A DNA stretch of 64,000 bases from Pandoraea iniqua (lineage in GTDB: Bacteria > Pseudomonadota > Gammaproteobacteria > Burkholderiales > Burkholderiaceae), in assembly GCF_902459685.1 (NCBI RefSeq), contig NZ_CABPSF010000004.1:124001-188000 (forward strand). Direction: 5' to 3'. Below, in pieces: positions 1-64,000 of this stretch (position 1 is its first letter; the number at the start of each line of letters is the position of its first letter). Position numbers and translations under genes: made by a program. Below the pieces are notes generated by a model that saw only the letters and a list, made by a program, of their open reading frames with translations, searched no databases and was not told the DNA's origin.

Positions 1-1094
1 AAGAGGGAAACCGTGTTGTAGCCCCACGGGAACGAGTAGCTCAGACTCCCGCCTTTCGCGCCGAAACGATCGTCGCCGGTGGAAAGGTCGTGCTGTACCG
101 CGACGTCGAGCAGATCGTTCAGCCCCAACACGTTGTCGATGCCCAGCGCGAGTTGCCCTTGCAGTCGCCCCGTGTCCCGGGTACCGCTGTTGTCGACGGA
201 GGCGAGCAGACGCCACGCACGACGGCGCTGGGTATCGATGACCAGCACGCTGGTGCCCGGCAGTTCACCCGGCTCGATGCGAATGTCGGCGTCCTGACTC
301 GGCATGCGCTTGAGCTGTTCGAGGCCCTGCTCGAGCGCGGCGAGCGACAGGACGTCGCCCTCGCTCACGGGCAGCGCGGCACGCCATAAGGTGCGGGTAT
401 CCGGGTCGCTGAACCTGACGGCCGAGATCACTCCCGGGATTAGCCGCAGCGTCAGGCGACCACCCGTCAGATCTTGTTCGGGCACCACCACGCGTGTCGT
501 CAGCCAGCCGCGGGACAGCACGGCATCCGTGGCGAAGGTTGCGATCTGGGCGACCCCGGCAGCCCCTGCACACTGCGAGATGAACGGCGTCAGGGCGCTT
601 CGTAAGAAAGTGAATGACGCCGGGACGGGCGTGCCGTCTACGCTGGTGACGTCGATGTCGCGCAGCACCACACAGGGCGCTTCCGCCGGCAGCGTGGTCA
701 GTTGCGCGGCGTCAGGCGCTGGGGGTGTGTCGGGGGTGACAGGTGCGTCGGGCGACAGGCGGACATCGGGGGCGTCGCTACGTCGCTCGCGTTCTTCGGT
801 CTCACGCCGTTGCTGTTCGAGCCGCTGGTCTTGCACACCTTGTCGAGTCGCGTCGCGAAGGCCTCGAAGCTCGGGGAGGGCAACCGGTTGCATGGGTTGC
901 GCCACGACCGCTGCGCCCGCCGAGGCGGCAGCGTTCGCCGCAAGCGGGAGGGCGAGGACAAACGCTGCGGCAACGCGGGACAGGAAAGAATCAGGACGGT
1001 CAGGGAGTTTCACGAATGCATTGCCCGATGATGAGTTCGAAAAACGCAGCGCGCGACAAGACACCCGTCGGCCGGAGTCGTCGGTACGTGTCAT
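1..1094 (-). CDS. TpsB / ShlB-FhaC family two-partner secretion outer-membrane transporter (partial, 3' end outside window)
   Basis: Reading the minus strand leftwards from 1094 gives an open frame of about 364 codons that runs off the left edge. The ATG at 1094-1092 yields a protein beginning MTRTDDSGRRV; a GTG at 1013-1011 is an alternative start just before the hydrophobic segment FLSRVAAAFVLALPLAANA, which looks like a signal peptide. A Gln/Glu/Arg-rich linker follows, then a POTRA-type region (C-V-V-L-R-D-I-D-V-T through L-T-L-R-L-I-P-G) and the first barrel strands (SVDNSGTRDTGRLQGQ, LSYSFPWGYN). This order is that of ShlB/FhaC/HecB transporters (about 560-590 residues), which export a TpsA exoprotein through the outer membrane. 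The TpsA partner is not in the window and would lie to the left. No strong ribosome site is seen at either start. Confidence 0.82.
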   Translation of the reverse strand, partial: MTRTDDSGRRVSCRALRFSNSSSGNAFVKLPDRPDSFLSRVAAAFVLALPLAANAAASAGAAVVAQPMQPVALPELRGLRDATRQGVQDQRLEQQRRETEERERRSDAPDVRLSPDAPVTPDTPPAPDAAQLTTLPAEAPCVVLRDIDVTSVDGTPVPASFTFLRSALTPFISQCAGAAGVAQIATFATDAVLSRGWLTTRVVVPEQDLTGGRLTLRLIPGVISAVRFSDPDTRTLWRAALPVSEGDVLSLAALEQGLEQLKRMPSQDADIRIEPGELPGTSVLVIDTQRRRAWRLLASVDNSGTRDTGRLQGQLALGIDNVLGLNDLLDVAVQHDLSTGDDRFGAKGGSLSYSFPWGYNTVSL

Positions 1095-1550
1095 TTCGTG
1101 TGCGCACGCAGGTGCGGGAGGAGGGCGCAACAGTGAGCACGCCGGGCGTGCTACAGCCGGGGGGGCTTACACCTACGCGTTAGGCCGGGGTTTGCAGTGA
1201 GAACCACAGATGGCGAAACAGACATCGATTCTGTCAGTCTGGCGGTGACTTGTAATTGTAAAAATCGCTCAAATGACGAGAATCGGAATCGTCCGATACG
1301 GTGTTACGTGATATCCCAAGCCATTTTTGGCATTCATGCGCATGATTTCAGCATTCGGACATCGCTGATCAATCACCCGCCAATGCCTCATCAATCGCAC
1401 ATCGATACTTCGCGTTTTCCCCACCCCCGGCCTTGAAATCCGAGCTTGTAGCAGGGAATATTTTTCGCTAGTATTTTAGGCATAAACTATTTACGATTTA
1501 ACAAAGATCGACGTGAACGGTGCGTGGTCTGTGTTTTCCGGAGGGTGGAG
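1095..1550. other. Intergenic region between divergent tpsB and the aryl-CoA operon
   Basis: No gene is supported in these 456 bases. The left part is GC-rich and is the leader of the minus-strand tpsB gene. The right part (about 1200-1550) is AT-richer and carries the presumed promoter of the aryl-CoA operon. A short plus-strand frame (1197-1436) has no ribosome site or family resemblance and was not called. Confidence 0.6.
1446..1474 (+). promoter_or_regulatory. Candidate sigma70 promoter of the aryl-CoA operon
   Basis: TTGTAG at 1446-1451 and TAGTAT at 1469-1474 are separated by 17 bp, in an AT-rich patch ending about 75 bp before the first start codon. The hexamers are only moderate matches, so this is an inference. 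Confidence 0.35.
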
Positions 1551-3893
1551 ATGAATATCGTCTGTATCGGTGGCGGTCCTGCCGGCCTGTATTTCGGGTT
1601 GTTGATGAAGCTGCGCCAGCCGTCGCACCGTGTGGTGGTGGTCGAGCGCAATCGCCCGTACGACACCTTCGGCTGGGGCGTGGTGTTCTCTGATGCCACC
1701 ATGGATAACCTTCAGGTTGCCGATCCGGTGAGCGCCGCACAGATCAACGAGGCCTTCAATCACTGGGACGACATCGATATCCACTTCGAAGGCCGCACCA
1801 TCACGTCGGGCGGCCACGGCTTCATCGGCATCGGCCGCAAGAAGCTGCTCAATATCCTTCAGGCACGTTGCGAAGCGCTCGGCGTGGAACTCGTCTTCGA
1901 GACGGATGTTGCCGACGATCAGGAGATCGCCCGCCGTTATCAGGCCGATCTGGTGATCGCGTCCGACGGCCTGAACAGCCGCATTCGCACCCGTTACGCC
2001 GCCTCGTTCCGCCCCGACATCGACACGCGCAAGAATCGCTTCGTCTGGCTCGGCACGCATCAACGCTTCGACGCCTTCACCTTCGCTTTCGAGAAAACCG
2101 AGCACGGCTGGTTTCAGGCCCACGCCTACCAGTTCGATGCCGATACGTCGACGTTCATCGTCGAGACCCCCGAGGAAGTCTGGCGCGCCCACGGCATCGA
2201 TCAGATGAGCCAGGAAGAGGGCGTGAAGTTCTGCGAGCAACTGTTTGCCAAGTATCTCGGCGGCAACGAACTGCTGAGCAACGCCAAGCACCTGCGCGGC
2301 TCGGCGATCTGGATTCAGTTCCCGCGCGTGATCTGCGAGCGCTGGGTGCACTGGAACGACATGGACGGCAAGCGCGTGCCGGTAGTGCTGATGGGCGACG
2401 CCGCGCACACGGCACACTTCTCCATCGGCTCGGGCACCAAGCTCGCGCTCGAAGATTCCATTGCACTGGCCGACGGTCTGGGGACCGACGGCGTCGATGC
2501 GTTGCCGCGCGTCCTCAACGATTACGAGGCGGCGCGCAGCATCGAAGTGCTCAAGATTCAGAACGCCGCACGCAATTCCACGGAATGGTTCGAAACCGTC
2601 GATCGCTACGCCAATTTCTCGCCGGAACAATTCGCCTACTCGCTGCTGACCCGCTCGCAGCGCATCTCGCATGAGAATCTGCGCGTGCGCGACGCGGCTT
2701 ATGTCGAAGGGTTCGAAGACTGGCTTGCATCGCACGCCGGGGTGGAACGTGCTGCCGGTCAGCACGCGATTCCGCCGATGTTCACGCCGTTCAAGGCGCG
2801 TGGGCTCACGCTCAAGAATCGCATCGTGATGTCGCCGATGGCCATGTATTCAGCCGTTGACGGCGTGCCGGGCGACTTCCATCTGGTGCACCTTGGCAGC
2901 CGCGCACTGGGCGGCGCGGGCATGATCGTCGCCGAAATGACCTGCGTGTCGCCGGACGCGCGTATCACGCCGGGATGCCCGGGGCTGTGGAACGACACGC
3001 AACGCGACGCGTGGAAACGCATCGTCGACTTCGTGCACGCCGGTGGCGACGCGAAAATCGCCATGCAGATCGGCCACGCCGGGCGTAAGGGCTCGACACG
3101 TCTCGCTTGGGACGGCATCGACCAGCCGCTCGACGACGGCAACTGGCCGCTGATCTCCGCCTCGCCGCTGCCCTATATCGACGGCGTCTCGCAGACGCCG
3201 CGCGAGATGACGCGCGCCGACATGGACCGCGTGAAAGACGACTTCGTGCAAGCCACGCGCCGCGCCGCCGAGGCCGGTTTCGACTGGCTGGAATTGCACT
3301 GTGCGCACGGCTATCTGCTGTCGAGCTTTATCTCGCCGCTGACCAATCAGCGCAGCGATGAATATGGCGGCTCGCTGGAGAACCGCCTGCGCTATCCGCT
3401 CGAAGTGTTCCACGCCGTGCGTGCGGTATGGCCGGAGAACAAGCCGATGTCGGTGCGTATTTCCGCCAGCGACTGGGTCGAAGGCGGCATTACGCCGGAC
3501 GACGCGGTGCTCATCGCCCGTGCCTTCAAGGCCGCAGGTGCCGACCTCATCGATTGTTCGTCGGGGCAGGTGAGCAAGGAAGAAAAGCCGGTTTATGGCC
3601 GCATGTTCCAGACGCCGTTCGCCGATCGCGTGCGCAACGACGCCGGCATTCCGACGATTGCCGTGGGCGCCATCTTCGAGGCGGATCACGTGAACAGCAT
3701 CATCGCGTCGGGCCGTGCCGACCTGTGCGCACTGGCACGCCCGCATCTGGCCGACCCGTTCTGGACGCTGCACGAAGCCGCGAAGATCGGCTACAAGGAT
3801 CTCGCGTGGCCGGCGCAGTACTATGCCGGCAAACGTCAGTACGAAACCAATCTGGAACGTGCTGCCGCCTACGCACAACAGATCGGTAAATAA
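1551..3893 (+). CDS. Bifunctional aryl-CoA monooxygenase/reductase (2-aminobenzoyl-CoA monooxygenase/reductase or salicylyl-CoA 5-hydroxylase type)
   Basis: This 780-residue fusion has two flavin domains. Residues 1 to about 400 are a class A flavoprotein monooxygenase with the FAD dinucleotide fold GGGPAG at 6-11 and the second FAD motif around VVLMGDAAH. Residues from about 408 onward are an old-yellow-enzyme domain, with NRIVMSPM, the [14 protein letters not shown] segment and [11 protein letters not shown]. This architecture matches the Azoarcus evansii 2-aminobenzoyl-CoA monooxygenase/reductase, which hydroxylates and then reduces the ring of an aryl-CoA thioester; databases often call such proteins salicylyl-CoA 5-hydroxylase. 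The start at 1551 follows GGAGGGTGGAG; an upstream in-frame start at 1524 is less likely. First gene of a seven-gene operon with ligase and beta-oxidation-like genes. The exact substrate (anthranilate, salicylate or another ortho-substituted benzoate) cannot be read from sequence. Confidence 0.85.
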
Positions 3894-3902
3894 GGACGCG
3901 TG

Positions 3903-4736
3903 ATGACGCAACAGACGACGCCGGCTAATTCCGCTAATGCCGCCACTGCCGAGGTACCCACTTCGCTGAAAGGCGTGCACGCCCTCGTAACGGGCGGGGC
4001 GCGCGGCATTGGCGAAGCGGTGGCGCGCTCGCTGCTCGTGCAGGGGGCCCGCGTGACGCTGCTCGGACGCAGCGAGGCTGCGCTTCAGGCGGGCGTGAAA
4101 ACGCTGGCCTCCCACGGTGAGGTGGATTGGGTGAGCGCCGATATCGCCGACGCCGCCGCTGTCGAAGCCGCTTTCGCGCGCGCCGCGGAGCGCTTCGGCC
4201 CGGTACAGGTGTTGGTGAATAACGCAGGGCAGGCGGTGAGCGCACCGTTCGGCAAGACCGACAGCGTGCTCTGGCAGCAGATGATCGGTGTGAATTTGAC
4301 CGGTACGTTCCACTGCATTCAGGCGGCGTTGCCCGCGATGGTGGCCAGCGGTTGGGGCCGCATCGTCAATGTGGCGAGCACGGCCGGGCTGGTCGGCTAT
4401 CCGTACGTCACCGCTTATTGCGCAGCGAAGCATGGGGTGATCGGCCTCACGCGCGCACTGGCGCTCGAAGTCGCCAAGAAAGGCGTGACGGTCAATGCCG
4501 TCTGCCCGGGCTACACCGAGACCGACATTCTGCGCGACACGATTGCCAACATCGTCGCCAAAACGGGCCGCAGCGAAGCAGAGGCGCGCGCCGAGCTGGC
4601 TAAACACAATCCCCAAGGACGTCTGGTGCAACCGGATGAAGTCGCCGACACGGTGCTGTGGCTGTGTCAGCCCGGCGCGGCTGCGCTCACCGGCCAATCG
4701 GTCGCGGTCGCGGGTGGCGAAGTCCTGACAGGCTGA
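3903..4736 (+). CDS. SDR-family 3-hydroxyacyl-CoA dehydrogenase-like oxidoreductase
   Basis: A classical short-chain dehydrogenase of 277 residues. The cofactor motif TGGARGIG lies near residue 31, NNAG near 107, and the catalytic Ser with YCAAK in the segment [19 protein letters not shown]. It probably oxidises a hydroxyacyl-CoA or cyclic alcohol intermediate made after ring reduction by the upstream fusion protein; substrate is inferred from context only. ATG at 3903 sits 7 bases after AAGGA and 9 bases after the preceding stop, so the two genes are co-transcribed. A GTG at 3900 would add one residue. Confidence 0.85.
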
Positions 4737-4800
4737 TAACAATCGAATGGCGTCGGATGGCCCGGGCACGGTGCCGATGACAGCCAAGGAGGCAAAGGTA

Positions 4801-5664
4801 ATGAGTGACGTGAAACTGACCATGGCGCACCACAAGCGCCCGTTCGCGAACTTCGAGGCCAAGCATTTTCTGTGGTCGGTGTCGAACGACGCGCAAGGGC
4901 GTCCGAGCATCGGCACGATCACGCTGAACCGGCCCGACAAGAAGAACCCGCTCACGTTCGACTCGTACGCCGAGCTGCGCGATCTGTTCCGTGGTCTGGT
5001 CTACGCGACGGACATTAAGACGGTCGTCGTGACGGGCGCGGGCGGCAACTACTGCTCGGGCGGCGATGTGCACGAAATCATCGGCCCGCTCACGCAGATG
5101 CGCATGCCGGAACTGCTCGACTTCACGCGCATGACGGGCGATCTCGTCAAGGCGATGCGTGCGTGTCCGCAACCGATCATCAGCGCAATCGACGGCATTT
5201 GCGCCGGTGCGGGCGCGATGATGGCGTTGGCTTCGGACATGCGTTTTGGCACGCCGCAGACGAAGACGGCATTCCTCTTTGTGCGTGTGGGGCTGGCCGG
5301 TGCCGATATGGGCGCCTGCACGCTGTTGCCGCGCATGATCGGTCAGGGCCGCGCATCGGAACTGCTGTACACCGGTCGCGTGATGACGGCGGAGGAGGGG
5401 CTGCAATGGGGCTTCTTCAACGCGTTGCACGATGGCGGCGCGGTGCTCTCGGCAGCGCAAACGCTGGCCGACCAGATCGCCTGCGGCCCGACGTTCGCAC
5501 ACGGCGTGACCAAGAAGCTGCTGCATCAGGAGTGGAACATGGGCGTGGACGAGGCCATCGAGGCCGAAGCCGAAGCGCAGGCCATCTGCATGCAGACGCA
5601 GGACTTCCGCCGCGCTTACGACGCTTTCGTCGCGAAGCAGAAGCCGGTATTCAAGGGCGACTGA
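4801..5664 (+). CDS. Enoyl-CoA hydratase/isomerase (crotonase) family protein
   Basis: A crotonase-fold protein of 287 residues. The oxyanion-hole regions are [15 protein letters not shown] and [20 protein letters not shown]. In the pathway it would hydrate or hydrolytically open an alicyclic enoyl-CoA. The start at 4801 is chosen because AAGGAGG at 4786-4792 lies 8 bases upstream; the frame is open back to 4747, but that ATG has no ribosome site. It lies 64 bases after the SDR gene and 13 before the acyl-CoA dehydrogenase. Confidence 0.85.
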
Positions 5665-5677
5665 GGCGAGCGAAACG

Positions 5678-6886
5678 ATGAGCCAGAACACGACGCACAA
5701 CGTGCACGCCAGCACCCCGCAGAACGCCCGCAATGGCGACTTCCTCGCGTGGCCGTTCTTTGACGATGCGCATCGCCAGCTCGGCACGCGACTCGACGCG
5801 TGGTGCACGCAAGAGCTGCATGTCGATCATCACGCCGACACCGATGCGACCTGCGTGTCGCTGGTGCGCCAGTTGGGTCGCGCGGGTTGGCTGAAGTACT
5901 GCGTGCCGGCCAGCCACGGCGGCGCGCTCGACAAACTGGATTCGCGCGCGCTGTGCGTGCTGCGCGAGACGCTGGCCCGTCACGATGGGCTGGCCGACTT
6001 CGCCTTCGCGATGCAAGGGCTGGGCAGTGGCGCCATCACGCTCGCTGGCAGCGACGATCTGAAACAGCGCTATCTGCCGCGTGTCGCGGCGGGTGAGGCG
6101 ATCGCGGCATTCGCCCTGTCGGAACCCGAGGCCGGCTCGGACGTCGCCGCTATGGCTTGTACGGCGACACTCGACGGCGATCACTACGTGCTCGACGGCG
6201 AGAAGACGTGGATCTCGAACGGCGGCATCGCGGATTTCTATTGCGTGTTCGTGCGTACTGGGGAAGCGCCGGGCGCGCGTGGCATCAGCGCCTTTGTGGT
6301 CGACGCGGACACGCCGGGGCTGACGATTGCTGAGCGCATCGACGTGAGCGCGCCGCATCCGCTCGCGCGGCTCAAGTTCGACAACTGCCGGGTGGCGGCG
6401 TCGCAACGACTGGGAGAGGCGGGGCAGGGCTTCAAGGTCGCGATGATGACGCTCGACATTTTCCGCGCATCGGTGGCAGCGGCGGCGCTGGGTTTCGCGC
6501 GCCGAGCACTGGACGAAGGGCTGGCTCGTGCCAAGTCGCGTCAGATGTTCGGTCAGACGCTTGCCGACTTTCAACTGACGCAGGCAGCGCTGGGTGACAT
6601 GGCGACGTCCGTGGACGCGGCGGCGCTGCTGACGTACCGCGCGGCATGGCAGCGCGATGTGCTGGAGCAGCGCACCACGCGCGAGGCCGCGATGGCGAAG
6701 ATGTATGCGACGGAATCGGCACAGCAGGTGATCGACCGGGCGCTGCAAATGTTTGGTGGTGCCGGGGTGGTGTCGGGCGCCATCGTGGAACGGCTCTATC
6801 GCGAAATTCGCTCGCTGCGAATTTACGAAGGGGCTACGGAAGTGCAAAAACTGATCATCGCGCGCGAACTGCTCAAAGACGGCTGA
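5678..6886 (+). CDS. Acyl-CoA dehydrogenase family protein
   Basis: A 402-residue flavoprotein with the usual three acyl-CoA dehydrogenase domains. Recognisable segments are [26 protein letters not shown] and the C-terminal [10 protein letters not shown], whose Glu corresponds to the catalytic base of medium-chain-type enzymes. It would introduce or remove unsaturation in an alicyclic or dicarboxylic CoA ester in this pathway. The start at 5678 follows GAGGCGAG by a few bases and lies 13 bases after the hydratase stop. In these pathways such an enzyme normally passes electrons to ETF, which is not encoded here. Confidence 0.87.
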
Positions 6887-6968
6887 ACGCTGAAGACCGA
6901 ACGTTGACCGCCGGCCGCGGGCCGGGCTCATGCTGCATTGCTGGATTACCGGGGGCAAGGAGAAGCAC

Positions 6969-8612
6969 ATGGAACGATCTGGACATCTCGACACTTTCGC
7001 GCGCGACAATCTGCCGCCCGCAGATCAGTGGCCCGAGTTTCTGCTCGACAATCCCGACGTGGCGTATTCGGCGCGTATCAATTGCGCAGCGGAATTGCTC
7101 GATCGCACGATTGCGCAAGGGCGCGGCGATGCCCCGGCGATTTACTCGGTGGAGAACGGCCAGCCGACGACCACGTCGTATCGCGGCCTGCGCGAGATGG
7201 TCGACCGGATTGCTCATGTGTTGCGCAACGACATGGCACTGGTGCCGGGGAATCGCGTGTTGTTGCGCGGCCCGAACAATCTGTTCATGGCGGCGGCATG
7301 GCTCGCGGTGATCAAGGCGGGTCTGGTCGGTGTGCCGACGATGCCGCTGTTGCGCGCGAAGGAACTCAAGCAAATCATCGACAAGGCGGAAGTCAGCGCC
7401 GCGCTGTGCGACGGCCGTCTGAAGGACGAGCTGGAATTCAATCGCCAGACGGGGCACGATTATTTCTGTCCAGCGCTGACGCAGGTGGTGTACTTCCACG
7501 ATGCAGGTGAGCACTCACTGGAGGCCCGCATGGCACGTCAGCCGGCGAGCTTCGAGGCGTGCGACACGGCGGTGGATGACGTCTGTCTGATTGCGTTCAC
7601 GAGCGGCACGACGGGGCAGCCGAAGGGCACGATGCACTTTCATCGCGACGTGCTCGCGATGTGTGATCTGTTCCCGCGCCACGTGCTGAAGCCGGGCCCG
7701 GACGATATCTTCTGCGGCACTCCCCCGTTAGCGTTCACTTTCGGTACAGGCGGCTTGCTCACGTTCCCGTTGCGTGTGGGGGCGGCGACGGTGCTGCTCG
7801 AAAAACTCACGCCGGACTCGCTGTTGCAAGCGATTCAGGACTATCGCGCGACGATCTGCTTCACGGCGCCGACGTTTTACCGTCAGATGGCGGGTTTGGT
7901 GGGTAAGTACACGCTAACGAGTCTGAAGAAGACGGTCTCGGCGGGCGAAGCGTTGCCGGATGCGACGCGCCAGCTGTGGAAGCAGGCGTCGGGCATCGAG
8001 ATGATCGACGGGATCGGCGGCACGGAGATGATCCACATCTTCATTTCGGCCGCGAACGGCGACGTGGTGCCGGGCGCCATCGGCAAGCCGGTGCCGGGCT
8101 ACATCGCGATGATCGTTGACGAGAACATGCAGCCGCTGCCCCCGGGCAAGGTGGGCAAGCTCGCGGTGAAGGGCCCGACAGGGTGCCGTTATCTCGCGGA
8201 TTCTCGCCAGAAGAACTATGTGAAGCAAGGCTGGAATCTGCCGGGCGACACGTTCATGTGCGACGAAGCGGGCAATTACTACTATCAGGCGCGCTCGGAC
8301 GACATGATCGTCTCGGCGGGCTATAACATCGCAGGCCCGGAAGTGGAGTCGGCACTGTTGCAGCACCCCGCGGTCGCAGAGTGCGGCGTGGTGGGGGCGA
8401 ACGACGACGCGCGCGGTCAGATCGTGAAGGCGTATGTGGTACTCAAGCCGGGGCAACCGAGCGACGAGGCCATGGTGAAGGCGCTTCAGGAGTATGTGAA
8501 GGCTAACATCGCGCCTTATAAATATCCGCGTGCCATTGAATTCGTGGACGCGCTGCCACGCACGGAAACGGGTAAATTGCAGCGCTTCAAGTTGCGGCAG
8601 ATGGCGCAGTAA
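6969..8612 (+). CDS. Benzoate-CoA ligase family AMP-forming ligase (probable 2-aminobenzoate-CoA ligase)
   Basis: A 547-residue ANL-superfamily ligase with the AMP-binding P-loop TSGTTGQPKG at about 211-220, a DGIGGTEM adenylation segment, and the C-terminal hinge/lysine region ending RTETGKLQRFKLR. It resembles benzoate- and 2-aminobenzoate-CoA ligases, and would start the pathway by making the aryl-CoA thioester from an aromatic acid, ATP and CoA. ATG 6969 is preceded by AAGGAG; an upstream ATG at 6930 lacks one. The 82-base gap from the dehydrogenase is the longest within the operon and could hold extra regulation. Substrate preference is inferred from the adjacent monooxygenase/reductase. 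Confidence 0.87.
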   Translation: MERSGHLDTFARDNLPPADQWPEFLLDNPDVAYSARINCAAELLDRTIAQGRGDAPAIYSVENGQPTTTSYRGLREMVDRIAHVLRNDMALVPGNRVLLRGPNNLFMAAAWLAVIKAGLVGVPTMPLLRAKELKQIIDKAEVSAALCDGRLKDELEFNRQTGHDYFCPALTQVVYFHDAGEHSLEARMARQPASFEACDTAVDDVCLIAFTSGTTGQPKGTMHFHRDVLAMCDLFPRHVLKPGPDDIFCGTPPLAFTFGTGGLLTFPLRVGAATVLLEKLTPDSLLQAIQDYRATICFTAPTFYRQMAGLVGKYTLTSLKKTVSAGEALPDATRQLWKQASGIEMIDGIGGTEMIHIFISAANGDVVPGAIGKPVPGYIAMIVDENMQPLPPGKVGKLAVKGPTGCRYLADSRQKNYVKQGWNLPGDTFMCDEAGNYYYQARSDDMIVSAGYNIAGPEVESALLQHPAVAECGVVGANDDARGQIVKAYVVLKPGQPSDEAMVKALQEYVKANIAPYKYPRAIEFVDALPRTETGKLQRFKLRQMAQ

Positions 8613-8626
8613 GGGAGGAGTGAATT

Positions 8627-9097
8627 ATGTCGGGGACTGACGTGGCCGCGCATGCATTCGTGAAGCCGCTGCTGGTGCGCTTCAAGCATTGCGATCCGGC
8701 AGGTATCGTGTTTTACCCGCGCTACTTCGAAATGATCAACGATCTGGTCGAAGACTGGTGCGCCGAAGGACTGGGGTTGTCGTTCGGCGAAATGCACCTG
8801 CGCGACGGACTGGGCGTACCGACGGCGAATGTCGAATGCCGGTTCAGTGCACCGAGTTTTTTAGGCGATACGCTGTCGCGTTCGCTGGAAGTGACGCGTC
8901 TCGGACGCTCGTCGATGACGCTGCGCATCCGCTTCGCAGGCGCAAACGACGAGACGCGTTTGCAAGCCACGCTGGTGTTGGTCTGGGTCGCGAAAGGCGA
9001 GGGCGGCAAGCCCGCACCCATCGCCGTACCCCCGGCCCAGCGCGCGGCAATTGTGCGCTTTGCCGCACCCGATTCTGTAATTGAAGGAGTGACCTGA
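8627..9097 (+). CDS. 4-hydroxybenzoyl-CoA thioesterase-like hot-dog thioesterase
   Basis: A 156-residue single hot-dog-fold protein. The segment HCDPAGIVFYPRYFE near residues 20-35 is the helix motif of 4-hydroxybenzoyl-CoA thioesterases, with its Asp as the catalytic residue. It may release CoA from dead-end aryl-CoA or pathway intermediates. A strong GGGAGGAG precedes ATG 8627, 14 bases after the ligase stop. Its own stop overlaps the start codon of the next gene by one base, so translation is probably coupled. Confidence 0.85.
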   Translation: MSGTDVAAHAFVKPLLVRFKHCDPAGIVFYPRYFEMINDLVEDWCAEGLGLSFGEMHLRDGLGVPTANVECRFSAPSFLGDTLSRSLEVTRLGRSSMTLRIRFAGANDETRLQATLVLVWVAKGEGGKPAPIAVPPAQRAAIVRFAAPDSVIEGVT

Positions 9098-9507
9098 TGC
9101 TGCAAGTTCTGCAACCGCCCGAGTGGGCGAAACCGCGCGGCTACGCGAACGGCATGGCGTTCGAGATGTCGGTAGGCAGCCGCATCGTGTTTGTCGGCGG
9201 TCAGATCGGCTGGAATGCGCAGCAACGCTTCGAGACGGACGATTTCGCACTGCAAGTGCGTCAGACGCTGGAAAACATCGTGGCGATTCTGGCGGAAGGT
9301 AACGCGAAGCCGGAACATATCGTGCGCATGACTTGGTACGTGAAGAATAAAGCGGAGTATGTGGCGAACTATCCGGCGATCGGCGAGCACTATCGCGCGG
9401 TCATCGGGCGCCATTTTCCGGCAATGACGGCGGTGGAAGTGGCCGATTTGGTGGAGGACGAAGCTAAGGTGGAAATCGAAGTGACGGCGGTCGTTCCGGT
9501 GGCCTGA
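9097..9507 (+). CDS. RidA (YjgF/YER057c/UK114) family protein
   Basis: A 136-residue RidA-fold protein. Family members hydrolyse reactive enamine or imine intermediates to ketones and ammonia. The start at 9097 overlaps the thioesterase stop (TGATG). RidA as last gene of an aryl-CoA operon makes sense if the substrate is 2-aminobenzoyl-CoA: monooxygenation and reduction would leave an enamine whose amino group must be lost as ammonia. That role is an inference. The segment VAILAEGNAKPEHIVRMTWY and the C-terminal AMTAVEVADLVEDEAKVEIE are typical of the fold. Confidence 0.85.
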   Translation: MLQVLQPPEWAKPRGYANGMAFEMSVGSRIVFVGGQIGWNAQQRFETDDFALQVRQTLENIVAILAEGNAKPEHIVRMTWYVKNKAEYVANYPAIGEHYRAVIGRHFPAMTAVEVADLVEDEAKVEIEVTAVVPVA

Positions 9508-9522
9508 TTTTTTTCGCTAGTG

Positions 9523-9615
9523 GGGAAGGGGCCGAGAACCTCCCCGCTGGACAGACCGAAGCCCCTTCCCGCTGCTCAGACAAGTTCAACTCGCCTCGGG
9601 AAGGGGCTCCGGTCT
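9523..9615 (+). repeat. Interleaved direct and inverted repeats forming a 19-bp stem after ridA
   Basis: GGGAAGGGGC occurs at 9523-9532 and 9598-9607, and its reverse complement lies between them at 9561-9570. The middle copy can pair with either neighbour. The downstream option is the longer one, a 19-bp stem (9553-9571 with 9597-9615) with one mismatch. No U-run follows, so it is not a classical terminator. Confidence 0.6.
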
Positions 9616-9690
9616 ATCCTCACCCACCTCGCTGGTCCCTCCAGCGACACCGCCCCCTCCGCTTCCTGCTCCCGCCTCCCGCCAAACAAA

Positions 9691-9720
9691 AACGCCAGAC
9701 ATCGTCTGGCGTTCTTATTT
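9691..9720. terminator. Bidirectional intrinsic terminator between ridA and allA
   Basis: A perfect 10-bp stem AACGCCAGAC/GTCTGGCGTT (9691-9700 with 9704-9713) encloses ATC. T-rich sequence follows on the plus strand (TCTTATTT), and A-rich sequence precedes it so the minus strand also reads into a T-run. It would end both convergent operons. Confidence 0.85.
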
Positions 9721-9741
9721 GATTCCCTGTCCGGCCGCCTG

Positions 9742-10275
9742 TTATGCAGCTTTCTGCTCGGCCTGCACTTTGTCCAACTCGGCCTGCGTCAACCAGTACG
9801 TCATCGGTAAATCCTGCTCGTCGCAGTTGTGATCCTCTCCACCTCGGTCCACCACGATGAAGTCACTCACCTCATGCAACGCCAACAACGGGTGATGCCA
9901 GACGCCACGTGCGTAATTCACGCCCTGCCAACCATCCGAGACGAACGCCCGCATCTTGCTCACATCCAACTCGCCCGCCGGTGCTACCACCACCAAATAC
10001 GGCAAGGTCTTCAACGGAATAAACGCCTGACTGCCCAACGGATGACGCTCCAACATCTTCACCTCGTACGGCAACGTGCGCGGCTGACCACGGAACACGT
10101 TCACCAAGGTGCGGCCACCTTCTGGGCCCAGATCCACCGTCGCCAAATCGTGATACCGCTCAGTCGTCCCGCCATTGATCGCGAAATGCTTCGCCCCCGC
10201 CAACTCGATCACGTCGCCAAACGCCGCAAACGACTCTCGCGTCAATCGCTCTATCTTCAATGCCGGGCCCGCCAT
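9742..10275 (-). CDS. allA: Ureidoglycolate lyase
   Basis: A 177-residue protein of the AllA family, which splits ureidoglycolate into glyoxylate and urea in the last step of allantoin breakdown. Recognisable segments are [50 protein letters not shown] and the C-terminal [14 protein letters not shown]. The start at 10275 (MAGPALK) follows AAGGAG at 10289-10284; a longer frame adds residues without a better ribosome site. It is the last gene of the minus-strand dctA-alc-allA set, so allantoicase product feeds it directly. Confidence 0.9.
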
Positions 10276-10384
10276 ATCACTCTCTCCTTCTTGTTTTTTC
10301 ACTGACTCACCGCCCGCTTGCTGCTGGACGGTGAGCCACTTTGTTCGTCGCTTTGTTTGTCGCTTTGTTCGTTGTTAAGCTCGC

Positions 10385-11404
10385 TTACTGCTTTTCGCCC
10401 AACCGGCCCCACAGACGCAGGCGCGACACGCCCCCGTCCGGGATGATGTTGAACCGGATGTGCGTGATCGCACCCAGCTTCTGAATCTGCTCTTCAAAGA
10501 AGAACTGCTTGTCCATCGCCAACTTTTGCTCGGGCAACAACACGGGCCAGAACATGGACTGCGTGATCAGCGACTGCTCGGTGCCGCCCGTGACGTACGC
10601 GCCCTGAATGGAGCAGCGGTCAGGGAAGTTGCCCTTGAAGTGCGCAGTATCGACTTCGATCTTGCCGATCTCACCCGGCTGCGCCAACGCGATGATGGCC
10701 CAGTCGTTACCCGGCTCACGGCGACGGCGCGTCTCCCAGCCATCGCCCATGTTGACGCCACGGCCGGGCATCAACAGGTTCGAGGCCAAGCCGAAGTGCT
10801 GGTTGTTGGCCGCGACGACATAGCCGCCGTTTTCCATCGCGATCAGGTCGATCAACTCGTCGCGCGAGCGATTGTTCCAGTCGCTCTGCGGCAAGCCGTA
10901 CAGGCGCAGGCGCGCCAGACCACCGTCCGGATACAGGTTCACACGCACGTGCGTGGCCGGGCGCTGGCTGGTGATGTCGTGGTAATGGTGCGAGTTGCCT
11001 TGCAGCGTGGTCGAGGCGAGCAGTTCGAACCACTCGGCGTTGTCGGCCGGGGCACCGTCTGGGCTGTAGCAGCCTTCCAACGAGGCGGCCGGCGGGAAGT
11101 TGCCGGTGAAGTGGCTGGTGTCGAGATCGACACCGAACAACACGCCCGGGCGCGCCAGCTTGACGATGCACCAGTCGTATCCGTTGACGCGCTTACGACG
11201 CGTCTCCCAACCGTCCATCCACTTGCCGTTGTCGTCGTACTTGCCGGGGATGAACACGGCAGGGTCGGGGTTGAGCATGCGCTCTTTGGCCGCGAAGAAT
11301 TCGTCGCTGGCCACCAGTGCCTGTGCACCCAGACGCGGGTCAGCCAGATTGACGTAACGGCGCACAAATTCCGGTGCGTTCGGGTCTTGCGGGGCGAGGG
11401 CCAT
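10385..11404 (-). CDS. alc: Allantoicase
   Basis: A 339-residue allantoicase, which hydrolyses allantoate to ureidoglycolate and urea. The protein shows the family's internal duplication: two jelly-roll repeats each with a DGWETRR segment ([22 protein letters not shown]), a (V/I)D-T-(S/A)-H-F-x-G-N-F-P segment, and a (L/I)-x-P-D-G-G-(L/V)-(A/S)-R-L-R-L-(Y/W)-G segment. The start at 11404 lies 11 bases after AGGAG. It precedes allA by 109 bases and follows dctA, all on the minus strand. Urea release implies a urease elsewhere. Confidence 0.93.
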
Positions 11405-11429
11405 GTTGCGTTGAACTCCTGATGAAGTG

Positions 11430-11455
11430 GCCGACGCCGTGGGGGTGGCGTCGGC
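11430..11455 (-). repeat. Intercistronic stem-loop between dctA and alc
   Basis: A perfect 9-bp stem, GCCGACGCC (11430-11438) with GGCGTCGGC (11447-11455), lies between the dctA stop and the alc start. No T-run follows on the minus strand, so it could stabilise or pause the transcript rather than end it. Confidence 0.5.
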
Positions 11456-11504
11456 GAAAGTGGTGTGAGTCGCGCTTGAGCGACTTCTTAATGCGTCAGT
11501 GGCA

Positions 11505-12827
11505 TCAGTGCTGCATGACCGGCGCAACTTCTGCGGCGTCGGCTTCTGCCGCTTGCGTCACGGGCTCGTACGGCAGCTTGCCGTTGAGCACCTGATGCGC
11601 TCTCGCAAAGTCGACGTCTTTCTCCCACGCGGCCACGACGAGCGTCGCCACGCAGTTGCCCAGCAAATTGGTGATCGCACGCGCAATGCCCACGAACCAG
11701 TCGACCGGCAGAATCAGCACGAGACCAATCACCGGAATGGCCGGAATCGCCGCCAGCGTCGCAGCCAGAATCACGATGGCAGAGCCCGGAATGCCGTGCG
11801 CGCCCTTGGAGGTCAGCAACGATACGAGCACAACGAGGATCAGGTCGTGGATCGACAGAGGGGTGTTGGTGGCCTGCGCAATGAAGATGACCGCGAGCGT
11901 CAGGTAAATGGAGAACCCGTCGAGGTTGAAGGAGTACCCGGTCGGCACGACGAGACCCACGGTGGACTTCTTGATGCCCATCCACTCGAGCTTGCGCATC
12001 ACGGTCGGCAACACGGCATCGGACGACGCCGTGCCCAGCACGATGGACAACTCTTCGCGGAAGTATTTGATGAACTTGAAGATGTTGAAACCCGCCAGAC
12101 GCAGCACGCCACCCAGCACCACGGTCACGAATACGGCGCAGCTCAAATAGAACACGAAGACGAGCATGCCCAGTTGCTTGAGCGACGACGCACCGTATTT
12201 GCCGGTGGTGAATGCCACGGCACCCAACACGCCCAACGGCGCCAGACGGATGATGAACGCCATCACGCGGAAGAACACGTGGCTCAGGTCTTCAATGAAA
12301 CGCGCGACCGGCTTACCCCGCTCGCCCAGTGCCGCCAGCGCACAGCCGAACATCACGGAGAAGACGAGAATTTGCAGGATGTCGCCCTTGGCGAACGAGT
12401 CGGTAATCGTGTTGGGGATGATGTTCAACAGGAAACCGGCGGTGTCTTTGAGACTCTTGGCGTTCTCGGTGTACGTCGCCATCGCGCTCGGGTCGAGGCT
12501 GCGAATGTCGATGTTCATGCCGACACCCGGACGCGTCACCCACGCCAGCACGGCACCGATCACCAGCGCAAAAGTGGTGATGATCTCGAAGTACACGACG
12601 GCCTTCACGCCGACGCGGCCCACTTTGCGCAAATCGCCGGCGCTCGCCATACCGCTGACGACCACGCAAAAGACGATGGGGCCAATGACCATCTTGATGA
12701 GCTTGAGGAAGCCATCGCCCAACGGACGCAAGGACTCGCCCAACTGCGGAAACCAAATGCCAAGTGCCACGCCTACTACCAACGCGATGACGACTCGGCC
12801 AAACAACGAACGGAACAGCCTGGGCAT
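11505..12827 (-). CDS. dctA: DctA-type C4-dicarboxylate:cation symporter
   Basis: A 440-residue DAACS-family inner-membrane symporter. It has about eight hydrophobic segments, starting with [19 protein letters not shown]. The conserved re-entrant and core motifs are [46 protein letters not shown] and the [13 protein letters not shown] loop. It takes up succinate, fumarate or malate with protons. The start at 12827 is preceded by GAGGAG; the frame extends to 12929 without support. Its position in front of allantoicase is unusual; it might supply C4 acids or orotate-like compounds while purine nitrogen is used, which is inference. Possible control by a GntR-type operator at 12958-12966. Confidence 0.9.
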
Positions 12828-13180
12828 GGTGTGTCTCCTCTGCCTGCGTAGATCTTGCGGATGTTGTTGATCTCTACTTCGACGGATTGCTCTTTCGGGG
12901 GCTCTGCGGTACGGCGCTTTCCTCACCATCAGCCAGTTTATCGTTACAAGTCATACCGGTCTGACCAGTGGTGTTATGGCGAATATTAGAAAGTCAATAT
13001 GTGGCGGTCAAGGCGCACGCGCTGAGGGGATACCCTAGGGGCGTGTCCGGCCCGGGGCACGTAGGTTTCGCAGGCTGAACCCGCGCGGTTTCTCGGGGAT
13101 GACGGCCGGAACTTCGGTTTCCGGCATGGGGTCGCACTGGGTATCCCCAACAAGTCGCAAACACAGGTCAGGGAGACGCC
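12828..13180. other. Intergenic region between divergent dctA and glucose dehydrogenase
   Basis: These 353 bases carry the promoters of the minus-strand dctA operon and the plus-strand gdh/trehalase pair. The only clear element is the GGTC-T-GACC palindrome near the middle. An AT-richer stretch (12975-13000) could hold the plus-strand promoter, but no convincing hexamer pair was found. No small gene is supported. Confidence 0.55.
12958..12966. promoter_or_regulatory. GntR/FadR-type operator candidate
   Basis: GGTC-T-GACC is a perfect nine-base palindrome of the kind bound by FCD-domain GntR regulators (TGGTnnnACCA). It sits about 130 bp upstream of dctA. An FCD-type GntR gene lies 2.8 kb away at 15761, but no binding is shown. 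Confidence 0.4.
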
Positions 13181-13948
13181 ATGCGAATGAAAGACACGGT
13201 GGTACTCGTCACGGGCAGCGCGCAGGGTATCGGACGCGCGATTGCCATCCGGCTGGCGCAGGAAGGCGCGCGCATTGTGGTGGAAGACCGGCAGGACAGC
13301 GCGATGGCGGAGCAGACGCTGGATGCGGTGCGCAAGGCCGGTAGCGATGGTTGTGTGATCGCCGGTGACGTCGGGCGCGTAGCGGATGTTCAGGCGGTGG
13401 TGGCGAAGGCGGTCGAGCAGATGGGGCGGCTGGACGTGCTGGTCAATAACGCCGGGGTGGAGCGGCGCGCAGCCTTTCTGGATGTGACGGAAGCCGACTA
13501 CGACCTCGTGCTGGACATCAACCTGAAAGGCGCGTTCTTTCTGACGCAGGCGTTTGTTAAGCACCTGCGCGATACGAAGCGCGGCGGGCGTATCGTGAAC
13601 GTCAGCTCGGTGCACGAGGAGTTGCCGTTTCCCCACTTCACCAGCTACTGCGCCAGCAAAGGCGGCATGAAGATGATGATGCGCAACCTCGCCATCGAAC
13701 TCGCGCCGCTCGGTATTACGGTGAATAACGTCGCACCCGGCGCGGTCGGCACGGCGATCAATCAGCAACTGCTCAAGAACAAATCGGAACTCGACGCGCT
13801 GCTCGCTAACATTCCGCTGGGCCGTCTCGCCGATCCGAGTGAAGTGGCTAACGCGGTGCTGTTTCTCGCGTCGCCGGAAGCCAGTTATGTGACGGGGACG
13901 ACGGTGTTCGTCGATGGCGGTCTGCTCTGGAACTATTCGGAGCAATGA
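13181..13948 (+). CDS. Glucose 1-dehydrogenase-like SDR
   Basis: A 255-residue classical SDR with TGSAQGIG near residue 11, NNAG near 89, and the catalytic [21 protein letters not shown] segment (Ser, Tyr, Lys). The SVHE and [19 protein letters not shown] segments are close to NAD(P)-dependent glucose 1-dehydrogenases, which make gluconolactone. AGGGAG at 13170 precedes ATG 13181. It is followed after two bases by a trehalase, so the pair would turn cytoplasmic trehalose into glucose and then gluconate. Substrate is inferred; SDR specificity is hard to read from sequence. Confidence 0.75.
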
Positions 13949-13950
13949 CC

Positions 13951-15588
13951 ATGACCGACACCGCGCAACGCACGCTCTCGCAAGGGGGCATGACGCCGGA
14001 AGTCGCGCATGTCGCGCCCTCGGATGTGCTCACGCCGGCCGACCGGTATCAGGAGCTGTTCGTCGCCGTGCAGACGCAGCGCATCTTCCCCGACAGCAAG
14101 ACGTTCGTGGACTGCGTGCCGAGACTGGCGCCAGAGGAGGTTCTCCGGCGTTATCGCGATGACGTGGGCCGCCCGGGCTTCGATCTCTCAGCGTTCGTTT
14201 CCGGTCATTTCACGATGGAGCGCATTCCCGACAGTCACTATGTGTCGGACCCCTGGCAAGGACTGGTCGCCCATATCGATGGTCTCTGGGACGTGCTGAC
14301 CCGGCTGCCGCAAGCGCACCCGGCCGACAGTTCGCTGCTGCCGTTGCCGCAGCCCTACGTGGTGCCCGGTGGACGCTTTCACGAACTCTATTACTGGGAT
14401 TCCTATTTCACGATGCTCGGCCTCGCGCAAAGCGGACGCCACGACCTGCTCGTGAATATGGCCGACAACTTCTCGTTTCTCATCGATACGTATGGCCACG
14501 TGCCGAACGGCAACCGCACGTACTACCTGAGCCGTTCGCAGCCCGCGATGTATGGGCTGATGATCGAGCTCTTCGAGTCGCACGGCGTGGCGCGTGCGGT
14601 CCGCTATTTGCCGCATCTGCGACGTGAGTACGCCTACTGGATGGAAGGGGAGGACTCGCTCGCCGCCGGTGACGCGTTCCGTCATCTGGTGCGCCTGCCC
14701 GACGGCGCGCTGCTCAATCGCTATTGGGACGAACGCGATACGCCGCGCGAGGAGGGCTATCTGGAAGACGTGAATACGGCACTGCATGCGCCCGCGCGCA
14801 ATGCTGGGGAGGTGTATCGCGATCTGCGCGCCGGGGCGGCGTCGGGCTGGGATTTCAGCTCGCGCTGGCTCGGCGACGCGAACGATCTCTCGACGATTCG
14901 CACGACGGCGATTCTGCCGGTCGACTTGAATAGCTTTCTGTTTGCCACGGAGCGCCAGATCGCACGCCTTAGCGAAGCGGCCGGTGATACGGAGCAAGCG
15001 CAAGCATTCGCGGCGCGCGCCGACGCGCGTCGGCAGGCCATGACACGCTATCTCTGGAGTGAGGACGACGGTGCGTTTATGGACTACGACTGGCAACTCG
15101 GGGAGATTCGACGCCAAATGACGGCGGCGATCGCCGCGCCATTGTTTGTCGGCATGGCTTCGCGTGAAGAGGCCCATCGCACCGCACGCGCGATGGCCGA
15201 TCGCCTGATCGCGGCGGGCGGGCTCCGCACTTCAGAGGCATCAATGCAAACCTCGAGCCTTCAGCAATGGGACCCGCCTAACGGCTGGGCGCCGCTGCAA
15301 TGGATCGCCATTCATGGCCTGCGCAAATATGGCGAGAATCGGCTGGCGACGGATATCGCCCATCGCTGGCTCGCAACGGTCGGGGCGCTTTACACGCGGG
15401 AGAGCAAGCTGGTGGAAAAGTACTCGCTGCACACCAGCGACGCGATGTGCGCCTGTGGCGGCGGGGGCGGGGAGTATCCGTTGCAGGATGGCTTCGGCTG
15501 GACGAACGGCGTGGTGCGGCGCCTGCTCGGCGATCATCCGGAACACCACGCGCACAAGGCGCAGGCACGCGGCCGGCCGCGGGGGTAG
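13951..15588 (+). CDS. Trehalase (glycoside hydrolase family 37), cytoplasmic type
   Basis: A 545-residue GH37 trehalase, hydrolysing trehalose to two glucoses. Both family signatures are present: PGGRFHELYYWDSY at about 139-152 and QQWDPPNGWAPLQW. Catalytic residues match the E. coli enzyme: Asp in SGWDFSSRWL and Glu in LVEKYS. The glycine-rich GGGGGEYPLQDGFGWTNG follows. There is no signal peptide, so it should act in the cytoplasm like TreF rather than TreA. ATG 13951 lies 8 bases after GGAG; the ATG at 13945 overlaps the preceding stop and is also possible. Confidence 0.92.
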   Translation: MTDTAQRTLSQGGMTPEVAHVAPSDVLTPADRYQELFVAVQTQRIFPDSKTFVDCVPRLAPEEVLRRYRDDVGRPGFDLSAFVSGHFTMERIPDSHYVSDPWQGLVAHIDGLWDVLTRLPQAHPADSSLLPLPQPYVVPGGRFHELYYWDSYFTMLGLAQSGRHDLLVNMADNFSFLIDTYGHVPNGNRTYYLSRSQPAMYGLMIELFESHGVARAVRYLPHLRREYAYWMEGEDSLAAGDAFRHLVRLPDGALLNRYWDERDTPREEGYLEDVNTALHAPARNAGEVYRDLRAGAASGWDFSSRWLGDANDLSTIRTTAILPVDLNSFLFATERQIARLSEAAGDTEQAQAFAARADARRQAMTRYLWSEDDGAFMDYDWQLGEIRRQMTAAIAAPLFVGMASREEAHRTARAMADRLIAAGGLRTSEASMQTSSLQQWDPPNGWAPLQWIAIHGLRKYGENRLATDIAHRWLATVGALYTRESKLVEKYSLHTSDAMCACGGGGGEYPLQDGFGWTNGVVRRLLGDHPEHHAHKAQARGRPRG

Positions 15589-15760
15589 CTGGGGTGGCGG
15601 GGTGGCGGATTTGGCAGGGGCGTCAGTCGCCCGGCAGGCGGCGCTTGCCGCCCTTGGGAGGACGCTGCGTCAGCCGATATTTGGCGTCGTACAATGCGCC
15701 ATACTGATCCGCGCGTATTTCGCGGAATTCCCGCACGACCCGCACGACTTGTGAGGCCTC

Positions 15761-16522
15761 ATGAAGCATTCGGCACACGCCGTAACCGACGCTGCCGTCG
15801 CCATCATCCGCGAGCGCATCGAGCGTCAGGTCTACCCGACCGGCGCGATGCTGCCGTCGCAACGCCAACTCGCCGAAGAATTGTCGATCAGCCGCGCCTC
15901 GCTGCGCGAAGCCCTCTCGACACTCGAAGCCCTCGGCATGGTCTCGATCCGCCCCGGCAAGGGCGTGTACGTGAGCGACGCCTCGGCCCGCGTCGGCGTG
16001 GCGTGGCGCTTCGCCGACCAGATCTCGCTCGCCGATACGTATCAACTTCGCTACGCGCTGGAAGGCTTCGCCGCCCGGCTGGCCGCCCACGCCGCCAGCG
16101 CCGACGAAATGGCATGGCTGACGGATAACGTCGACGAAATGAAAGCCGCCCTCATCGAAGGGGACGTGGATACCGCCGCACAGCTCGATTTCGCTTTCCA
16201 TCTGCGTATCGTCGGGCTCGCCGGGAACGGCGCCATTGCCGACATCCTGCGCGGCAGCACCGAAATCGTGATGGAAAGCCAGCGTCTGCCGTTCTATCAG
16301 CGTGAGCTCGTGCTTTCTACCTATCATGAACATATGGAGATCCTCGACGCCCTGCGCCGCCGCGATGGTGCCGCCGCAGGGGCTGCGATGGAGCGCCATA
16401 TCGTGCTGGCGGCCCAGCGGGCGGGCATTCACTTCCCTATCCCCTCTGCGTATTCGTCCGTCAGCGGCCCCGGCCCCAGAGAGAACGCAGAGCGTACTGG
16501 TACTCCACACGTTCAGCTTTGA
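15761..16522 (+). CDS. GntR-family transcriptional regulator (FadR subfamily, FCD domain)
   Basis: A 253-residue regulator with a winged helix near residues 30-75 (LPSQRQLAEELSISRASLREAL followed by the GKGVYV wing) and a C-terminal all-helical FCD ligand domain (QLRYALEGFAARLAA, DFAFHLRIVGLAGN, EHMEILDAL). FCD proteins usually bind carboxylic acids. Its target is unknown; candidates are the trehalase pair just upstream or the dctA-alc-allA operon, whose control region has a GntR-type palindrome. The 172-base gap from the trehalase suggests its own promoter. The C-terminal 30 residues are low-complexity. The car promoter overlaps its stop codon. Confidence 0.88.
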   Translation: MKHSAHAVTDAAVAIIRERIERQVYPTGAMLPSQRQLAEELSISRASLREALSTLEALGMVSIRPGKGVYVSDASARVGVAWRFADQISLADTYQLRYALEGFAARLAAHAASADEMAWLTDNVDEMKAALIEGDVDTAAQLDFAFHLRIVGLAGNGAIADILRGSTEIVMESQRLPFYQRELVLSTYHEHMEILDALRRRDGAAAGAAMERHIVLAAQRAGIHFPIPSAYSSVSGPGPRENAERTGTPHVQL

Positions 16523-16546
16523 GATGAAAGGGATTTGCGCTATACT
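16519..16546 (+). promoter_or_regulatory. Sigma70 promoter of carA-leuE-carB
   Basis: TTGAGA at 16519-16524 and TATACT at 16541-16546 are separated by 16 bp, both close to consensus. The -35 element overlaps the stop codon of the GntR gene. The transcript would carry a leader of about 165 bases. Confidence 0.65.
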
Positions 16547-16716
16547 TTGAGGGTTTTGGTCATTTAACCCTCACCCTAGCGCCTACCCGCCTGACATCTC
16601 GTCCGCAGTCCGAGCATCCGCTGTGCGCATATTCCGCGCAATTCCGGGGCCCGCGCTGATGTCATCGCGGCGGACGATGGGGCTGGCAGCCGGGGTGAAC
16701 CCTTCAGGAGTTTCCC

Positions 16717-17862
16717 GTGCTGCCGTCATTCCCACCCGCTATTCTCGCGCTCGCTGACGGCACGGTCTTTCGTGGGTACGCCATTGGCGCTGCCGGTCAC
16801 ACCATCGGCGAAGTCGTGTTCAACACGGCCATCACCGGCTATCAGGAAATCCTCACCGACCCCAGCTATGCGCGCCAGATCGTCACGTTGACGTATCCGC
16901 ACATCGGCAACACGGGCGTCAACAGTGAAGACGTCGAAGCCACGAAAGTCCATGCCGCCGGCCTGATCATCAAGGATCTTCCGATCCTCGAATCGAATTT
17001 CCGCGCCGACAAAACCCTGTCGCAATATCTGAAAGACGAAGGCGTCGTTGCCATCGCCGGCCTCGACACGCGCCGACTCACGCGCATTCTGCGTGAGAAG
17101 GGCGCGCAGAACGGCTGCATCCTCGCCGGTGAAGAAGCCGACGAAGGCAAGGCCATCGCGCTCGCCCAGTCGTTCCCGGGTCTCGCCGGGATGGATCTCG
17201 CCAAGGTCGTCTCGACGACCGAGCGCTACTCCTGGACGCAGACGGAATGGCGTCTGGGCGAAGGCTACGGCGAGCAGAAGGACCCGCAGTTCCACGTGGT
17301 CGCCCTCGACTACGGCGTCAAGCGCAACATTCTGCGCATGCTCGCCGAGCGCGGCTGCAAGGTCACGGTGCTGCCGGCCCAAAGCACGGCTGACGACGTG
17401 TTCGCCCTGAACCCGGACGGCGTGTTCCTCTCGAACGGCCCCGGCGATCCGGAACCGTGCGATTACGCCATCGCCGCCACGAAGACGTTCCTCGAGCGCC
17501 GCATCCCGACGTTCGGCATCTGCCTCGGCCACCAGATCATGGGGCTGGCCGTCGGTGCGAAGACCCTCAAGATGAAGACCGGCCACCACGGCGCGAACCA
17601 TCCGGTGAAGGATCTGGCCTCGGGCCGCGTGGTGATCACCTCGCAGAACCACGGTTTCGCAGTCGACGCAAACAGCCTGCCGGACAACGCACGCGTCTCG
17701 CACGTGTCGCTGTTCGACGGCACGCTGCAAGGCTTCGAGCTGACGGACCGCCCGGCATTCTGCTTCCAGGGTCACCCGGAAGCCTCGCCGGGCCCGCACG
17801 ACATCGGCTATCTGTTCGACCGCTTCGTGCAGTCGATGGCCGACGCGAAACAGACCGCCTGA
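16717..17862 (+). CDS. carA: Carbamoyl-phosphate synthase small subunit
   Basis: A 381-residue glutaminase subunit that supplies ammonia to CarB for carbamoyl phosphate, feeding arginine and pyrimidine synthesis. Residues 1 to about 190 are the CPSase small-chain domain ([35 protein letters not shown]). The rest is a class I glutamine amidotransferase with nucleophile Cys269 in [11 protein letters not shown] and the His/Glu of GHPEASPGP. The start is GTG at 16717, placed 6 bases after CAGGAG; no better ATG is in frame nearby. Confidence 0.98.
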
Positions 17863-17892
17863 GCGCGACGAACGGATCAGGAAACACGCACC

Positions 17893-18561
17893 ATGCTCGG
17901 AAACTCACTCGGCATCGTCAACCTCTGGACCTATCTGGCCGGAGTGGTGGTGGTCATTCTGCTGCCGGGGCCGAATTCGATCTATGTCCTCTCGGTCGCC
18001 GCCCAGCGCGGCGTTCGGCAAGGCTACGCGGGCGCCTGCGGGGTGTTCCTCGGCGACACGATCCTGATGGCCCTCGCGGCCGCCGGCGTCGCGTCGCTGC
18101 TGCACGCCCAGCCGGCACTGTTCTTCGTGGTGAAGTACTTCGGCGCCGCCTACCTGTGCTGGATGGGGTTCAACATGCTGCGCGGCGCCGTGAAGAACGT
18201 GCGTGCCGCGCGCGCGAATCCCGCCGCACCGGCGTTGCCCCCGATGCAGGTGGATGCCGACCGGCCGTTCCGGCGGGCACTGGTCATCAGCCTGCTCAAT
18301 CCGAAGGCGATCCTGTTCTGCGTGTCGTTTTTCATCCAGTTTGTCGATCCGGGCTACGCCTGGCCGGCGCTGTCGTTTGCCGTGCTGGGCGTGATCGTGC
18401 AGACGTGTAGTTTCCTGTACCTGAGCACGCTGATCCTGGCCGGTTCCCGTCTGGCCGAGCACTTCCGGCGACGTCGCCGGTTGAGCGCCGGGGCGACCGG
18501 CGGCGTGGGCGCGCTGTTCGTCGGCTTCGGTGTGAAGCTCGCGACCGCGACGCTGAGTTAA
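17893..18561 (+). CDS. leuE: LysE/RhtB-family amino-acid exporter (leucine efflux LeuE type)
   Basis: A 222-residue inner-membrane protein with about six hydrophobic segments, beginning LWTYLAGVVVVILLPGPNSIYVLS, whose LPGPN motif marks the LysE/RhtB family. It resembles the LeuE (YeaS) subgroup; the exact exported amino acid is inferred. It sits between carA and carB with gaps of 30 and 18 bases, so it is transcribed with the two synthase subunits. AGGAAA precedes the start. Confidence 0.8.
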   Translation: MLGNSLGIVNLWTYLAGVVVVILLPGPNSIYVLSVAAQRGVRQGYAGACGVFLGDTILMALAAAGVASLLHAQPALFFVVKYFGAAYLCWMGFNMLRGAVKNVRAARANPAAPALPPMQVDADRPFRRALVISLLNPKAILFCVSFFIQFVDPGYAWPALSFAVLGVIVQTCSFLYLSTLILAGSRLAEHFRRRRRLSAGATGGVGALFVGFGVKLATATLS

Positions 18562-18579
18562 ATTTTTGTTGAGAACGTT

Positions 18580-21828
<3,249 letters not shown>

Positions 21829-21854
21829 TCGGGGCAAGGTAACAGGGCGGATCT

Positions 21855-21933
21855 CCGGCGCGGTTCAGGCTGCGCCGGGGAAAGTCGCAAAAATGGCGCG
21901 TAGGCCGGGGAACCCATCCCCGGCCTACGCGCC
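21855..21933. terminator. Two hairpins downstream of carB, the second a perfect 17-bp stem
   Basis: A 7-bp stem, CCGGCGC (21855-21861) with GCGCCGG (21872-21878), is followed by a perfect 17-bp stem (21895-21911 with 21917-21933) around a five-base loop. The flanking A-run (21889-21894) lies on the left. The second hairpin therefore reads as a canonical terminator (ATTTTT) only on the minus strand, although no minus-strand gene precedes it. On the plus strand it may still block read-through from carB. Confidence 0.6.
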
Positions 21934-21999
21934 AAATGCATTATGTGGTGCGGATTGCCGCGCGATTCGTCACCTGTCGAACTTCGACGCGTGACTGGA

Positions 22000-22027
22000 T
22001 TGGCAGCTACGGCAAGTCTGCTACACT
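22000..22027 (+). promoter_or_regulatory. Sigma70 promoter of greA
   Basis: TTGGCA at 22000-22005 and TACACT at 22022-22027 are 16 bp apart. Transcription would begin near 22034, leaving a leader of about 93 bases before greA. Confidence 0.65.
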
Positions 22028-22064
22028 AACGCCATATAGGTGTCACAGCCGCGGTCAAGCGGCG

Positions 22065-22107
22065 TTCGCAAAAAGTGCGAATGCGGCTTTGCTGCGGCAA
22101 TTTTTTT
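22065..22107 (+). promoter_or_regulatory. Attenuator-like hairpins in the greA leader
   Basis: TTCGCA/TGCGAA (22065-22070 with 22076-22081) forms one small hairpin. A second, TTGC-TGCG-GCAA (22089-22100), is followed at once by seven Ts (22101-22107), 20 bases before the greA start. The layout resembles the terminating GraL leader of E. coli greA. The terminator stem is only 4 bp, so the function is uncertain. Confidence 0.45.
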
Positions 22108-22126
22108 GTCTTTCGGAACAACGCGC

Positions 22127-22603
22127 ATGAGTACCATTCCTCTGACCAAGCGGGGCGCCGAGCTGCTCAAGGATGAGCTGCACCGCCTGAAGACCATCGA
22201 ACGTCCGGCCGTGATCATTGCGATCTCGGAAGCCCGTGCGCAAGGCGATCTGTCGGAAAATGCCGAATACGACGCCGCCAAGGAAAAGCAGGGTTTCATC
22301 GAAGGCCGTATTCAGGACCTCGAATCGAAGCTGTCTGCCGCGCAGATCATCGATCCGGCGGCACTTGATGCCGAAGGCCGTGTGGTCTTCGCCGCAACGG
22401 TCGAACTCGAAGATCTCGATAACGGCGGCACGGTGCTGTATCAAATCGTCGGCGACGACGAGGCTGACCTCGAGCACGGCAAGATTTCGGTGAGTTCGCC
22501 GATCGCGCGTGCGCTCATTGGCAAGCATGCAGGCGACGTGGCCGAAGTGCAGGCCCCGAGTGGCGTGCGTGAGTACGAGATCATCGATGTCCGCTACGTC
22601 TGA
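22127..22603 (+). CDS. greA: Transcription elongation factor GreA
   Basis: A 158-residue GreA. The N-terminal coiled-coil (residues 1 to about 75) includes the acidic tip segment [18 protein letters not shown], which reaches the RNA polymerase active site and triggers cleavage of backtracked RNA. The C-terminal FKBP-like domain follows ([32 protein letters not shown]). Length and motifs are canonical. The ribosome site is weak (CGGA). Confidence 0.97.
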
Positions 22604-23114
22604 TATGACGACCAGCGTGGCGTCGGCCAGCGGTGCGCCGCGACTGGAACGGCTGTTCCGGTTGGTGGCGACTGTCTGGTGCGGCAGCCAATGGGCGATC
22701 GGCTACATTGTCGCGCCCACACTGTTCACGGTGCTTGAGTCACGCATGGTGGCCGGCACGGTAGCAGGTCGACTGTTCCACACGCAGGCATGGCTGAGCC
22801 TCGTTTGCGGCGTGTTGCTGGTCTGGCTGGCGACGGCACTCGTGGCCCGCACAGCCGACGAACAGGCGGCGCGCCGTTATCGCGGCCTGCGCTGGCTGGC
22901 CGTGGCGATGATGGTCTGCGTGCTGATCAGCTCGTTTGCGTTACAGCCGTTCATGGCGCAACTGCGGGCGGCAGCCGAAGCCACGGGCGTCGAGATCGGG
23001 CAATCGCCGTATGCCGCGCGCTTTGGCATGCTGCACGGCATTTCGAGCGCCATCTATCTGTTGCAAAGTTTGCTGGGTGTGGCGCTGATCTGGCGCCAAC
23101 CGGTGCGCGGCTAA
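22587..23114 (+). CDS. DUF4149-type integral membrane protein
   Basis: A membrane protein of about 175 residues with four hydrophobic segments: around [55 protein letters not shown] and [19 protein letters not shown]. It resembles the DUF4149 family found beside greA in Burkholderiaceae; its function is unknown. The start at 22587 overlaps the last 17 bases of greA; an ATG at 22605 just after the greA stop is equally plausible. Both imply co-expression with greA. The C-terminus ends RQPVRG, then a bidirectional terminator. Confidence 0.72.
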
Positions 23115-23171
23115 ATGCCGCAGGCGGCGAGGGCGGACGATTTCATCGATTGTTCGTCGTCGTTGCCCAAT

Positions 23172-23207
23172 AAAAAACGCGCCCGACATTGTGCGGGCGC
23201 GTTGTTT
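23172..23207. terminator. Bidirectional terminator between the DUF4149 gene and yhbY
   Basis: A 10-bp stem AACGCGCCCG/CGGGCGCGTT (23176-23185 with 23194-23203) has six As before it and GTTTTA after it, so it can end transcription from both sides. Confidence 0.85.
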
Positions 23208-23295
23208 TAGGGGCAGGTGGAATCGCGAAAACGAACCACCGTCCCGGTCAGACGCGAAGCGGGCTGAAATCCGCTTCGATCCGGAATGATCCGGA

Positions 23296-23796
23296 TCAGT
23301 CGTTGCGTTGACGCTTGACGCTCGTCTGACGCTTCTTGGCTTTCTTGACGATACCGCCGGCCGTCATGCGCTCGTTACCGCGCACGGTCATCTTCTTGAC
23401 GGCGGGGCGGCGCCCGGAGTGCGGGCTGTTCTTGACGACCGTCACGGTACGCGGTGCGCGACCCTTGACGGTGGTGCCGGTACCGCCGGAGCGTGCGCGA
23501 ACCGGCGTTTCATCTTCGTCCGGGGTCGGGCGATACACCACGAGCAGTTTGCCGATGTGTTGTACCGGCGCTGCACCGAGTTGGTCGCAGATGGTTTCGT
23601 AAATGGCGATGCGTGCGTCGCGTTCGTCACCGAAGACACGCACCTTGATCAGTTCGTGGGCCTTCAGGGCGCCGTCGATTTCCTTGAGCACCGCTGGCGT
23701 CAAGCCGTCGGCGCCGATCAGAACGACAGGGTTCAGCGCATGGGCGGCGGAGCGCAGGTCGGCGCGTTGCGCCGGGGTCAGGGTCAAAGCAGACAT
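23296..23796 (-). CDS. yhbY: CRS1/YhbY RNA-binding domain protein
   Basis: A 166-residue protein. Residues 1 to about 95 are a CRM/YhbY domain (LTPAQRADLRSAAHALNPVV, IGADGLTPAVLKEID, HELIKVRVFGDERDAR), an RNA-binding fold associated with the large ribosomal subunit. E. coli YhbY is only about 97 residues, so the C-terminal 70 residues are an extension: basic, low in complexity and rich in Lys, Arg and Thr. This tail probably adds nonspecific RNA affinity. The gene is divergent from rlmE, 148 bases apart, as in many proteobacteria. Confidence 0.9.
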   Translation of the reverse strand: MSALTLTPAQRADLRSAAHALNPVVLIGADGLTPAVLKEIDGALKAHELIKVRVFGDERDARIAIYETICDQLGAAPVQHIGKLLVVYRPTPDEDETPVRARSGGTGTTVKGRAPRTVTVVKNSPHSGRRPAVKKMTVRGNERMTAGGIVKKAKKRQTSVKRQRND

Positions 23797-23944
23797 AGAA
23801 GACAGACGAGAGACAAACGAGACAAACGAAGAGGAATGCGCCTGGGAGCGATCACCGGAGCACCTGCCACTGGCAAGTCCGACTCAGCATTTTGGGCGCG
23901 CAAGGGCGTATTATCCTGCAAATTCGCAGTGTTTTTGAAGAATT

Positions 23945-24595
23945 ATGGCAAAAAACCGTTTCAGCCACGCCTGGCTGCACGATCACATCAACGATCCCTA
24001 CGTCAAAATGGCGCAGCGAGAGGGCTATCGGGCCCGCGCAGCGTACAAACTCAAGGAAATCGATGAACAGGACCGGCTGATCAAGCCGGGCCACGTGATT
24101 GTCGACCTTGGCGCAACCCCTGGCAGCTGGAGCCAGTACGCCCGCAATAAGCTCGCAGCAGGTAAGCGGGCCGACGGCGGTATCGACGGCACGATCGTCG
24201 CGCTGGACATCCTCCCGATGGAGCCGATTGCCGATGTGACCTTCCTGCAAGGCGACTTCCGCGAGGACAGCGTGCTCGAACAGCTCGAAGAAATCGTCGG
24301 GGGCCGGAAAGTGGACCTTGTACTTTCCGACATGGCCCCCAATTTGTCAGGTGTCGCGGTGGCAGATGCGGCGCGGATCGAGCATCTTTGCGATCTCGCG
24401 CTGGATTTCTCTCAACGGCACTTGAAACCGGAAGGGGCGTTACTGGTCAAATGTTTCCACGGCAGCGGCTATAGCCAGATTGTCGAAAAATTCAAACGCC
24501 AGTTCAAAACCGTGGCGCCGCGCAAGCCCAAGGCGTCTCGCGACAAATCTTCCGAAACTTTCATTCTGGGTCGGGGTTTGAAAAATCCGGCTTGA
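23945..24595 (+). CDS. rlmE: 23S rRNA (uridine-2'-O-)-methyltransferase RlmE (FtsJ/RrmJ)
   Basis: A 216-residue Rossmann methyltransferase that methylates U2552 of 23S rRNA using SAM. The SAM site is [15 protein letters not shown]. The K-D-K-E catalytic set can be traced: a Lys near position 40, Asp129 in LSDMAPN, Lys169 in LVKCFHG and Glu204 in SSETF. Length is usual. It lies 119 bases before ftsH, the classical ftsJ-ftsH order. Confidence 0.96.
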
Positions 24596-24714
24596 TGCCC
24601 GTCAAACCAGCGCTTTGGCGCTATGGTGGCGGTAAAGAATCACTATGGCGGTGCGCCTGCGAGTGGATTAGAATGAATTCCTGGCGCGAAGCGATTTCAT
24701 GAAGGAGCAACGCT

Positions 24715-26589
24715 TTGAACAATAATATGTTTTCCAAAGCGGCGGTGTGGTTAGTCATCGCGCTGGTCTTGTTTACTGTTTTTAAACAGTTCGACAAGCC
24801 GCACGTCCAGGAGGGCGTGACGTACTCCCAGTTCATGGACGATGCCAAGAACGGCAAGATCAAGAACGTGATAGTGCAAGGGCGTAGCCTTCAGGTGACG
24901 CCGAGCGACGGCCAGAAATACACCATCGTGTCGCCGGGCGACATCTGGATGGTGGGCGATCTCATGAAATACGGCGTGCAAGTCTCGGGTAAAGCCGACG
25001 ACGAGCCGAACGTGCTCATGTCCGCGCTGTATTACCTCGGACCAACGCTGCTGATCATCGGCTTCTGGTTCTTCATGATGCGACAGATGCAGGGCGGCGG
25101 TAAGGGCGGTGCCTTCTCCTTCGGCAAATCCCGCGCGCGTCTCATCGATGAAAATGCCAATCCGGTCACATTTGCGGACGTCGCCGGTTGCGACGAAGCC
25201 AAATATGAAGTCGGCGAACTGGTCGACTTCCTGAAAGATCCTCAGAAATTCCAGAAGTTGGGCGGTCGTATCCCGCGCGGCGTGCTGCTGGTCGGCCCGC
25301 CGGGGACCGGTAAGACGTTGCTCGCGCGCGCCATTGCCGGCGAAGCGAAGGTGCCGTTCTTCAGCATTTCTGGTTCGGACTTCGTTGAAATGTTCGTTGG
25401 CGTGGGCGCTGCCCGTGTTCGCGACATGTTCGAAAACGCCAAGAAGCAGTCGCCGTGTATCGTGTTCATCGACGAAATCGACGCGGTCGGCCGTCATCGT
25501 GGCGCCGGTATGGGCGGCGGTAACGACGAACGCGAACAGACGTTGAACCAGATGCTCGTCGAAATGGACGGCTTCGAAGCCAACTCGGGCGTCATCGTGA
25601 TTGCCGCGACGAACCGTTCGGACGTGCTGGACAAGGCATTGCTGCGTCCGGGCCGTTTCGACCGTCAGGTCTACGTCGGTCTGCCGGATATCCGCGGCCG
25701 TGAGCAGATCCTGAAGGTGCACCTGCGCAAGGTGCCGATTTCGAACGACGTCGACGCTTCGGTGATCGCACGTGGCACGCCGGGTATGTCGGGCGCCGAT
25801 CTGGCGAACCTCGTGAACGAAGCCGCGCTGTTTGCCGCACGCCGTAACAAGCGCATCGTCGAGATGCTCGACTTCGAAGACGCGAAGGACAAGATTTTCA
25901 TGGGTCCGGAGCGCAAGTCGGCTGTCATGCGTGATGAAGAGCGCAAGGCGACCGCGTACCACGAGTCGGGTCACGCCGTGGTGGCGATGTCGCTACCGGG
26001 CGCCGATCCGGTGCACAAGGTGACGATCATTCCGCGCGGCTGGGCGCTGGGCGTGACGATGCAGTTGCCGGAGCACGACAAGTACTCGGAGTATCGCGAC
26101 ACGATGCTCGTGCAGATCGCCATGCTGTTTGGCGGCCGTGCAGCGGAAGAAGTGTTCCTGAACAAGATGTCGACGGGCGCTTCGAACGACTTCGAGCGCG
26201 CCACCAAGCTGGCTCGCGACATGGTGACCCGTTACGGTATGTCCGACGCACTGGGCCCGATGGTCTACGTCGATACCGAGCAGGACTCGATGTTTGGCCG
26301 GATGTCGGCCAAGTCGGTGTCGGAAGCCACGCAGCAAAAGGTCGACGCGGAAGTTCGCCGCATTCTGGACGAACAATACGCACTGGCCCGCAAGCTGCTG
26401 GAAGACAACCGCGACAAGGTCGAAACGATGACCCAAGCCCTGATGGACTGGGAAACGATCGACGCCGAACAGGTCAAGGACATCATGGAAGGGCGCCCGC
26501 CGCGTCCCCCGAAGAATGGTCCGTCGAGCGGTGGCGCGTCGGGTGGCAATCCGCCGCTCAAGCCGAGCAACACGCCGGCAACCGTCTGA
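24715..26589 (+). CDS. ftsH: ATP-dependent zinc metalloprotease FtsH
   Basis: A 624-residue membrane AAA+ protease. There are two N-terminal transmembrane segments (about 8-24 and 102-121) around a small periplasmic domain. The AAA module has Walker A GPPGTGKT at 194-201 and Walker B IVFIDEID. The zinc protease site HESGH is at 416-420. It degrades membrane and regulatory proteins. The start is a TTG at 24715, placed 7 bases after AAGGAG at 24702-24707; the next in-frame ATG at 24727 is too far from that ribosome site. The C-terminal 35 residues are Pro/Gly/Ser-rich. Confidence 0.97.
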
Positions 26590-26650
26590 GACAGTGGCCA
26601 TTCGGTGCGTTGACCTTGACCGATAAGCAGTTCAGAAGTACCCAGCAGAA

Positions 26651-26675
26651 AGGCCGGCAAATTGCCGGCCTTTTT
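26651..26675 (+). terminator. Intrinsic terminator after ftsH
   Basis: GGCCGGC and GCCGGCC pair around AAATT, followed by TTTTTGC. It lies about 60 bases after the ftsH stop and should separate ftsH from folP. Confidence 0.85.
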
Positions 26676-26836
26676 GCTTTGACACCCGTGAATATCCTCT
26701 GATGCGGCGTCCGATGAACGGATGTCAGGAATTCTGAAATTCCGTGTTACCGAGTGTTTCCGTGATCGATACGCAAAGTGAATCCGGTAACATTACGGCC
26801 ATACACGATAAGTTCTTACCGAACCAAGAGTTTCGA

Positions 26837-27760
26837 ATGTCCACCGAGCCGCTGCCTTCCCCCGTTTCCCCGTCCGACGACATGCCTCTCGCCGCTGCCG
26901 GTGATGCCGTGCCGCCCGCGAAGCCCGACACGCTGGCGTTGGGGCCGCGTTTTCGACTTGATGCACGGCGTGTGCATGTCATGGGCATTCTCAATGTCAC
27001 ACCCGACTCGTTCTCCGACGGCGGTAAATTTGCGGGCCGTGATGCCGCGTTGCGTCATGCCGAGCAACTGATCGCCGACGGCGCAGACATTCTCGATATC
27101 GGTGGAGAGTCCACGCGCCCGGGCGCCGAGGCGCTGCCCGAAGCCGCCGAACTCGACCGTGTCGTCCCAATTATTGAAGCGCTGCGCGACTGCGGCGTGC
27201 CGCTTTCCGTCGACACCTATAAGCCCGGGGTGATGCGCGCGGTGCTGGCTGCGGGCGCCGACATGATCAACGACATCTGGGGCTTCCAGCAGCCGGGTGC
27301 TGTCGACGCCGTACGCGACAGCGAGGCGGCACTGTGCATCATGCACATGCTGCACGACCCGAAAACCATGCAGGATGCGCCGATTTACACCGATGTCGTG
27401 ACCGAGGTGGCGGCGTTTCTCGACGGCCGCGTCGATGCCATGATGTCCGCAGGTGTTGCGCCGGAACGTCTCTATCTCGATCCGGGATTCGGCTTTGGCA
27501 AGAATCTTGCGCATAATCTCGCCTTGCTCAAACACCTGCGTGTGCTCTCTCGCGACGGTTTGCCCTTGCTGGTCGGTATGTCGCGCAAGCGCATGCTGGG
27601 GGAAATCACCGGCCGGCAGACGCCGATGGAGCGTCAGGTGGCGAGCGTGGCCGCCGCGATGTGCGCCGCCGATCGCGGCGCAGCAATCGTGCGGGTCCAC
27701 GACGTGGCGGAAACGGTCGACGCGCTCAAAGTGTGGCACGCCGTGCGCGACGCCGAGTAA
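26837..27760 (+). CDS. folP: Dihydropteroate synthase
   Basis: A 307-residue TIM-barrel enzyme that joins 6-hydroxymethyl-dihydropterin pyrophosphate and p-aminobenzoate, the sulfonamide target. Motifs are GILNVTPDSFSDGG, GGESTRPGA, ADMINDIWGF, DPGFGFGKN and the GMSRKRML loop. The first 45 or so residues are a Pro/Ala-rich extension beyond the usual start of about 275-residue homologues. The ATG at 26837 (MSTEPLP) was chosen. The frame is open to 26744 with no ribosome site there. Confidence 0.94.
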   Translation: MSTEPLPSPVSPSDDMPLAAAGDAVPPAKPDTLALGPRFRLDARRVHVMGILNVTPDSFSDGGKFAGRDAALRHAEQLIADGADILDIGGESTRPGAEALPEAAELDRVVPIIEALRDCGVPLSVDTYKPGVMRAVLAAGADMINDIWGFQQPGAVDAVRDSEAALCIMHMLHDPKTMQDAPIYTDVVTEVAAFLDGRVDAMMSAGVAPERLYLDPGFGFGKNLAHNLALLKHLRVLSRDGLPLLVGMSRKRMLGEITGRQTPMERQVASVAAAMCAADRGAAIVRVHDVAETVDALKVWHAVRDAE

Positions 27761-27960
27761 TATCGCGGACTTGCTGGCGATCCCGTTGCCGTTGGTGGAA
27801 GCTGCCGTCAGGGGACGCGACGGGGACGTCACTGGTCGAAAATGTCAGCTAGCGCAAACGTCGCCCGCCGACGAAAATCGGACATAGCGAAAGCCATAGA
27901 AAAGAAGCGCGCGTCAGGGCCATCGATGGTCGTGACGCGTCAACAGGGAATGATGCAACG

Positions 27961-29304
27961 ATGAAACGACGCTATTTTGGCACCGACGGGATTCGCGGCA
28001 CGGTGGGCGAAGGGCCCATTACGCCGGAGTTCGTGCTTCGATTGGGGTACGCGGCGGGCCGCGTGCTGGCCGGTAACCAGTTACTGGGCCGCCCCACTGT
28101 GCTGATCGGCAAGGACACGCGTGTTTCGGGCTACATGCTCGAAGCCGCGCTCGAAGCGGGTTTTGCCGCCGCCGGTGTCGACACGATGATGGCCGGCCCG
28201 ATGCCCACGCCCGCCGTAGCGTACCTGACCCGCGCGCTGCGTCTGGCCGCCGGCGTGGTGATCAGTGCCTCGCACAACCCATATCACGACAACGGCATCA
28301 AGTTCTTCTCGGCCAACGGCAACAAGCTGCCGGACGAGACCGAACTGCAAATCGAGGCCGAGCTCGATAACCCGATGAGCTGCGTGCGCTCCGAGCAGTT
28401 GGGCAAGGCCCGCCGTCTGGACGACGCCGCCGGGCGTTACATCGAATTCTGCAAAAGTACGTTCCCGAACGAGTTCGACCTGCGTGGCGTGAAGATCGTG
28501 GTCGATTGCGCGAACGGCGCGGCGTATCACATCGCCCCGCACGTGTTCCATGAACTGGGCGCGGAAGTCATTGCCATCGGCAATCAGCCGAATGGCTTCA
28601 ACATCAACGAAGACTGCGGCGCTACCTCGCCCGACGCGCTCATGCGTGCGGTGCGTGCCAATCATGCCGATATCGGTGTGGCGCTGGACGGCGACGCCGA
28701 CCGCGTGCAGATCGTTGACGGCGCTGGCCGCCTCTATAACGGCGACGAGTTGCTCTATCTGCTGGTCAAGGATCGTCTGGAACACGGGACTGTCCCGGGC
28801 GCTGTGGGCACCTTGATGACCAACATGGCCGTGGAAGTGGCGCTCAAGGAACTGGGCGTGCCGTTCGTACGGGCCAAGGTCGGCGATCGCTACGTGCTGG
28901 AGCAACTCTACAAGCACGGCTGGCAAATCGGTGCGGAAGGCTCGGGCCACATTCTTTGCCTCGACAAGCACACGACCGGTGACGGTATCGTCTCGGCACT
29001 GCAAGTCCTCGCGGCCATTCGCCGTGCCGACAACAAACCGCTGGCGAAGCTGCTCGAAGGCGTGCGCCTGTTCCCGCAGCACATGATCAATGTCCGCACA
29101 CCGGTCGGCTACGACTGGCTGGCCGATACGCGTCTGGCCGCCGAGCGCGACGCCATCGAGGCGAAGCTGGGCGATTCGGGCCGTGTCCTGATTCGTGCGT
29201 CGGGCACCGAGCCGGTGTTGCGCGTGATGGTCGAAGCCCGCGACGAGTCGCAGGCGACGTCGTTCGCTCAACAACTGGCCAACATCGTGAAGTCGGCGAC
29301 CTAA
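27961..29304 (+). CDS. glmM: Phosphoglucosamine mutase
   Basis: A 447-residue alpha-D-phosphohexomutase that converts glucosamine-6-phosphate to glucosamine-1-phosphate for peptidoglycan and LPS. The phosphoserine loop [12 protein letters not shown] has Ser104 as the phosphorylated residue. The metal-binding loop is DGDADRVQ, the sugar-binding loop is EGSGHI and the phosphate-binding loop is [12 protein letters not shown]. Start [13 protein letters not shown] is canonical. It follows folP by 200 bases, the common folP-glmM order. Confidence 0.97.
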
Positions 29305-29355
29305 GTCCGCCGTTGAACGGCGACACTCGCCGTTCCGAAATCAGCGTTACTGTCA

Positions 29356-29391
29356 CCGCCGCCGGCGCCAAATCATCGGCACCGGCGGCGG
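29356..29391 (+). terminator. GC-rich hairpin downstream of glmM
   Basis: CCGCCGCCGG (29356-29365) pairs perfectly with CCGGCGGCGG (29382-29391). A smaller palindrome, CGCCGTTGAACGGCG, lies just after the glmM stop. No U-run follows, so termination may depend on other factors. Confidence 0.45.
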
Positions 29392-29430
29392 CAGCACAAA
29401 CCTTCCCAAGCCGGGATGCCTCCATGTGCA

Positions 29431-29448
29431 CTGTCACATTTGTGACAG
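29431..29448. promoter_or_regulatory. Perfect dyad CTGTCACA-TT-TGTGACAG, distal Pho-box-like site
   Basis: An 18-base perfect inverted repeat. Its two TGTCA/TGACA half-sites start 11 bases apart, the PhoB helical register, about 300 bp upstream of pstS. It might instead bind a dimeric regulator other than PhoB. Confidence 0.45.
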
Positions 29449-29479
29449 CCTGCCGTCCGTCGTAAGACCAATTCCGACA

Positions 29480-29497
29480 GTGTCACGGTAATGACAC
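29480..29497. promoter_or_regulatory. Second Pho-box-like dyad GTGTCA-N6-TGACAC
   Basis: TGTCA at 29481 and TGACA at 29492, again 11 bases apart and inverted, about 240 bp upstream of pstS. It is weaker than the distal dyad. Confidence 0.4.
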
Positions 29498-29658
29498 ATC
29501 CCCTCGATCTCCTCGTTAAGCGCGTCGTTCCGTCGTAGGAAAGCTCCGAAACCCTTGCTGGTATTGGGTTTCATGAAAACGTCATCGACGCTGCGCAGTG
29601 TGTCAAATGTGACATTCCCGGGGCGGTGATATGACAGTCAGATGGTGAATATCCGGAA

Positions 29659-29691
29659 ATGACACATGATTGTCACATTCGGACTCTATTC
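29659..29691 (+). promoter_or_regulatory. Proximal Pho box and -10 of the pst operon
   Basis: ATGACAC (29659-29665) and TTGTCAC (29670-29676) are half-sites 11 bp apart, ending about 10 bp before a -10-like TCTATT/CTATTC at 29685-29691. This is the geometry of a PhoB-activated promoter without a good -35. It lies 43 bp before the pstS start. Confidence 0.6.
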
Positions 29692-29733
29692 TTCGAGCCA
29701 TCCACACGCTGTACACACCACTCGGAGAAATCC

Positions 29734-30768
29734 ATGAAGCTGATGAAGACTGCGATTGCCGGCCTGGCTGGCGCACTGTTCGCCGCTGGCGCGATTGCGG
29801 GCGAAATTACCGGCGCCGGTAGCACGTTTGCGGCCCCCATCTACACGAAGTGGGCCGATTCGTACCAAAAGGCGACCTCGAACAAGGTCAACTACCAAGG
29901 TATCGGCTCCTCGGGCGGCATCAAGCAAATTCAGGCCAAGACCGTCGATTTCGCCGGTTCGGACGCCCCGCTGACGGACGAAGAACTGGCCAAGCAGGGC
30001 CTGTTCCAGTTCCCGACGGTGGTCGGCGGCATCGTGCCGGTGATCAACGTTCCGGGCGTGAAGCCGGGCGAACTGGTGTTGTCGGGTGAACTGCTCGGCG
30101 ACATCTATCTGGGCAAGATCAAGAAGTGGAACGACCCGGCCATCGCCAAGCTGAACCCGAAGGTCAAGCTGCCGGATACCGACATCGCCGTGGTTCGCCG
30201 CGCCGACGGTTCGGGCACGAGCTTCGTGTTCACGAACTACCTGTCGAAGGTCAACGCCGAATGGAAGAGCAAGGTTGGCGAAGGCACGACGGTGAACTGG
30301 CCGACGGGTACGGGCGGTAAGGGCAACGACGGCGTCGCCGCCTTCGTGCAACGTCTGCCGGGCGCTATCGGCTACGTGGAATCGGCCTACGCCAAGCAGA
30401 ACAAGCTGACGTACACGGCCCTGACCAACGCCGCTGGCAAGGTTGTCGAGCCGAACGCCGAAACGTTCAAGACGGCTGCCGGTCACGCCGAATGGTCGAA
30501 GACGTTCTACCAGATCCTGACGAACGAGCCGGGCGAAAAGTCGTGGCCGATCGTGGCTGCCACGTTCGTGCTGCTGCACCAGAAGGCTGACGCCGGCAAG
30601 GAAGCGCAAAGCGCCGAAGTGCTGAAGTTCTTCGACTGGTCGTTCAAGAACGGCAACCAGACCGCGACGGAACTGGACTACATTCCGCTGCCGGAAGATG
30701 TCCTGAAGCAAATCCGCGCCGGCTGGAAGGCGAAGGTGGCCGATTCGGCCAACAAGGCTGGCATCTAA
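29734..30768 (+). CDS. pstS: Periplasmic phosphate-binding protein PstS
   Basis: A 344-residue periplasmic binding protein for the Pst ABC importer. The signal peptide is [22 protein letters not shown], cleaved near residue 22. The mature start [18 protein letters not shown] is typical of PstS, and phosphate-binding loops are seen in [14 protein letters not shown] and [19 protein letters not shown] precedes ATG 29734. First gene of the pst operon and preceded by Pho-like boxes, so it should be strongly induced by phosphate limitation. Confidence 0.97.
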
Positions 30769-30780
30769 GACGCCTGCCCG

Positions 30781-30814
30781 GCACCGTGCCACGCTCTGTG
30801 GCGTAGCGCGGTGC
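30781..30814 (+). repeat. Stem-loop between pstS and pstC
   Basis: GCACCG (30781-30786) pairs with CGGTGC (30809-30814), and inside it GCCAC pairs with GTGGC. It has no U-run. Such a structure would protect the pstS message or reduce read-through, matching the usual excess of PstS over the membrane subunits. Confidence 0.55.
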
Positions 30815-30905
30815 TCCAGACCTGCTTTATCCGCGCCGCCCGCGCCGCCGCCTGATGGTTGATCCGGCAACGGCTGGCGGCGCGTCTCACGAAAGAGACG
30901 ACATC

Positions 30906-31886
30906 ATGGCAGAAGCCACCAGCCCCCTCGCAACGCCGGGCGCCGCTACGCAGCGGGCTCCGTCTTCCGCTGGCGACATTCTTTTCGCACTGCTCGCCCG
31001 CGCCGCCGCATTCATCACGCTGCTCCTGCTTGGTGGGATCATCGTGTCGCTCATCGTGAGCGCATTGCCGTCGATTCAGAAGTTCGGCTTCGCGTTCCTG
31101 TGGACAAAGGAATGGGATCCTCCCGCAGAACAGTTCGGGGCACTGGTGCCGATCTACGGCACGATCGTGACGTCGATCATCGCGCTCTTTATCGCTGTGC
31201 CGGTCAGCTTCGGCATTGCGCTGTTTCTCACTGAACTCTCGCCCGTATGGCTGCGTCGCCCGCTGGGCACCGCCATCGAGCTGCTGGCCGCCATTCCGAG
31301 CATCGTCTACGGGATGTGGGGTCTGCTGGTTTTCGCCCCGATCTTCAGCCAGTACTTCCAGAAGCCGCTGCAAGGCCTGCTCGGCAACGTACCGGTGATC
31401 GGCGCGCTGTTTCAGGGCCCGCCGCTGGGCATCGGTATTCTGCCGGCCGGCGTGATCCTCGCGATCATGATCATTCCGTACGTCGCCTCGGTCATGCGCG
31501 ACGTGTTCGAAGTGACGCCCGTGCTGCTCAAGGAATCGGCCTACGGTATCGGCTGCACCACGTGGGAAGTGATGTGGCGCGTGGTGCTGCCCTTCACGAA
31601 GACGGGTGTCATCGGCGGCGTCATGCTCGGTCTGGGCCGCGCGCTCGGCGAGACCATGGCCGTCACCTTCGTGATCGGTAACACGAACCTGCTCGACAAC
31701 GTTTCGCTGTACTCGCCGGGGAACAGCATTACCTCGGCACTCGCCAACGAATTCGCCGAAGCCGGCCCGGGTCTGCACACCGCGGCCTTGATGGAACTCG
31801 GCCTGATTCTGTTCTTCATCACCTTTGTGGTGCTGGCGCTGTCCAAGCTCATGCTGCTGCGCCTCGAAAAGGGCGAAGGTAAATAA
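30906..31886 (+). CDS. pstC: Phosphate ABC transporter permease PstC
   Basis: A 326-residue inner-membrane permease with about six transmembrane segments, the first near residues 32-56. The EAA-type cytoplasmic loop [21 protein letters not shown] contacts PstB. It forms the translocation pore with PstA. The start at 30906 (MAEATSP) is preceded by AAAGAGA; the frame is open to 30855. The stop is directly followed by the pstA start codon. Confidence 0.95.
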
Positions 31887-32783
31887 ATGACCCAACAAGC
31901 GCTCGAATTGGAAACGCCCGACGTGAAGCCCACCGACGCCTTTACCCGCGTGCGGCTGCAAGCCTACCGCCGCCGCAAGAATGTCTTCGCGATCGCGATG
32001 TCGCTCGCGGCGATGGCTTTCGGCCTGCTCTGGCTGCTGTGGATTCTCTACACCACGCTCTCGCTGGGCATCGGCGGCCTGTCGCTGTCGCTGTTCACCG
32101 AAATGACGCCGCCGCCGAATACGGCCGGCGGGGGGCTCGCCAACGCCATCGCCGGCAGCCTGATCATGGTCGGTGTGGCCACGCTCATCGGTACGCCGCT
32201 GGGCATTCTCGCCGGCGTGTATCTGGCGGAATACGGCCAGAAGTCGTGGCTGGCAAGCATCACGCGCTTCATCAACGACATTCTGTTGTCGGCGCCGTCG
32301 ATCGTGATCGGCTTGTTCGTCTACGCACTGGTGGTCGCGCAGATGGGCCACTTCTCGGCATGGGCCGGCATCATCGCGCTGGCGCTGCTGCAAGTGCCGA
32401 TCGTGATCCGCACGACCGAGAACATGCTCAAGCTGGTGCCGAACAACCTGCGTGAAGCGGCATTCGCGCTGGGCACGCCGAAGTGGCGCATTATCGTGAA
32501 GATCACGTTGAAGGCGTCGATGGCCGGTATCGTGACGGGCGTGTTGCTGGCCGTGGCGCGTATCGCCGGCGAGACGGCACCGCTGCTGTTCACGGCGCTC
32601 TCGAACCAGTTCTGGTCGATGAACCTGAACCAGCCGATGGCCAACCTGCCGGTCACCATCTTCAAATTTGCCATGAGCCCGTTTGCGGAGTGGCAGGCGC
32701 TTGCTTGGGCGGGCGTGTTCATCATCACCCTTGGTGTGCTGTTCCTGAACATTCTGGCGCGCACGCTGTTCGCGAAGAAGTAA
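31887..32783 (+). CDS. pstA: Phosphate ABC transporter permease PstA
   Basis: A 298-residue permease partner of PstC with about six transmembrane segments. A basic N-terminal cytoplasmic stretch ([10 protein letters not shown]) precedes the first helix. The coupling loop is [21 protein letters not shown]. The start codon abuts the pstC stop without a gap, so translation is probably coupled. Confidence 0.95.
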
Positions 32784-32842
32784 CCGAACGCGACAACAAA
32801 CGACGCGACGACATAACGCATACCTGACGGCCGAGACAGACC

Positions 32843-33625
32843 ATGACGAATCCGACACAAGAAATTAAGCTGCCCTCGAAGATCGAAGTTAAGAACCTGA
32901 ACTTCTTCTACGAGAAATACCACGCGCTCAAGAACATCAACCTGCGCATTCCCGACCGTAAGGTCACGGCCTTCATCGGCCCGTCGGGTTGCGGCAAGTC
33001 CACGCTGCTGCGCACGTTCAACAAGATGTACGCCCTGTATCCGGAGCAACGCGCCGAGGGCGAAATCAACATGGACGGCGAAAACCTGCTGACTTCGAAG
33101 CAGGACATCGCACTGCTGCGCGCCAAGGTCGGCATGGTGTTCCAGAAGCCGACGCCGTTCCCGATGTCGATCTACGACAACATCTCGTTCGGCGTGCGAC
33201 TGTTCGAGAAGCTCTCGCGCTCGGAGATGGACGACCGCGTGGAGTGGGCGCTGACCAAGGCGGCGCTGTGGAGCGAAGTGAAGGACAAGCTGCAACAGTC
33301 GGGCTACGGCCTGTCGGGCGGTCAGCAACAGCGTCTGTGCATTGCGCGCGGTATCGCGATTCGCCCGGAAGTGCTGCTGCTCGACGAGCCGTGTTCGGCG
33401 CTGGACCCGATTTCCACGGGCCGCATCGAAGAGCTGATTGCCGAACTCAAAGACGACTACACCGTGGTGATCGTCACGCACAACATGCAGCAGGCGGCAC
33501 GTTGTTCTGACTACACGGCTTACATGTATCTGGGCGAACTGATCGAATTCGGCGAAACCGAGAAGATCTTCATCAAGCCGGACCGTAAAGAAACCGAAGA
33601 CTACATCACCGGCCGTTTTGGTTGA
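32843..33625 (+). CDS. pstB: Phosphate ABC transporter ATPase PstB
   Basis: A 260-residue ABC ATPase that powers PstCA. It has Walker [11 protein letters not shown]-loop [15 protein letters not shown], the signature [14 protein letters not shown], Walker [13 protein letters not shown] and the switch His in IVTHNMQQA. In other bacteria PstB also relays transport status to PhoR through PhoU. It lies 59 bases after pstA and 21 before phoU. Confidence 0.97.
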
Positions 33626-33646
33626 TCCCACGAGGAAACCTGCGAC

Positions 33647-34354
33647 ATGAACGATAAACACCTTTCCAGCCAGTTCGATTCCGACCTGAATCAGGTTTGC
33701 TCGCGCGTCCTCGAGATGGGCGGCCTGGTCGAATCGCAGATCGTCACCGCCATGCAGGGCCTCATCGGGTTCGACCGTGCATTGGTCGACGAAGTGATCG
33801 CCAACGAGCACCGTCTCAACACGCTGGAAGTCGAGATCGACGAAGAGTGCAGCAAAATCATTGCGCGCCGCCAGCCGACCGCGCGCGATCTGCGCCTGCT
33901 GCTCTCGATTTCGAAGACGATCACCAACCTCGAGCGCGCAGGCGACGAGGCCGAGAAGATCGCCAAGCGCACGCGTCACCTGCTTGAAGACGGTGCGGCA
34001 CAGAGCGTGAATTTCGCCGAGATCAAGCTCTCGGGCGAAATGGCAGCGCAGTTGCTGCGTCGCACGCTGGACGCGTTCGCGCGTCTGGACATCGTGGCGG
34101 CGGCCGAAATCGTGCGCGACGATAAGGCCATCGACAATGAATTCCGTGGCTTCGTGCGAAAATTGGTCACGTACATGATGGAAGACCCGCGCACCATCTC
34201 GGCCGGCCTGGATTTCCTGTTCATCGCCAAGGCCATCGAGCGTATCGGCGACCATGCGAAGAACATCGCCGAATTCATCATTTACATCGTCAAGGGCACC
34301 GACGTCCGGCACATTTCGCGCGAAGATTTGCAGCGCAAAGTGCAAGGCGAATAA
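33647..34354 (+). CDS. phoU: Phosphate signalling protein PhoU
   Basis: A 235-residue all-helical protein with two PhoU repeats (about 15-100 and 120-210). Each has acidic metal-binding motifs of the family: ERAGDEAEKIAKR and ERIGDHAKNIAEFI. It represses PhoR kinase output when phosphate is sufficient and modulates the Pst pump. GAGGAAA precedes the start. It lies between pstB and phoB. Confidence 0.96.
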   Translation: MNDKHLSSQFDSDLNQVCSRVLEMGGLVESQIVTAMQGLIGFDRALVDEVIANEHRLNTLEVEIDEECSKIIARRQPTARDLRLLLSISKTITNLERAGDEAEKIAKRTRHLLEDGAAQSVNFAEIKLSGEMAAQLLRRTLDAFARLDIVAAAEIVRDDKAIDNEFRGFVRKLVTYMMEDPRTISAGLDFLFIAKAIERIGDHAKNIAEFIIYIVKGTDVRHISREDLQRKVQGE

Positions 34355-34390
34355 CAAGCTCGACATTACTGAAGGTTTGAGAGGCAACCG

Positions 34391-35092
34391 ATGCCCAGCA
34401 GCATTCTGATCGTAGAAGACGAGCCGGCGATTTCCGAGCTGATCTCCGTTAATCTGCAACATGCGGGTCACTATCCGATCCGGGCGTACAACGCCGAGCA
34501 GGCGCTCACGCTGATTAGCGACGTCCTGCCGGATCTCGTTCTGCTCGACTGGATGCTGCCCGGCAAGTCGGGCGTGACCTTCGCGCGCGAACTGCGGGCG
34601 AACGAGCGTACCAAGCACGTGCCCATCATCATGCTCACCGCGCGCAGCGAAGAGCAGGACAAGGTGATGGGGCTGGAGATCGGTGCGGACGACTATGTCA
34701 CCAAGCCGTTCTCGCCGAAGGAACTGATGGCGCGCATCAAGGCGGTGTTGCGCCGCCGTGCGCCGCAGTTGACCGAAGATGTGGTCAGCGTGAACGGTCT
34801 GAAGCTCGACCCGGCAACGCACCGCGTGACGAGCCATCAGACGAGCGGCGACATCAAGCTCGATCTGGGCCCGACGGAATTCCGTCTGCTGCATTTCTTC
34901 ATGACGCATCCGGAGCGCGTGCACAGCCGCTCGCAGTTGCTCGATCAGGTGTGGGGCGATCACGTGTTCGTGGAAGAGCGCACCGTGGACGTGCACATCA
35001 AGCGTCTTCGCGCTGCACTCAAGCCTGCCGGGCACGATGCTATGATCGAGACCGTACGCGGCAGCGGCTACCGCCTGACGAAGTCGGTCTAA
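34391..35092 (+). CDS. phoB: Phosphate regulon response regulator PhoB
   Basis: A 233-residue OmpR-type regulator. The receiver domain (1 to about 120) has phospho-acceptor Asp53 in LLDWMLPG, the Thr switch in IMLTARSEEQD and Lys in VTKPFSPKEL. The winged-helix DNA-binding domain is at about 130-230 (HVFVEERTVDVHIKRLR). It activates genes with Pho boxes such as those seen upstream of pstS and between ppk and ppx. GAGAGG precedes the start. Confidence 0.97.
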   Translation: MPSSILIVEDEPAISELISVNLQHAGHYPIRAYNAEQALTLISDVLPDLVLLDWMLPGKSGVTFARELRANERTKHVPIIMLTARSEEQDKVMGLEIGADDYVTKPFSPKELMARIKAVLRRRAPQLTEDVVSVNGLKLDPATHRVTSHQTSGDIKLDLGPTEFRLLHFFMTHPERVHSRSQLLDQVWGDHVFVEERTVDVHIKRLRAALKPAGHDAMIETVRGSGYRLTKSV

Positions 35093-35229
35093 GGCGCTCT
35101 GGGCGCTCCGAGGCTGAACCCTGACGTGCGCCGTCGGCGCCGTCAGCCGCCGTTCCCCCTGCGACCGACGATGGCTTTTCGCCGTCTCGTCAGCCCCGGG
35201 TAGCGGCGGCAAACCCCTGTGCATCGTCT

Positions 35230-36588
35230 ATGAATATCATTTGGGCCCGTGCGCTGGCGTTCCTGATCCTGCAAGCGGCCATTTCGGTGGCCGTGGGCTG
35301 GCTTCTCGGCGCGCGCGCAGGCTACGTCACCGCGATTTTCCTGCTGGTGGTGCAGCTTTTCTTCAACGTCTACCACGCGCAACGCCTCTGGCGTCTGCTC
35401 GATGCCCCGGTCTACGGGGAAGTGCCGAGCGCGCTCGGCCTGTGGGGCGAAATCTACTACCGGCTGCACAAACTCGCGAAGCGCTGGCATAACCAGGTCA
35501 AGCAGGTCGAGCAGCAGCACGCGCGCTTCATTCAGGCCATTCAGGCTTCGCCCAACGGCGTGATCATGCTCGACGAGCATAACCAGATCGAGTGGTGCAA
35601 TGCGATTGCCGAGACGCACTTCGGTATCGATGCCAAGCGCGATCTGCGTCAACAGATCACCCATTTGCTGCGCACCCCCGCGTTCGTGCACTACCTCTCG
35701 TCCGAGCGTTATGACGAGGCGCTGATCATGCAGCACATGGGCGTGAAGCGGAACAATGTGCTCTCGATGCAGGTGTTTCCGTATGGCGACAACCGCAAGC
35801 TGATCATCTCGCTCGATGTGACTGATCTGGAGCGCACGGACGCCATGCGCCGCGACTTCGTGGCCAACGTCTCGCACGAGTTGAAGACGCCGCTGACGGT
35901 GCTCTCCGGCTTTCTGGAAACGGTGGGCGAACTGCCGCTGTCCGCCGATGAGATTCAGCGTTACGTCGAAATCATGCGCCAGCAGGCATCGCGCATGCAG
36001 AGCATCGTGAACGACCTGCTGACGCTCGCCAAGCTCGAAGGCAGCGGCAAGCCGCCTTCGGACGAGCGGATCGACATGGGCGTGCAGATGCGCACGCTGC
36101 GCAGCGACGCTGAAGGGCTCTCGCAAGGCCAGCATGCGATCGAGGTCACCGGTGTCGACGGGCTGGACGTGCGCGGCGCTGAAGGCGAATTGCACAGTGC
36201 GTTCAGCAATCTGGTCAGCAACGCGGTGCGTTATACGCCGCAGGGTGGCAAGATCTGCATCGACTGGAGCGCGACCGACGATGGTGGCGCGCGCTTTACC
36301 GTCATCGACTCGGGGCTGGGCATTCCGGCGGAACATATCCCGCGTCTGACCGAGCGGTTCTATCGCATCGATCGCAGCCGTTCGCGTGATACGGGCGGGA
36401 CCGGGCTGGGACTGGCCATCGTCAAGCACGTGCTTACGCGTCATCAGGCAGACTTGCGGGTCACGAGCGAGGAAGGGCACGGCAGTACGTTCAGTATCCA
36501 TTTCCCGCCGTCACGGGTGGTTCACCGTGCCCCGGCGGATCTGCCGGCACCGGCCGCTGCGCCGTCGAACGTGGCCGCCAACGGTTGA
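35230..36588 (+). CDS. phoR: Phosphate regulon sensor histidine kinase PhoR
   Basis: A 452-residue membrane kinase. Two N-terminal hydrophobic segments (about 5-26 and 30-48) are joined by a very short loop, so there is almost no periplasmic sensor; input comes through PhoU/Pst as in E. coli. A PAS domain follows (QAIQASPNGVIMLDEHNQIE). His216 in VSHELKTPLT is the phosphorylation site, and the ATPase has LVSNAVRYTP and GGTGLGLAIV. A Pro/Ala tail ends the protein. The 137-base gap from phoB is wide for partner genes and no terminator is seen in it. Confidence 0.96.
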   Translation: MNIIWARALAFLILQAAISVAVGWLLGARAGYVTAIFLLVVQLFFNVYHAQRLWRLLDAPVYGEVPSALGLWGEIYYRLHKLAKRWHNQVKQVEQQHARFIQAIQASPNGVIMLDEHNQIEWCNAIAETHFGIDAKRDLRQQITHLLRTPAFVHYLSSERYDEALIMQHMGVKRNNVLSMQVFPYGDNRKLIISLDVTDLERTDAMRRDFVANVSHELKTPLTVLSGFLETVGELPLSADEIQRYVEIMRQQASRMQSIVNDLLTLAKLEGSGKPPSDERIDMGVQMRTLRSDAEGLSQGQHAIEVTGVDGLDVRGAEGELHSAFSNLVSNAVRYTPQGGKICIDWSATDDGGARFTVIDSGLGIPAEHIPRLTERFYRIDRSRSRDTGGTGLGLAIVKHVLTRHQADLRVTSEEGHGSTFSIHFPPSRVVHRAPADLPAPAAAPSNVAANG

Positions 36589-36623
36589 TCGGCTCGCAAC
36601 GCGGGCTGGCGCGACCCAAACGT

Positions 36624-36661
36624 AAAAAAGGCGTCTGACTTAACGGTCAGACGCCTTTTTT
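36624..36661. terminator. Bidirectional terminator between phoR and ppk
   Basis: A 10-bp stem GGCGTCTGAC/GTCAGACGCC (36630-36639 with 36646-36655) is flanked by six As and six Ts. It ends the phoBR transcript and the convergent ppk transcript. Confidence 0.93.
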
Positions 36662-36688
36662 GTGTCCGCGTGTTTGTCGTTCGCGCGG

Positions 36689-38761
36689 TTAGTTACCCGT
36701 CTGCACGTACTGGGTCAGGTCCTGCATCAGCGCCAGTTGGCTGTTGAAGGGCTTCTTGCCCGCGCGACGGCGCAGGTAGCTGCCATCCGGGCGCATGAGC
36801 CACGCGGACGTGTTGTCGCGCAGATGCACCATCAGCCCTTCGCGAATCACGCGGGCCTTCAGGCGCTTGTCATGCACGGGGAAGGCCACTTCCACGCGGC
36901 GGAAGAAGTTGCGTTCCATCCAGTCGGCGCTTGAGAGCATCACCTTCTCGTCGCCATGCGCATAGAAGTAGTAAATGCGATGGTGTTCGAGAAAACGCCC
37001 CACGATCGAGCGCACGGTGATGTTCTCCGAGAGCCCCGGCACGCCTGCGCGCAGCGAGCAGACGCCGCGCACGATGAGGTCGATCTTCACGCCGGCACGC
37101 GATGCCTTGTAAAGCTCGGCAATGATGGTCGGATCGAGCAGCGCGTTCATCTTCGCGATGATGCGGGCCTTTTTGCCGGCGGCGGCCGCTTCCGTTTCGC
37201 GCCGGATCGCTTCGAGCAGATGCGTGTGCATGGTGAACGGCGACTGCCAGAGACCGTGCAACTGCGTCTGCCGGCCGATACCGGTGAGCTGCTGGAAGAC
37301 GACGTGCACGTCGGCGCAGAGCTTTTCGTCGGCCGTCATTAGGCCGAAGTCGGTGTACAGGCGTGCCGTGCGCGGGTGGTAATTGCCCGTGCCGAGGTGC
37401 ACGTAGCGCTTGAGGTACGTCTTCTTGCCCTCGTGCGTGCGGCGCACCACCAGCAGCATCTTCGCGTGGCACTTGTGGCCGACCACGCCGTACACGACGT
37501 GCGCGCCGACCGCTTCGAGCCGTGCCGCCCAGTTGATGTTCGTTTCCTCGTCGAAGCGGGCGAGCAACTCGACGACCACCGTGACTTCCTTGCCGTTGCG
37601 CGCGGCTTCCATGAGCGCGTCCATCAGCGACGACTCGTTACCGGTGCGGTAGATGGTCTGCTTGATGGCGACGACGTCAGGGTCGCGGGCGGCCTGCAAC
37701 AGCAGCTCCAGCACCGGCTGGAAGCTGTCGTAGGGGTGGTGCAGCAGCACGTCGCCCTGATCGATGAGATCGAACATGGCCGGCGAGGCGATCATGCGCT
37801 TGGGCAGGGCCGGGACGAACGGTGCGAATTTCAGATCGGGGCGGTCGACCATCTCGGGCAACGGCATCAGGCGCACGAGGTTGACGGGGCCTTTCACGCG
37901 GTAGCAATCGGAGTCGGTCAGGCCGCATTCCGTTTGCAGGCGGCGCACGAGCCGCGCGGGCGCGCCGGAATCGACTTCGAGGCGGACGGCATCGCCGAGG
38001 TGGCGGGCCGGCAATTCGCCTTGCAGGGCGGTGCGCAGGTTCGTGATTTCGTCTTCGTCGACGAACAGGTCGCTGTTACGCGTGACACGGAACTGGTGGC
38101 AGCCCTTGGCCGTGAGGCCCGGGAACAGTTCGCTCGAAAATCGAAGCATGAGCGAGCTGAGCAGCACGAAGCTGTTGGGCAACGGCGCGAGCGGGGCGGG
38201 CATCGGCACCAGACGGGGCAGGGCGCGCGGGGCTTGCACGATGGCGAGTTCCGCGTCGCGTCCGAACGCGTCTTTACCTTCGAGTTCGACGGCGAAGTTC
38301 AGGCTTTTGTTGAGAACGCGCGGGAACGGGTGAGCTGGGTCGAGCCCGATGGGCGTGAGCACCGGCACCAGTTCGCGCATGAAGTAGTCGCGTGCCCATT
38401 CGACTTGGGCATCGTTCCACTGGCCGGAGGGGTGAAACGCGATGCCCTCGGCCTCGAGCGCGGGCATCAGGCTGCCGAACATGGCGTACTGCTTTTCCAC
38501 GAGCGCTTGTGCCCGGGAACAGACTTGCGTGTAAACTTGCTGAAAAGTCATGCCGTCGGGCGTGAGCATGCCCGGATTTTCGCGCATCTGCTCCTTGAGT
38601 CCGGCGACGCGGATTTCGAAGAATTCATCCAGATTGCTACTGACGATACAGACAAAACGCAGGCGTTCGAGCAGTGGCGTGGCCGGGTCGGCTGCCTGTG
38701 CGAGCACGCGTTCATTGAACGCAAGGATGCCAAGCTCGCGATTGAGCAGCGGATAATTCAT
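36689..38761 (-). CDS. ppk: Polyphosphate kinase 1
   Basis: A 690-residue PPK1, which builds polyphosphate from ATP. Domains in order are the N domain (LLNRELGILAFNERVLAQA), head domain, and two catalytic C domains. These contain the autophosphorylated-His region GVVGHKCHAKMLLVVRR and the second conserved His region with SSADWMERNFFRRVE. The frame extends to 38803 (MKNSRQSHVFRTF), but a Pho box at 38828-38811 with a -10 at 38800-38795 would place the transcript start inside that extension, so 38761 (MNYPLLNREL) is preferred. No clear ribosome site is seen at either. Confidence 0.93.
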   Translation of the reverse strand: MNYPLLNRELGILAFNERVLAQAADPATPLLERLRFVCIVSSNLDEFFEIRVAGLKEQMRENPGMLTPDGMTFQQVYTQVCSRAQALVEKQYAMFGSLMPALEAEGIAFHPSGQWNDAQVEWARDYFMRELVPVLTPIGLDPAHPFPRVLNKSLNFAVELEGKDAFGRDAELAIVQAPRALPRLVPMPAPLAPLPNSFVLLSSLMLRFSSELFPGLTAKGCHQFRVTRNSDLFVDEDEITNLRTALQGELPARHLGDAVRLEVDSGAPARLVRRLQTECGLTDSDCYRVKGPVNLVRLMPLPEMVDRPDLKFAPFVPALPKRMIASPAMFDLIDQGDVLLHHPYDSFQPVLELLLQAARDPDVVAIKQTIYRTGNESSLMDALMEAARNGKEVTVVVELLARFDEETNINWAARLEAVGAHVVYGVVGHKCHAKMLLVVRRTHEGKKTYLKRYVHLGTGNYHPRTARLYTDFGLMTADEKLCADVHVVFQQLTGIGRQTQLHGLWQSPFTMHTHLLEAIRRETEAAAAGKKARIIAKMNALLDPTIIAELYKASRAGVKIDLIVRGVCSLRAGVPGLSENITVRSIVGRFLEHHRIYYFYAHGDEKVMLSSADWMERNFFRRVEVAFPVHDKRLKARVIREGLMVHLRDNTSAWLMRPDGSYLRRRAGKKPFNSQLALMQDLTQYVQTGN

Positions 38762-38794
38762 ATTGAACGTGCGAAAGACATGGGATTGGCGTGA

Positions 38795-38828
38795 ATTCTT
38801 CATCCGTATTGTTACAGTTATATGACAT
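38795..38828 (-). promoter_or_regulatory. Pho box and -10 for ppk
   Basis: On the minus strand ATGTCAT-ATAA-CTGTAAC (38828-38811) has half-sites 11 bp apart and closely follows the PhoB consensus. AAGAAT at 38800-38795 lies 10 bp downstream as a -10 element. Transcription would begin near 38788. Confidence 0.65.
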
Positions 38829-38834
38829 TCACAT

Positions 38835-38852
38835 TTGTCAACGACGTGTCAT
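38835..38852 (+). promoter_or_regulatory. Pho box facing ppx, copy 1
   Basis: TTGTCAA-CGAC-GTGTCAT on the plus strand has direct TGTCA half-sites at 38836 and 38847, exactly 11 bp apart, about 100 bp before the ppx start. Confidence 0.6.
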
Positions 38853-38870
38853 ATTCACTTTGTAACGTAT

Positions 38871-38888
38871 TCGTCATTTATCTGTCGA
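38871..38888 (+). promoter_or_regulatory. Pho box facing ppx, copy 2 (degenerate)
   Basis: TCGTCAT-TTAT-CTGTCGA: GTC cores at 38873 and 38884 are 11 bp apart, with one mismatch more per half-site than copy 1. The 36-bp spacing between copies is not a multiple of 11. Confidence 0.4.
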
Positions 38889-38955
38889 GTGCGCGTCACG
38901 CTTTTCGTGTGCAACAAAGCGTATTTCGACACTCATCGCCCAGGCGCACCCCCAC

Positions 38956-40476
38956 ATGAGTACCCCTTCGCCTTTATTAGCGGCCGTCGATCTCGGCTCG
39001 AACAGTTTTCGCCTGATCATCGGCCGGGTGGAGGAAACCTCCGCGGGCACGCAGATTTATCAGGTGGATGCGCTGCGCGAACCGGTCAGGCTTGCCGCTG
39101 GCCTGAACGCGGAAAAGTATCTCGATCACCCGTCGCAGCAACGCGGCTGGGATGTGCTCAAGCGCTTTGGCGAGCGGCTGCGGGGTTTTCATCCCGATCA
39201 GGTGCGCGCGGTCGCGACTAACACGTTGCGTGTGGCGAAGAACGCACAGGATTTCCTCGGTGAAGCGCAGCGCGCGCTCGGGTTTCCCATCGAAGTGATT
39301 GCCGGACGCGAAGAAGCGCGGCTGATTTATGCCGGCGCAGCGCATTCGGTGCCCACTTGTCCGGGAAATCGACTCGTCGTGGATATCGGCGGCGGTTCGA
39401 CGGAATTCATTATCGGTCAGGATTACGAACCGTTGATCATGGAGAGTCTGTACATCGGCTGCGTGAGTCACAGCCGTTTGTTCTTTCCCAGCGGCAACGT
39501 CGACGACTATGCGATGAAGCAGGCCGAGTTGGCGGCGCGTCGTGAAATCCAGATTATTTCCTCTGCGTTTCGCGAGGCCGGGTGGTCGCAGGCCATCGGT
39601 TCATCGGGCACGGCCCGCGCGCTGGCCGAATTGCTGGAGGCCAACGGCTTCAACGACGGCGGGGTGCACGGCCTCACGCGCGGTGGTCTCGAGCGGCTCA
39701 AACGAGCGCTCATCAAGGCAGAGAACGCCAATCGTCTGAAGCTGGCCGGGTTGAAGCAGGACCGTATTCCGGTGTTGCCGGGCGGCCTGTCGATCATGCT
39801 CTCGGTGTTCAACGAGCTTGAAGTCGATCATATGGAAACGACGGACGCCGCACTGCGTCTGGGCGTGATGTACGACTTACTGGGCCGTACGCAGCATCAG
39901 GACATGCGTGCCGTGACCGTCGAGCAGTTCGTGCGCCGCTACGGCGTGGACCGTGCGCAGACTGAGCGTGTCGGGCGTCTGGCGATTGCGCTGTATCGGC
40001 AATTGCCGGTGGCTGGCGACGAAGCGGACGCCGACGACGGTCGTGAAGAGGACGAAGCGCTGCTCGGCTGGGCATCGTCGCTGCACGAAATGGGGTTGTC
40101 GATCTCGCACAGCGCCTATCACAAGCATTCGGCTTACATCGGCAGCAACGCGGACATGCCCGGCTTCTCGCGCCCCGATCAGGCGCGCTTGGCGGAGTTG
40201 CTGCTGGGGCACGTCGGCAAGCTCGGCAAGCTGGCGTCGCAGGCGCAGCAGGTCGACTGGCAATTGCTGTTCTGCCTGCGGCTGGCGGTATTGTTTTGTC
40301 GCCGCCGCATCGACGCGTTGCCCGAGAGCATCGAGGTGAATCGTCTTGACGACGGCTTTGAGGTAACGGTGCCGCGCGCGTGGATCGACGCGAACCCGCT
40401 GACCGATTACAGCTTGCAGCGCGAGGCGCAGGAGTGGGAGAAGATTGGGCAGCGTTATAAGGTGGTGTACGCCTGA
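38956..40476 (+). CDS. ppx: Exopolyphosphatase (Ppx/GppA family)
   Basis: A 506-residue Ppx/GppA phosphatase that removes terminal phosphate from polyphosphate. The actin-like ATPase-fold motifs are AAVDLGSNSFRLIIGRV at the N-terminus and LVVDIGGGSTEFIIG near residue 145, plus GSSGTARALAEL. An HD-like C-terminal domain follows, with SLHEMGLSISHSAYHKHSAY. It is divergent from ppk, with Pho-like boxes between them, so synthesis and breakdown of polyphosphate appear to be controlled together. GppA (pppGpp hydrolysis) is the alternative within the family. Confidence 0.94.
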   Translation: MSTPSPLLAAVDLGSNSFRLIIGRVEETSAGTQIYQVDALREPVRLAAGLNAEKYLDHPSQQRGWDVLKRFGERLRGFHPDQVRAVATNTLRVAKNAQDFLGEAQRALGFPIEVIAGREEARLIYAGAAHSVPTCPGNRLVVDIGGGSTEFIIGQDYEPLIMESLYIGCVSHSRLFFPSGNVDDYAMKQAELAARREIQIISSAFREAGWSQAIGSSGTARALAELLEANGFNDGGVHGLTRGGLERLKRALIKAENANRLKLAGLKQDRIPVLPGGLSIMLSVFNELEVDHMETTDAALRLGVMYDLLGRTQHQDMRAVTVEQFVRRYGVDRAQTERVGRLAIALYRQLPVAGDEADADDGREEDEALLGWASSLHEMGLSISHSAYHKHSAYIGSNADMPGFSRPDQARLAELLLGHVGKLGKLASQAQQVDWQLLFCLRLAVLFCRRRIDALPESIEVNRLDDGFEVTVPRAWIDANPLTDYSLQREAQEWEKIGQRYKVVYA

Positions 40477-40553
40477 AAGGGGGAATTTCCCCGCGCTTCT
40501 CGGTTGCTCAGTGACTCAAGACTCAAATCATTCGACTTGGTGTTGCAGATAAT

Positions 40554-40584
40554 AAAAAGCCCGGCAATTTGCCGGGCTTTTTTT
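40554..40584. terminator. Bidirectional terminator between ppx and olsB
   Basis: GCCCGGC and GCCGGGC pair around AATTT, flanked by five As on the left and seven Ts on the right. Confidence 0.92.
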
Positions 40585-40630
40585 GTCCTTATGAAATGGA
40601 CGGATTGGGTTGGGGGGAGCGTGGCCTGAC

Positions 40631-41464
40631 TCAGGCGTTTTGCAGCTTGCTGAGCAGTTCCGGTCCGAGGAAGTGACGCGCGTAACGCGGGTTCATGTCG
40701 GACAGGCGGAACATCGTCAGGAAGTCGGCCGTATTGAAATCGGGGTCCCAGGCCGGGGCGCCGCAGATGCGGGCACCGAGGCGCAGGTAGCCCTTGACCA
40801 GCGCGGGCGGCTCGACGTCGAGGCCCGATTGCAGTTCGTTGATCGGCAGCGCGATGCGCGGGACGGCGTGATACTCGGCCGGGGCCATGGCGCTATCGCT
40901 GTCTTGCAGCTTGCGATACAGGCTGGCGGCGTAGTGGCCACCGTCGGCCATGGGCACGCTGGCGCAGCCGAGCATGGTCTCCAGACCGTTACGTACCATG
41001 TACTCCGCCAGACCGCTCCAGAGGGCCATGATGACGGCGCCGTTGCGGTAGTCGGGGTGCACGCACGAGCGGCCGGTCTCGAGCATCTTGGGGCGCAGAT
41101 GGTCGAGGCGAGAGAGGTCGAATTCGCCCTCGGAGTACAGACGGCCGAGGCGTTTGGCCTGATCGGGGGGTAATACGCGGTAGGTGCCGACAACCTTGAG
41201 CGAGTCCTGATCGCGAACGAGCAGGTGATCGCAGTATTGGTCGTATTCGTCGACGTCCAGGCCTGCCGGGCCTTTGACCGAAGCGCCCATTTCTTCGGCG
41301 AAGACCTGATATCTCAGGCGTTGGGCTTCACGAAGCTCGCTTTCGTCGCGTGCCCACGCCACAGCCAGATTCGGTTTGACAGGCGTTTCAGGACGAGGAA
41401 GACGCCTCCGCGACGTGGGGGTCAGCGAAGAGAGCGGCATGGTGGGGTTCGGCAGGTCGCGCAT
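40631..41464 (-). CDS. olsB: GNAT-fold N-acyltransferase, probable L-ornithine N-alpha-acyltransferase
   Basis: A 277-residue protein of the hemolysin-type/OlsB acyltransferase family. Segments LREAQRLRYQVFAEEMGA, DQYCDHLLVRD, VGTYRVLPPDQA and ETGRSCVHPDYRNGAVIMALWSGLAEY match OlsB, which adds a 3-hydroxyacyl group from acyl-ACP to ornithine to make lyso-ornithine lipid. OlsA is not nearby. Ornithine lipids replace phospholipids during phosphate limitation in several bacteria, so its place next to the Pho genes is suggestive. The start at 41464 follows AGGG; the frame reaches 41515. Confidence 0.8.
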   Translation of the reverse strand: MRDLPNPTMPLSSLTPTSRRRLPRPETPVKPNLAVAWARDESELREAQRLRYQVFAEEMGASVKGPAGLDVDEYDQYCDHLLVRDQDSLKVVGTYRVLPPDQAKRLGRLYSEGEFDLSRLDHLRPKMLETGRSCVHPDYRNGAVIMALWSGLAEYMVRNGLETMLGCASVPMADGGHYAASLYRKLQDSDSAMAPAEYHAVPRIALPINELQSGLDVEPPALVKGYLRLGARICGAPAWDPDFNTADFLTMFRLSDMNPRYARHFLGPELLSKLQNA

Positions 41465-41552
41465 AAAGGCCCTTTTTGTGACGGTCGCGTTGCGACGTAC
41501 TTTAAAAAGCATCAATGTCGATTCCGTGAACGGGAGGCGACAATTCTATGAC

Positions 41553-41632
41553 AAAACTTGGGATCTCACGCGGCAGGTCCCAAGGCGAATGTCTTGAAAG
41601 CACCGTTCCACCGGCTTTCCGGCGCTTTCAAG
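41553..41632 (-). terminator. Tandem stem-loops downstream of sixA
   Basis: Reading the minus strand after sixA, a stem CTTGAAAGC/GCTTTCAAG (41632-41593) comes first. Then CTTGGGA/TCCCAAG (41584-41557) follows, with TTTTGT directly after it. The second hairpin can act as an intrinsic terminator before olsB. Confidence 0.6.
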
Positions 41633-41643
41633 CGGGGTAGAAA

Positions 41644-42138
41644 TCAAAGGAGATCGGGATTGATGACGGCGCGCACGACGACCTGACTTTCGTCTTCCCT
41701 GCGACGCGAGGCGAGCCACCAGATGCCGGCTTTCTTGATGGTCCAGTAGGATTCTTGGCCGCTCAGGAGCAGGCTGGCGAGTTGGCCGAGGGCGGGTTGG
41801 TGGCCGACGATGACGACATTCTGGGCGGTGCCGGGCCAATCGATGGCGCCGAGCAGGGTCATGGCGTTTGCCCCGGGGGCGAGATCGCGCACGATGCGGG
41901 GGCTGGGGGTGAGCGCGTGAGCGGTCTGGACGGCGCGTACGGCGGGGCTTGAGAGGATGATGGTGTCTTCGGGGAGGCGGGCGCGCAGCCAGAGGGCGGC
42001 TTTTTCGGCTTGTTTGCGGCCGCGATCGGTGAGTTCGCGGGCCAGATCGGCTTGCGCGCTGAGGGCGAGGGTGGCGGGCAGGTTTTCGGCGTCGGCGTGA
42101 CGCCAGAGAATCAGGTTCATCGACACGGGTTCGAGCAT
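41644..42138 (-). CDS. sixA: Histidine phosphatase family protein, SixA type
   Basis: A 164-residue branch-2 histidine phosphatase. The RHG-type motif is LILWRHADAEN (His acceptor), with a second catalytic region ILSSPAVRAVQTAHAL and the conserved His in VVIVGHQPALGQLASLL. SixA proteins dephosphorylate phosphohistidine of HPt domains or of the nitrogen PTS. The start at 42138 follows GGGAGG by 6 bases; an internal ATG at 42120 is closer to the catalytic motif but has no ribosome site. Confidence 0.85.
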   Translation of the reverse strand: MLEPVSMNLILWRHADAENLPATLALSAQADLARELTDRGRKQAEKAALWLRARLPEDTIILSSPAVRAVQTAHALTPSPRIVRDLAPGANAMTLLGAIDWPGTAQNVVIVGHQPALGQLASLLLSGQESYWTIKKAGIWWLASRRREDESQVVVRAVINPDLL

Positions 42139-42287
42139 GTTGAACCTCCCACTATGGCGGGTTTTCGTGGCGGCGGCGTGACCGTCGGCGAGACTTTTGC
42201 GGTGTGCGGCAACTACGTAATCGCAAGCGAGTGCATGGCCATTGTGCCAGCCATCGACAGGAATTCACGCAGAATTGGCGCGTCTAT

Positions 42288-42316
42288 TTGACGCAGCGCC
42301 GAGAACCCTCTACAAT
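42288..42316 (+). promoter_or_regulatory. Promoter of tRNA-Pro
   Basis: TTGACG (42288-42293) and TACAAT (42311-42316) are 17 bp apart, a near-consensus sigma70 promoter, 13 bp before the mature tRNA 5' end. Confidence 0.85.
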
Positions 42317-42329
42317 TCGCCCTCTTCGT

Positions 42330-42406
42330 CGGAGCGTAGCGCAGCCTGGTAGCGCATCTGATTTGGGATCAGAGGGTCGTAGGTTCGAATCCTATCGCTC
42401 CGACCA
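42330..42406 (+). tRNA. tRNA-Pro (anticodon TGG)
   Basis: A 77-base tRNA with acceptor CGGAGCG/CGCTCCG, discriminator A and encoded CCA. The anticodon stem-loop CTGAT-TTGGGAT-CAG gives anticodon TGG, and the T arm is GTAGG-TTCGAAT-CCTAT. C1-G72 is the usual first pair of bacterial tRNA-Pro. Confidence 0.97.
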
Positions 42407-42421
42407 GCAGGATTGAAGGTG

Positions 42422-42455
42422 AAGGGGTTAGCTTCGGCTAACCCCTTTTGTTTTT
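42422..42455 (+). terminator. Terminator of tRNA-Pro
   Basis: GGGGTTAGC and GCTAACCCC pair around a stable TTCG tetraloop, followed by TTTTGTTTTTG. Confidence 0.93.
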
Positions 42456-42478
42456 GTGCGGGCGAATCCCTCACCCCA

Positions 42479-43405
42479 TCACTCCACCCCCATTTGCCCG
42501 CGATCATTGATTTCGCGGATGAGTGAGCGCAGCGCGCTGACGATACGCTCGGTTAAGCCTTCGGGTGGACGTTGCTTCGCCCACACCAGTCCCACATCCA
42601 TCGACGGCACGCTCGTGCTCAGATCCCGCCGCAAGATTCGTCCGCCATCGATCGACCACGGGCGATAGACCAGATCCGACAGGATCGACACGCCGTAGCC
42701 CTGTGCGACCAGACTTCGGATCGACTCGATAGACCGCGTGCGGAAATGCACGACCGGTTCGACATGCGCCGCATGCCAATAACGCTCGACCGTCTGCACG
42801 TGTTCATCCATATCCAGTAACAGAAAGCGCTGACCTCGAACGTCATCGAGCGTGACGCTCGCCTTGTCGAGCAACGGGTGCCCGGGGCTCGTCCAGAGCC
42901 GGCGCGTGGAGCGCAACATGGTCTGCAAGACTAGTCCATCGGCCACCACATTGGACACCAGCAGCAACGCCAGATCGATGTCGCCTGCGAGCACCGCCGC
43001 TTCCACCGCTTCGCGATCGCCCTCGATCAGCGTGAGTTCGACATTTGGAAACCGCTTGGACAACATGCTCGCCACCGACGGCAACAGATACGCCGAAATC
43101 GTCTCGGTGACGGCAAGCCGCAGGCGCCCGCCGGCATCGTCGGGCAAGGTGCGCGCTTCGTGAAGGGCGTCGTCGGTGGCGTTCAGAATGCGATACGCAT
43201 GCCGTAGAAACCGTTCTCCCGCCTCGGTTGGCCGCAACCCCTTCGCATGCCGGACGAACAACTGCGCACCCACGATCACTTCCAGATTCTGCAAAGCAAT
43301 CGTCAGCGACGACTGCGACGCACTGCACCGTTCGGCCGCCCGCATGACCTGCCCGGTCTCGGCCACAGCCACGAAATACTCGATCTGACGCAGAGTTGGC
43401 TTCAT
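42479..43405 (-). CDS. LysR-family transcriptional regulator
   Basis: A 308-residue LysR protein. The N-terminal helix-turn-helix is at about 3-62 (LRQIEYFVAVAETGQVMRAA, SASQSSLTIALQNLE) and the effector domain starts near residue 92 (GRLRLAVTETISAYLLPSV). It is divergent from the molybdopterin fusion gene across a 98-base AT-rich gap and is very likely its activator. The inducer is unknown. Confidence 0.92.
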   Translation of the reverse strand: MKPTLRQIEYFVAVAETGQVMRAAERCSASQSSLTIALQNLEVIVGAQLFVRHAKGLRPTEAGERFLRHAYRILNATDDALHEARTLPDDAGGRLRLAVTETISAYLLPSVASMLSKRFPNVELTLIEGDREAVEAAVLAGDIDLALLLVSNVVADGLVLQTMLRSTRRLWTSPGHPLLDKASVTLDDVRGQRFLLLDMDEHVQTVERYWHAAHVEPVVHFRTRSIESIRSLVAQGYGVSILSDLVYRPWSIDGGRILRRDLSTSVPSMDVGLVWAKQRPPEGLTERIVSALRSLIREINDRGQMGVE

Positions 43406-43503
43406 TTAAAAAATCAATATTGCAAAGTATATTTTTTATATTAGTAATAAAAAGAGCCGCTGTATAGCATCGGAACATCGATTCCTATAGAGACGGACGG
43501 GAC
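43406..43503. promoter_or_regulatory. Divergent AT-rich promoter/operator between lysR and the Mo-fusion gene
   Basis: The segment 43406-43455 is AT-rich in a GC-rich neighbourhood. It contains AATATTGCAAAGTATATT, an imperfect dyad with a T-N11-A core (TATTGCAAAGTATA), as expected for LysR binding. Promoters for both directions should lie here. Confidence 0.45.
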
Positions 43504-46500
43504 ATGGTTCAGGAGGTCAAGCCCGGGTTCTGTACGCTGTGCAGATCCCGCTGCGGCACGCTCAATCGCGTGGAAAACGATGCACTGATTGCGGTCGAAC
43601 CCGATCCCTCGCATCCGAACGGCGCTGCCATGTGCCGCAAGGGGAAGGCTGCGCCCGAGCTCGTGCATCACCCTGACCGGCTGACGACACCGTTGCGCCG
43701 GACCGCGCCGAAGGGCGCAGACGATCCCGGTTGGCAGCGCATCTCGTGGGACGAAGCCCTGACCGAGATCGCAACGCGGCTCGGCGACATCCGCCGCGAA
43801 AGCGGCGCCCATGCCGTGGCCTTCGGCGTGACGACCCCGAGCGGGACGCCGCTGTCCGACAGCATCGACTGGATCGAGCGCTTCATCCAGGTCTTCGGCA
43901 GCCCGAACACCGTCTACGCGACAGAAATCTGCAACTGGCACAAAGACTTCGCGCACGCCTTCACGTTCGGTTGCGGCATGCCGACCGCCGACTACGCGCA
44001 GGCGGACGTGATCATGCTCTGGGGTCACAATCCAACGAGTACATGGCTGAGTCAGGCCAACGCCATCGGGCGCGGGCGTGTCCGCGGCGCGAAGCTGCTC
44101 GTTGTCGACCCGCGCAAGACGCCGCTTGCCGCCGACGCCGATGCGTGGCTGCCGGTGCGTCCCGGCACCGATGCCGCCTTGGCGCTCGGTCTCGCACGCC
44201 GGTTGATCGACACCGGGCGCTATGACGAGACGTTCGTGCGCCGGTGGACCAACGCTCCCTTGCTCGTGCGCAACGACAACGGCCGCTTCCTGCGAGCGCA
44301 GGATGTGAAGATGCCGGACAACCGCGCGTTGCCCGACGCCTTCGTGATCTGGGACGAGACCAACGGCGCACCGCAGGCCTACGACACAACGCACGCACTA
44401 AGTCGCGACGCCGCCAATCGCGCGGCCCTGCGTGGCGAATTTATCCTGAGCGCCAACGATGGCTCGCACATCAGTTGCCGGCCGGCATTCGATCATCTTT
44501 GCGAAGGGCTGGCAGATTACGATCCGGCGGCGGTGAGTGAATTGTGCGGCGTCTCGCCTGAACAACTCGAAGCCGCCGCCAACCTTTTCACCGGCGCCGA
44601 ACGGGTGGCCTATCACGCGTGGTCCGGCGTGGCGCAGCATGCAAACGCGACGCAAATCGAGCGTGCCGTCGCCGTGCTGTATGCGCTCACAGGCAGTTTC
44701 GACCGGCGCGGCGGCAACCGCGTGATGACGCGTCAACCGGTGAATGCCGTCAGCCAGCACGATCTGCTGAGTCCCGAGCAACAGGCGAAGGCGCTGGGCA
44801 TCGATGAGCGTCCGCTGGGGCCGCCTGCGCGCGGCTGGGTGACGGCACGCGACACCTACCGCGCGATTCTCGACGGCGATCCCTACCGCGTGCGAGCGCT
44901 GTTCTGCTTCGGCACCAATGTGCTGGCTTCGCAGGCCGACTACGAGATGGCGCGCGACGCGCTAGAAGCGCTCGAATTCCACGTCCACTGCGATCTGTTC
45001 GAGACGCCCTCGGCGCGCTACGCCGACATCCTGCTGCCGGTGAATACGCCGTGGGAGCGCGAAGGGCTGCGCCCGGGTTTCGAAATCGACGACCGGGCCG
45101 ACGCCTTGATTCAACTGCGCCAGCGCATGGTGTCGCCGCGCGGCGAATCGCGCAGCGACAACGACATCGTGTTCGATCTCGCCGTGCGTCTGGGGATGGG
45201 CGACGCCTTCTTCGGCGGCAGTCTCGAGGCTGGCTGGAACCACCAGCTCGCGCCAACCGGACTCGACGTTCAGACGCTGCGCGCGCATCCCGAAGGCATC
45301 TCACGTCCGCAGCCGCAGTACGAGCGCAAGTACGCCCGCACCGAGGCCGGCAGTGTGCGCGGGTTTGCCACCGAAACCCGGCGCGTCGAACTGTATTCCG
45401 AGCGGCTGCTGCGTCACGGCTATCCGCCGGTGCCGGTGCATGTGGCCGCGCGTGGCACCGCCGAAGGCGACACGACACATTTCCCGCTCGTACTCGGTTC
45501 AACCAAGAACGGCTACTACTGCCACAGCCAGCATCGCGGACTCGCGAGTTTGCGCATGCGTGCCCCCGATCCGGTGATGCATTTGCACCCGTCGTTGGCA
45601 GCACAGAAGCAAATTGCAGCGGGCGACTGGGTGAGGGTGACGACTCCCGTCGGTGTCGCACGTTTTCGCGCCGCGTTCGACGAGGGACTCGCAGCCGATG
45701 TGGTGCTCGCGGAGTATGGCTGGTGGCAGGCATGCGACAGCGTGGGCCGTCGCGGCTTCACCATGGCCGGTGAGCAGTCGAGCAATTACAACGCGTTGGC
45801 AACGGCGCAGGACATCGATCCCATCAGCGGATCGTCGCCGTTGCGGTCCCTGCGCTGCGACATTTCACGCGATGCGGCGAGCGATCCGGCGCATCGGCCG
45901 TGGCAAGGCATGGCGCGATTTCGCATTGCCAGCCTTACCCCTGCGGCCGACGGCGTTCGCGGCATCGCGTTCGAGCCGCTCGACGATGTTGGGCTGCCTG
46001 ACTATCTGGCGGGACAGCATGTGACGGTGCGCGTACCGATTCCGGGCCACGCGCAACCGCTGACGCGTGCCTATTCGCTCACCGGACCGGCCAACGAGCG
46101 CGAGCGTCGCGGCTATCGCATTGCCGTGCGCCATCAGCAGGGGCGCACGCGCGAAGGCGAGGCGTTCGAGGGCGTGGTGTCGAGTTGGCTCAACACTGGC
46201 GCACGTGTGGGCGATGTCATCGAACTGGGTGCGCCGTCGGGACGCTTTGTTCTGCCACTGCAAACCCGGCAACCGGTCGTGTGCTTCGCGGGCGGTATCG
46301 GCATCACGCCGTTTCTCTGTTATCTCGAGTCGCTCGCAGAGCAAGTTGAGCAAGTTGAGCAAGTTGAGCAAGCGACGGTGCCGCCCCCCGAGGTTTGGCT
46401 GCATTACGCGAACCGAAACGGTGCCACGCACGCATTTCGGGCGAGACTGGCCGCGCTCGCGGAGCGTCTGCCCGGCATTCACATTGTCAATTACTACGAC

Positions 46501-46983
46501 GCACCGCGCGAAGCCGACGTGCTTGGCCGCGACTACGCCACCGCCGAACGGCTGTCTGCCGCCGTGGTCTCCGACGACCTGATCGCACGCCGCGCACGCT
46601 TCTACCTGTGCGGTCCCGAGCCGATGATGGCGGCCGTGATGGGTGGTCTGGCCGCGCGTGACGTGCCTGCGTTCGACATGTTCAAGGAGGCGTTCCGCTC
46701 ACCGAGCGCACCGCGTGTCGATGCCGACGCCGCATGGCCGGTCACGTTCGCCCGGTCGGGGCGCGAAGCCGTCTGGACCCCCTCGCACGGCAGCCTGCTG
46801 TCGTTTGCCGAGTCGTTGGGGCTGACGTTGCCGAGCGGTTGCCGCGTCGGGCAATGCGAGAGTTGTGCCGTGCGCGTGCTGTCCGGCGAAGTCGATCACA
46901 TGAGCGACGTGGCGCTCGACGAGCCCGGCATGTGTCTGGCCTGTCAGGCCGTGCCGCGCGAAGCCGTCGTGATCGACGCCTGA
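43504..46983 (+). CDS. Molybdopterin oxidoreductase / flavin-NAD reductase / plant-type ferredoxin fusion protein
   Basis: A 1159-residue three-part fusion. Residues 1 to about 780 are a DMSO-reductase-family subunit. It has a [4Fe-4S] site (C10, C13, C17, C44 in CTLCRSRC and MCRKGK), a candidate Mo ligand Cys143 in ATEICNWHKD, and a C-terminal MGD-binding barrel (LVLGSTKNGYYCHSQHR). Residues about 795-1060 are a ferredoxin-reductase module with RAYSLTGP for flavin and CFAGGIGITP near 926 for NAD. The C-terminus is a [2Fe-2S] domain with C1113, C1118, C1121 and C1144 or C1147. The reductase-ferredoxin order is that of phthalate dioxygenase reductase. It looks like a self-sufficient NAD(P)H-linked molybdoenzyme; the substrate is unknown. 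There is no Tat signal, so it should be cytoplasmic. First gene of the cluster with an OCD enzyme and a permease. Confidence 0.85.
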   Translation: MVQEVKPGFCTLCRSRCGTLNRVENDALIAVEPDPSHPNGAAMCRKGKAAPELVHHPDRLTTPLRRTAPKGADDPGWQRISWDEALTEIATRLGDIRRESGAHAVAFGVTTPSGTPLSDSIDWIERFIQVFGSPNTVYATEICNWHKDFAHAFTFGCGMPTADYAQADVIMLWGHNPTSTWLSQANAIGRGRVRGAKLLVVDPRKTPLAADADAWLPVRPGTDAALALGLARRLIDTGRYDETFVRRWTNAPLLVRNDNGRFLRAQDVKMPDNRALPDAFVIWDETNGAPQAYDTTHALSRDAANRAALRGEFILSANDGSHISCRPAFDHLCEGLADYDPAAVSELCGVSPEQLEAAANLFTGAERVAYHAWSGVAQHANATQIERAVAVLYALTGSFDRRGGNRVMTRQPVNAVSQHDLLSPEQQAKALGIDERPLGPPARGWVTARDTYRAILDGDPYRVRALFCFGTNVLASQADYEMARDALEALEFHVHCDLFETPSARYADILLPVNTPWEREGLRPGFEIDDRADALIQLRQRMVSPRGESRSDNDIVFDLAVRLGMGDAFFGGSLEAGWNHQLAPTGLDVQTLRAHPEGISRPQPQYERKYARTEAGSVRGFATETRRVELYSERLLRHGYPPVPVHVAARGTAEGDTTHFPLVLGSTKNGYYCHSQHRGLASLRMRAPDPVMHLHPSLAAQKQIAAGDWVRVTTPVGVARFRAAFDEGLAADVVLAEYGWWQACDSVGRRGFTMAGEQSSNYNALATAQDIDPISGSSPLRSLRCDISRDAASDPAHRPWQGMARFRIASLTPAADGVRGIAFEPLDDVGLPDYLAGQHVTVRVPIPGHAQPLTRAYSLTGPANERERRGYRIAVRHQQGRTREGEAFEGVVSSWLNTGARVGDVIELGAPSGRFVLPLQTRQPVVCFAGGIGITPFLCYLESLAEQVEQVEQVEQATVPPPEVWLHYANRNGATHAFRARLAALAERLPGIHIVNYYDAPREADVLGRDYATAERLSAAVVSDDLIARRARFYLCGPEPMMAAVMGGLAARDVPAFDMFKEAFRSPSAPRVDADAAWPVTFARSGREAVWTPSHGSLLSFAESLGLTLPSGCRVGQCESCAVRVLSGEVDHMSDVALDEPGMCLACQAVPREAVVIDA
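46339..46372 (+). repeat. In-frame 9-bp tandem repeat (GAGCAAGTT)
   Basis: Three full copies and a seven-base partial copy encode EQVEQVEQVEQ at residues 946-956, just after the NAD-binding motif of the fusion protein. Unit length is a multiple of three, so copy-number change would alter protein length without a frameshift. Confidence 0.95.
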
Positions 46984-47017
46984 ATTTTCCATCCCATTTC
47001 GAAGAGGAATCTTGTTC

Positions 47018-47965
47018 ATGAAAATCATCGACGCCCAAGCCACTCGCGATGCACTGGCGTTCGGTCCGTTGCTGGACGCATTGCGCACCATGTTCATCGA
47101 GGGTTGCGAAGTGCCGTTGCGCCACACGCACGTCATTCCCGAGCCGGGGATGCAGGCCGGCATGACCGTGCTGATCATGCCGGCGTGGCAGCCGGGCGGC
47201 CTGATGGGCATCAAGACGGTGAACATTGCGCCGGCCAACGCGCAGCGTGGCGTGCCGGGGCTGCATTCGACCTATCTGCTCTACGACGCGAGTACCGGTG
47301 TGCCGCTCGCGCAGATGGACGGCAACGAAATCACGTCGCGCCGCACGGCGGCCGCCTCGGCGCTGGCTGCCTCGTATCTGGCGCGCGAAGACGCTTCGCA
47401 CCTTGCACTGCTCGGTGCAGGGCGCGTCGGTTCGCTGGTGCCGCTGGCGTACCGTGCCGTGCGTTCGATCACGCGTGTCAGCGTGTGGGATCGCGATGCG
47501 CAGGCGGCCGGGCGTCTGGTCGAGCGCTTGCAGGAACAGGGGCTCGATGCCGTCGTCTGCAAGAGCGCCCAAGCGGCTGTCGACGGTGCCGACATCGTCA
47601 CCTGCGCGACCCTCGCCACCGAGCCGGTGGTGCAAGGCGAGTGGCTTGCCCCGGGCGTGCATCTGGATCTGATCGGCAGCTTCACGCCGCAGATGCGCGA
47701 GGCCAGCGACTCGTGTTTCGCGGGGGCATCGTTGTTTGTCGACACCGAGGAAGCGCTGGCGAAATCGGGTGAGTTGCTCGGCCCGATGTCGCGCGGGGTG
47801 TTCTCGGCGCAGGACGTGCGCGGCACGCTTGCCGATCTGTGCCGCGCGGGACGCCTGCGTCGCGAAGCAGCCGGAGAGCGAACGGTGTGCACGGTGTTTA
47901 AGGCGGTCGGCACGGCGCTGGAAGATCTGGCAGCGGCCAAGCTCGTCTGGCAGGCAACGCAATAA
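47018..47965 (+). CDS. Ornithine cyclodeaminase/mu-crystallin family protein
   Basis: A 315-residue NAD(P)-dependent enzyme of the OCD/mu-crystallin family. It has substrate-binding segments PLRHTHVIPEPGMQ and GIKTVNIAP, the GNEITSRRTAAASALAA segment, the Rossmann motif LLGAGRVGSLVPLA and DLIGSFTPQMREA. Members include ornithine cyclodeaminases, alanine dehydrogenases and Delta1-pyrroline-2-carboxylate reductases; this one cannot be assigned safely. The start at 47018 is 9 bases after AGAGGA and 34 bases after the molybdopterin fusion gene, so the two form an operon. Confidence 0.85.
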   Translation: MKIIDAQATRDALAFGPLLDALRTMFIEGCEVPLRHTHVIPEPGMQAGMTVLIMPAWQPGGLMGIKTVNIAPANAQRGVPGLHSTYLLYDASTGVPLAQMDGNEITSRRTAAASALAASYLAREDASHLALLGAGRVGSLVPLAYRAVRSITRVSVWDRDAQAAGRLVERLQEQGLDAVVCKSAQAAVDGADIVTCATLATEPVVQGEWLAPGVHLDLIGSFTPQMREASDSCFAGASLFVDTEEALAKSGELLGPMSRGVFSAQDVRGTLADLCRAGRLRREAAGERTVCTVFKAVGTALEDLAAAKLVWQATQ

Positions 47966-48105
47966 GACTGACGTCGAACGCGACGGCAAGAAGTGGCAGG
48001 CGACGGCGTGCCGCAACCGAGGGGCAGGGGACTAGACGGAAACACGGGGCGGGCAGTGCGCGGTACGGCATGGCCGATCAATACACACATAAGGGAACGC
48101 AGGAA

Positions 48106-49554
48106 ATGAAACCGGGAACTTCACTATCGAGCACGATGGATGCGCCGCAAGACGGCGGCCCTCTGGAGCGTCTGGCGGCGTCGGTCACACGTTGGTCGGA
48201 ACGCTGGTTTCCCGACGCCTATCTGTTTGCGGCGCTGGCGGTCATCGTCTGCGCAGGCGGGGCGTTGGCGATCGGCGTGCCGGCCGTCAAGGTGGGGGTG
48301 GCGTTCGGCGACGGCTTCTGGAGCCTGATTCCGTTCACGATGCAAATGGCCATCGTGGCCATCTCCGGCTACGTGGTGGCGGTCTCGCCGCCGGCCGCGC
48401 TGCTCATCCGCAAGATGGCGGCATTGCCGCGCAGCGGTCGCAGCGCGGTGGCGTACGTGGCGTTCGTCAGCATCGTGCTGTCGTTGTTCAACTGGGCGAT
48501 CAGTCTGGTGTTCAGTGGCCTGCTGGTGCGGGCGATCGCACGGCGCGAGGACATTCGCATGGATTACCGTGCCGGTGGGGCAGCGGCGTATCTGGGCATG
48601 GGCGCGACGTGGGCGCTGGGGCTGAGCTCATCCGCGGCCCAGTTGCAGGCCAATCCGGCGAGTCTGCCGAAGGCGCTGGTCGAGATCACGGGCGTGATTC
48701 CGTTCTCGGACACGATCTTTCTGCCGCAGTCGATGGCAATCGCCGGCGTGCTGACGGTGGTGTCTGTCGTGCTGGCCTATTTCTCGGCACCGCGTGACGC
48801 GCGTGCGACGTTGGCCGCCGACCTCGGCGTGTCGCTCGACGATACGACGAAGACCTATGCGAAGCCGCAACGCCCGGGCGATTGGCTCGAGTACAGCCCG
48901 ATCGTCACGGTGCTGATCGTGGCACTCGGTGTGCTCTGGATCGGGCACGAGTTCACCACGAAAGACCCCTTGCTGGCGATCTCGAACCTGAACACGTACA
49001 ACTTCGTGTTCCTGATGCTAGGCATGCTGCTCAACTGGCGTCCGCGCCGCTTTCTCGACGCGATTGCGAAGTCGGTCCCGTCGGTGGCAGGTGTGTTGAT
49101 CCAGTTCCCGCTGTATGGCGGCATCGCGTATCTGCTGACCAAAGCGCCGGGCATCGACGGGCAGACGCTCTCGCATCATCTGTCGAGCTTCTTCGTGGCG
49201 ATCTCGTCGCAGTCGTCCTTCCCCGGCGTCATGGGCGTGTATTCGGCGGTGCTGGGCTTCTTCGTGCCGTCGGGCGGGGGCAAGTGGATCATCGAAGCGC
49301 CTTACGTCATGCAGGCCGCCAACGATCTGCACGTGCATCTGGGATGGGCGGTGACGGTCTACAACGCGGCCGAAGCGCTGCCGAATCTGATCAATCCGTT
49401 CTGGATGCTGCCGCTGCTCGGCGTGCTTGGTCTGCGTGCGCGCGACGTGGTGGGTTATACGTTCACGCAACTACTGGTGCACTTCCCGGTGGTGATCGTC
49501 ATGTTGTGGCTGCTGGCGCAAACGTTGACTTACCATCCGCCGGTCATGCCGTGA
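48106..49554 (+). CDS. Short-chain fatty acid transporter (AtoE / TIGR00366-like)
   Basis: A 482-residue integral membrane protein with about 11-12 hydrophobic segments, e.g. DAYLFAALAVIVCAGGALAIG and AYVAFVSIVLSLFNWAISLV. It resembles AtoE short-chain fatty acid permeases: NWAISLVFSGLLVRAI, FLPQSMAIAGVL, VPSGGGKWIIEAPYVM and AEALPNLINPFWMLPLLG. It likely imports a small carboxylic acid used by the upstream enzymes. AAGGGA at 48091 precedes ATG 48106; an ATG at 48070 without ribosome site would add 12 residues. It is followed 15 bases later by the convergent araC gene. Confidence 0.85.
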   Translation: MKPGTSLSSTMDAPQDGGPLERLAASVTRWSERWFPDAYLFAALAVIVCAGGALAIGVPAVKVGVAFGDGFWSLIPFTMQMAIVAISGYVVAVSPPAALLIRKMAALPRSGRSAVAYVAFVSIVLSLFNWAISLVFSGLLVRAIARREDIRMDYRAGGAAAYLGMGATWALGLSSSAAQLQANPASLPKALVEITGVIPFSDTIFLPQSMAIAGVLTVVSVVLAYFSAPRDARATLAADLGVSLDDTTKTYAKPQRPGDWLEYSPIVTVLIVALGVLWIGHEFTTKDPLLAISNLNTYNFVFLMLGMLLNWRPRRFLDAIAKSVPSVAGVLIQFPLYGGIAYLLTKAPGIDGQTLSHHLSSFFVAISSQSSFPGVMGVYSAVLGFFVPSGGGKWIIEAPYVMQAANDLHVHLGWAVTVYNAAEALPNLINPFWMLPLLGVLGLRARDVVGYTFTQLLVHFPVVIVMLWLLAQTLTYHPPVMP

Positions 49555-49569
49555 CGATGTAGCAGGATG

Positions 49570-50460
49570 TCATTCGCCGGATACCGCCTCTGTGTATCCG
49601 GCGTCCTTCAGATCGGCAGCGGTCGACGTGCGCTTGTCCGGCAGCCGCTCCGCCATGTAGCGCCCGGGCGACGTGCCGAGTGCGGTGCGAAACATCGTTA
49701 CGAAACTGCCGGCGCTCTCGTAGCCGAGATCGTCAGCCACTTGCTGAACGGACGCACCGCTACTCAGCCATTTCACCGCCAGCATCAGGTTGAGTTGCTG
49801 CCGCCAGCGACCGAAGCTCATTCCGGTTTGCTCGGTCAGCAGACGCGAGAGCGTTCGCTCGCTGACACCCACGTGCCGCGCCCACGTTTGTATCGTGCCC
49901 CGCTCGGCGGGCGTCTCCATGATGGCCTCGGCAATTTTACGAAGGCGCGAATCGGACGGCATCGGCAGATGGAGCTCGCCGATCGGCGCGGCGGCGAGTT
50001 CGTCGAGCAGCAGCACCGCCAAGTGCGTCTCCGCACCGCCCTCGGGATAGCGCATGGGAAACGAGGCCGAGCGAATCACCAGTTCGCGTAGCAGCGGCGT
50101 CGTCGAGATCGCACAGCACGTCGACGGCAGATGCGATGCGACGGCTGGATCGATGAACGCGACATACACCTCGACCGTGCCCGCCGCCGTCACTTTGTGC
50201 AGCACGCTGCCGGGCACCCAGAGCGCACTCTGGGGCGGCACCATCCACAAACTGCCCTCGATTTCGCAGGTGAGCGCGCCGCGCAACAGCAGCATGAACT
50301 GCGCCTTCTTGTGCGTGTGAAAGTCCTTCTCATGCCGATGCTCGCCATCGCCGGTGGTCGCGACATCGATACCCGCCGCACCGATCGTCACCACCGGACG
50401 CGGGACGAGGTCCGGGTCCTCCCATTCGAAGGGATCGGTCAAAGAGGTCAGCAAAGGCAT
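49570..50460 (-). CDS. AraC-family transcriptional regulator with cupin sensor domain
   Basis: A 296-residue regulator. The N-terminal cupin (about 35-110) includes HEKDFHTHKKAQFMLLLRGAL and VPPQSALWVPGSVLHKV. The C-terminal double helix-turn-helix is at about 165-270, with WARHVGVSERTLSRLLTEQTGMSF and VQQVADDLGYESAGSFVTMFRTALGTSP. It is divergent from the O-methyltransferase/flavoprotein pair across 150 bases and probably regulates that pair. Confidence 0.9.
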   Translation of the reverse strand: MPLLTSLTDPFEWEDPDLVPRPVVTIGAAGIDVATTGDGEHRHEKDFHTHKKAQFMLLLRGALTCEIEGSLWMVPPQSALWVPGSVLHKVTAAGTVEVYVAFIDPAVASHLPSTCCAISTTPLLRELVIRSASFPMRYPEGGAETHLAVLLLDELAAAPIGELHLPMPSDSRLRKIAEAIMETPAERGTIQTWARHVGVSERTLSRLLTEQTGMSFGRWRQQLNLMLAVKWLSSGASVQQVADDLGYESAGSFVTMFRTALGTSPGRYMAERLPDKRTSTAADLKDAGYTEAVSGE

Positions 50461-50610
50461 GGCATGAGCGCTCGGGCGCGGTTTTCAGACGATTGGCAAG
50501 AATTCCAAACATATTGGCGGAATTTCCCAATGTCGCCAAGTCCTCGCCTTTTTACCATGCATCCACGGCGAGCGGATTCTCCGTCCGCCATGGCGCATAG
50601 GAAGCGAATC

Positions 50611-51315
50611 ATGGATTCATTGAGTGTCGGGCGTGTCGAGCAAACCTTGCAGCGGCTTTTCCTTGAGGCGGCGCAGGCCGATGGCCAACTGATGGCGCAG
50701 TTCGACGCCGACTCACCGGCGCACGCGGAGCAAACCCTCGCGGAAGCCGTCGACGAGATGATGGCGGCCGAGCGACGCGATCTGCGTGGCGTGTATCGGG
50801 GCTACGCAAAGAATTTTCTCAACGTCACGCCGGCGTACGGCCGATTTCTCTATGAGTGCGCCCGCATTTGCAAAGCGACGCGCATCGTCGAATTCGGCAC
50901 GTCGATGGGCATCTCGACGATCCATCTGGCGGCGGCGCTTCGCGACATGGGCGGCGGTCATTTGATCGGGACGGAACTTGAGCCGGAGAAAGCAGCACGG
51001 GCACGCGCGCATCTCGAAGAAGCGGGGCTTGCCGATCTGGTCGACATCCGTGTTGGCGACGCTCGCGAGACGCTCGCCGATGTGGGCGGAGAGATCGACA
51101 TGGTGTTGCTCGACGGCGCGTTCAGTCTCTATCTGCCGATACTCAAGTTGCTGGAGCCGCACCTGAAACCCGGCACGCCAATTCTTGCTGAAAACGCTTT
51201 CGATCACGACAACGAGTATCTGGCGTACGTCCGCAACCCGGCGAATGGGTATCTCTCGCAACCGATCCCCATCAACGAGGGCCGGGGCAACGAATTTACG
51301 GTGGTGACGCGATGA
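50611..51315 (+). CDS. Class I SAM-dependent O-methyltransferase
   Basis: A 234-residue methyltransferase. SAM motif I is VEFGTSMGISTIHLAAAL near residue 92, with later motifs IGTELEPEKAARARAHLE, VGDARETLADV and DMVLLDGAF. It resembles catechol/caffeoyl-CoA-type O-methyltransferases, which methylate hydroxyls with help of a divalent metal. The substrate is unknown. AGGAA precedes ATG 50611; an ATG at 50590 is possible. Its stop overlaps the next start by four bases (ATGA), so both proteins should be made together. Confidence 0.83.
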   Translation: MDSLSVGRVEQTLQRLFLEAAQADGQLMAQFDADSPAHAEQTLAEAVDEMMAAERRDLRGVYRGYAKNFLNVTPAYGRFLYECARICKATRIVEFGTSMGISTIHLAAALRDMGGGHLIGTELEPEKAARARAHLEEAGLADLVDIRVGDARETLADVGGEIDMVLLDGAFSLYLPILKLLEPHLKPGTPILAENAFDHDNEYLAYVRNPANGYLSQPIPINEGRGNEFTVVTR

Positions 51316-52052
51316 ACATGAGAGCTCCCGACGCTGTGCTGCCCCAGCCGGGGCCCGTCAGCCGCGCCCTGATTCGCATGTTTATGAAGCAGGCGCGCAT
51401 CGTTCACGCGGAAGCGCTCGCCGATGATGTTCGTCTGCTGACGATGGAGAGCCCGGCGTTCCGAGGTGTCGATTGGGTGCCCGGCCAAAAGATTCAACTG
51501 ACCATGGGCTCGGCCTTTGTCGCGCGAACTTACACCCCGATCGAATGGGATGCCGTGGCGGGCCGAACTCGCATCGTGTCCTATGCGCACGGTAGCGGGC
51601 CGGGCAGTACGTGGGTACGTAACGTGATGCCGGGCGACGAGTGCACCGTCTTTGGCCCGCGCGCGTCGCTCGATGTGGGGCGCGTGTCAGGCGCGTGCGT
51701 GATGCTCGGCGACGAGACGTCGATTGCGTTGACTTATGCGTTTCGCCAACGCCTTACCGAAAGCGCCGTCAGGTGTTTGCTTGAAGTCGGCGATTTGGTG
51801 GATACGCACGAAGTGCTGGGGCGGCTGGGGCTCGATGGCGTTGAATTGTTCAGTCGTTCGGCGAGCGATGAACATCTCGAAGACATGGCGAGTCGGTTGT
51901 CGGCGCCTGCGATGGCGGGGGCGACGTTTGTCCTGACGGGCAAGGCGTCCTCGATTCAGCGCTGGCGCCGGGAACTGAGCGCACTCGGCGTGCCGGCCGC
52001 GAGAATCATGGCCAAAGCGTATTGGGCGCCCGGCAAGACGGGGATGGACTGA
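51312..52052 (+). CDS. Siderophore-interacting protein family FAD-dependent reductase
   Basis: A 246-residue flavoprotein. The FAD-binding domain comes first (QKIQLTMG, FVARTYTPIEWD, VSYAHGSGPGSTWVRNVMPGD), then a SIP-type NAD(P)H domain ending AKAYWAPGKTGMD. The C-terminal YWxxGK signature is that of ViuB/YqjH ferric-siderophore reductases. It may reduce ferric siderophores or another ferric chelate. Translationally coupled (ATGA) to the methyltransferase, an unusual pairing that suggests a shared catechol-like substrate, which is only inference. Confidence 0.85.
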   Translation: MNMRAPDAVLPQPGPVSRALIRMFMKQARIVHAEALADDVRLLTMESPAFRGVDWVPGQKIQLTMGSAFVARTYTPIEWDAVAGRTRIVSYAHGSGPGSTWVRNVMPGDECTVFGPRASLDVGRVSGACVMLGDETSIALTYAFRQRLTESAVRCLLEVGDLVDTHEVLGRLGLDGVELFSRSASDEHLEDMASRLSAPAMAGATFVLTGKASSIQRWRRELSALGVPAARIMAKAYWAPGKTGMD

Positions 52053-52250
52053 GTCGGTGTTTCTCTCGAACAGCGGCGTGGAACGGCGGCCGTGATGCCG
52101 GTGTTCCCCGTCGTTGCTGGCCGGGGGCTTGATGTCGCGTGCGAGAGCATTCCGTTTTCGTCGTGATAGGATCGCTTCATCCACGTGAACGTAGTCGTGG
52201 CATTTATCCGATCCGGGCTCGCCATTGGGCGAACACATCAGGAGGCCAGT

Positions 52251-52820
52251 ATGTCTGCCGAGCAGAAGACGTCGCATCGCGGGTTCACCATCATCACCGT
52301 TCTCGAGCGGCTCTCTAAAGGCCGCGCGCGACTCTCCGCCAAAGTGCTGGCGAATGACGAAGGCCACAAGCAGCGGCTCGGCGGCAAGAAGCTGCTGCAA
52401 GCCAAGCGCTGGTTCGATCATTTCGCCGACGATCTGGCAGACCCCGTCATCGCCGGCCTCAAGCACACCATCGACCTCGAACTGGCTGCAGCAGCACGTA
52501 CGGCCGCCGCGAAAGCGAAGGTATCGGCCGATACCGCCAAGCCGGCAAAACCTGCCAAGGCGGCTAAGCTTGCTAAGCCTGCTAAGCCCACCAAGGCCAT
52601 CAAAGCCACTAAGTCCGTAAAACCCGCGAAGCCCGCCAAAGCGGCGACGCCAGCCAAATCCGCTAAACCCGCGAAAGCGACTAAGCCGGCTAAACCCGCC
52701 AAGCCGACGTCCCCCCAATCCGGCAAGCTGAGTAAAGTCGTCAAGCCGGCCAAGCAGGCACCGGTCGGCACACCCGCGGCAAAACCCTTGAAAACGGTCC
52801 CGGCGAGCGGCGCGGCCTGA
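52251..52820 (+). CDS. Lysine/alanine/proline-rich protein with histone H1-like tail
   Basis: A 189-residue protein. Residues 1 to about 90 look like a folded basic domain not assigned to a family (HRGFTIITVLERLSKGRAR, KKLLQAKRWFDHFADDL). Residues from about 96 are repeats built on K-P-A-K and K-A-x-K, like the tails of eukaryotic H1, AlgP or PhaF. It probably binds DNA or polyphosphate-like polyanions. AGGAGG at 52240-52245 precedes ATG 52251, a strong ribosome site suggesting good expression. Tail repeats invite length variation between strains. No functional partner is evident. Confidence 0.78.
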   Translation: MSAEQKTSHRGFTIITVLERLSKGRARLSAKVLANDEGHKQRLGGKKLLQAKRWFDHFADDLADPVIAGLKHTIDLELAAAARTAAAKAKVSADTAKPAKPAKAAKLAKPAKPTKAIKATKSVKPAKPAKAATPAKSAKPAKATKPAKPAKPTSPQSGKLSKVVKPAKQAPVGTPAAKPLKTVPASGAA

Positions 52821-52909
52821 GAACGGCCGCGTTGACGTCAGGGCGTTCGACAACCTGCAACGCGCAGGAAATGTAGTTCGCAACGCCATCTGATACTGCT
52901 GAAAAAATA

Positions 52910-52945
52910 CGGCGCGTGCCTCATGGGCAACGCGCCGTTTTCTTT
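52910..52945 (+). terminator. Terminator after the H1-like gene
   Basis: CGGCGCGT and ACGCGCCG pair outside an inner GCC/GGC stem with a TCAT loop, followed by TTTCTTTTTG. Confidence 0.85.
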
Positions 52946-53152
52946 TTGTGTGCCCCCGGCATCGAGTGAGTCGCGGGGAAATTTGCATCACGTCACACCG
53001 TTTCATTCTGCTACTCGAATAGCGAATATCACGCTCACCGAAGCAATGCGAACGTGGCTGCATATGTTGCGAATTACGAGTGTTGCAATCGCACCACTGC
53101 TGTGCGAAATGGCCATTTCTCGTGTCAGAATGCACCCGCTTACGAATGACCG

Positions 53153-53184
53153 GCGGTGCTTTTCCCTCATAAGGAAAGCACCGC
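53153..53184 (+). repeat. Stem-loop in the porin upstream region
   Basis: GCGGTGCTTTTCC (53153-53165) pairs with GGAAAGCACCGC (53173-53184) with one bulged T. It lies 135 bases before the porin start, so it would be part of a long 5' leader if transcription begins upstream. No U-run follows. Confidence 0.5.
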
Positions 53185-53319
53185 TGATCATTTGGTGAGT
53201 ACTCCATTGCATATGCGGTTGCAGCAATCCGTGTCACGGGGCACGTGGCAGCCGGCATCGTCTGGAGAGATCCGCTCAGCGGACAAGAATTCAAAAAATC
53301 ACTACCAAAGAGGATAAGA

Positions 53320-54495
53320 ATGAAGCGCATCCAACGTACCGCACTGGCCCTCGCCAGCTTCGCAGTGGCCGCTCCGGCCATGGCTCAAAGCAATGTGACG
53401 CTCTACGGCGTGATCGACGCTGGCATTGGCTATGTGAATAACGTTGCCTCCGGCCTGAACGCCAAGGGGGCCCACAACATCCAGGCCGTGAGCGGTATCG
53501 GCCAAGGCAACCGTTGGGGCCTGAAGGGCTCGGAAGATCTGGGTAGCGGCCTGAAGGCCGTGTTCGTGTTGGAAAACGGCTTCGCCCTGACCAACGGCAC
53601 GATGTCGCAGAACGGCCGCATGTTCGGTCGTCAGGCCTACGTCGGCCTGCAAAGCGCACAAGCCGGTACGGTCACGATCGGTCGTCAATACGACTCCGTG
53701 GTCGACTTCGTGAGCCCGCTCACGTCGGCCAAGCAGTGGGCCACGCAGTACGGCGCACACGTCGGCGATATCGACAACTTGTACAACTCGTTCCGCGTGA
53801 ACAACTCGGTCAAGTACACGAGCGTGAACTACAACGGGTTCTCGTTCGGCGCACTGTACGGCTTCAGCAATCAACCGAACACCGGTAACGGCACGGGCTT
53901 CTCGAACAATAACGCATGGAGCGTTGGCGCTTCGTACGCCAACGGCCCGTTGATGGCTGCCGCCGGCTACATGCATCTGGCCGGCCCGGGCGCAGCTAAC
54001 GCCAACGGCGCTGTGACCAACGACTACTCGAGCGCCACCGACATCTTCTACACGAGCGCCGTCGACAAGCACGACATCGCCGCCGCCGGTGTGTCGTACC
54101 AGATTCAGGCCGCCACGATCGGCTTCGTGTACAGCTACGCGAAGATCAACTACGTCAATCAGTCGTCGATTCGCGTGAACACGTTCGAACTGAACGGCAA
54201 GTACCAGATCACCCCGAACCTGCTGGGCGGTCTGGCATTCGTCTACAGCGACGGCAGCGTGAGCGGTGCGACGGCCCTGTCGGGTATCACCAAGGGCACG
54301 AAGCCGCGCTGGTTCCAAGTCAACGCCGGTGGCGTGTACGCCTTCAGCAAGCGCACGGAATCGTACCTGACGGGCGTCTATCAACGCGCCACGGGTGACG
54401 CGATTGTGGCAGCGATCGACAACGTGGGCGGCCCGACGGGCACCGGCGCACAGTCGCAAATCGCCGTGATCGCTGGCCTGCGTCACAAGTTCTAA
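53320..54495 (+). CDS. Gram-negative general porin (OmpC/Omp38-like, Burkholderiales type)
   Basis: A 391-residue outer-membrane porin. The signal peptide is MKRIQRTALALASFAVAAPAMA. The mature N-terminus QSNVTLYGVIDAGIGYVNN and segments RWGLKGSEDLGSGLKAVFVLENGF and FGRQAYVGLQSAQAGTVTIGRQYD are hallmarks of beta-proteobacterial trimeric porins. The protein ends GLRHKF, with the terminal Phe needed for barrel insertion. AGAGGA precedes ATG 53320. Codon use is strongly biased, as expected for an abundant protein. Confidence 0.95.
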   Translation: MKRIQRTALALASFAVAAPAMAQSNVTLYGVIDAGIGYVNNVASGLNAKGAHNIQAVSGIGQGNRWGLKGSEDLGSGLKAVFVLENGFALTNGTMSQNGRMFGRQAYVGLQSAQAGTVTIGRQYDSVVDFVSPLTSAKQWATQYGAHVGDIDNLYNSFRVNNSVKYTSVNYNGFSFGALYGFSNQPNTGNGTGFSNNNAWSVGASYANGPLMAAAGYMHLAGPGAANANGAVTNDYSSATDIFYTSAVDKHDIAAAGVSYQIQAATIGFVYSYAKINYVNQSSIRVNTFELNGKYQITPNLLGGLAFVYSDGSVSGATALSGITKGTKPRWFQVNAGGVYAFSKRTESYLTGVYQRATGDAIVAAIDNVGGPTGTGAQSQIAVIAGLRHKF

Positions 54496-54616
54496 GTATT
54501 GCGGGTCGACGGCCGACGGCCTCGACCCGATCCCGGGGCAGCGGAGAGGCGGGGAGGCGCGGTGCGATGGTGCAATTTCGCGCTGATTTCCCGCGTCTTT
54601 CCTGCTTTTCCCGGTC

Positions 54617-54652
54617 CAAACGGGCTCCGCAGCTGACCGCGGAGCCCGTTTG
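54617..54652 (+). terminator. Strong hairpin after the porin
   Basis: CAAACGGGCTCCGC (54617-54630) and GCGGAGCCCGTTTG (54639-54652) form a perfect 14-bp stem. Only GTTTG follows, so the U-run is short. It separates the porin from the rpsU promoter. Confidence 0.7.
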
Positions 54653-54697
54653 CCTCGCTGGGACTGCAAATCGTGTGCAATTCACGCGCTTTGTGTG

Positions 54698-54703
54698 TAT
54701 AAT
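54698..54703 (+). promoter_or_regulatory. -10 element of the rpsU promoter
   Basis: A consensus TATAAT at 54698-54703 lies about 340 bp before rpsU. No good -35 is found at the usual distance. If used, the rpsU leader is about 335 bases. Confidence 0.5.
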
Positions 54704-54709
54704 CCCGAC

Positions 54710-55045
54710 CTTGTCCAAAACTTGGGCATCGCGGGGGAATTGTGCTCAGTGACGAACGAAGAGCGCGGTTTCACCATCAGTCAACCCATTCAGCCAGTCT
54801 GGAAGGCGGGATGTACGCTTCGGGGCCAGCGTAAAAGCGCAGGTAGCGAGAGCGGACATTAAAAGCCAATCGGGAGATCGCCGAGGAGGTGAGTCGCGGT
54901 CCCGCCAGATGTGGTGTAGTGCAGTCCGTGGCAAGTCCGTTCGTCGCGCCTGGCAGGAGGAATCTCCGGCAGGGCGGTGAAGGGTATCTTTGCGCGGTAG
55001 TTAATATTCCGGCTTTCTGAGCCGATTCACTATACGAGTTATTGC
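54710..55045 (+). ncRNA. Candidate structured 5' leader of rpsU
   Basis: A 336-base stretch without a convincing gene shows several possible stems. A long-range stem GGCGGGA (54805-54811) with TCCCGCC (54900-54906) encloses a hairpin TACGCT/AGCGTA (54814-54819 with 54828-54833). Further on, GGAG-GAAT-CTCC sits inside CCTG/CAGG. CGGCT/AGCCG (55010-55014 with 55020-55024) lies 22 bases before the rpsU start. No Rfam family is recognised. A 37-codon frame from GTG 54750 to the stop at 54861-54863 could be a leader peptide. Confidence 0.4.
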
Positions 55046-55258
55046 ATGACCAAGATCGTTATCAAAGACGGTGAACCCGTTGAAGTCGCACTGCGTCGTT
55101 TCCGCCGCGCCATCGATGGCACGGGCCTGATCAAGGAAGTTAAGGCACGTGCGGCTTACGAAAAGCCGACGGCTGAGCGCAAGCGCAAGAAGGCTGCTGC
55201 CGTGGCCCGTCTGCGTAAGCGTCTGCGCAGCCAGACCCTGAAGAAGAAGATGTACTAA
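55046..55258 (+). CDS. rpsU: 30S ribosomal protein S21
   Basis: A 70-residue S21, the small basic protein that helps 30S subunits bind messenger. The sequence runs [19 protein letters not shown] to the basic tail [10 protein letters not shown], as in beta-proteobacteria. The ribosome site is weak. Unlike enterobacteria, it is not followed by dnaG-rpoD; a terminator follows after 44 bases. Confidence 0.97.
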
Positions 55259-55302
55259 GCATGCCGTTGCGCCACCATGGCGCAATGATTTGCGAAGTCG
55301 AG

Positions 55303-55328
55303 AAAACCCGCCGAGAGGCGGGTTTTTT
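55303..55328 (+). terminator. Terminator of rpsU
   Basis: CCCGCC and GGCGGG pair around a GAGA tetraloop, preceded by four As and followed by six Ts. Confidence 0.92.
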
Positions 55329-55425
55329 CATGGGCGGGCCCCGGCCGCGGTTTGCTACACTCTCGACCACAGCGCCCAGCAATGCCCAATACCCATCAAG
55401 CGCGATATTTCCCCACGATTCCGAT

Positions 55426-55899
55426 ATGAAAACGTTGACTCACGAAGCGCTCGACGCGCTGACCCAGCAAGCCGAGCAGTCGCCGCGTCTGCGCATGAAC
55501 CAGAATCTGCACGACGCGCTGGACGATCCGATTCAGCGTCTGGCGATTGCCATGGAACCGGCGACCTACATTCGTCCGCACCTGCATCGTCACACTTGGG
55601 AGTTGCTCACCGCGTTGCGTGGCCGTTTTGTGGTGTTGACGTTCGACGAGGCCGGTGTGGTGACGGATCGCAAGGTGCTTGGTGAAGACACGCTGGTCAT
55701 TGAGTCACCGGTCAACGTGCATCACACGGTGCTCTCGCTCGACCCGGGCGCTGTCATCTTCGAAGCGAAGCATGGCCCGTATCGCCCGTTTGTCGAAGCC
55801 GATTACGCGAGCTGGTCGGCCCCGGCAGATACGCCGGAAGCCGCTGCATTCATGGCGTGGGTGAAGACGGCACAGGTTGGGGATCGCTGGGCTGCGTGA
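55426..55899 (+). CDS. WbuC-family cupin fold metalloprotein
   Basis: A 157-residue small cupin. The metal-binding region is YIRPHLHRHTWELLTALRGRFVV and a later His is in VNVHHTVLSLDPGAVIFEAKHGPYRP, the WbuC family pattern, often linked to O-antigen loci. Its reaction is unknown. The start at 55426 (MKTLTHE) fits family length; the frame extends upstream through the rpsU terminator to 55261 and that part is not credible. No clear ribosome site is seen. Confidence 0.82.
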   Translation: MKTLTHEALDALTQQAEQSPRLRMNQNLHDALDDPIQRLAIAMEPATYIRPHLHRHTWELLTALRGRFVVLTFDEAGVVTDRKVLGEDTLVIESPVNVHHTVLSLDPGAVIFEAKHGPYRPFVEADYASWSAPADTPEAAAFMAWVKTAQVGDRWAA

Positions 55900-55971
55900 G
55901 CGGCAGCCGGTTGATTTCCCGACTGGGCTAATCTGCCGGAAATGCCGGCAAACCTCCGATGGTTTGCCGGA

Positions 55972-57036
55972 TCAGCGGGTCCAGCCCTGAAATTCGGCGG
56001 CGAGCGAGTGCAAGGCTTGCGCCGCCGCCTCGACCGCATCGCGCCAGTCGTTCTCGACATTCCCCGACAGTGCGCCGAAGCGCCGCATCTGTGAGTACCC
56101 GGCGACCGAGGACTGAGCCGAAGCATCCACGTGCCAGACCGGCACCCCTAGCCCCCCGGCGAGGTGGGTGCGGGCAACATCCAGAGAAATCACGAGATCC
56201 AGATTGTCGATGAGCGCGGCTTCGTCCGCGAGATCGTCGCAGTCGGCGCGCCAATCGATCCAGTCGACGCGCGACGGCGGCGTTGCGTCCGTGGTCGCGT
56301 GACCGTGGGTGCCAAGCGGTACCCACGAAACGCCGGGCACGGCGAGCAGGGGAATCAGTGGTGTCAGCGCGGTCAGCCGCGCGAGTCCGGCGAGTTCCGT
56401 TGACCGATCAGCCATGGGCACGTTGGCGAGCGGGCGGCCACGAGCCGCCGTGTCGTCTGGCGCGGGTGCCGCGCCCGGACGTTGACCGCCAGCGGTGATG
56501 CCGGGCCACGCAATCCCGACGCAAAGCCCGTGTTGCGCCGATGCGGCCAGCCGGTCGCGCCAATGACGCGCAGACGTAGCGGCGACGCGCAGATGGGGCA
56601 TGCCGGCGTGTGCGGCGGCCGCGTGCGGGCCGAGGGTCCGGGCCAGCGCGCCCAGCGCGCAGCGAAGATCCCAGTCGGAGACATCGCGCGGCATGCGCGA
56701 GAGCACCACCACACGATCTCCCAGCGACCATTCCACGAGTCGTCGCACGTTGGCAGGGCCAACGAATCCCACCTTGCCGAATCGCGCCGCGGCTGTCTCC
56801 AGATGACGCAGTTGACCCACGATGTCGCCCTCGTGCCCGCTGCCGATCACGATCAGGTGCTGATGCAACGTGTCGCCCCCGCCGGTCCACGTCGGCAACG
56901 GGCAATCGGGATGCGGACTCAATGCCGCGCCGACTTGCGCCCAGGCATGGGCGATGGCTTCGGTGGTGTCAGGGAGCGAGGTGTCGCCCGAGGCTGGCGG
57001 GCAGGGCGTGGGCGTGCGTGAGGAAGGCTTCGTCAT
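55972..57036 (-). CDS. Glycosyltransferase family 9/TPR-C-like protein
   Basis: A 354-residue protein. Its C-terminal half resembles the glycosyltransferase-like domain found after TPRs or in heptosyltransferases: VGIAWPG near residue 210, IPLLAVPGVSWVPLG, DLADEAALIDNLDLVISLDVARTHLAGGLGVPVW. It has no TPR region. A Pro/Ser-rich N-terminus precedes a segment like HLIVIGSGHEGDIVGQLRHLE. Substrate unknown. The start at 57036 (MTKPSSR) is a best guess; the frame reaches 57222 with a low-complexity, Pro/Arg-rich extension. Confidence 0.6.
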   Translation of the reverse strand: MTKPSSRTPTPCPPASGDTSLPDTTEAIAHAWAQVGAALSPHPDCPLPTWTGGGDTLHQHLIVIGSGHEGDIVGQLRHLETAAARFGKVGFVGPANVRRLVEWSLGDRVVVLSRMPRDVSDWDLRCALGALARTLGPHAAAAHAGMPHLRVAATSARHWRDRLAASAQHGLCVGIAWPGITAGGQRPGAAPAPDDTAARGRPLANVPMADRSTELAGLARLTALTPLIPLLAVPGVSWVPLGTHGHATTDATPPSRVDWIDWRADCDDLADEAALIDNLDLVISLDVARTHLAGGLGVPVWHVDASAQSSVAGYSQMRRFGALSGNVENDWRDAVEAAAQALHSLAAEFQGWTR

Positions 57037-57231
57037 GCGAATCCCGGCATCGAGAATGGGCAATGCGGCGAAGAGACCGCGCCGGGCGCCCGATAGGGGC
57101 CTAGGGCGGCAACGTGCGCCTGCGCAAGGTCTGGCAGGCTCGTGAGAAATGATAGGGGAGGGGGCGGCCGGCAGCGGTGTGTGGCTTTTGCCACCGGGCC
57201 GGATTCGTTTGCCGGCGGGCAAAATATTTGT

Positions 57232-57265
57232 CGCCGGACGACGTCGGGGAAGACGTCATCCGGCG
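57232..57265 (-). terminator. Terminator of the CsgG-like gene
   Basis: On the minus strand a 14-base stem with one mismatch (57265-57252 with 57245-57232) has a six-base loop and is followed by an AT-rich ACAAATATTTTG stretch. It lies 65 bases downstream of the stop at 57330. Confidence 0.6.
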
Positions 57266-57329
57266 CTTAATACCCGATACAGCCCGATAGCTGTCCGATG
57301 CCAACGCGGCGGTTGGCGCTCGGTTGAAA

Positions 57330-58217
57330 TTACTGCGATTGCGCTTGCGACGTCGTCTTCTTCTTTTTCACGACTTTCTTCGGTGCGGGCGCATCGTCGC
57401 CCTGAACCGTCAGTTGGCCGCCCGTGCCCAGACCACCGGCAACGTTCTGTTGCTTATAGTTCTTCACGGCGCGCACGACGTTGTTGTACGAGTCGGTGAA
57501 CGCTGCGACGATGACCTTGCCTTCCGCCGTGTTCGAATAGCCGCCCAGCGAGCCGCCGGCCGAGCTGCCGATGATGCGGCCGAGTGCGCCGAAGTCCATG
57601 CTGCTGGCGCTGCCTTCTGCGGCGGCGATCTGCACGCTGGAGCGATTGTCGATGACGGTCAGCAGCGTGCTGGCTTCCTTCGAGTTCATGCTGCCGGCGA
57701 GCGCGCCGATGGCGGCGCCGATACCGCCCGGCAGAAGGCCGGCGACGCTGGCGCCGGCACCGCCTGCGTTGTTGTTGGTGAACGTGATCGACGGGCTGAT
57801 GGCGTAATCGGCGGCGACCATCTTGCCCTTGCCGAAGTTCGACTTGTTACGCAGTTCGCCCGAATCCTGAAGGGCGCGCTCGCCCATGATGGTGTTCATG
57901 CCGCGGCCGCGATCGACCACGACGAAGCAGTTCGACTGTTGCACCAGGAGCTTGAGCACGGGCACCGTGGAGCCCAGCTTGTATTGACCGGTCAGCACGC
58001 CGTACCACGGGGCGGTGGTGTCTTCGATGACGGCGATCGTGCCGAGCGGGCGGTCGCACTTTTCGAGCTGCTGATTGGCGTTTTCCGAGTTCGCGCCGCC
58101 AGCCGAGCCAGTGGCAGCCGTCTTCGCGCTGCTGCTGCCCATGTTCATGGTGGAGCAACCCGCCGTGATGCCTGCTGCGAGAAGCAGGGCGGTGACTTTT
58201 ACGAGTTGGTGTGCCAT
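57330..58217 (-). CDS. CsgG/HfaB family lipoprotein
   Basis: A 295-residue lipoprotein with signal MAHQLVKVTALLLAAGITAGC and lipidated Cys21. The body matches the CsgG family: IAVIEDTTAPWYGVLTGQY, VLKLLVQQSNCFVVVDRGRGM, SGELRNKSNFGKGKMVAADYAI and a glycine-rich segment AGLLPGGIGAAIGALAGSM in the transmembrane-hairpin area. CsgG forms an outer-membrane pore for curli subunits; here there are no csg genes nearby, so the role is open. The C-terminal 30 residues are Lys/Gln-rich (PKKVVKKKKTTSQAQSQ), beyond the family core. Confidence 0.8.
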   Translation of the reverse strand: MAHQLVKVTALLLAAGITAGCSTMNMGSSSAKTAATGSAGGANSENANQQLEKCDRPLGTIAVIEDTTAPWYGVLTGQYKLGSTVPVLKLLVQQSNCFVVVDRGRGMNTIMGERALQDSGELRNKSNFGKGKMVAADYAISPSITFTNNNAGGAGASVAGLLPGGIGAAIGALAGSMNSKEASTLLTVIDNRSSVQIAAAEGSASSMDFGALGRIIGSSAGGSLGGYSNTAEGKVIVAAFTDSYNNVVRAVKNYKQQNVAGGLGTGGQLTVQGDDAPAPKKVVKKKKTTSQAQSQ

Positions 58218-58776
58218 TTTCCTAGTTCTTTAGAATGTTGTTCTGGAAGATGGGCAGCGTTGCCGGGTTCGATGAAATGTCGAGCCGGCCGAGTCGGTGT
58301 CGCTGCCGCATGCCAGGAGTCCGAAAAGCGGGAGAGATCAGTATTGATAAGCGATCTACGCTAGGACTCCTACGCTGAAATGCTCCGTAAGAACATCCCG
58401 CGCCGCATGCTAGCACGTCGGAAATGGGTGGCAATCCTATCAAAAATCACGGGGATTACGAATGGATTAGGGCACTGAATCCCTGCGTATTAGGAAAGGA
58501 TTAGGGGTTATCCATACGTATGTTAACTATCTTCCGGCAACGCCAATGGCGGCGGGGGTTTGCGAGTCGTCTGTGTGACGTTATTATTACGGCGATGCAT
58601 ATATCGGTGAGGTTGCCCGGGCATGCATCGTTGGAAATTTCGATAGTTCGCCAAGTCGTTGCGAACGTGCGATCAGACGGCCATTAAGGTTGCGATGAAG
58701 TCAAAGGAGTGCGGTTCAAATCGCACCCAGGTCCTCCGGGGGTTATTGGTAAAACTGTAATCAGGAGAACGACGCA
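58218..58776. other. Intergenic region between CsgG-like gene and small secreted protein
   Basis: 559 bases between divergent genes. It is AT-richer than its surroundings at 58430-58640. GGATTAGGG occurs at 58464-58472 and 58498-58506. A hairpin GTGCG/CGCAC at 58709-58726 has a loop resembling a tRNA T-arm but no rest of a tRNA. No gene or clear promoter pair is supported. Confidence 0.55.
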
Positions 58777-59151
58777 ATGGCAGCAAGCATGAATGGCGCG
58801 ATCGCATTGGCGGGGATGGCAGGGGTTCTGACGATGGCTTTCGGCGCGGTGCCGGCCCATGCCGCGGGGGGTATCTGTAATGGCCGTTCCGCGATCATTA
58901 CGGCGTGGCCATGCACGGAGAATGGCAAGTCGGGGACGTGTCTGCTGTGGGGCAGCGACAAAGTGCGCGCAGGTGCGTGGACAGACAAGGGCGCTTATGT
59001 GCTGGAGGGCCCGGACCTGAGTGCGAAGAGCGTCAGCTATCAGGAAGCGTGCGGGACGGGGCGTTGTGCGCGACCCGAAATGGCCGGATGCGCCGAGCCC
59101 GTGGATGCGGGAAGTCCGAAAACGCAGGCGTACCGGACGTTGAGCAACTAG
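58777..59151 (+). CDS. Small secreted cysteine-rich hypothetical protein
   Basis: A 124-residue protein with a signal peptide (MAASMNGAIALAGMAGVLTM to AHA, cleavage near residue 29). The mature part of about 95 residues has six Cys (ICNGRS, AWPCTENG, GTCLLWG, EACGTGRC, AGCAEP), which could form three disulfides in the periplasm or outside the cell. No family is recognised. AGGAG lies 11 bases before ATG 58777. It stands alone between a 559-base gap and a tRNA gene on the other strand. Confidence 0.7.
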   Translation: MAASMNGAIALAGMAGVLTMAFGAVPAHAAGGICNGRSAIITAWPCTENGKSGTCLLWGSDKVRAGAWTDKGAYVLEGPDLSAKSVSYQEACGTGRCARPEMAGCAEPVDAGSPKTQAYRTLSN

Positions 59152-59155
59152 TGCT

Positions 59156-59230
59156 TGGTCCCCCCGACAGGAATCGAACCTGTATCTAGCGCTTAGGAGG
59201 CACTCGTTCTATCCATTGAACTACAGGGAG
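59156..59230 (-). tRNA. tRNA-Arg (anticodon CCT)
   Basis: On the minus strand a 75-base tRNA ends in encoded CCA. The D stem is GTTC/GAAC, the anticodon loop CTCCTAA gives CCT, and the T arm is ACAGG-TTCGATT-CCTGT. The acceptor pairs CTCCCTG with CGGGGGG, including two G-U pairs and an unusual C1-G72, so the exact 5' boundary is less sure than the rest. Confidence 0.93.
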
Positions 59231-59332
59231 GGCGCGAGGACTGCCGATACGTGATCGTGGGTCTCGCGAGCGCAAGAGTATATCAAAAAGCCATTTCCGG
59301 GCGCGGCGACATTTCACAGCCCGGGATTCCGT

Positions 59333-59905
59333 CTAGGCGAGGCGCGCTCGGGTTGCCTCGTCGATTTGTTCTCGCACGGCCCGCAGCAGTGGAATCGCAT
59401 CCGTGTATTGCCGTCCGTAGGACAGATTGAACGCGTAATCGAAGTCCGGCGGGTTAAGGCCCTGCGTGTGTTGCAGCAGGGTTTCGAGCTTGTCGAGCGC
59501 TTTCACTGCCCGCGCTTCGGGCGTCGCGGCTTGTGCGTACTCCTCCCGCCAGCCGACGATTTGCGCGCGCATCGAGGCGTCTAGCGGTTCGCATATCTTC
59601 AACAGGTCGCGTCGCTCGATGTCGTCCTTGCCACCGCCCGCCAGTTGTTCCGGCGCGGGCACATCGCCGCCCAACGCCTCGCCAAGATCGTGCACAAGGC
59701 ATAACGCCAGCACCTTCGTGCTGTCGACGTCGCCCAACTGATCCATGAACAACATCGCCATCAGACTGAGCCGCCAACTGTGCTCGGCGGTGCTTTCCCG
59801 GCGCCCGGACGACGTGTAACCACTTCTGAGCACGTCCTTCAGCCGCTCGCATGTGCGCAGGAAATTCAACCTGCCTTCGATCTGTTCGTGCGTCATGTGC
59901 GACAT
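59333..59905 (-). CDS. HD-domain phosphohydrolase (YfbR/HDDC2-like)
   Basis: A 190-residue HD protein. Metal ligands fit STAEHSWRLSLMAMLF (His), LVHDLGEALGGD (His-Asp) and VKALDKLETLLQH (Asp). This arrangement is that of 5'-deoxynucleotidases such as YfbR and HDDC2. It probably dephosphorylates nucleoside monophosphates. AGGAGG lies 9 bases before ATG 59905. It follows the XRE gene by 114 bases on the same strand and precedes tRNA-Arg. Confidence 0.85.
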   Translation of the reverse strand: MSHMTHEQIEGRLNFLRTCERLKDVLRSGYTSSGRRESTAEHSWRLSLMAMLFMDQLGDVDSTKVLALCLVHDLGEALGGDVPAPEQLAGGGKDDIERRDLLKICEPLDASMRAQIVGWREEYAQAATPEARAVKALDKLETLLQHTQGLNPPDFDYAFNLSYGRQYTDAIPLLRAVREQIDEATRARLA

Positions 59906-60019
59906 GTGAATCGCCTCCTGTGCCTATCTATGCCATTTCAACGCATCAGCATAGTTCGGGGCCCTCTTCGCCGCTACGCATAAATTATGCGTGGCAGAGG
60001 CCGTCAATCCCGACATCGG

Positions 60020-60589
60020 TCACCGCGTCTGCAATGTCTCGACCAGACGCGCGACGGTGCCGTCGGAGAGTGTCAGGCGTGTCCAGCGACAACGGCTTTC
60101 GCGAATCGGTATCGCCAACGAGTCGTTGCTGCCGGTATCGAACTCGATCGACGGCGTGCGTTGCTCATACCATCCCGCGTCACGCAACGAGGCTTCGCGC
60201 GTCACGATCGCCTCGGTGGCGAAGGGCCACAATGACACCCCCATCAATGCCGGCAGCGGCTGCGAAAACTCCGCCGCGCGTGATGCGGAACACGCGAGCA
60301 GACGATGCGTGTGATCGCACACGAGATGCACGGCGCGCGCGTCGTGCGTCACCAGACGCTGTAACGCATGATCGGCCGCCGAGTCGAGTCGCGCTGCAAA
60401 CAGCGCTTCGATACGTGCGAGCGCATCGCCTGTGATCGGCAGCGTGCCCGCCTCCCAGCGCGATATCGTCGATTGCGACACGCCGAGCCACTCGGCCGCA
60501 TGCGCCTGCTTGATCCGGCGTAGGACGCGCCACCGCCGCAACGTCGCGCCGGGCGTTGCGATGACGGGTGGATTCATGCGATTTGCCAT
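60020..60589 (-). CDS. XRE-family helix-turn-helix regulator
   Basis: A 189-residue regulator. The helix-turn-helix is at about 17-60 (LRRWRVLRRIKQAHAAEWL, GVSQSTISRWEAG). The C-terminal 110 residues form a separate domain (AVHLVCDHTHRLLACSASRA, GVSLWPFATEAIVTRE) that could sense a ligand; it is not assigned to a family. AGGAGA precedes ATG 60589. Only 28 bases separate it from the CaiB gene upstream, so they are likely co-transcribed and it may regulate that gene. Confidence 0.8.
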   Translation of the reverse strand: MANRMNPPVIATPGATLRRWRVLRRIKQAHAAEWLGVSQSTISRWEAGTLPITGDALARIEALFAARLDSAADHALQRLVTHDARAVHLVCDHTHRLLACSASRAAEFSQPLPALMGVSLWPFATEAIVTREASLRDAGWYEQRTPSIEFDTGSNDSLAIPIRESRCRWTRLTLSDGTVARLVETLQTR

Positions 60590-60617
60590 ATGGATTCTCC
60601 TGCAACGCAGATTCGTG

Positions 60618-61841
60618 TCAGACGATGCCAGTCTCACGCAGTGCCGCAATCTTCGCTTCGTCGAAGCCCAGACGTTCACGCAGGATGTCGTCGCTGTGCT
60701 GCCCGAGCGTGGGCGGTGCGGTGCGTGCGACCGGCGGGGTTTCGCTCATCTTCATCGGGCTGGCCACGAGGCGCGCCACACCGCCCGACGGGTGCGGCAA
60801 TTCGATGGCCATTTCCCGTGCGACCACCTGCGGGTGGGCAAACACTTCCGGCAGCGTATTGATCGGCCCGCACGGCACGCCTGCGGCTTCGAGCTTATCG
60901 ATCCACGCGTCTTTGCCGAACTTGCGAACCATCTCGGCGAGCATCGGCACGAGCACTTCACGATGGCGCACGCGCGACGGGTTGGTGGCAAAGCGTGCGT
61001 CGTCGGCGAGCGCCGCTTCGCCGCCGGCTTCCACGAACTTGCGGAACTGGCCGTCGTTGCCCACGGCGACGATGATCCAACCGTCGTCGCCCGTCTGGAA
61101 CGTCTGATACGGCACGATGTTCGGATGCGCGTTGCCCCAGCGTACCGGCGCCTTTTCGCTGGCGAGGTAGTTGGTGTTCATATTGGCGAGCATGGCGACC
61201 TGCGTGTCGAGCAGCGCCATGTCGATGTACTGGCCCACGCCGGTGCGGTCGCGATGGGTGAGGGCGGCCATGATGGCCAGACTCGCGTACATGCCGGTCA
61301 TCAGGTCGGCAATCGCCACGCCGGCCTTCTGCGGGCCGCCGCCGGGCAGGCCGTCACGCTCGCCTGTGATGCTCATGAAGCCGCCAATCCCCTGAATGAT
61401 GAAGTCGTAGCCGGCGCGTGTGGCGTGCGGCCCGTTCTGACCGAAGCCCGTGACCGAGCAGTAGACGAGATCGGGTTTGACCGCTTTGAGCGAGGCGTAG
61501 TCCAGACCGTACTTTGCGAGTTGGCCGACCTTGTAGTTCTCGACGACGACATCGCTTTGCGCAGCGAGCGCGCGGACGATGGCCTGCCCCTCGGGGCGCG
61601 AGATATCCAGCGTGAGCGAGCGTTTGTTGCGGTTTGCCGCGAGGTAGTAGGCGGCCTCGGCGGTATCGCGGCCGTCGGCATCGCGCTGGTAGGGCGGCCC
61701 CCAGCTGCGCGTGTCGTCGCCCACGCCGGGACGCTCGACCTTGATCACGTCTGCGCCCAGATCGGCCAGATTCTGCGTGGCCCACGGACCGGCCAGCACA
61801 CGTGAAAGGTCCAGCACCCGGATATGACTCAGCGCGCCCAT
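60618..61841 (-). CDS. CaiB/BaiF (class III) CoA-transferase family protein
   Basis: A 407-residue class III CoA-transferase. Motifs are ALSHIRVLDLSRVLAGPWATQNLADLGADVIKVE at the N-terminus, NKRSLTLDISRPEG, ENYKVGQLAKYGLDYASL and the catalytic-Asp region GVAIADLMTGMYASLAIMAAL. Such enzymes move CoA between carboxylic acids (formyl-CoA, carnitine, succinyl-CoA and others); the pair of acids used here is unknown. GAGGAGA precedes ATG 61841. No acyl-CoA dehydrogenase or hydratase lies nearby, so it is an orphan apart from the XRE gene. Confidence 0.9.
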   Translation of the reverse strand: MGALSHIRVLDLSRVLAGPWATQNLADLGADVIKVERPGVGDDTRSWGPPYQRDADGRDTAEAAYYLAANRNKRSLTLDISRPEGQAIVRALAAQSDVVVENYKVGQLAKYGLDYASLKAVKPDLVYCSVTGFGQNGPHATRAGYDFIIQGIGGFMSITGERDGLPGGGPQKAGVAIADLMTGMYASLAIMAALTHRDRTGVGQYIDMALLDTQVAMLANMNTNYLASEKAPVRWGNAHPNIVPYQTFQTGDDGWIIVAVGNDGQFRKFVEAGGEAALADDARFATNPSRVRHREVLVPMLAEMVRKFGKDAWIDKLEAAGVPCGPINTLPEVFAHPQVVAREMAIELPHPSGGVARLVASPMKMSETPPVARTAPPTLGQHSDDILRERLGFDEAKIAALRETGIV

Positions 61842-62016
61842 CGTTATCTCTCTCCTCGATCGCTTCGGACAGTGACGGCGTTGCACGTCATGTGCGAAAC
61901 ATTGTTTTGCAATGCGGAACTTATGGCGAAGAGTCTATGGCGGAGTTCCGGCGTCTGACCAGCGCCGTTTCGCACTGCGGTTGGCGCGCCGACGCTGTGT
62001 GGGTGCCGATTTCCCG

Positions 62017-62022
62017 TATAAT
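62017..62022 (+). promoter_or_regulatory. -10 element of the alaS promoter
   Basis: A consensus TATAAT 64 bp before the alaS start. The -35 region is poor, so only the -10 is annotated. Confidence 0.5.
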
Positions 62023-62085
62023 CAAAAGTTTGCAAAATATCCCGCCAGGCGCAGCCAGCCCGGCCCCCACGCTCTCAAGCACGCT

Positions 62086-64000
62086 ATGAAAGTCGCAGAC
62101 ATTCGGGAAAAATTTCTTAACTTCTTCGAGTCGAAGGGCCACACGATCGTGCGCTCGTCGAGCCTCGTGCCGTCCAATGACCCCACGCTGCTGTTCACGA
62201 ACTCCGGCATGGTGCAGTTCAAGGACGTCTTCCTCGGGCTTGAGACGCGCCCCTACAAGCGAGCGACCACGGCACAGCGCAGCGTGCGCGCCGGCGGCAA
62301 GCACAACGATCTGGAGAACGTGGGCTACACCGCCCGTCACCATACGTTCTTCGAGATGCTGGGCAACTTCTCGTTCGGCGACTACTTCAAGCGCGAAGCG
62401 ATCCAGTACGCGTGGGAATTGCTGACCACGGTCTACCAGCTCCCCAAGGACAAGCTCTGGGTCACCGTCTATCAGGAAGACGACGAAGCCTACGACATCT
62501 GGGCGAAGGAAGTCGGCGTGCCGACCGAGCGCATCATCCGCATCGGCGACAACAAGGGCGCGCGCTACGCGTCGGACAACTTCTGGCAGATGGCCGACAC
62601 CGGCCCGTGCGGTCCGTGCTCGGAAATCTTCTTCGACCACGGTGCCGATGTGTGGGGTGGCCCGCCGGGATCGCCGGAAGAAGACGGCGACCGCTACATC
62701 GAGATCTGGAATCTCGTGTTCATGCAGTTCAACCGCGACGAGCAGGGCAATATGACGCCGCTGCCCAAGCCGTGCGTTGACACCGGCATGGGGCTGGAGC
62801 GCATCGCCGCTGTGCTGCAACACGTGCACAGCAACTACGAAATCGATCTGTTCCAGCACCTGATCAAGGCCGCTGGCCGCGAGACCGGCGTGACCGACCT
62901 GAGCGCCAACTCGCTCAAGGTGATCGCCGATCACATTCGCGCGTGCTCGTTCCTGATCGTCGACGGCGTGATTCCGGGCAACGAAGGCCGCGGCTACGTG
63001 CTGCGCCGTATCATCCGCCGCGCGATCCGCCACGGCTACAAGCTCGGCCGCAAGCAACCGTTCTTCTACAAGCTGGTGCCGGATCTGGTGGCCGAGATGG
63101 GCGTGGCCTATCCGGAACTCGCGCAGGCGCAGCAGCGCGTGACCGACGTGCTCAAGCAGGAAGAAGAGCGCTTTGGCGAAACCATCGAGAACGGCATGGA
63201 GATTCTCGAGGGCGCGCTGGCCGATCTGGCCAAGCGCGGCGTGACGACGCTCGACGGCGAACTCGCATTCAAGCTGCACGACACGTATGGCTTCCCGCTC
63301 GATCTGACGGCAGACGTCTGCCGCGAGCGCAGCATCTCGGTCGACGAGGCCGCATTCGACGCCGCCATGGCGCGCCAGCGCGAGCAGGCCCGTGCGGCCG
63401 GCAAGTTCAAGATGGCCACGGCGCTGGAGTACGACGGCGACAAGACGCGCTTCCAAGGTTACGACCGCCTCGCCCTCGAAGGCGCGAAGGTCACGGCGCT
63501 GTATGTCGACGGCACGAGCGTGACGTCGCTCAAGGCCGGCCAGCAGGGCATCGTGGTGCTCGATACCACGCCGTTCTACGCCGAGTCGGGCGGTCAGGTG
63601 GGCGATCAAGGGTTGATCACCACGGCCGGTGCACGTTTCGGAGTGTCTGACACGCAGAAGATTCAGGCCGACGTGTTCGGTCACTATGGCAAGCTCGAAT
63701 CGGGCGAGTTGAAGGTGGGCGAGACGGTGACGGCGCAAGTCGACGCCGTGCGCCGCGCGCGCACCGTGCGCAACCACTCGGCGACTCACCTGATGCACAA
63801 GGCCCTGCGTGAAGTGCTCGGCGGCCACGTGCAGCAGAAGGGCTCGCTGGTCGACGCCGACAAGACGCGTTTCGACTTCGCCCATAACGCAGCGATGACC
63901 GCCGACGACATTCGTCGCGTGGAAGACATCGTCAACGCGGAAGTGCTGGCCAATGCGCCGGTGCAGGCTGCGCTGATGTCGTTCGACGACGCGGTCAAGG
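62086..64000 (+). CDS. alaS: Alanine--tRNA ligase (partial, C-terminus outside window)
   Basis: The first 638 codons of alaS (complete protein about 874 residues). The class II catalytic core is present: motif 1 [19 protein letters not shown], motif 2 around [20 protein letters not shown], motif 3 [14 protein letters not shown]. The tRNA-recognition domain follows. The editing domain has begun, with [13 protein letters not shown] and the zinc-binding [12 protein letters not shown]. It charges tRNA-Ala. The start at 62086 ([13 protein letters not shown]) is canonical. It is divergent from the CaiB gene, 244 bases apart. Confidence 0.98.

Follow-up and report, generated by a model that had tools for sequence, protein, structure and literature searches.

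A single-chain molybdenum oxidoreductase with a phthalate-dioxygenase-reductase-type module, and its operon with a predicted ketimine reductase

Molybdenum enzymes of the DMSO reductase family normally receive their electrons by way of partner proteins or membranes. In the window, a stretch of 64,000 nucleotides from the soil-type bacterium Pandoraea iniqua, one gene (43504..46983, forward strand) encodes a chain of 1159 amino acids that carries sites for Mo-bisMGD, [4Fe-4S], flavin, NAD and [2Fe-2S], here called Mo-PDR. The question raised by this locus is what such a chain does with its electrons, and for which substrate.

Cofactor sites on one chain

Mo-PDR begins with a DMSO-reductase-family molybdenum domain that holds a [4Fe-4S] site, and continues with a flavin/NAD/[2Fe-2S] module of the phthalate-dioxygenase-reductase type. 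All domains of the first part score above cut-off (PF00384 137.3, PF01568 69.6 and PF04879 28.8 bits), which by domain content places the chain in the DMSO reductase family of Mo/W-bisMGD oxidoreductases, with metal binding predicted to involve two MGD. The [4Fe-4S] site, matched by Molybdop_Fe4S4, consists of Cys10, Cys13, Cys17 and Cys44 with Lys46 shortly after (43531..43635, forward strand), and does not vary in any of the 80 aligned sequences. The predicted molybdenum ligand, placed by alignment to acetylene hydratase, is Cys143 (43930..43932, forward strand) within the motif E-x-C-N-W-H-K-D of residues 141-148. In the second part, the flavin- and NAD(P)-binding domains occupy residues 833-1045 (46000..46638, forward strand), with FAD_binding_6 and NAD_binding_1 above cut-off and matches to 2pia and 4eh1. 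They are followed by a C-terminal plant-type [2Fe-2S] domain at residues 1093-1151 (46780..46956, forward strand; Fer2 above cut-off) with its four cysteines, so that the order is that of the phthalate-dioxygenase-reductase type. All eight cluster cysteines, Cys143 and the key flavin and NAD residues are kept in each of the 80 sequences, and the predicted structure of the whole chain is good (pLDDT 89.2, pTM 0.87).

The original prediction had claimed three modules on one chain of this length, an unbroken set of sites from NAD(P)H to molybdenum and a cysteine in the metal-ligand position, all of which the domain matches and the alignment bear out; its suggestion of a cytoplasmic reductase agrees with the lack of any export signal on inspection of the sequence.

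The same alignment bears on two ways in which the chain could be something other than a reductase. Formate dehydrogenase is among the structural matches of Mo-PDR, and a formate dehydrogenase, or another dehydrogenase, would pass electrons towards NAD+. Formate dehydrogenases have a His directly after their Sec/Cys metal ligand, which in Mo-PDR is replaced by Asn144 in 80 of 80 sequences. The formate dehydrogenase model TIGR01591 gives 234.3 against a cut-off of 666.25, and modules of the phthalate-dioxygenase-reductase type normally run from NAD(P)H, which together make a dehydrogenase hardly credible. The second possibility is that the metal centre adds water to an unsaturated acid in the manner of acetylene hydratase, with the flavin/[2Fe-2S] module just keeping the metal reduced. 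The catalytic residue of acetylene hydratase, Asp13 beside a [4Fe-4S] cysteine, aligns with the nearly invariant Arg14 of Mo-PDR, present in at least 90% of the 80 alignment rows, and a complete, conserved chain from NAD(P)H to molybdenum exceeds what activation requires; a hydratase is accordingly very improbable.

The operon and its conservation

The next gene downstream (47018..47965, forward strand) belongs to the ornithine cyclodeaminase/mu-crystallin family and scores 412.4 bits against PRK06141 (cut-off 322), a model of delta1-pyrroline-2-carboxylate/piperideine-2-carboxylate reductase. Its ATG at 47018 is preferred to a TTG at 47012 as start, because several aligned homologues begin with M-K-I there. 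By this equivalog cut-off the gene product is a putative delta1-pyrroline-2-carboxylate reductase, with a predicted activity on the cyclic imine. The third gene (48070..49554, forward strand) encodes a short-chain fatty acid transporter by PF02667 (SCFA_trans, 295.7 bits, cut-off 27), which is named only AtoE-like because its score of 286.9 bits against TIGR00366 falls under the curated cut-off of 575.75. Divergently transcribed from Mo-PDR is a LysR-type regulator (42479..43405, reverse strand; LysR_substrate and HTH_1). Within the shared promoter region between them (43406..43503, given on the forward strand), an AT-rich block contains the palindrome AATAT-N8-ATATT (43416-43433); apart from one spacer base the palindrome is kept in all eight aligned loci (the window and seven other Pandoraea loci), and the block is a candidate LysR site.

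The search for the architecture and its neighbours across genomes, which the original prediction had proposed, yielded a conserved operon that it had overlooked. The search reported 375 relatives, of which 80 were among the matches listed, and the family occurs in Pseudomonadota and Actinomycetota. In a set of 113 non-redundant loci, with gene counts from tblastn, a reductase gene of the ornithine cyclodeaminase family lies on the same strand within 150 nt in 53 loci and within 2 kb in 64, and 72 loci have an AtoE-like transporter gene on the same strand and no more than 2 kb away. Both partners are present at this distance in 56 loci, which leaves 16 with the transporter and no reductase; at least one is present in 80, and neither in 33. 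The Pandoraea genome holds six reductase-family matches and a single SCFA_trans match, one of each lying at the Mo-PDR locus, so the pairing will rarely be due to chance. Among 20 later-fetched, non-redundant loci with the reductase module, used as a held-out check, ten had one or both partners on the same strand at a distance of up to 2 kb, and ten had neither. Of 95 loci, 54 have a LysR match on the strand opposite to that of the molybdenum gene, and no actinobacterial locus is among these 54; in some Alphaproteobacteria an ABC importer of LivFGHM type takes the place of the AtoE-like carrier. Outside the same-strand counts, two Rhizobiales loci (L151 and L153) have a distant cyclodeaminase-family gene on the opposite strand.

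Treated at first as a lone oddity of the window, the architecture is thus widespread, part of a conserved operon, and carried under generic names: 22 of 39 plasmid records include "molybdopterin-dependent oxidoreductase". In the PMC full-text literature, which takes in few subscription papers, neither a characterised orthologue with the same architecture and substrate, nor any other characterised member, nor a paper on the architecture or operon was found. In addition, 15 relatives (L140-L144 and L155-L164) show the molybdenum domain but, over the sequence fetched, no reductase module; nine annotated neighbours from six of these loci gave no common theme.

The neighbours also indicate the length of the pathway. 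When the neighbours called at 49 loci, 265 in all, were sorted by Pfam family in two batches, the 25 families listed for each batch were chiefly those of regulators and transporters, and no enzyme family had more than three members in a batch. The tally covered at most six proteins per locus, of 110-800 aa and within about 5.5 kb, as found by the gene caller of the analysis, and left out small and large proteins (PutA included), missed genes and families rarer than the 25 listed. Since regulators and transporters dominate, the pathway seems short, and a longer one with more enzymes was rejected. The four Photorhabdus loci have a class-III aminotransferase gene downstream of the molybdenum gene; a single further match, in a Streptomyces locus, is 29% identical and on the opposite strand.

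The partners weigh directly on the reading of Mo-PDR as a single-chain NAD(P)H-dependent nitrate reductase (or one for chlorate, S-oxides or N-oxides) in nitrogen assimilation or detoxification, with incidental operon partners. The fold is common to nitrate and S-oxide reductases, one plasmid record of the family is annotated nasC, and copies on two enterobacterial plasmids lie without partners near metal-resistance genes. Against this, scores are far under the cut-offs for NasC (149.0, cut-off 1100), NasA of the halo type (77.9, cut-off 1000) and NapA (82.8, cut-off 930.55), as they are for the DmsA, BisC-family and TorA models, and nitrate leaves unexplained the short-chain-acid carrier, the ketimine reductase or both beside the gene at 80 of the 113 loci. 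Such an enzyme is improbable, and neither nitrate nor formate is supported as substrate. Of the open-ended list in the original prediction (nitrate, chlorate, N- and S-oxides, heterocycles), the operon narrows the choice to a small imported acid. Overall, the interpretation in the original prediction is partly supported. The 33 partner-less loci, which include the enterobacterial plasmid and Photorhabdus copies, suggest that Mo-PDR also works elsewhere or that substrates vary across the family.

A proposed route to proline

An operon with a ketimine reductase implies that the product of Mo-PDR should be a substrate for a ketimine reductase of the delta1-pyrroline-2-carboxylate type. When nine further reductases, picked for spread from 59 loci, were scored, eight passed PRK06141. 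The ninth, from Pseudomonas daroniae (L103), is a distant paralogue, 31% identical to the window reductase, whose gene lies 34 or 76 nt after the transporter gene, depending on the start codon chosen; it passes NF045512/LhpI, a second model of the same named activity, with 449.9 against 400, where the window reductase reaches only 108.9. Two separate recruitments of one named activity point to delta1-pyrroline-2-carboxylate as the intermediate. The ketimine reductases in this family are promiscuous, and those discussed here are named by homology.

Proline-degradation genes lie near only four of the 113 loci, in three genera, where a rough estimate from a single Pro_dh match in a genome of 6.3 Mb gives about 0.4 as expected. 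In Xanthobacter (L089) a PutA-type gene lies just upstream of a run of ABC importer, reductase and molybdenum genes; in Zobellella (L075) a trifunctional PutA lies about 2 kb off; and two Rhodococcus loci (L036 and L116) have proDH and pruA nearby. The link comes from this first locus set only, with proline dehydrogenase in the fetched stretch of none of the 20 held-out loci. The nearest structures to the binding protein of the Xanthobacter importer are 3i09 and 3n0w.

We therefore propose, at somewhat less than an even chance, that an imported acid, most likely pyrrole-2-carboxylate, is reduced by Mo-PDR with two electrons to delta1-pyrroline-2-carboxylate and then converted to L-proline. The acid would enter through the AtoE-like carrier, or the ABC importer in some Alphaproteobacteria. 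NAD(P)H would reduce the flavin, from which electrons would pass to the C-terminal [2Fe-2S] cluster, the N-terminal [4Fe-4S] cluster and the Mo-bisMGD centre held by Cys143, where the small carboxylate would take up two electrons. The cyclodeaminase-family enzyme would form L-proline, which ordinary proline catabolism could carry on to glutamate. The electron path, its reductive direction and the cyclic imine are what we infer from sites and neighbours; a catabolic role is favoured because ABC systems with binding proteins import. Pyrrole-2-carboxylate itself (C5H5NO2) is a guess made from stoichiometry only, chosen because addition of two hydrogens gives exactly delta1-pyrroline-2-carboxylate (C5H7NO2).

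The main rival to pyrrole-2-carboxylate is an N-oxygenated precursor, such as a cyclic nitrone or an N-hydroxy or oxime acid, which the molybdenum centre would deoxygenate to a 2-imino acid on the way to the amino acid. The same operon evidence applies, oxygen-atom transfer is the ordinary chemistry of DMSO-reductase-type enzymes, and self-hydrolysis of an acyclic imine may account for the 16 loci that have a transporter and no reductase. Both reductase models name cyclic imines, however, and no abundant natural N-oxygenated precursor of proline is known to us, so that this reading appears rather unlikely.

With pyrrole-2-carboxylate as substrate, the family would be an oxygen-independent pyrrole-2-carboxylate reductase in which NAD(P)H drives dearomatisation and the next enzyme pulls the product to L-proline; this stronger claim is doubtful. 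We know of no DMSO-reductase-family member that reduces an aromatic ring. A known aerobic pathway oxygenates, and does not reduce, pyrrole-2-carboxylate, to judge from a title cited in PMC12899673. If the claim holds, Mo-PDR would be, as far as is known, the first dearomatising enzyme of this molybdenum family, and would open a new route from pyrrole acids to proline. Formation of a proline precursor from an imported acid would be unusual chemistry for the family, and a soluble chain fed by NAD(P)H would be convenient both for study and as a catalyst.

Comparison with known systems

The best sequence and structure matches of Mo-PDR are the catalytic subunits of acetylene hydratase (2e7z) and polysulfide/thiosulfate reductase (2vpw), which share its Mo/W-bisMGD fold, its single [4Fe-4S] cluster and a cysteine as ligand of the metal; they are 22-27% identical to it and both are without a flavin or [2Fe-2S] module. 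Residues 800-1159 have the order of flavin, NAD and C-terminal [2Fe-2S] domains of phthalate dioxygenase reductase (2pia) and PaaE. Reductases of the 2pia and PaaE/BenC type deliver electrons to an oxygenase that forms a chain of its own, whereas the likely acceptor in Mo-PDR is the molybdenum domain of the same chain. The assimilatory nitrate reductases NasA, NasC and NarB are, as is predicted for Mo-PDR, cytoplasmic enzymes with [4Fe-4S] and Mo-bisMGD, and draw their electrons from NAD(P)H or ferredoxin; their donor is normally a separate protein, and their neighbours differ from those of Mo-PDR.

The second enzymes of the operon pass the models of known delta1-pyrroline-2-carboxylate reductases, LhpI and PRK06141. 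Their superfamily includes proline-ketimine reductases whose imine arises by dehydration of trans-3-hydroxyproline, according to PMC4113996. The imine source there is a dehydratase, and here it is proposed to be a molybdenum enzyme; the trans-3-hydroxyproline dehydratase family does not figure among the 25 most frequent neighbour families of either batch. The enzymes that oxygenate or decarboxylate pyrrole-2-carboxylate are, to our knowledge, not molybdenum enzymes, and we know of no route from them to proline. The decarboxylase HudA acts on pyrrole-2-carboxylate, as stated in PMC7976604. HudA decarboxylates this acid and the aerobic pathway oxygenates it, whereas the proposed Mo-PDR step would reduce it.

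Cofactor sites and operon

The molybdoenzyme gene (43504-46983, forward strand) is an open reading frame of 1159 codons without interruption. Its product carries six Pfam domains, all over cut-off, in the order Molybdop_Fe4S4 (residues 5-56), Molybdopterin (59-560), Molydop_binding (662-781), FAD_binding_6 (833-915), NAD_binding_1 (929-1045) and Fer2 (1093-1151), in agreement with the original prediction of a molybdenum domain, a flavin/NAD reductase and a ferredoxin on one chain. This is a real, conserved and self-sufficient molybdoenzyme with a testable pathway, apparently uncharacterised as far as open-licence PMC papers go; among the 25 NCBIfam families listed, of 41 matched, none reached its cut-off. 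The genome (6.34 Mb, 17 contigs) contains eight Molybdopterin-family matches, this gene among them, from which follows that the cofactor is presumably made by the host.

Directly downstream lies a gene of the ornithine-cyclodeaminase/mu-crystallin family (47018-47965), here called the reductase, followed by an AtoE-like transporter gene (48070-49554), while a LysR gene (42479-43405) is divergent from the molybdoenzyme gene across a gap of 98 bp. An AT-rich block is kept here and in seven Pandoraea loci, and a palindrome of LysR type within it, in which one spacer base varies among these loci, is a candidate LysR site as judged from its sequence.

The operon is conserved. Of 95 loci searched by tblastn (80 from a species scan and 15 plasmid regions), 54 have a LysR match on the opposite strand. 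Counted at any distance within the stretch, 59 loci have the reductase and 64 the transporter, and 33 of 50 genus labels are represented with one or both of these partners. Adding 40 stretches and removing 15 without the reductase module and 7 duplicates gives 113 loci, in which close relatives (the seven Pandoraea loci, for instance) are all counted. Of these, 53 have the reductase on the same strand within 150 nt and 64 within 2 kb, and 72 have the transporter within 2 kb; inside that distance 56 loci contain both partners, 80 contain one or both, and 33 contain neither. Among the 20 loci added last, ten have one or both partners inside 2 kb and ten have neither. The trio is present in Pseudomonadota and Actinomycetota with the transporter before or after the molybdoenzyme gene, and the reductase likewise; given this varied order, rearrangements have not separated the genes. 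The genome has one SCFA_trans match and six OCD-family matches, one of each in the operon, and these small numbers, the two phyla and the varied order together argue against chance grouping. A LivHM-type ABC-importer permease is nearby in 5 of the 113 loci, all Alphaproteobacteria; a Comamonas locus has the two ATP-binding genes of the importer, and among solved structures 3i09 and 3n0w come closest to the Xanthobacter binding protein.

The 33 loci with neither partner within 2 kb include Photorhabdus, enterobacterial plasmids and several Alphaproteobacteria, and because of them substrates may differ within the family. Downstream of the Photorhabdus copies there is a class-III aminotransferase gene (L072:13670-14953), and tblastn gave no reductase or transporter match in their fetched stretches. 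At two Streptomyces loci the reductase frame is only 134 and 150 aa (L115:13971-14372 and L119:13596-14045), possibly broken or mis-sequenced.

Elsewhere in the window, 1542-8612 holds aerobic CoA-dependent aromatic acid genes, with a salicylyl-CoA 5-hydroxylase/oxidoreductase model over cut-off (1429.8 against 1078) and a benzoate-CoA-ligase-like protein just under it (356.0 against 375.25). There are also an allantoicase (10388-11452, reverse strand; 463.9 against 277.9), a trehalase (13945-15585, forward strand; TreF model, 753.1 against 512) and an acyltransferase like the ornithine N-acyltransferase OlsB, under cut-off (40634-41464; 172.8 against 350). A Lys/Ala/Pro-repeat protein (52254-52820) has no NCBIfam match at E<=1e-10 and resembles a histone-H1-like DNA-binding tail.

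Distribution, split forms and mobility

When searched for across genomes, the architecture read from this one gene is found in Pseudomonadota and Actinomycetota with recurrent partners. A scan of one genome per species (84,980 species; tblastn, E<=1e-3) reported 375 relatives, fused and unfused. The best 80 of these 375 come from Burkholderiales, Pseudomonas, Photorhabdus, other Gammaproteobacteria, Alphaproteobacteria, Rhodococcus, Streptomyces and other Actinomycetota, the closest named homologues among them being Pandoraea (86-96% identity). Within the genus, 15 of the 32 genomes in the relatives search, own genome counted, carry the gene (E<=1e-50), and two genomes other than the present one have a second, diverged copy (L028/L138 and L029/L139, 58% and 47% identical to the present one). 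In even samples, where counts include the centre genome and unfused relatives, the gene is sparse and looks like an accessory trait: 23/200 genomes of the family (E<=1e-150), 13/399 of the order and 4/369 of the class (both E<=1e-200), 2/296 of the class of Rhodococcus and 15/297 of the order of Xanthobacter (both E<=1e-250). Carriage on plasmids (39 matching records, E<=1e-60) and near-identical copies in distant hosts suggest that it is mobile.

Enterobacterial plasmid copies without partners occur among L032, L033, L034, L091, L092, L093 and L095, with metal-resistance genes near L032 and L033. Identical or near-identical molybdenum domains in this group come from an E. coli plasmid, Leclercia, Thalassolituus, Alteromonas and a gammaproteobacterium, a sequence pattern that indicates recent horizontal spread. 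Several Klebsiella pneumoniae plasmid matches span residues 240-1159 only.

A tree of 106 molybdenum domains joins 89 of the 90 rows that have a reductase module into a single set (SH-aLRT 98) beside 15 relatives without it, the root being uncertain on account of a very long outgroup branch. In the 90th row, a Variovorax plasmid (L040), the molybdenum domain adjoins a separate oxidoreductase gene matching the module, and a Variovorax RA8 record has separate proteins annotated molybdopterin and PDR/VanB-family. The existence of this split form supports the module as working electron donor of the molybdenum domain. In the 15 relatives (L140-L144, L155-L164) the module is absent from the fetched stretch, and 11 have C-N-W/F-x-K-D around the ligand.

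The second enzyme and a possible pathway

The reductase matches PRK06141, 'bifunctional delta1-pyrroline-2-carboxylate/delta1-piperideine-2-carboxylate reductase', with 412.4 bits (cut-off 322), and so do eight of nine further reductases picked for spread from the 59 loci (381-440 bits). The ninth, from Pseudomonas daroniae (L103:15021-15968; 31% identical to the present reductase), fails PRK06141 (148.2) and passes the LhpI model, a separate model with the same named activity (449.9 against 400). It starts 34 or 76 nt past the transporter gene, and inspection by eye revealed no further pathway gene after it. L105 (9897-10841), 91% identical, has the same arrangement, the LhpI model having been run on L103 alone. 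In these two Pseudomonas loci an LhpI-type reductase stands in place of the usual PRK06141-type behind the molybdoenzyme/transporter pair. That two distant paralogues sharing one named activity occur in this operon is the strongest single clue to what the intermediate is, the activity names being assigned by homology. Proline ketimine has been shown to be reduced by members of several clusters of the reductase superfamily (PMC4113996), some of which may correspond to the two models.

Proline genes lie near the molybdoenzyme gene in 4 of 113 loci, in three genera and three architectures, where a rough estimate gives about 0.4 in 113 stretches of about 20 kb (one Pro_dh match in this 6.34 Mb genome); no proline dehydrogenase was found in the stretches of the 20 loci added last. 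In Xanthobacter tagetidis (L089), the gene 111 nt upstream of the ABC-importer genes encodes a fusion of proline dehydrogenase and aldehyde dehydrogenase and extends to the edge of the stretch fetched. On the same strand, the importer genes lead through binding protein, small regulator and reductase to the molybdoenzyme gene. Zobellella (L075) has a trifunctional PutA about 2 kb away on the other strand, and two Rhodococcus (L036, L116) have proDH and pruA, by annotation, 5-7 kb off, also on the other strand.

Electrons would pass from NAD(P)H over flavin, [2Fe-2S] and [4Fe-4S] to molybdenum. PDR-type (phthalate-dioxygenase-reductase) modules usually run from NAD(P)H, and ABC systems with binding proteins import, so the direction is probably reductive and catabolic. 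The product would be a cyclic imine, delta1-pyrroline-2-carboxylate. Among 265 called neighbours of 110-800 aa at 49 loci (25 commonest families per batch listed), the recurrent ones are chiefly regulators and transporters, and from this follows that the route may be short, the two enzymes perhaps sufficing to bring an imported acid to a normal metabolite. This proline-imine pathway is tentative, at somewhat below an even chance.

Pyrrole-2-carboxylate (C5H5NO2), a small, flat monocarboxylate, is one two-electron step above delta1-pyrroline-2-carboxylate (C5H7NO2). Judged by heats of formation, the first step would probably be a little uphill with NADH and the second step downhill, a balance that would account for the coupling to the reductase. 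As the actual substrate, pyrrole-2-carboxylate is doubtful. In the main rival reading, the molybdoenzyme deoxygenates an N-oxygenated acid, a routine reaction of the DMSO-reductase-type family. Microbial metabolism of pyrrole-2-carboxylate is known yet little understood, as a 2026 paper states (PMC12899673).

Comparison with known molybdoenzymes

The models for NasC, NapA, formate dehydrogenase, DmsA, the BisC family and TorA all score far under cut-off. Formate dehydrogenases have a His directly after the metal ligand, whereas this position is Asn144 in 80 of 80 aligned sequences; the catalytic Asp13 of acetylene hydratase aligns with Arg14. In its architecture the enzyme is a variation on an already known kind; if it did dearomatise its substrate, it would be more than that.
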